From NCBI GenBank assembly GCA_021808425.1, contig JAKBBS010000053.1, forward strand, positions 1-18,002: a stretch of DNA of 18,002 bases, read 5' to 3'. Origin of the DNA: Actinomycetes bacterium. Lineage in GTDB: Bacteria; Actinomycetota; Acidimicrobiia; Acidimicrobiales; Palsa-688. The notes under the pieces are model-generated. The model was given only the letters and a program-made list of their open reading frames with translations, was not told the origin of the DNA and did no database searches. Position numbers and translations under genes: made by a program. The stretch's first letter is position 1. Each line of letters opens with the position of its first letter. Positions 1-18,002 of the stretch are shown piece after piece.

Positions 1-96
1 CTCGGCCATGGTGTGCTGCACGGGCGCCACTCTGGTGGCCTCCGGACTGGGGGCCGTGGCATCCGTTGCGGGGGTGTCTGAGGTGTCGTCCGGCAT
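1..96 (-). CDS. Possible 5' end of an unidentified gene, cut by the left edge
   Basis: Downstream of the aldehyde dehydrogenase stop there is an open minus-strand frame with an ATG at 96-94, reading MPDDTSDTPATDATAPSPEA and then on to the window edge. The first 30 or so residues are rich in Asp, Thr, Ala and Pro, as in a disordered N-terminal tail, and show no recognisable domain. I see no clear Shine-Dalgarno in front of the ATG, and the frame stays open upstream of it, so the start is uncertain. If real, it would be the fourth gene of the CoA-transferase/aldehyde dehydrogenase operon. The opposite-strand frame over the same bases looks like a shadow. No function can be assigned. Confidence 0.3.
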   Translation of the reverse strand, partial: MPDDTSDTPATDATAPSPEATRVAPVQHTMAE

Positions 97-163
97 CGGA
101 GTCGAGGCTATCCGTCTCGCTGGCGGAGCGCCTGGACGGGGCCCGGCCCGGCGGGCGGGGCGC

Positions 164-1591
164 CTAGCCGCGATCTCCGAAGATGGACTTGGTCTCCATG
201 AACTCGGCTAGGCCGAAGCGCCCGTACTCACGTCCGTTGCCGGATTGCTTGTAGCCCCCGAACGGCGACTTCCCGTCGAGTGGGGCGCCGTTGACGTGCA
301 TCATCCCGGTACGGATCAGTCGGGCGACCCGCCGAGCCTGGCTCACGTCGGTCGATGAGACATAGCCAGACAGACCATAGGGCGTGTCATTGGCCAGTCG
401 TACGGCGTCCTCCTCGCCCTCGTAACCGATCAGGGTCAGCACCGGTCCGAAGATTTCCTCCTGCGCTATCGCCATGTCGTTGGTCACGTCGGCGAAGACC
501 GTCGGCTTGACGTAGTAGCCCTTTTCCAAACCCTCCGGCCGGCCGGGGCCGCCCGTTACGAGGGTCGCGCCTTCCTCGATAGCCTTCTCGATGAGACCTT
601 GGATCTTGTCGTACTGGACCTTCGACACGACCGGTCCTATGACCGTGCCTTCTGCGTCCGGTGGACCGACGACGACCTGTGAGGCCCCCCGGGCTGCCGC
701 TGCGGCGGCCTCCTCCATGCGGGTCACAGGCACCAGGATGCGTGCTCCAGCGTTGCAAGATTGCCCCGAGTTCGCACACATGGTCAGCATGTCGCGCGGA
801 AGGATCTCATCGAAGTCCACGTCACCCAGCAGGATGTTGGCCGACTTGCCCCCGAGCTCCTGATGGACCCGCTTAACCGTCGGTGCAGCGTTCCTGGCCA
901 CCTCGATTCCGGCGCGGGTCGACCCGGTGAAGGAGACCATGTCGACCTCGGGATGGCTGGCGAGCGCCGCGCCGACGGTCGCCCCGTGGCCGTTCACCAG
1001 GTTGAAGACGCCGGCGGGCACGCCAGCCTCGTCGAGCACCTCGGCCAGGATCAGGGCGTTGAGTGGAGCGTTCTCCGACGGCTTGAGCACCATGGTGCAA
1101 CCGGCCGCCAGTGCCGGCGCGACCTTCGCCCCAATCTGCAACAGAGGCCAGTTCCACGGTGTTATGAGTGCGCAGACGCCGGCGGGTTCGTGGACGACGG
1201 ATGTGGTCCCGATCGCCTCCTCGAACTGGAACTCCTCCAGAGCCTCGATTGCCGCCAGGAACTGACCCATCCCTGCGGGCACCTGTGCCTGCTGGGCCAA
1301 TCCGACCGGCGCTCCCATCTCGTCGGTGAGAACCTTCGCTATATCGGCAGCCCTCGTCCGGTAGACCTCGACGACGCGGCGAAGCAGGCCTAGGCGCTCC
1401 TCCCTGGATGTCGTGGCGTAGCCGTCGAAAGCCCGGCGCGCAGCCCGGACAGCCCGATCCACGTCCTCGTCGTTTCCCATGGCAATACGGGCTACCGGTA
1501 CCTCCGTGGCCGGGTTGATGACCTCATGGGTTTCCGCGCCGACGGGGCCAACCCACTCTCCGTCAATGTAGAACCTCAGGCTGTTGTCCAT
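164..1591 (-). CDS. NAD(P)-dependent aldehyde dehydrogenase (CddD-like)
   Basis: A full-length cytoplasmic aldehyde dehydrogenase of 475 residues, oxidising an aldehyde to a carboxylic acid with NAD(P). The catalytic set is complete: oxyanion Asn147 in TPWNWP, Lys170 in LKPSE, the FTGSTRAG cofactor turn near 221-228, general base Glu245 in QELGGKS, and nucleophile Cys279 in NSGQSCNAG. Overall it resembles the CddD/SSP0762 type of the superfamily, whose members act on medium-chain oxo-acids and other semialdehydes, but the true substrate cannot be read from sequence. The ATG at 1591 has a GGAG about 7 bases upstream. It lies 26 bases after the stop of a second aldehyde dehydrogenase and is probably cotranscribed with it and the CoA-transferase. 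Two adjacent but clearly different aldehyde dehydrogenases would suit stepwise oxidation of a dialdehyde such as glutaraldehyde; that is inference. Confidence 0.93.
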   Translation of the reverse strand: MDNSLRFYIDGEWVGPVGAETHEVINPATEVPVARIAMGNDEDVDRAVRAARRAFDGYATTSREERLGLLRRVVEVYRTRAADIAKVLTDEMGAPVGLAQQAQVPAGMGQFLAAIEALEEFQFEEAIGTTSVVHEPAGVCALITPWNWPLLQIGAKVAPALAAGCTMVLKPSENAPLNALILAEVLDEAGVPAGVFNLVNGHGATVGAALASHPEVDMVSFTGSTRAGIEVARNAAPTVKRVHQELGGKSANILLGDVDFDEILPRDMLTMCANSGQSCNAGARILVPVTRMEEAAAAAARGASQVVVGPPDAEGTVIGPVVSKVQYDKIQGLIEKAIEEGATLVTGGPGRPEGLEKGYYVKPTVFADVTNDMAIAQEEIFGPVLTLIGYEGEEDAVRLANDTPYGLSGYVSSTDVSQARRVARLIRTGMMHVNGAPLDGKSPFGGYKQSGNGREYGRFGLAEFMETKSIFGDRG

Positions 1592-1617
1592 TAACTACTC
1601 CAATGTTCGGGTGTCGC

Positions 1618-3084
1618 CTACGGCGTACGCACGTAGACGGTCTTGGTGTTGGTGAAGAAGGTGCGGGCCGCCTTTCCCTGCTCGCGAGCCATGTTGCTGG
1701 ACCCTTTCAAGCCCCCGAAAGGGACGTGCGGTTCGACGCCGGCGGTCTCCCGGTTGACGTGTACCAAGCCGGATCGGGCGAGCCGCGCGAATGACAGCGC
1801 ATGAGTGATGTCCCGGGTAAAGATCGCGGACGACAGACCGAACTCCGTATCGTTGGCGGCTCGGAGAGCCTCTTCGAAGCCGTCCACCTCTTCCAGGACC
1901 AGCACCGGGCCGAAGATCTCCTCTCGGGCCACGATGCTGTCCCTGCCTAGCCCACCGAATACCGTCGGTGCCACGAAGTATCCAGAAGTCGGACCCGAGG
2001 CTCCCTTCGCGATCAGCTCGGCGTTCTCCTCTGCCGCCACGGCCATGTATCTTTGTATGCTCGCTTGCTGCTCAGCTGAGACGACCGGACCGACGTCGGT
2101 CCCTTCGTCATAGGGATCGCCCACCGTCAACGACTCCACTTGCTGGCGGATCAGATTCCGGAACTCAGGGGCCACTGACCTCTCCACATACACACGGCTC
2201 GTGGCAGTGCAGCGTTGACCCGTGCAGCCCATGGCCCCCCGAACTATCTGGGCCGCAGCGTCGCGCAGGTCAGCATCGGCGAGCACCACCGCCGGGTTCT
2301 TGCCACCCAACTCGAGCTGGACCTTGATGTTGCGATCCGCCACGGATTGGCGCAACAGGCTACCGACGTCGCCCGAGCCGGTGAATGTGAGGGCGTTGAG
2401 CCTCGGGTCTTTCGTAAGGCTCGCTGACATGAGGCGCCCCTTGCCGGTCACCAAGTTCAGCACGCCGTCGGGCAAGCCCGCCGCAGCCAGGGTTTCCGTG
2501 AGGAGCACCGCGCTGCCCGACGCCGCGTCTGCGGGCTTCCACACCACGGCGTTGCCGAAAGCCAACGCCGGCGCCAACTTCCACGTCGGGATTGCGAAGG
2601 GGAAGTTCCAGGGAGTGATGGCACAGACGACGCCAACAGGCTCCTCCAGCGTGAGGAGCAGTACGGACGGATCGGCGCTGGCGTATGTGTCACCTGTCGG
2701 CTGCAGCAACTCGCCTGCGAAATACCGCAGTATCGAGACGCTCCTGACGACTTCTCCCCGGGCGTCGCGACGCGCCTTTCCCATGTCCGCGGTGAGCCGC
2801 CTGGTGGCCTCCTCCAGCCGTCCTTCGAGGAGGTCGGCCGCTCGGCGAAGGATCTCCGACCGCTGCGGGGCGGGCACCGCGGCCCACTGAGGCTGGGCTG
2901 TGGCGGCAGCGGAGTAGGCGGTCTCGACGTGCTCGGCGGACGCCCGAGCGTAGGTACCTGTTCGCTGCCCGGCACAGCTTGGATCGGGACGGTCGTAGAA
3001 GTCGTCGCCGGCGGACCACCGCCCACCGATGAAGAGCGTCCGGCCCTCGGGGATGAGGCTAGGGGGGAGTTGGGTAGCGATCAC
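1618..3084 (-). CDS. Semialdehyde dehydrogenase, alpha-ketoglutarate-semialdehyde dehydrogenase-like
   Basis: A second complete aldehyde dehydrogenase, 488 residues. Visible elements are Asn160 in TPWNFP, Lys183 in WKPAD, FTGSGDVG near 234-241, Glu258 in LELGGKNP and Cys292 in CTGQRCTATSR. The GQRCTATSR context and the YFAGE segment near 121-125 are typical of the alpha-ketoglutarate-semialdehyde and related succinate/glutarate-semialdehyde dehydrogenases, so a dicarboxylic semialdehyde is the likeliest substrate class. It starts with GTG at 3084, preceded by AAGGAG at about 8 bases. The GTG overlaps the CoA-transferase stop as GTGA, indicating translational coupling. Next to a CoA-transferase and a glutaryl-CoA-dehydrogenase-like enzyme, glutarate semialdehyde to glutarate is a reasonable inferred role, but succinate semialdehyde cannot be excluded. 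Confidence 0.93.
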   Translation of the reverse strand: MIATQLPPSLIPEGRTLFIGGRWSAGDDFYDRPDPSCAGQRTGTYARASAEHVETAYSAAATAQPQWAAVPAPQRSEILRRAADLLEGRLEEATRRLTADMGKARRDARGEVVRSVSILRYFAGELLQPTGDTYASADPSVLLLTLEEPVGVVCAITPWNFPFAIPTWKLAPALAFGNAVVWKPADAASGSAVLLTETLAAAGLPDGVLNLVTGKGRLMSASLTKDPRLNALTFTGSGDVGSLLRQSVADRNIKVQLELGGKNPAVVLADADLRDAAAQIVRGAMGCTGQRCTATSRVYVERSVAPEFRNLIRQQVESLTVGDPYDEGTDVGPVVSAEQQASIQRYMAVAAEENAELIAKGASGPTSGYFVAPTVFGGLGRDSIVAREEIFGPVLVLEEVDGFEEALRAANDTEFGLSSAIFTRDITHALSFARLARSGLVHVNRETAGVEPHVPFGGLKGSSNMAREQGKAARTFFTNTKTVYVRTP

Positions 3085-4268
3085 AGCGGTTCTCCTTCGA
3101 GCGGCGAGGTCGTTTGGAGTGCCGAGGCGGCGCCGTGTGACCGACCAGCGAGCGAGTTCTCGCCCAGGCGGGGCGGGGCCAGCCGGTAGGTCGGCGGAGT
3201 GCTCGACATGCCAATCGGACTACGCGTGAGGTTCACCCTGGTGCCGTCCTCCCGGAATGTCGACACGATCGGCTGTAACCCGAGCTCAGCGGCCAGCTGA
3301 AAGGCCCCAGCCACGTCGTTGACTACCCCGGCCGGTATTCCTGCGGCGTTCAACGTCGCGACCCACACAGGTGCGCTTCGCCCAGCCAAAGCTCGTTCGA
3401 GCTCGACACGCAGCACCTCGCGGTGCGCTACCCGATCGGTGTTGGTCTCGAACCGAGAGTCGAGCGCCAACCTGGGCACGCCTATGGCCTCGCAGAGACG
3501 CGCGAACTGCAGTTCGTTACCGACCGCCAGGACGAGGTCGCCTTCTGCGGTCGGAATCACCTCGTAAGGGGCGATGCTCGGGTGCTCGTTGCCCATCCGA
3601 GTCGGGGTGACGCCGCCAGCGGTGTAGGCCGATCCCTGGTTGACGAGGGAGGCGAGCAGACAGGAGAGGAGGTTTACCTCGACATGCTGCCCTCGACCAG
3701 AATCGATTCTATAGCGGAGCGCAGCAAGTATTCCGATCGTTGCGAACAGCCCGGTGAGGACGTCTACGAGCGCCACACCCACCTTCTGGGGTCCACCGTC
3801 CGGCTCGCCAGTGATGCTCATTAGGCCGCCGAGCGCTTGCACCAGCAGATCATAACCTGCCAGCTCAGCCCCTCCGGCCCGGCCGAACCCGGTGACCGAG
3901 CAATAGACGAGGCGGGGGTTGATAGCTTCCAGGTGCCCGTAACCGAGGCCCAAGCGGTCCATCACTCCCGGCCGGAAGTTCTCGACAACGACGTCCGCGC
4001 TCTCGCAAAGAGCCGTGACCGAGCGAACGTCCGCTGCGTCGGTCAGATCGCTGACGTGACTCACCTTGTTGCGGTTGGCAGCCAAGAAATACGTAGCTTC
4101 GCCAGCACTGTCGTGGGGGGGACCCCAGGACCTCGTGTCGTCACCGGACCCCGGGCGCTCGATCTTGACCACCGTCGCCCCGAGGTCGCCGAGCACCATC
4201 GTGGCGTACGGCCCTGCGAGGACACGAGAGAAGTCCACGACGCGGACACCGTCAAGAGCACCTGCCAC
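3081..4268 (-). CDS. CaiB/BaiF family (class III) CoA-transferase
   Basis: A 395-residue class III CoA-transferase, which moves CoA from a donor such as succinyl-CoA to a carboxylate through an aspartyl-CoA anhydride. The N-terminal LDGVRVVDFSRVLAGPYATM, the VKIERPGSGD segment near 34-43 and the catalytic Asp169 in GVALVDVLTG are all present. The length matches the family. The same family includes succinyl-CoA:glutarate CoA-transferase (human SUGCT). With a glutaryl-CoA-dehydrogenase-like gene divergently transcribed next door, glutarate is the best guess for the acceptor, although CaiB-like proteins are notoriously varied. The start is GTG at 4268; the nearest purine-rich stretch (AAAGGA) is some distance upstream, so initiation may be weak or leaderless. 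A LacI-type operator sits about 20 bases upstream of the start codon. Confidence 0.92.
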   Translation of the reverse strand: MAGALDGVRVVDFSRVLAGPYATMVLGDLGATVVKIERPGSGDDTRSWGPPHDSAGEATYFLAANRNKVSHVSDLTDAADVRSVTALCESADVVVENFRPGVMDRLGLGYGHLEAINPRLVYCSVTGFGRAGGAELAGYDLLVQALGGLMSITGEPDGGPQKVGVALVDVLTGLFATIGILAALRYRIDSGRGQHVEVNLLSCLLASLVNQGSAYTAGGVTPTRMGNEHPSIAPYEVIPTAEGDLVLAVGNELQFARLCEAIGVPRLALDSRFETNTDRVAHREVLRVELERALAGRSAPVWVATLNAAGIPAGVVNDVAGAFQLAAELGLQPIVSTFREDGTRVNLTRSPIGMSSTPPTYRLAPPRLGENSLAGRSHGAASALQTTSPLEGEPL

Positions 4269-4289
4269 GAGAAGGCACTATCCTTTCGC

Positions 4290-4303
4290 TAGAAACGGTT
4301 CTA
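4290..4303. promoter_or_regulatory. LacI-type operator 1 in a divergent promoter
   Basis: The sequence TAGAAACGGTTCTA is a near-perfect palindrome centred on CG at 4296-4297, with one mismatched pair. The flanks add two more symmetric pairs (CG at 4287-4288 with CG at 4305-4306). The AAnCGnTT core is characteristic of LacI-family operators. It sits in the 72-base gap between the CoA-transferase operon and the acyl-CoA dehydrogenase operon, where a bound protein could control both. The same pattern recurs at 15874-15887 and, more weakly, at 15963-15976. I expect the regulator encoded at 8001-9065 to bind here. Confidence 0.72.
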
Positions 4304-4329
4304 CCGTATCTCAAGAACCCTCCCTAGTC

Positions 4330-4335
4330 AAGGAG
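4330..4335 (+). promoter_or_regulatory. Ribosome binding site for the acyl-CoA dehydrogenase
   Basis: AAGGAG lies five bases before the GTG at 4341 and fixes that GTG as the start of the acyl-CoA dehydrogenase. Confidence 0.75.
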
Positions 4336-4340
4336 CACAG

Positions 4341-5525
4341 GTGACGCCCACAGACGCTCGTAATGACCGAAACGCCAATGACTTCCTCGACATAGACCAC
4401 CTCCTGAGCGAGGACGAACGGGCCATCAGGGACGTCGTACGTGGTTTTGTAGCCAAGCGAATCCTTCCTGACGTCGCCGACTGGTTCGAGCGTGGTGGCA
4501 GCCCGCCCGAGCTGATGCAGGAGCTGGGGGCGCTCGGCGTCCTCGGCATGCATCTCGAAGGCTACGGTTGCGCCGGCACCACCGCCACGGCCTACGGCTT
4601 GGCGTGCCTCGAGCTCGAAGCCGCCGACAGCGGGATCAGGAGTCTCGTCTCGGTCCAGGGATCCCTCGCTATGTTTGCCATCCACCGCTGGGGCTCGGAG
4701 GAGCAGAAGAGAGAATGGCTGCCGCTTATGGCCGCCGGTGAGGTCGTTGGCTGCTTCGGGCTCACCGAGCCCGAGGCCGGCTCCGACCCCGGCGCAATGC
4801 GCACGAAGGCGCGGCGGGACGGAAGCGACTGGATCCTCAACGGTCAGAAAATGTGGATCACCAACGGCTCAGCCGCCGGCGTGGCGATCGTCTGGGCCCG
4901 CACCTCCGACGGGATCCGGGGCTTCTTGGTACCTAAGGGGACAAAGGGCTTCAGCACTCAGGACATCAAGAAGAAGATGTCCCTGCGAGCCTCGATCACT
5001 TCCGAGCTATTGTTCGACGACGTACGCCTGCCGGCCGCTGCCCAGCTGCCAGAGGCGACATCGCTCAGGGCTCCGCTGTCCTGCCTCGATGAGGCTCGCT
5101 TTGGGATTGTATGGGGAGCGGTCGGTGCGGCCCGGGCGTGCATGAAAGCAGCGCTCGATTACAGTCTGGGCAGGATGGTGTTCGAAAAGCCGGTTGCGGC
5201 TTTCCAGATCCAGCAGCAGAAGCTGGCTATTATGGCCCTGGAGGTCAACCGGGCACAGCTGCTGGCCCTCCACCTCGGCCGCTTAAAGGACGACAAGCGC
5301 CTCCGGCCCGAGCAGGTCAGCATGGGTAAGCTCGGCAACGTCAACTCAGCCCTCGAGGTCGTTCGTGCCGCCCGCCAGGTGCTCGGCGCGAACGGCATCT
5401 CCCTTGAGTACCCAGTCATCCGCCACCTTGTGAACCTCGAATCGGTGGTCACCTACGAGGGCACCGCTGACGTCCACGCCCTGGTCGTCGGTGGGGCGTT
5501 GACCGGCATCCCGGCATTCCGTTGA
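4341..5525 (+). CDS. Acyl-CoA dehydrogenase, glutaryl-CoA dehydrogenase-like
   Basis: A 394-residue FAD flavoprotein that follows human glutaryl-CoA dehydrogenase closely through its whole length. Shared landmarks include GYGCAG (74-79), CFGLTEPEAGSDP (138-150), WITNG, SLRAS, the segment CLDEARFGIVWG and the C-terminal NLESVVTYEGT. The catalytic base is Glu373 in TYEGT. The SGIRS segment with Arg100 matches the arginine that binds the distal carboxylate of glutaryl-CoA in that family, which favours a dicarboxyl-CoA substrate. Expected reaction: glutaryl-CoA to crotonyl-CoA plus CO2, with electrons passed to electron-transfer flavoprotein. Its stop overlaps the next start as TTGA. It is divergent from the CoA-transferase operon, with operator 1 between them. 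A non-decarboxylating or different dicarboxyl-CoA specificity remains possible. Confidence 0.9.
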   Translation: MTPTDARNDRNANDFLDIDHLLSEDERAIRDVVRGFVAKRILPDVADWFERGGSPPELMQELGALGVLGMHLEGYGCAGTTATAYGLACLELEAADSGIRSLVSVQGSLAMFAIHRWGSEEQKREWLPLMAAGEVVGCFGLTEPEAGSDPGAMRTKARRDGSDWILNGQKMWITNGSAAGVAIVWARTSDGIRGFLVPKGTKGFSTQDIKKKMSLRASITSELLFDDVRLPAAAQLPEATSLRAPLSCLDEARFGIVWGAVGAARACMKAALDYSLGRMVFEKPVAAFQIQQQKLAIMALEVNRAQLLALHLGRLKDDKRLRPEQVSMGKLGNVNSALEVVRAARQVLGANGISLEYPVIRHLVNLESVVTYEGTADVHALVVGGALTGIPAFR

Positions 5526-6553
5526 GCATCACCCGAGCGGCTGGACCACCCACCGCAGGCCCCACGAACGGCGTCGAACGCCGAGCCCTCGTCATCGACT
5601 GCGACCCGGGCATCGACGACGCTGTCGGATTGGCCCTGGCGGTCGCCAGCCCAGAGATCGACCTGCTCGCAGTCACCACCGTCGCAGGCAACGCCCCCCT
5701 GGCCGTTACTACGGCCAACGCTCGTGGCGTCCTGGCGCTGCTTGGCCGCCCTGACGTCCCGGTCTTCCCCGGCGCGGCCCGAGCACTGGTGCGCCAGAGC
5801 GCCCACAACCGGCGTTCCCCTCACGGCACGAACGGCATCGGGGGCGTCGACCTGCCGGCCGTCACTGCCGCTCAGTCCGGGGGCCGAGCGGTCGAAGCGC
5901 TGGCCAGGCTCCTTGGCGAAGCCCGGCCCCGGTCTATCGTAATCGCAGCGCTTGGCCCCCTCACCAACCTGGCCCTTCTAATATCCCTCTATCCCGAGCT
6001 GACCGATCGTATCGACCGGATCGTGGTCATGGGAGGCTCGATGTCGGCAGGCAACATTACGCCCGTTGCCGAGTTCAACACGTGGTTCGACCCCGAGGCC
6101 GCACAACGGGTCCTGGCCGATTCCGACCTCGACGTGACGACCGTGGGCCTCGACGTCACTCGCCTGGCCACAGTCGATGATGAGCTGGTATCCACCCTCG
6201 CCCGCCGAGGGGACGCCGGAGCGGCGCTCGCGTCGATGGTCACCGCCTATCTGGACCGGCGGCAGACCGGCTGGTCGTTGCACGATGTGCTCGCCGTGGC
6301 CACCGTCATCGAGCCGGCGATCGTTACCACCACCACTGCGACGCTCGAGGTGGTGGTAGCCGGGCCCGCACGGGGACAGACGATCTATGCCCTCGATGAG
6401 CTGCGGCACCGTTATGCCACCGACGATCCTGATGCCGATCCCCCCGACCAGAAGGTCCAGGTAGCGATCGATCTCGACATCTCGCGCTTTCGCCTCCTGG
6501 TCGCCGACAGAGTGGCGGCAGCGCGGCCACTCGAACGCACCGGGCGGCCGTAA
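5522..6553 (+). CDS. Inosine-uridine preferring nucleoside hydrolase family (IunH/RihA-like)
   Basis: A 343-residue nucleoside hydrolase, which cleaves the N-glycosidic bond of a ribonucleoside to base plus ribose. The calcium and ribose-binding DxDPGxDD signature is intact (Asp26, Asp28, Asp32, Asp33). NGIGG (105-109), VMGGSM (169-174), the EFN motif (184-186) and a C-terminal His254-Asp255 in SLHDVLAVA are also present. The start is TTG at 5522, overlapping the acyl-CoA dehydrogenase stop as TTGA. No in-frame ATG or GTG precedes the signature, so coupled initiation at TTG is the best reading. The first 20 residues are Pro/Gly/Ala-rich and probably disordered. It ends four bases from the convergent NTF2-like gene. 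Why a nucleoside hydrolase should be coupled to an acyl-CoA dehydrogenase is a key question here; together with ribokinase and PRPP synthetase in the window it could recycle ribose. Confidence 0.92.
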   Translation: MSITRAAGPPTAGPTNGVERRALVIDCDPGIDDAVGLALAVASPEIDLLAVTTVAGNAPLAVTTANARGVLALLGRPDVPVFPGAARALVRQSAHNRRSPHGTNGIGGVDLPAVTAAQSGGRAVEALARLLGEARPRSIVIAALGPLTNLALLISLYPELTDRIDRIVVMGGSMSAGNITPVAEFNTWFDPEAAQRVLADSDLDVTTVGLDVTRLATVDDELVSTLARRGDAGAALASMVTAYLDRRQTGWSLHDVLAVATVIEPAIVTTTTATLEVVVAGPARGQTIYALDELRHRYATDDPDADPPDQKVQVAIDLDISRFRLLVADRVAAARPLERTGRP

Positions 6554-6557
6554 CCCC

Positions 6558-6926
6558 CTATCCGAGGACTTTACGATATGTGTCCTTGGACCTGATACGC
6601 CCATCGTCGAATTCGAACACGTCGAGCGCCCGGATCACCGGAGTAGGCCGGTCGGGGTGGGTCGAGCGTGCCACCCAGTGGACTACCGCGAAATCATCGC
6701 CGATCCGGACCGCCAACGTCTCGGTGACGACATCCGGATCCGCAGGAGGCCCGAGGAACGACTCGACGCCACGTCTCACCTCGGAGGGACCCAAGTAGGT
6801 GCGTCCCGGGTCCGGCCCGACCGAGGCACTGAACGAGCACTTGGGGGCCATCAGATCCATGACACCGTCGATGTCACGGGCGCCCCACGCCTCGCCGAAC
6901 GCGTCAATCAACTGCCTGTTGTCCAC
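6558..6926 (-). CDS. NTF2-like / SnoaL-like small protein
   Basis: A protein of about 122 residues with the NTF2-like (SnoaL/DUF4440) pattern. It has an N-terminal helix with FGEAWGARDIDGVMDLMAP, then GPSEVRRGVESFL, then beta strands ending in the WVARS and FEFDDGRIRSKDTY segments. Members of this fold are small cone-shaped enzymes or binding proteins (isomerases, hydratases, cyclases), so no reaction can be assigned. I choose GTG at 6926 because AAGGGGG lies five bases ahead; an in-frame ATG at 6947 would make 129 residues. The long open frame continuing to 7520 is antisense-frame noise inside ribokinase. The gene overlaps the 3' end of ribokinase by about 23 bases, so it is probably translationally coupled. 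It closes the operon. Confidence 0.8.
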   Translation of the reverse strand: MDNRQLIDAFGEAWGARDIDGVMDLMAPKCSFSASVGPDPGRTYLGPSEVRRGVESFLGPPADPDVVTETLAVRIGDDFAVVHWVARSTHPDRPTPVIRALDVFEFDDGRIRSKDTYRKVLG

Positions 6927-8004
6927 TCCATCCCCCTTCCGGGCCATCGCAGGCGCTTTCGCCCACCATCTGTGTCCACCGGCCATCCTGCACAGCCGCG
7001 TCAATCGAGCCAGCGTCAGGCATGCCGTCCCGGGCGCCGGCACGCGAGACAGACAACGATGCGCCAGCGGCGGCGGCAGTGACGGCGGCGGCCAGGCCGT
7101 CCCCCCGAGCAATCCGGGCTCCGAGTATGCCGTTGAACGTGTCCCCAGCCCCGGTGGTGTCGACCACGATCGTCGGCGGGGGCGGGATCGTACGCCGGTC
7201 CCCATCTTCCTTGATGAAGAGAACTCCCTCGCCTCCCAGCGTGACGATGACCGGGGCTCCGGTACGTGCAGCCACCGAACGGGCCGCGCGCACCAATCCC
7301 TCCTCCCCTGGCCTCGCCACCTCTGGCGAGCCGTTGCTCCCCCCGGGCATCGAAGATCCAGCGACCGCAGCTGCGAGCGCCCAGCACTCGCTGACGTTAG
7401 GGGTGACGATCGGCCCGCAGGCAAGGAGGGAAGCGAGCTCGGCGACGACGGGTGCTGGATTGAGGACGCATGGCACGCCGGCAGCAGCGGCAGCCTCGAC
7501 GGCAGCGGCGATGGCCCCAACAGAGATCTCTGTGCTCACCACCACGCAACCGGCTCGGGGAATGGCAAGTCCGAGCGCAGCGCCGACGGCAACCGCGTCG
7601 AGCGCCACATTGGCGCCTGGTGCCACTGCGATCTGGTTCTCTCCCTCCGCCGAGACGACGATGAGGGCGACGCCGGTCGCCTCCCCTGCCAGAACCGTCA
7701 CGTCGTCGACGACAACGCCTTCCGCGGTCAGCTCGGCGAGGGCCCGCCTGCCGAGATCGTCATCGCCCACCGCACCGACCAGGCGAACCAGCGCACCCGC
7801 GCGGGCCGCGGCGACTGCGGCGTTTGCTCCCTTGCCACCCCCGTGGCGGGATAAACCACCACCCACCACGGTCTCACCCGGTCCGGGCAGGCGATCGGCC
7901 GCAACGACCAGGTCCACGTTGATCGCGCCGACAACCACCACCTCAAGGGGAGCGTCAGCCGGCTCGCGCGCCGCTGCGGCCACAGCCACATCGAGAGCGT
8001 TCAC
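6904..8004 (-). CDS. rbsK: Ribokinase (PfkB family)
   Basis: A 366-residue PfkB-family sugar kinase with ribokinase character. Landmarks are the VGAINVDLV strand (25-33), the sugar-binding GGGKGANAAV segment (55-64), and the anion-hole and catalytic motif DTTGAGD (282-288) with base Asp288. Expected reaction: ATP plus D-ribose to ribose 5-phosphate in the cytoplasm. It starts with GTG at 8004, overlapping the LacI stop as GTGA. The protein is longer than typical ribokinases of about 305 residues, with roughly 20 extra residues at the N-terminus and about 30 at the C-terminus. The C-terminal extra includes DNA shared with the NTF2-like gene start. Downstream of a nucleoside hydrolase product (ribose) and upstream of PRPP synthetase, it is well placed to recycle ribose. 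Another pentose or nucleoside substrate within PfkB cannot be excluded. Confidence 0.88.
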   Translation of the reverse strand: MNALDVAVAAAAREPADAPLEVVVVGAINVDLVVAADRLPGPGETVVGGGLSRHGGGKGANAAVAAARAGALVRLVGAVGDDDLGRRALAELTAEGVVVDDVTVLAGEATGVALIVVSAEGENQIAVAPGANVALDAVAVGAALGLAIPRAGCVVVSTEISVGAIAAAVEAAAAAGVPCVLNPAPVVAELASLLACGPIVTPNVSECWALAAAVAGSSMPGGSNGSPEVARPGEEGLVRAARSVAARTGAPVIVTLGGEGVLFIKEDGDRRTIPPPPTIVVDTTGAGDTFNGILGARIARGDGLAAAVTAAAAGASLSVSRAGARDGMPDAGSIDAAVQDGRWTQMVGESACDGPEGGWSGQQAVD

Positions 8005-9065
8005 CGGCGCACCTTCTTCGGAGCGGCCACCGATCCCCGGACCTGGACGCTGACGGGAAAGTACTCGTCCACCGGCTCCGATCCTTCTATCAGGTCGAGC
8101 AGCAAGTTGGCTGCACGGCGACCCATATCTCCAGCGGGCTGGCGGACGGTCGTGAGACGAGGCTGCAGGAGAGCCGCCAGGGGCAGGTCATCGAACCCCA
8201 CGATGCTGACATCACCGGGCACCGACAAACCGGCGGACCGGCAGAACTCCAGCGCACCTACGGCCATGAGGTCGTTGGCGCACAGCAACGCCGTCGGCCG
8301 TCGCCCAGCGGCACCGCGAAGGAGCTCCTCGGCAAGTACCGTTCCCGAGCCCTGCCGATAGTCACCCTCCGCGACAATCAGCTCGTCGGGGTCGAGCCCC
8401 GCCGAGACCATCGCGTCGCGATAGCCAGCCAAGCGCTCTCCGGCCGTCCACAGAGTCGATGGTCCGCCGACGACCGCCACACGTGTGTGACCTGCTGCGA
8501 GCACGAGCTTCGCGATCTCGCAAGCACCCCGTCGGTTGTCGGACACGACGCTCGGCACGTCGAAGCCGGGGATCCGCTCGTCGACGAGGACGACCGGCCC
8601 AACCTCGGTCAGCTGCCGCAGCGCTTCGACCGGAGCGGCGCTTCCCGCCAGGTAGAGCACACCGTCGAGACGTTGGCTACGCAGGAGCCGGCTGTTCGTC
8701 GAATCGGTCGTGCCCTCGAGATCCGGCGCGCACAGCACGACAAGCACGTCGCGCTTGGACGCCGCCCGCTCGACGCCCTCCGCCAGGAGTGCGAAGTACT
8801 GGTTGGAAAGGTCCGGCACGACCAACCCGATTGCCGCCGCAAAATCACCTCGCAGCTTCCTGGCCGCTCCGTTTCGCGTGTAGTTCAGCGCCTTGCAGGC
8901 AGCGAAGATTCGTTCCCTGCGTTCGGGCGCTACCGGCCCACTTTCGTTGAGCACATAGCTGACCGTGCTCACCGATACCCGGGCCCGTTCAGCGACGTCT
9001 TTGATGGTAGGCCGACGAAGCTTGGGGGGGGCCTTCTCTCCTCGAACCGGAACCCCGTCTCTCAC
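8001..9065 (-). CDS. LacI-family transcriptional regulator
   Basis: A 354-residue LacI/GalR-type repressor. The DNA-binding head reads TIKDVAERARVSVSTVSYVLN (about 20-40), followed by the hinge helix NGAARKLRG, where Leu71 is the residue that in this family wedges into the central CG step of the operator. The rest is a periplasmic-binding-protein-like sugar/purine sensor domain beginning IGLVVPDLSNQYFALLAEG. I choose GTG at 9065 because AGGGGAGGT sits nine bases upstream and 17 bases after the previous stop; a TTG at 9098 would add 11 residues. Its stop overlaps ribokinase as GTGA. The nearest matching operators have a CG centre (4290, 15874, 15963), so it probably controls its own operon and the divergent A/B promoter. 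The ligand is unknown; ribose or a nucleoside-type intermediate would fit the neighbours. Confidence 0.93.
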   Translation of the reverse strand: MRDGVPVRGEKAPPKLRRPTIKDVAERARVSVSTVSYVLNESGPVAPERRERIFAACKALNYTRNGAARKLRGDFAAAIGLVVPDLSNQYFALLAEGVERAASKRDVLVVLCAPDLEGTTDSTNSRLLRSQRLDGVLYLAGSAAPVEALRQLTEVGPVVLVDERIPGFDVPSVVSDNRRGACEIAKLVLAAGHTRVAVVGGPSTLWTAGERLAGYRDAMVSAGLDPDELIVAEGDYRQGSGTVLAEELLRGAAGRRPTALLCANDLMAVGALEFCRSAGLSVPGDVSIVGFDDLPLAALLQPRLTTVRQPAGDMGRRAANLLLDLIEGSEPVDEYFPVSVQVRGSVAAPKKVRR

Positions 9066-9074
9066 CCTGCCGAC

Positions 9075-9083
9075 ACCTCCCCT
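9075..9083 (-). promoter_or_regulatory. Ribosome binding site for the LacI regulator
   Basis: AGGGGAGGT on the minus strand lies nine bases before the GTG at 9065. It decides that start over the in-frame TTG at 9098. Confidence 0.65.
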
Positions 9084-9867
9084 AGACCACGCCGGCAAGG
9101 TCGACGCTTCCCGCCCAGAGCACTATGTTGCTCCAGAGGCGAGCGTAATGCGACCACTTCACGAAGCTCGGGGGCGCCCAATGCGGAGCGAGGTCGGAGG
9201 CGAATGCCACGGCTCGGCCTTCGCCGGCAGCGCAAGTGACGAGCAACGGATCACCGTCACATCGGGCGACGGTAGTGCTGCCCTCCTTGGCCACCAGCCG
9301 GTTGTACCCGAGCAGCGCCGGCCACGCCCCGGCCACGCCCCGGACGGCAAGATGCTCGGGTCGCTCCACTGTGACCCCTACACCTTCCGGCCGCTCCACG
9401 CGGTCGTCGTGGTCGAGCATGTCTACAGGCAGCACCTCGGCAAGCGGGCTGGCCTTGTATCTGGCCTTGCCGTCAATGCCCGAGAAAGAAAGGTAACCCC
9501 CGACCATCACGAGGCCACCACCGCCTCTGACATAGTCCGCAACGGCTGCCAGCCGATTGGCTGTCACCTCGGAACGGACAAATGTGGCGGGGCCGAGAAG
9601 GAACGAATTCGCGCCGACGTCACTGATAATGACCGTGTTGTATTCTTCCAATTGCTTTTTGGTCTCCGGGAACCGCGCGCCTATCTCGTGGGCCCGTATG
9701 TAACTGACATCGATGCCCTCGGAGCGAAGGGCCTCGATGAAGATACCGGCGCCCTCCTCATAGTCGCTGGTGGAGAAGGAGTCGAAGCCCTTCACGTGGA
9801 CGGTGTGCCTCATCCATGATTCTCCCACCAGGAGGACTCGAGCCGCCTTCTTGCCGTTGGTGCTCAT
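9082..9867 (-). CDS. Class I glutamine-amidotransferase-like protein without an evident catalytic cysteine
   Basis: A 261-residue protein resembling the 'putative glutamine amidotransferase' family (PF07090-like, cytoplasmic). The N-terminus has a Rossmann-like strand, RVLLVGESWM, followed by VKGFDSF. Near 114-130 there is a nucleophile-elbow-like region, RGGGGLVMVGGYLSFSG. In classical amidotransferases a Gly-x-Cys-x-Gly would sit here; this protein shows Gly-Tyr-Leu-Ser instead. Its only cysteines lie much later, in VARCDGDPLLVTC. It is therefore unlikely to hydrolyse glutamine in the usual way and may bind a ligand or use different chemistry. The ATG at 9867 follows a GAGGAG. An out-of-frame ATG four bases upstream sits closer to that site. 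It is in the middle of the operon, 17 bases before the LacI start. Confidence 0.7.
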   Translation of the reverse strand: MSTNGKKAARVLLVGESWMRHTVHVKGFDSFSTSDYEEGAGIFIEALRSEGIDVSYIRAHEIGARFPETKKQLEEYNTVIISDVGANSFLLGPATFVRSEVTANRLAAVADYVRGGGGLVMVGGYLSFSGIDGKARYKASPLAEVLPVDMLDHDDRVERPEGVGVTVERPEHLAVRGVAGAWPALLGYNRLVAKEGSTTVARCDGDPLLVTCAAGEGRAVAFASDLAPHWAPPSFVKWSHYARLWSNIVLWAGSVDLAGVV

Positions 9868-9968
9868 TCATGCTCCTCTCTGCGGTCCCACGCACCGACC
9901 CGTCGCCCTATTGCGGCGGCCGGCCAAAGCGTACCTCGCTGTCTCATTACCCTCTCCGATCCCTGCCG

Positions 9969-10487
9969 TCAGGGGATGAGCCGGTCGGTGAGAAAAGCCG
10001 GCAACGACCGGGCCTCTGGGACCGCCGGCATGGTGGTCTCGCGGGAATCCCAACCGATCATCTTCTTGATAGCAAGCTCGTGGTACCGGCGGCCGGCGAA
10101 GACCCCGAACTCAAAGTATTGCTCCGCGTAGGGATGCCCGACGTAGAAATATTTGTCGAAGACGAGCTGCTGGAGGCGCTCGACGTGTTTCGAGTCATCG
10201 ATCGGGACGAGAGAGCCGATGATGCGCACACCGTTGACCGTGACGAACTCGTCTCCTGCATCGACCAGGGCAGAGACCGGCCGTCCACTCGCAGCATTTG
10301 TGCCGTGCCGGCTGCCGGCGTCGAGAGGCAGGAAGATCCGGTTGTCGTCGGTCACATACCAGAGGGGGGTGAGGTAGATCTCGCCCCCGTCGCCGACTGT
10401 GGCAAGGCGGATTGTCCGATGTCGAGCCAGGTAGGCCCAAGCCTTGTCCCCGCGCAGGGGGTTGGTGACACTAGCAGTTATAGCCAT
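9969..10487 (-). CDS. FMN-binding split-barrel protein (pyridoxamine 5'-phosphate oxidase-like)
   Basis: A 172-residue protein of the PNPOx-like FMN/F420 split-barrel fold. The characteristic strand order is visible: RTIRLATVGDGGEIYLTPLW (25-43), then DNRIFLPLDAGSRHGTN with a flavin phosphate-type turn, then PVSALVDAGDE, and later VNGVRIIGSLVPI. Such proteins are flavin or deazaflavin-dependent oxidases and reductases, or flavin/haem binders. Actinobacteria have many F420-using versions, but the cofactor cannot be settled by eye. It starts nine bases after the cupin stop, so the two are probably cotranslated. As the only likely redox flavoprotein in operon C apart from what may lie outside the window, it is a candidate for reducing a modified ring. 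That role is inference. Confidence 0.82.
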   Translation of the reverse strand: MAITASVTNPLRGDKAWAYLARHRTIRLATVGDGGEIYLTPLWYVTDDNRIFLPLDAGSRHGTNAASGRPVSALVDAGDEFVTVNGVRIIGSLVPIDDSKHVERLQQLVFDKYFYVGHPYAEQYFEFGVFAGRRYHELAIKKMIGWDSRETTMPAVPEARSLPAFLTDRLIP

Positions 10488-10496
10488 TATCTGATC

Positions 10497-10952
10497 TCAC
10501 TTCCTCATCGACTTGAGCATTGCGCTGAACTCTGGGATCTCCACCAAACCATTGCGTTGGGATGGTCCGCTGGTCCAGAAGAAGGCCGAATCCACGCCTG
10601 TTTTCTCCAACGTGTAATGGTAACCACCAGGCAGGTAGATGTGCTCCCCGACAGACGCCTCATAGACCACTTCCCGGCTGTCGACGTCGCAAACCCGAAG
10701 CCTGATCTTACCCTTCAGCACGTAGTGGGTTTCGTCGAAGTCAGGCTGATCCCACGCGTAGGGCTCGTGTTCCGCTCCCGGATAGCAGATGCCCTGGCGA
10801 AAGTACCGGCAGTCATCAGCTTCACGCGAGAGGAAGATCGCCGTGTCGATGCCAGTATTGAACTGCAACCTCGGCATCTTCTCGATCTCGTCATCGGTGA
10901 TCACCCGGGGATACCGCCTCGCGTTCGGGGCGGTCGGGTCGTAGTCGGGCAT
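10497..10952 (-). CDS. Small cupin-domain protein
   Basis: A 151-residue single-domain cupin. Candidate metal ligands follow the two cupin motifs: His62 in PGAEHEP and Glu74 or His76 in FDETHYVLKG for motif 1, and His112 in LPGGYHYTLEKTG for motif 2. The first His-x-His pair is reduced to His-x-Pro, so metal binding may use three ligands. The ATG at 10952 has a strong AGGAGGT at 10963-10957. Cupins of this size serve as isomerases, small dioxygenases, or sensors, and no specific reaction can be read. It is the first gene of a four-gene block with the FMN protein, 85 bases after the PRPP synthetase stop. Confidence 0.85.
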   Translation of the reverse strand: MPDYDPTAPNARRYPRVITDDEIEKMPRLQFNTGIDTAIFLSREADDCRYFRQGICYPGAEHEPYAWDQPDFDETHYVLKGKIRLRVCDVDSREVVYEASVGEHIYLPGGYHYTLEKTGVDSAFFWTSGPSQRNGLVEIPEFSAMLKSMRK

Positions 10953-10956
10953 GGAT

Positions 10957-10963
10957 ACCTCCT
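10957..10963 (-). promoter_or_regulatory. Strong ribosome binding site for the cupin gene
   Basis: AGGAGGT on the minus strand lies four bases before the ATG at 10952. It is the strongest Shine-Dalgarno in operon C. Confidence 0.75.
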
Positions 10964-11037
10964 AGTTGTACATGAAGTTGCGGAGTGCAGAGGGCTGGCG
11001 GGTCGCCGGCTGAGCACCTCGAAAAAGAAGAAGCAGT

Positions 11038-12069
11038 TCAGAAGACCTGGTTTTGGCCGCGAAAGACCTCGCTCACCGAGTCGCAGGTGAAGATCCGCCA
11101 GATCGACTCCGCTAGGAGCCTGGAGCATGACAGGACCCTCACTTTCGGGTGGCCCCCGGGGCGCAACGGAATGGAGTCTGTGACAACGATTTCCTCGAAG
11201 GGTGAGTCATCGATGTTGTCGTAGGCAGCGCCACTGAACACGGGGTGCGTCGCTGCCGCGAAGACGCGGCGGGCCCCGGCTGCCATCACCGCCTCTCCTG
11301 CGGCTCGCAGCGTGCCAGCCGTGTCGATCATGTCATCGACGATGATCGCCGTCTTGTCCTCCACGTCACCTATGACATACTTGATCGCCGCGACCTGCTG
11401 TTGAGGCCTCTCCTTGTCAAGGATGGCCAGGTTCGCGTTAAGCAGGTTCGCGAACTTCTTGTTGAGCTTCACTCGTCCGGCGTCGGGAGCCACGACGACC
11501 AGTTCGCCATCCAGCCCGAGGCTCAAGAAGTGCTCCGTCAGCAACATCATGGCCGTCATGTGGTCCACGGGAACCTGGAACATCCCTTGGATTTGCCCGG
11601 CGTGCAGGTCCATGGTCAGGACGCGGTCGGCTCCGGCAGATTCCAGCATCCGAGCGACGAGGCGGGCCGAGATCGGCTCTCGGGGAGCAGCCTTCTTATC
11701 CTGTCGCGAGTATCCGTACCACGGTGCTACGGCGATCACCCTGTGGGCACTGGCTCCCACTGCGGCGTCGATCATGACGAGCAGTTCCATGAGAGCGCCG
11801 TTTGCGTCGAGTCCTGTCGTGACGTTCTTGCACATCGGTTGGATCAAGAACACGTCCGCACCGCGAACCGACTCCTCGAATCGACAGTAGACTTCCCCGT
11901 TGGAAAACGTCTTCTGCACGAGCGGCCCCAGGCCGCACCCGAGTTGACGACCGATAGCGTCGGCCAGGACGAGGTTGGAGCGTCCGGAGAACAGCGCCAG
12001 GCGGCGGTTGGGCCCGGAGGGAGAGCCGCCTGCATCGGTGACCTGCTGGAGAAGGGCGAGATCCGTCAT
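11038..12069 (-). CDS. prs: Ribose-phosphate pyrophosphokinase (PRPP synthetase)
   Basis: A 343-residue PRPP synthetase converting ribose 5-phosphate plus ATP to PRPP plus AMP. Visible landmarks are FSGRSN (27-32), FSNGEVYCRF (55-64), the flexible-loop segment YGYSRQDKK (118-126), DLHAGQIQGMF (154-164) with the catalytic-region His156, VVAPDAGRV (192-200), and the PRPP/ribose-phosphate loop VDDMIDTAGT (244-253). The N-terminus carries about 22 extra residues before the first strand. The ATG at 12069 overlaps the HAD phosphatase stop as ATGA, so the two are coupled. Bacteria have a housekeeping prs near glmU; this one sits beside a NAMPT-like gene and so is probably a dedicated, second copy. 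The nadV-prs pairing is known from phage and bacterial NAD-salvage islands. Confidence 0.94.
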   Translation of the reverse strand: MTDLALLQQVTDAGGSPSGPNRRLALFSGRSNLVLADAIGRQLGCGLGPLVQKTFSNGEVYCRFEESVRGADVFLIQPMCKNVTTGLDANGALMELLVMIDAAVGASAHRVIAVAPWYGYSRQDKKAAPREPISARLVARMLESAGADRVLTMDLHAGQIQGMFQVPVDHMTAMMLLTEHFLSLGLDGELVVVAPDAGRVKLNKKFANLLNANLAILDKERPQQQVAAIKYVIGDVEDKTAIIVDDMIDTAGTLRAAGEAVMAAGARRVFAAATHPVFSGAAYDNIDDSPFEEIVVTDSIPLRPGGHPKVRVLSCSRLLAESIWRIFTCDSVSEVFRGQNQVF

Positions 12070-12800
12070 CTGAGGTGTCCTGAGCGGGGCTTACAGCCTC
12101 GGGTGGCGGAACTTGCCGGCGGACTCAGTAGTCGGCGGCCAATCTGGTAGGCATCCCAGATGTCGTCGCCTTCGTACGAGGCCTCGGCCACCTCCAGCAG
12201 CCGATAAGTGCCGTTGACCGCCACGCTGTGTGCCAGCCGCCCGAACAGCGGGATGTCCGATGCCGAGTCGCCGTAGCCCACAACGTCGGTGTAATCGATT
12301 CCGAGCTCGCTCAAGAGACGTTCAACCACCTCGACCTTGCCCTCGGGCAGCAAAACGTCTTCTGGTCGCAGCGGGACGGCAGGGTGAACTCTCGCGCCGT
12401 AGGTCCGATCGAAGCCCCAAGCGAGGAGGTAGTCGACGAAGAACTGGGGCGACATCGAAATGACGCAGGACAGCTCGCCCCGAGAACGAATGTCAGCGCA
12501 CACCTCGCGGATGCCCTGGAGCCATGGCGAAGCTTCGACGACGGAGGCAACATCGGCGTCGTCAAGGTCCTCCCACAGGCCGAGGAGGAGCTCGTAGAAC
12601 TGCACGTGACCGACCTCACCACGCCCCCAGGCCTCCTCCGCCTCGAGGACCTCGTCGAGGCGACCAACGTGCCGGCAGAGCTCAAGACAGGCGGATCCGT
12701 TCAAGAGAGTGCCGTCCATGTCGAAGACGTGCAGCTTGACGGCTACCCCGGGAGTGAGGAAACCCTCACGCAAGGACGGAGCGTTGATGTGCGGCTTCAT
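12066..12800 (-). CDS. HAD-superfamily phosphatase, SerB-like (HAD-IB)
   Basis: A 244-residue haloacid dehalogenase-type phosphatase. The four motifs are complete: nucleophile Asp27 and general acid Asp29 in FDMDGTLL, Ser115 in VISMS, Lys155 in GKVEVV, and the Mg2+-binding GYGDSASD (175-182). The helical cap between motifs I and II is of the SerB/HAD-IB type. Substrates in this family range from phosphoserine to nucleotides and sugar phosphates, so sequence alone does not fix it. It lies between the NAMPT-like gene and PRPP synthetase and overlaps the latter by ATGA. A nucleotide 5'-phosphate made by the upstream enzyme, or a derivative, is therefore an attractive inferred substrate. The first 20 residues precede the catalytic strand and may be an overlong start; no better start codon is evident. 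Confidence 0.85.
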   Translation of the reverse strand: MKPHINAPSLREGFLTPGVAVKLHVFDMDGTLLNGSACLELCRHVGRLDEVLEAEEAWGRGEVGHVQFYELLLGLWEDLDDADVASVVEASPWLQGIREVCADIRSRGELSCVISMSPQFFVDYLLAWGFDRTYGARVHPAVPLRPEDVLLPEGKVEVVERLLSELGIDYTDVVGYGDSASDIPLFGRLAHSVAVNGTYRLLEVAEASYEGDDIWDAYQIGRRLLSPPASSATRGCKPRSGHLR

Positions 12801-12855
12801 GGTCGTGCGCTTTCAATGATCTGGGAAAGGGACTGGTTCGGGGTGCAAGCTCACC

Positions 12856-12873
12856 AGCCGTGGCCCCACGGCT
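12856..12873 (-). other. Strong hairpin between the NAMPT-like and HAD genes
   Basis: AGCCGTGG, two C bases, then CCACGGCT form a perfect inverted repeat (eight pairs on paper, seven with a four-base loop). It lies about 30 bases after the NAMPT-like stop on the minus strand. No run of U follows it, so it is not a standard intrinsic terminator. It could trim or stabilise mRNA, or partly attenuate transcription, so that the upstream pair (channel and NAMPT-like enzyme) is made at a different level from the rest of the operon. Confidence 0.4.
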
Positions 12874-12903
12874 AGGAACGGCACACCGGAGAGCCCCTGG
12901 GAC

Positions 12904-14358
12904 TTAGACCTGCTGCAGCTCGCCGGCCTTGAGCGGAGTGACGAACTCGTCGTAGTACGACTCGGGGACCGGCGCCTCACTGCGCTCGATGAGCTCGGTG
13001 AAGTCCCACTTGCGAAGCAGCTTTCCGTTGCGAAAGACGGGAACCAGGAGGTTCTCCGCTGCGGGAATGGAGCTGCGCGGGACGGTCTCGTAGTCACCGT
13101 TGACCCGCCGGAGAGCGAGACGACCTGGCTTCGAAACCTTGAAGGCGGCTCCGGTCGGAGACTTAGCAATATCTATCCACTTCCCGTTGATCTTCGCGGC
13201 GCTAGCCTTCTGGCCGAAATTCAAGGTGTCCCGGTTGCAATGCTGCAGGAGGCCGCCGCCCATGCCGAACACAGCGTTCTCCGCTGAGAGGCCGCGCCGC
13301 TTCATCTCTACATAGACCTCCTGCAGGCTGCTCAGCGTCATGCCGTCCCCTTGAACGACCCTGATGAACGGCGGTAGTACCTTGTAGCCCTTGCTGTTGG
13401 TCTCGAAGCCGAAGCTCTCCATCAGCCACTCCGTGGTATCAGAGGTGACCTGCACCGGGTCGCCGGAATCTGGGCGAGCACCGACCAGGCCGGGGAAGTT
13501 CTGGATCATCTCCTTCAACTCGCCACCGATGATGTTGCGGATGGCGTTCTCATGGTCGTAGGTGTCGGTAAGAAGGAGAGCTACACCGTTCTCGCGATAC
13601 ATCTCGAGCATGTTCCGCATCGCTGCGGCCTCGTTGTCCCGGCCCCAGGCACAGAAACCTGCGTGCTCGGAGTTGGGACCGGAGTTGGAGGGCGAGACGG
13701 CGTTGTAGAAACGCTTGGCAGCCAGGATCCCGGGGGTCGTGTCGCTCTGGCTGAAGTTGACTAGGTGGGCCATGCCGCCGAGCGCTGCCGACTGCTGGGA
13801 GCTGACGCCGCGGGCGCCGTAGTCGTGAAGCATGTGGCGCAGTAGCTCGGGATGGTCCGAGGTCTGCTCGAGGATCTCACGAATCATTTGCTTCGCCAGC
13901 CAGCTGATCGTACCGATGGTCGTCGGATACCAGACGGCTCGGAGCAGGGCTGTCTCAAAGAAGCTGGTCACCCAAAAGTACTTGGGGTCCGTGTTGATCA
14001 ACTGAACGAGGACGTTGCGAGTTGGTAGGACCGTGCCCTCGGGGACCGCCTCGATCTCCACCGGAAGGTACCCGCCGTGGTCGTTGAGCAGGCCGAGCCA
14101 ATTGTTCCGGTTGAAGTGCATGCCCTGCTCCCGGACATGGTACTCGGCCCGGTCGATGTCCTCCAGGGTGATAGGCCGCATCAGGTAGTCACGGATGAAG
14201 GCCTGGAGACCGACGAACATGGTCACCGGGAAGGCGCCGCCGCGAGATTCGATATAGCTGGAGATATACTCGGTACCTTGCGGATAGAGGGAGTAGTGGC
14301 AATGCTTATAGTTGTCCGTGTTAAAAATGATGTTGTCGAACTCGCCGCCAAGCGACAT
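12904..14358 (-). CDS. nadV: Nicotinamide phosphoribosyltransferase-like enzyme (NadV/NAMPT family)
   Basis: A 484-residue NAMPT-family enzyme, which joins a pyridine base to PRPP, giving the ribonucleotide and pyrophosphate. Alignment by eye with human NAMPT is continuous: DNYKHCHY, LPVEIEAVPEG (98-108), LHDYGARGVSSQ, AHLVNFSQSD, SEHAGFCAWG, ARPDSGDP and GGGLLQHCNRD. Key residues kept are Tyr17, Asp206 (human Asp219, which favours nicotinamide over nicotinate), phosphorylated-type His232 (human His247), Arg295 and Asp297 (human Arg311 and Asp313). The ring-stacking human Phe193 is Tyr180 here. The ATG at 14358 follows an AAAGGA. No nicotinamide-mononucleotide adenylyltransferase or Nudix regulator is visible nearby, so the substrate may not be nicotinamide itself. 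It follows the Amt-like gene by 79 bases. Confidence 0.93.
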   Translation of the reverse strand: MSLGGEFDNIIFNTDNYKHCHYSLYPQGTEYISSYIESRGGAFPVTMFVGLQAFIRDYLMRPITLEDIDRAEYHVREQGMHFNRNNWLGLLNDHGGYLPVEIEAVPEGTVLPTRNVLVQLINTDPKYFWVTSFFETALLRAVWYPTTIGTISWLAKQMIREILEQTSDHPELLRHMLHDYGARGVSSQQSAALGGMAHLVNFSQSDTTPGILAAKRFYNAVSPSNSGPNSEHAGFCAWGRDNEAAAMRNMLEMYRENGVALLLTDTYDHENAIRNIIGGELKEMIQNFPGLVGARPDSGDPVQVTSDTTEWLMESFGFETNSKGYKVLPPFIRVVQGDGMTLSSLQEVYVEMKRRGLSAENAVFGMGGGLLQHCNRDTLNFGQKASAAKINGKWIDIAKSPTGAAFKVSKPGRLALRRVNGDYETVPRSSIPAAENLLVPVFRNGKLLRKWDFTELIERSEAPVPESYYDEFVTPLKAGELQQV

Positions 14359-14437
14359 GGCTAAACGTCCTTTCGTGATCAGTCTCGGGGTGGACTTCGG
14401 TGGAGCCGGATTCTAATTTGGGCGCGCTGCCTCGCGG

Positions 14438-15898
14438 TCAGGTCTGTGTCTCAGCCATCGCCGAGCCAGGAGAGCCGAGCCCTTCGACGGCACCTTGGGT
14501 GATGGTTTCGCCTGGCAGGGCGCCCACTCCTCCGGGGGCATCGGTGTACGGTGAGGGCGGAGCTCCCCAGTAGGTCTCGTCCAGGCCGACGATTTCCTGC
14601 TTCTCTGAGACCCGCAGGCCGATGGTCTTGTCGAGACCGACGATCACGATCAGGCCGGTGACCGCGGAGATCAGTATCGTCACGCCGACGCCGATCGCCT
14701 GCCAGCCGAGGTTGATGGTGGCATGCTGGGGGGAGTAGGCGCCTTTGAGACCAAAGTAGCCGCCTGTCTTGGTACCCCAACCGACGATTCCCGAGATGAG
14801 AGCGGAGTAGATTCCGCCTCCTAGGGCCAGTGGGACGATCTTTTTGTCATCGATGCGAATGCGGTACATGAGCAAGAAGGTGCCGTAGACCACCACGGTC
14901 CCGCCGGCGGCGATCAGCAGGACCTGCCAGGGCCTGGCGATGTCGAGCGATGCACCTGCGCCGATGTACCCGGCTGCCGGGCCAAGCAGGATCATGATCG
15001 AGTTCTTAGTCCGGTAGGCGATTGCCACTCCGGCGAGTGCGCCACCGATGTAGGCCATGAAGATGTTCAGCAGGACGATGCCAAAGCCGCTCGTCGTGAG
15101 GGAGATGCCGAAGTAGCCGCTACCCGGAACGATGTAGCCGCACCCGAGGAAGGCGAACGGAGCAGCGAACATGAGGATCGCCACACCGAGCGCAGTCATG
15201 CCGAGGTTGTGCGGCACTGGTCCGATCGTGCGGTTATCGGCCTTGAACGCACCGAGGCGCGGACCGGCCCGCCATGCGATGATTAGGCCCCAGATTCCGA
15301 CAAAGATGTATAGGGAAAAGATTCCAATATAATCGTGGGTCCCTCGGTTCGTGAGCGGGCTCGTCGAACCCCAGGTGTAGTAGAGCAGCACCGGCACGAC
15401 AAGACCACCTGCGAGCGCCGAGATTATGTACATGGGAAGGGCCTTGACCCGTTCGAGACCTGCCGAATGCAGGAGCGCGCCCGCAACCGCGCCATAGGCC
15501 ATGAAGAAGGCCATGAACACCTGGAACGTGTCGGCGCTAGGCGACGTCGATGGATCCAAGTTCTGTGAGAACTTCGTGACGTTTGGCCCGAAAAGCCACC
15601 AGTCCTTGATGGCTTGGGTCACCGGGGAGGCGGTGCCAAAGGCTTCGTAGTATTGAATCTCCCATATGGCATACCCAATGACCGCCAGCGCACCTGCGCC
15701 GATCATAGAGCACACGAGCTTTTGGACCCAAGTGTCCAGAAGGTTCTTCCGCCGCACGAGGCCTGCGTCGATCAAGGCGATGGCCCCGACGACGAGAAGC
15801 AGGCAGACCGTGGCCAGGGCATAGAAGATGTCAGATTGGTACGACGCCCCCGTCACTTGTGCCGGGTGAAAACTAGAAACGATTCTACTCGATAGCAT
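14438..15898 (-). CDS. Amt/MEP/Rh-superfamily channel-like protein lacking the twin pore histidines
   Basis: About 486 residues and roughly eleven hydrophobic segments, matching the Amt fold. Shared landmarks with E. coli AmtB are DAGLVRRKN (44-52), Trp176, Asp189, PHNLGM (229-234) and the tail GLRVSEKQEIVGLD. Position-for-position from the conserved Asp, AmtB His168 becomes Tyr197. Counting from the DD pair, His318 becomes Leu359. The AmtB GFNAGSA segment becomes AFLGCG. The C-terminal HGE signature is WGA, and a Pro/Gly-rich tail of about 40 residues follows. It is therefore unlikely to be an ordinary ammonium channel. I start at ATG 15898, with AAAAGGGG four bases ahead; the longer frame to 16006 adds a non-hydrophobic stretch, and GTG 15856 is a shorter alternative. 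Operator 2 overlaps the first codons. Confidence 0.85.
   Translation of the reverse strand: MLSSRIVSSFHPAQVTGASYQSDIFYALATVCLLLVVGAIALIDAGLVRRKNLLDTWVQKLVCSMIGAGALAVIGYAIWEIQYYEAFGTASPVTQAIKDWWLFGPNVTKFSQNLDPSTSPSADTFQVFMAFFMAYGAVAGALLHSAGLERVKALPMYIISALAGGLVVPVLLYYTWGSTSPLTNRGTHDYIGIFSLYIFVGIWGLIIAWRAGPRLGAFKADNRTIGPVPHNLGMTALGVAILMFAAPFAFLGCGYIVPGSGYFGISLTTSGFGIVLLNIFMAYIGGALAGVAIAYRTKNSIMILLGPAAGYIGAGASLDIARPWQVLLIAAGGTVVVYGTFLLMYRIRIDDKKIVPLALGGGIYSALISGIVGWGTKTGGYFGLKGAYSPQHATINLGWQAIGVGVTILISAVTGLIVIVGLDKTIGLRVSEKQEIVGLDETYWGAPPSPYTDAPGGVGALPGETITQGAVEGLGSPGSAMAETQT
15874..15887. promoter_or_regulatory. LacI-type operator 2 at the head of operon C
   Basis: TAGAAACGATTCTA is a palindrome centred on CG at 15880-15881 with a single mismatched pair. 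It differs from operator 1 by one base. It lies at codons 4-8 of the Amt-like gene if that gene starts at 15898, or just upstream if it starts at GTG 15856. A repressor here would block initiation or elongation of the whole ten-gene operon. Confidence 0.72.
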
Positions 15899-15962
15899 AC
15901 GTCCCCTTTTTTGGTTGAGCGACTTTCCCCCCGCGGAACCGTCTGGCAACCAAGGTCTGCGG

Positions 15963-15976
15963 TAGAACCGATTCTG
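15963..15976. promoter_or_regulatory. LacI-type operator 3, weaker copy
   Basis: TAGAACCGATTCTG keeps the GAAnCGnTTC core, centred on CG at 15969-15970, with two mismatched pairs. Its centre is 89 bases from that of operator 2. Paired operators about 90 bases apart around a promoter recall lac O1/O3 looping, so the operon C promoter probably lies between them. I could not pick convincing -35 and -10 boxes in this stretch. Confidence 0.55.
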
Positions 15977-16101
15977 GCCCACCTCGGAGGGAATGTCAAG
16001 GCGCAACTGCCGCCTGTTGCCCTGGCTAGGCCCGTGCAGCTGGGTCGCTCCCAGGTGCGGCGTGATCCGGGGGGTCCTACCGAAGGCGTCTGCTTGATGG
16101 T

Positions 16102-16108
16102 GGAGGGG
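16102..16108 (+). promoter_or_regulatory. Ribosome binding site for aat
   Basis: GGAGGGG lies eight bases before ATG 16117. This supports that ATG over the TTG at 16114 and the later in-frame ATG at 16132. Confidence 0.6.
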
Positions 16109-16116
16109 TCCAGTTG

Positions 16117-16803
16117 ATGGTAGAGAGGTTCATGCCCGTCGAGCCGCCGCCGACCCGGTGGGAATTTCCCGCCGAGGCTGGGGCGATCGCCGACGCCGCC
16201 GGAGTCTCTGAAGTCATCGGCGTCGGGGCCGATCTGGAGCCCGGCACAGTGCTGGCGGCATACCGGTCAGGACTGTTCCCGATGCCGGCGCGGCGGGGTC
16301 TGATGGCATGGTGGTCGCCGGATCCACGAAGTATCCTGCCCTTAGACGGTCTGCGGGTCAGCCGGTCGCTACGCAAGTCTTGCGCGCGCATGGAGATCAG
16401 GTCGAACACTGCCTTCGACGAGGTTCTCTCGGCCTGCGCGGATCGCCGGCGCCCGGGCGCCTGGATAGACCGGCGCATCGCAGCGGCCTACCGGGAGCTG
16501 CACACCCTAGGCTGGGTGCACAGCGTCGAGGCGTGGCAGGACGGGCAGCTGGCCGGCGGCCTCTACGGCGTGTCCATCGGCGGCCTCTTCGCCGGCGAAT
16601 CGATGTTCCACCGCGCGACCGACGCCTCCAAGGTGGCGCTAGTCGGCTTGGTGGATCGCCTCCAGCGCGGGGGCGCTGTCCTGCTGGACGTGCAGTGGGC
16701 GACCGACCACCTGCGTAGCGTTGGCGCAATCGAGATCCCTCGTCCTCGCTACCACGAGTTGCTGGACGAGGCGCTGGCGACATCGGCGCAGGTGGCCTGG
16801 TAG
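16117..16803 (+). CDS. aat: Leucyl/phenylalanyl-tRNA--protein transferase
   Basis: A 228-residue Aat enzyme, which moves Leu or Phe from aminoacyl-tRNA to N-terminal Arg or Lys of proteins and so marks them for ClpS/ClpAP-type degradation (bacterial N-degron pathway). Family signatures are all present: LAAYRSGLFPMP (47-58), MAWWSPDPRSILPLD (63-77), GAWIDRRIAAAY (114-125), GWVHSVEAW (132-140), GGLYGVSIGGLFAGESMF (147-164) and LLDVQWATDHL (189-199). Length is normal. It is divergent from the Amt-like operon across about 220 bases and faces the convergent exonuclease gene, with 29 bases between the stop codons. Nothing suggests that it belongs to the ribosyl cluster. Confidence 0.95.
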   Translation: MVERFMPVEPPPTRWEFPAEAGAIADAAGVSEVIGVGADLEPGTVLAAYRSGLFPMPARRGLMAWWSPDPRSILPLDGLRVSRSLRKSCARMEIRSNTAFDEVLSACADRRRPGAWIDRRIAAAYRELHTLGWVHSVEAWQDGQLAGGLYGVSIGGLFAGESMFHRATDASKVALVGLVDRLQRGGAVLLDVQWATDHLRSVGAIEIPRPRYHELLDEALATSAQVAW

Positions 16804-16832
16804 CGGCGGCCCGCGAGCCGCACGCGCTCAGG

Positions 16833-17717
16833 TCATCCGGCACAGGCCCGGCCACCGGCCAGCAGCTCCGCACGCTCGAGCAGCTCAGGGGCATCCAGCC
16901 GGCGGCACACCCGCGCGAAACCGGATGTCGGGCCACTCCATCGGAGCGGCTCGACACCGGCCATGACCGGCGGGTCCGTGATGAGGGTGGCCAGCTCCTT
17001 GAACAGGAATGCCAGCGCCCGTTGATCAACGAGGGTCATGGCCAGCTTGCCGGCGTTGCGGACGTCGAGGCGCCAGTCGCTGCCCCGAGCAGGCACCCTC
17101 TCGATGGTTCCGAAGCGGGCCAGTACGGTAGCGGCTGTCTTGGCCCCCCACCCGGGGAGGCCGGGGAAGCCGTCTGCGCTGTCACCTACCAGCGCCAGGT
17201 AGTCGGGGATCGAACCGGGGGCCACCCCGAACTTGGCCCGGATGCCGTCCTCGTCGAGGATCTGGCGGCGCCGGCGATCCAGCTGCACGACCCGGGTACC
17301 GGTGACGCACTGCCCCAGATCCTTGTCGGGGGTGCAGATGATCACTTGGTCCACCGTCGCGTCTACCGCCGCCACCTTGGCGGCGCTGGCCAGGGCGTCG
17401 TCGGCTTCCCAATCCACCATCGGCCAAACCACGATACCCATCGCTTCGAGCGCCTCCTCCAGCAGCGGGAACTGCGCGCTCAGCGCCGGGGCCACCCCGG
17501 CGCTGGTCTTGTAGCCAGGCCAGCGATCATTGCGCCACGACTCGATGACGTGATCGGTGGCCACTCCAACATGGGTGGCGTCACCGAGCAGAGCCAGCAT
17601 GGACCCCAGCACTCCTCTGGTCGCCGCAACCTCCTCGCCCGCGGCCGTCACATGCGACGGGATGGCAAAGAAGTGACGAAACAGCTCGTAAGTCCCATCC
17701 ACTAAGTGGACCTTCAC
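16833..17717 (-). CDS. Stand-alone 5'-3' exonuclease (PolI N-terminal / FEN-like)
   Basis: A 294-residue PIN-like 5'-3' exonuclease without a polymerase domain. Metal-binding acidic clusters are seen at Asp7 in HLVDGTY, EADDALA (104-110), TPDKDLGQ (129-136) and GDSADGFPGLPGWGAKTA (178-194); the last also carries the helix-hairpin-helix DNA-binding loop. This family removes RNA primers and processes flaps. I choose GTG at 17717, which begins MKVHLVDG, directly at the expected first strand. The longer frame to 17822 adds 35 residues, rich in Arg and hydrophobics, that do not fit the family. A Shine-Dalgarno before this GTG is weak. The C-terminus ends at 16833, convergent with aat. Confidence 0.9.
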   Translation of the reverse strand: MKVHLVDGTYELFRHFFAIPSHVTAAGEEVAATRGVLGSMLALLGDATHVGVATDHVIESWRNDRWPGYKTSAGVAPALSAQFPLLEEALEAMGIVVWPMVDWEADDALASAAKVAAVDATVDQVIICTPDKDLGQCVTGTRVVQLDRRRRQILDEDGIRAKFGVAPGSIPDYLALVGDSADGFPGLPGWGAKTAATVLARFGTIERVPARGSDWRLDVRNAGKLAMTLVDQRALAFLFKELATLITDPPVMAGVEPLRWSGPTSGFARVCRRLDAPELLERAELLAGGRACAG

Positions 17718-17821
17718 CTGCGAGCCGACGCCGACACAGCGGAGAAACAGGAGACCACACTTAGCACCGTAGCTCCGCCGACGTAGGTAGACCTTCCCGG
17801 CGATGAGCGGCCGCGAGGGCA

Positions 17822-18002
17822 ATGAGCGGGGCGTCGATGGGACGAGGTCCGCCTCCTAGGCGCATCCTCGCTCGTGCGGCTTACTCCCTCGCTCTGGAGC
17901 AGCTGGCGGCCCGCCCCGAAGACGTGATCTTCGTCGACGACCGGCCGGTCAACGTGGCGGCGGCGAGGGCGGCGGGGATGAGAGCGGAGGTGTTCAGGGG
18001 CC
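17822..18002 (+). pseudogene. C-terminal fragment of a HAD-IA hydrolase, running off the right edge
   Basis: The plus-strand frame from ATG 17822 encodes a short arginine-rich lead. It then reads ALEQLAARPEDVIFVDDRPV and continues NVAAARAAGMRAEVFRG, the classical motif IV and final strand of HAD-IA hydrolases. The nucleophile motif I, cap and motifs II-III, normally some 150 residues upstream, are absent: the frame is closed by TGA at 17804-17806 and the DNA beyond belongs to the exonuclease. This looks like a decayed gene remnant. A short functional ORF or a sequencing break cannot be excluded. Confidence 0.5.

Follow-up and report, generated by a model that had tools for sequence, protein, structure and literature searches.

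Unsubstituted pyridine is a poor target for oxidation and reduction alike, and to our knowledge the first attack on it by aerobic bacteria is still largely unsettled. In 1975, Watson and Cain reportedly followed pyridine to succinate semialdehyde and formate in Bacillus, and to glutaric dialdehyde in Nocardia; neither genes nor ribonucleotide intermediates are known to have been described for these routes, whose endings match the two types of locus, A and B, distinguished below. In Arthrobacter sp. 68b, PyrA and PyrE are said to cleave free pyridine directly, and the route of Casaite et al. (2020) reportedly starts from the free base with no role for a phosphoribosyltransferase. The gene content of type A loci fits the pyrA-E set reported for that strain.

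Three other systems are close in part. Trigonelline, an N-methyl pyridinium and thus a substrate whose quaternary nitrogen is already present, is degraded by the two-component flavin monooxygenase TgnA/TgnB. In picrate and nitroaromatic catabolism, F420-dependent Npd hydride transferases deliver hydride from F420H2 to a ring made electron-poor by its nitro groups; by description the proposed type B route is similar, although here N-ribosylation would play the part of the nitro groups, with a split-barrel protein as candidate enzyme. Finally, NAMPT/NadV enzymes salvage nicotinamide to NAD by way of NMN. The enzyme considered here belongs to the same family and, judging from its conserved residues, shares the same PRPP chemistry, but it falls in a separate clade, has another base pocket and lacks a nearby NadM-type adenylyltransferase, its neighbours being a phosphatase, a nucleosidase, a ribokinase and catabolic genes. 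This article describes its gene cluster, which probably encodes a catabolic pathway in which an N-heteroaromatic, most likely pyridine, is activated by a ribose 5-phosphate tag that can be used again.

The gene cluster and its relatives

The window, that is the whole stretch of 18,002 nucleotides analysed, contains the following genes:

164..1591, minus strand: aldehyde dehydrogenase 1 (PF00171, 504 bits)
1618..3084, minus strand: aldehyde dehydrogenase 2 (PF00171, 504 bits)
3081..4268, minus strand: class III CoA-transferase (PF02515)
4341..5525, plus strand: glutaryl-CoA dehydrogenase family protein (solved relatives, 344-545 bits)
5522..6553, plus strand: IU-type nucleoside hydrolase (PF01156, 277 bits)
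6558..6956, start not fixed, minus strand: SnoaL/NTF2-like protein (PF12680, 58 bits)
6904..8004, minus strand: ribokinase-like PfkB kinase, ribose to ribose 5-phosphate (PF00294, 171 bits)
8001..9098, minus strand: LacI-family regulator, CytR/UriR/RbsR-like
9082..9867, minus strand: GATase1-like protein (PF07090, 322 bits)
9969..10487, minus strand: split-barrel (PNPOx-type) protein (PF01243, 41 bits)
10497..10952, minus strand: small cupin (weak Pfam cupin matches, below cut-offs)
11038..12069, minus strand: PRPP synthetase (NF002320, 365 bits, above the cut-off of 297)
12066..12800, minus strand: HAD-IB phosphatase (TIGR01488, 61 bits, above the cut-off of 45)
12904..14358, minus strand: NAMPT-like phosphoribosyltransferase (NAMPT_N and NAPRTase domains; NF006629, 518 bits, cut-off 405)
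14438..16006, minus strand: ammonium transporter family protein (PF00909, 128 bits)

Profile matches confirm, each in its place, the PRPP synthetase, NAMPT-like enzyme, HAD phosphatase, nucleoside hydrolase and ribokinase that an earlier note had named. The translations also carry the motifs expected of such enzymes, FDMDGTL in the phosphatase, DCDPGIDD in the hydrolase and GAGD in the kinase, the latter scoring 229 bits with TIGR02152, under the cut-off of 300. Solved relatives of the GATase1-like protein are STM1381 (3soz) and 2gk3. Four adjoining gene pairs overlap by 4 bases (5522/5525, 12066/12069, 8001/8004 and 3081/3084), as in operons, and the NAMPT gene is preceded, upstream and in the same orientation, by that for the ammonium transporter. 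The window contains no F420-synthesis genes, no match to an NMN adenylyltransferase (BLAST, five NadM-type queries), and neither the luciferase-type monooxygenase nor the flavin reductase that, among the loci, were seen in type A only.

Across 74 related loci, a shared core recurs: NAMPT, HAD phosphatase, PRPP synthetase, GATase1-like protein, LacI regulator and ribokinase, with a nucleoside hydrolase in many (22 of 34 type B and 8 of 18 type A loci). This core comes with one or the other of two ring modules. That of type A (18 loci) comprises a luciferase-type monooxygenase, an aldehyde dehydrogenase and an amidohydrolase; that of type B (34 loci), to which the window belongs, consists of a cupin and a split-barrel protein with aldehyde dehydrogenases (24/34) and, in some, a CoA-transferase and a glutaryl-CoA dehydrogenase. 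No locus has both modules. An Amt-like ammonium transporter gene is found at 5 of the 74. On a quick NAMPT tree the A and B labels require 10 changes: the two ring modules have been swapped repeatedly along it. The core with either module recurs in many genera of Actinomycetota and Proteobacteria, and since dozens of loci repeat the gene set, the association exceeds chance proximity. The NAMPT-like gene itself is rare, sometimes multi-copy and sometimes plasmid-borne. It occurs in 2 of 396 genomes of a phylum sample (the centre locus and one other genome of the study set), and in one genus in 22 of 60 genomes, with up to four copies when both subfamilies are counted. Among plasmid records, six give matches of at least 60%, and Arthrobacter 68b is not one of these.

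Type A has a link to a phenotype. Rhodococcus sp. PD04 uses pyridine as its sole carbon and nitrogen source, in a paper that names no genes (PMC11256795). A plasmid of this strain carries a type A locus, so the phenotype concerns type A and not the window's type B; no nucleoside hydrolase gene lies within 15 kb of NAMPT on that plasmid. The type A route would end with a succinate semialdehyde dehydrogenase and an amidohydrolase. One source gives the name trigonelline monooxygenase to two relatives of the type A monooxygenase, which match it at 76% and 65% over the part that was searched. Plasmid loci of Sinorhizobium and Burkholderia have similar flavin modules, with a luciferase-type monooxygenase (29-31%), a flavin reductase and an aldehyde dehydrogenase, to which the Sinorhizobium locus adds the NIPSNAP protein and succinate semialdehyde dehydrogenase also seen in type A; unlike type A, neither shows a match to any of the six core enzymes for which it was searched. 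Loci of type B, the window included, have no Tgn-type monooxygenase.

The type B module, its link to F420 and a proposed C5 ending

Among the proteins that the earlier note had proposed to alter the ring, the split-barrel and the cupin remain candidates, their genes being paired in 34 type B loci. The amidotransferase-like protein is an unlikely one, since the GATase1-like gene belongs to the shared core (18/18 type A and 32/34 type B loci). The predicted model of the cupin (pLDDT 85.9) has a cupin fold. For that of the split-barrel protein (pLDDT 83.8), the nearest Foldseek match is Rv2991, followed by heme-, flavin- and F420-binding split barrels; the 50 matches listed include the F420-bound Rv2074, MSMEG_6526 and Rv1155 alongside heme and flavin proteins. 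The fold is thus related to F420-binding members, but by itself it does not tell an F420 binder from a flavin or heme protein. The earlier note, which called the protein a flavin split-barrel, had not considered F420H2.

Genome context is linked to F420. Genes for FbiC, CofC or CofE are found at 11 of 34 type B loci vs none of 18 type A loci (P = 0.005). With them occur FGD and PGL, and in loci L080 and L024 PGI and transaldolase as well. FO synthase is encoded in 32 of 33 genomes classed as type B/B?, the exception being a MAG of 1.5 Mb with a type B locus. All five gammaproteobacterial genomes of this set have it, vs 6 of 142 in a sample of the class, as do both named alphaproteobacterial ones (class sample 23/141, P = 0.03) and one "Proteobacteria" MAG. 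At the genome level the A/B contrast is modest (P = 0.02, relatedness ignored), as 10 of 14 type A genomes encode FO synthase too. From this context, the split-barrel protein is most likely a putative F420H2-dependent reductase of an N-ribosyl pyridinium.

The remaining type B genes point to a five-carbon product. The ten best solved relatives of the glutaryl-CoA dehydrogenase family protein (344-545 bits, with 3sf6 on top at 545) are nine glutaryl-CoA dehydrogenases and one acyl-CoA dehydrogenase, and the next family drops to 231 bits; in NCBIfam it reaches no cut-off, with acryloyl-CoA reductase (226 bits) ahead of glutaryl-CoA dehydrogenase Acd (196). The CoA-transferase is possibly of the succinate-glutarate type, judging from its best NCBIfam match, succinate--glutarate CoA-transferase (367 bits vs a cut-off of 750); its solved relatives are 10uh (formyl-CoA transferase, 309 bits), 4ed9 (CaiB/BaiF, 309) and 9br7 (succinate--hydroxymethylglutarate CoA-transferase, 274). 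Aldehyde dehydrogenase 2 is nearest to alpha-ketoglutaric semialdehyde dehydrogenases (506 bits, cut-off 770), while aldehyde dehydrogenase 1, below every NCBIfam cut-off among the 25 families listed, is proposed to oxidize glutaraldehyde or glutarate semialdehyde. The earlier note had proposed to look for co-occurrence of the gene set with the CoA-transferase and glutaryl-CoA dehydrogenase block: the set does recur in dozens of loci, the block in part, with the CoA-transferase in 14 and the dehydrogenase in 10 of the 34 type B loci only.

Proposed route and competing readings

The substrate and all catalytic steps of the tagging route are those that we infer. The NAMPT-like enzyme would join PRPP to the ring nitrogen, giving a cationic N-(5-phosphoribosyl)pyridinium, from which the HAD enzyme would take off the phosphate, before or after the ring is attacked. 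In type B, the split-barrel and its partner cupin would use F420H2 to reduce the pyridinium to a dihydropyridine, whose enamine would be hydrolysed and the ring opened. The two aldehyde dehydrogenases, the CoA-transferase and glutaryl-CoA dehydrogenase would then convert the C5 product to crotonyl-CoA, through the series glutaraldehyde, glutarate semialdehyde, glutarate and glutaryl-CoA. Ribose and nitrogen would be released by the nucleoside hydrolase or by spontaneous hydrolysis, the ribose returning to PRPP via ribokinase and PRPP synthetase and the ammonium perhaps being handled by the Amt-like protein. In type A, the same tagging core would serve a trigonelline-monooxygenase-like flavin enzyme, opening the ring by flavin peroxide attack to formate and succinate.

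Could this route be correct and its usual substrate be another azine or a substituted pyridine, such as a picoline, an aminopyridine, or a plant or marine pyridine? The several NAMPT copies and the second NAMPT subfamily within the same genomes suggest several substrates, and the pyridine phenotype comes from one host, a type A carrier. The glutarate-type and succinate-type endings nevertheless both suit an unsubstituted five-carbon ring, and we regard this reading as unlikely. Much the same low probability attaches to the idea that free pyridine undergoes ring opening and that the core is accessory, serving for example detoxification or a cofactor. The reported action of PyrA/PyrE from Arthrobacter 68b on free pyridine speaks for it, as type A would then have no need of a tag. 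Against it, at least four of five core genes (HAD, PRS, RbsK, GATase and LacI) are kept in 16/18 type A and 26/34 type B loci despite entirely different ring-opening genes, the type A monooxygenase has two relatives whose name refers to an N-methyl pyridinium as substrate, and similar flavin modules exist without the core.

NAD salvage, with NAMPT, PRPP synthetase and phosphatase recycling nicotinamide among accidental neighbours, is more improbable still. The NAMPT homologue does score above its NCBI family cut-off, and in 2 of 7 control loci a canonical NAMPT adjoins a PRPP synthetase or other phosphoribosyltransferase gene. Sixty-three core sequences (64 for Gly384) were aligned with 8 canonical ones, at published site and pocket positions (PMC3665594; PMC10526665). 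Ten PRPP/catalytic positions were compared (Asp16, Arg196, His247, Asp279, Arg311, Asp313, Gly353, Asp354, Gly383 and Gly384); nine are identical throughout, and the tenth, Gly384, is found in 62/64 core and 6/8 canonical sequences. Tyr18, His191, Asp219 and Arg349 of the pocket are likewise unchanged in 63/63, and because the nicotinamide-contacting Asp219, Tyr18 and Arg311 are kept, the enzyme may still use nicotinamide. However, the pocket and tunnel for nicotinamide known from human NAMPT are not conserved here: 5 of 11 published positions hold near-invariant residues not seen in the canonical NAMPTs (P = 0.004, against 52 such columns among 463). The changes are Phe193Tyr (63/63), Val242Gly (60/63), Ser275Leu/Ile (63/63; Ser275 is Ala in 4/8 canonical NAMPTs), Ile309Gly (61/63) and Ile351Val (63/63), and further Ala244Asn and Gly217Gln (each 63/63). 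In the tree the proteins form a clade of their own, separate from the NAD-salvage NAMPTs with which they were compared. The absence of an NMN adenylyltransferase, remarked on in the earlier note, extends to all 74 loci (0/74 with five NadM-type queries), vs 5/7 control loci, themselves the source of the queries. An adenylyltransferase in the operon and no conserved link to the hydrolase and aldehyde dehydrogenases had been named in advance as evidence against ring catabolism; the opposite was found, the two links being present in 22/34 and 24/34 type B loci. The rare, at times multi-copy and plasmid-borne distribution also argues against salvage, which the phosphatase and nucleosidase would undo. 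Ordinary ribonucleoside catabolism that lies by chance next to an unrelated aromatic or aldehyde pathway, suggested by a LacI regulator and hydrolase similar to the CytR/UriR/RbsR and RihC families, is barely credible given the repeated association of NAMPT, PRS and ring module in many genera of Actinomycetota and Proteobacteria.

The tagging route thus stays preferred, and the proposal that the base is altered between ribose attachment and release gains strong support from sequence comparison, through the changed NAMPT pocket and the joining of the core to ring modules. Among the titles listed from the open-licence full-text literature, none describes a ribose-tag route for pyridine; subscription papers lie mostly outside that literature, and prior publication is possible.

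On balance, we favour a general bacterial strategy in which inert N-heteroaromatics receive a recyclable phosphoribosyl handle, and an N-ribosyl pyridinium node feeds either an F420H2-reductive branch (glutarate) or a flavin-peroxide branch (formate and succinate), some clusters themselves encoding F420 synthesis together with a supply of F420H2 that is driven by glucose 6-phosphate and connected to the pool of ribose. The tagging question could be tested with a few purified proteins. If true, the "nicotinate phosphoribosyltransferase" annotation on such plasmids would need correcting, and the two pyridine routes reportedly known since the 1970s would be explained. The NAMPT fold and coenzyme F420 would acquire new catabolic jobs, and ribose would be new in the role of a recyclable handle in the digestion of an aromatic compound, a novel form of substrate activation alongside the formation of CoA thioesters.

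Gene content of the window and its relatives

Each gene that the earlier note had named in the window is indeed present at the place given there, as established by Pfam and NCBIfam scans; the list also includes the genes that flank them (164-5525 and 14438-16006):

164-5525: two aldehyde dehydrogenases, a class III CoA-transferase and an acyl-CoA dehydrogenase
5522-6553: nucleoside hydrolase
end at 6558: SnoaL protein
6904-8004: ribokinase-like kinase
8001-9098: LacI
9082-9867: GATase1-like protein
9969-10487: split-barrel (PNPOx) protein
10497-10952: cupin
11038-12069: PRPP synthetase
12066-12800: HAD-IB
12904-14358: NAMPT
14438-16006: ammonium-transporter-like gene

Four gene pairs overlap by 4 bases, and scans for Rfam families and tRNA genes gave no match in the window. 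Compared with solved structures, the acyl-CoA dehydrogenase belongs to the glutaryl-CoA dehydrogenase family (3sf6, 545 bits; next family, 231), and it reached none of the NCBIfam cut-offs.

Relatives were sought with a NAMPT pattern scan of 84,980 species, one genome per species, yielding 67 loci, most at 73-85% identity, from Pseudonocardia, Rhodococcus, Williamsia, other Actinomycetota and some proteobacterial genomes. Of 54 matching plasmid records, 12 lay at 60-80% identity (11 from Rhodococcus, and Arthrobacter crystallopoietes); six of these, the 67 scan loci and the window make up the 74 compared loci, designated by L numbers. An ammonium-transporter-family gene occurs in five of the 74 (the window, L002, L043, L045 and L048), which would suit a pathway that sets free the nitrogen of the ring. 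The NAMPT-like gene was found in 2 of 396 genomes of a phylum sample (the sample's centre genome and another of the compared set) and in 22 of 60 genomes of Pseudonocardia, the genus of L013, with up to four copies per genome when both subfamilies are counted. Such a distribution marks an accessory trait and not a housekeeping one. Separately, a nucleotide search of E. coli genomes gave no match. A second group of NAMPTs, at about 56-64% identity to that of the window, is found in L023, L027, L033, L035, L009, L056, L049-L051, L070 and L071, in some loci beside the first NAMPT, and perhaps acts on other substituted pyridines.

The compared loci share a core made of NAMPT, HAD phosphatase, PRPP synthetase, GATase1-like protein, LacI and ribokinase, with nucleoside hydrolase in many. 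Counting near-identical loci separately (e.g., L068/L072, L016/L017, L059/L064/L080, L015/L018, L070/L071), HAD is present in 17/18 type A and 31/34 type B loci, PRPP synthetase in 17/18 and 28/34, ribokinase in 17/18 and 25/34, the GATase1-like gene in 18/18 and 32/34, LacI in 16/18 and 31/34, and nucleoside hydrolase in 8/18 and 22/34. The GATase1-like protein, suggested by the earlier note as a possible ring-altering enzyme, was rejected as such, being a member of the shared core; ordinary nucleoside catabolism was likewise rejected as an account of the clusters, since the gene set recurs.

Beside the core stand two alternative ring modules. Type A (18 loci) includes an LLM (luciferase-type) monooxygenase (17), aldehyde dehydrogenase (16), NIPSNAP (14), tautomerase (12), amidohydrolase (11), flavin reductase (8) and succinate semialdehyde dehydrogenase (5). 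Type B, represented by 34 loci including the window, is defined by a cupin and a split-barrel protein together, accompanied by aldehyde dehydrogenases (24), CoA-transferase (14) and a glutaryl-CoA dehydrogenase-like gene (10). The marker is the pair and not the cupin alone, because distant cupins occur in some A or A? (doubtful) loci (e.g., L027 12601-12978, L061 4320-4778). At the thresholds used, none of the 74 loci carries both modules; seven are A? or B? and 15 unclassified, many of them cut by contig ends. The cupin/split-barrel pair is doubled in tandem in L009 (7795-9914), L062 (7797-9913), L070 (12777-14891) and L071, as if the two proteins cooperate. The gammaproteobacterial L009 also carries an extra molybdenum-hydroxylase-type FAD subunit, CoxG and glycine dehydrogenase (532-1898, 14269-17256), the last adjoining the second NAMPT. 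Two lineages that are not related to each other have thiC (phosphomethylpyrimidine synthase) in the vicinity of the cluster: the Rhodococcus plasmids L068 (2242-3999) and L072 (2244-4001), and Methyloligella L025 (5719-7623); perhaps pyridine or its nucleotide disturbs thiamine synthesis.

A NAMPT clade separate from the canonical one

In a tree of 79 NAMPTs, built after removal of five short fragments before alignment and with L072 left out (as also from the final pocket count), a fully supported branch parts 71 catabolic from 8 canonical sequences. On this tree, the labels A and B, with A? and B? counted in, require 10 changes, and A against all others 11, 7 of them forced by well-supported branches; these counts are rough, because the tree search was a quick one, supported by SH-aLRT only, and left some branches long and many forks weak. 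The core is retained while ring-processing modules are swapped repeatedly, as expected if both modules use the same tagged intermediate.

Pocket positions were mapped on chain 6tac (human numbering) in 63 core sequences and the small canonical set of 8. The positions that PMC3665594 gives for catalysis and for binding of ribose and phosphate are unchanged, 9/10 being identical in all 71. Of the 11 nicotinamide-site and tunnel positions in PMC10526665, five hold near-invariant residues absent from the canonical set (Phe193Tyr, Val242Gly, Ser275Leu or Ile, Ile309Gly and Ile351Val), against a background of 52 such columns in 463 (P = 0.004, not the value of a blind test because the residues had already been looked at once when the published list was consulted). 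Ala244Asn and Gly217Gln are likewise invariant in the core NAMPTs. Tyr18, His191, Asp219 and Arg349 are retained, Asp219 being the residue that binds nicotinamide's amide according to PMC10222582; the alignment therefore shows an altered pocket, and not which base is accepted.

Seven canonical NAMPT loci chosen by us, five from plasmids and two from phages, with 6-8 kb flanks, served as controls (the 1907 phage NAMPT records, all below 60% identity, were treated as canonical). At the same thresholds none carries core or ring-module genes. In five, a gene for an NMN adenylyltransferase/Nudix protein lies a short way upstream of NAMPT; the other two have a gene for PRPP synthetase or another phosphoribosyltransferase. 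Used as BLAST queries, the five adenylyltransferases match one another and hit 0/74 compared loci (Fisher P = 8e-7 versus controls); in the two remaining controls they give weak matches, to the Nudix part only.

F420 and the type B module

Genes for FbiC, CofC or CofE lie at 11/34 type B versus 0/18 type A loci (P = 0.005; this and the following F420 P values are indicative only, because the species are related). The F420 examples typed exceeded NCBI cut-offs for CofG and CofH domains, CofC, CofE/FbiB and PGL, while the fused CofGH model fell 20 bits short (998 versus 1018); four of five F420-dependent glucose-6-phosphate dehydrogenases tested were above cut-off, the fifth scoring 417 versus 420. 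L024 and L063 also carry CofD. Genes for phosphoglucose isomerase and transaldolase lie in L080 (6457-9415) and L024 (3962-7123), and those for F420-dependent glucose-6-phosphate dehydrogenase and phosphogluconolactonase in L001 (13452-15551), all with type B clusters; these sugar-phosphate enzymes could supply F420H2 from the released ribose. L080 has a 6-phosphogluconate-dehydrogenase-like gene as well.

Among all type A, B or B? loci lying in an available genome, FO synthase (CofG, TIGR03550) is above cut-off in 32/33 type B/B? genomes (21/21 and 11/12; the exception is a 1.5 Mb MAG, L002) versus 10/14 type A genomes (3/7 and 7/7; absent in L004, L008, L014 and L058; P = 0.02). Hosts outside the Actinomycetota are more telling. 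With focal genomes excluded from the class samples, FO synthase is found in 5/5 gammaproteobacterial type B/B? genomes (L009, L015, L018, L044, L062) against 6/142 of the class (P = 9e-7), and in 2/2 named alphaproteobacterial ones (L024, L063) against 23/141 (P = 0.03); L034, a MAG named only Proteobacteria, also has it. The window-type NAMPT occurs in 0/29 other CofG-bearing sample genomes, one of which has a 46% homologue. The split-barrel model (pLDDT 83.8) is closest to Rv2991, and its best 50 matches include F420-bound Rv2074, MSMEG_6526 and Rv1155, intermixed with heme and flavin proteins; the fold matches being so mixed, it is from genome context that we infer F420 use by this protein.

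Type A, trigonelline and pyridine

A search with the type A monooxygenase (residues 180-364) retrieved 75 proteins, two of which (76% and 65% identity) are named at source "flavin-dependent trigonelline monooxygenase, oxygenase component," most others being unnamed or generically named. In trigonelline (N-methylnicotinate) the pyridinium is quaternary from the start. Loci on Sinorhizobium meliloti pSymA and a Burkholderia multivorans plasmid, which we guess to be trigonelline loci, resemble type A in their related monooxygenase (29-31%), flavin reductase and aldehyde dehydrogenase, and the Sinorhizobium locus also in NIPSNAP and succinate semialdehyde dehydrogenase; unlike type A, however, neither matches the six core enzymes tested. 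This difference suggests that the core turns a neutral pyridine into the cation that such enzymes need.

Rhodococcus sp. PD04 uses pyridine as sole carbon and nitrogen source (PMC11256795, a paper that mentions no genes). On a 528-kb plasmid of this strain lie the type A module and the core, with FdhF/YdeP-family and FdhD genes alongside; nucleoside hydrolase is the exception, being absent within 15 kb. According to PMC10005059, R. pyridinivorans IEGM 1137 does not grow on pyridine; this strain, which may or may not have the plasmid, is not counted as a test. With an amidohydrolase and a succinate semialdehyde dehydrogenase at its end, type A would yield C4 + C1 products, and glutaryl-CoA dehydrogenase stands last in type B (C5): each sum fits a five-carbon ring, a correlation involving one strain with a measured phenotype.

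The chief item against tagging comes from the Arthrobacter 68b proteins PyrA and PyrE, which reportedly cleave free pyridine directly. We nevertheless hold it quite probable that the core would place a phosphoribosyl tag on a pyridine, that the tagged ring would be reduced with F420H2 in type B, as in the window, or attacked by flavin monooxygenation in type A, and that the ribose would then be released and returned to PRPP. The genes themselves are a real, recurrent and horizontally spread catabolic module.
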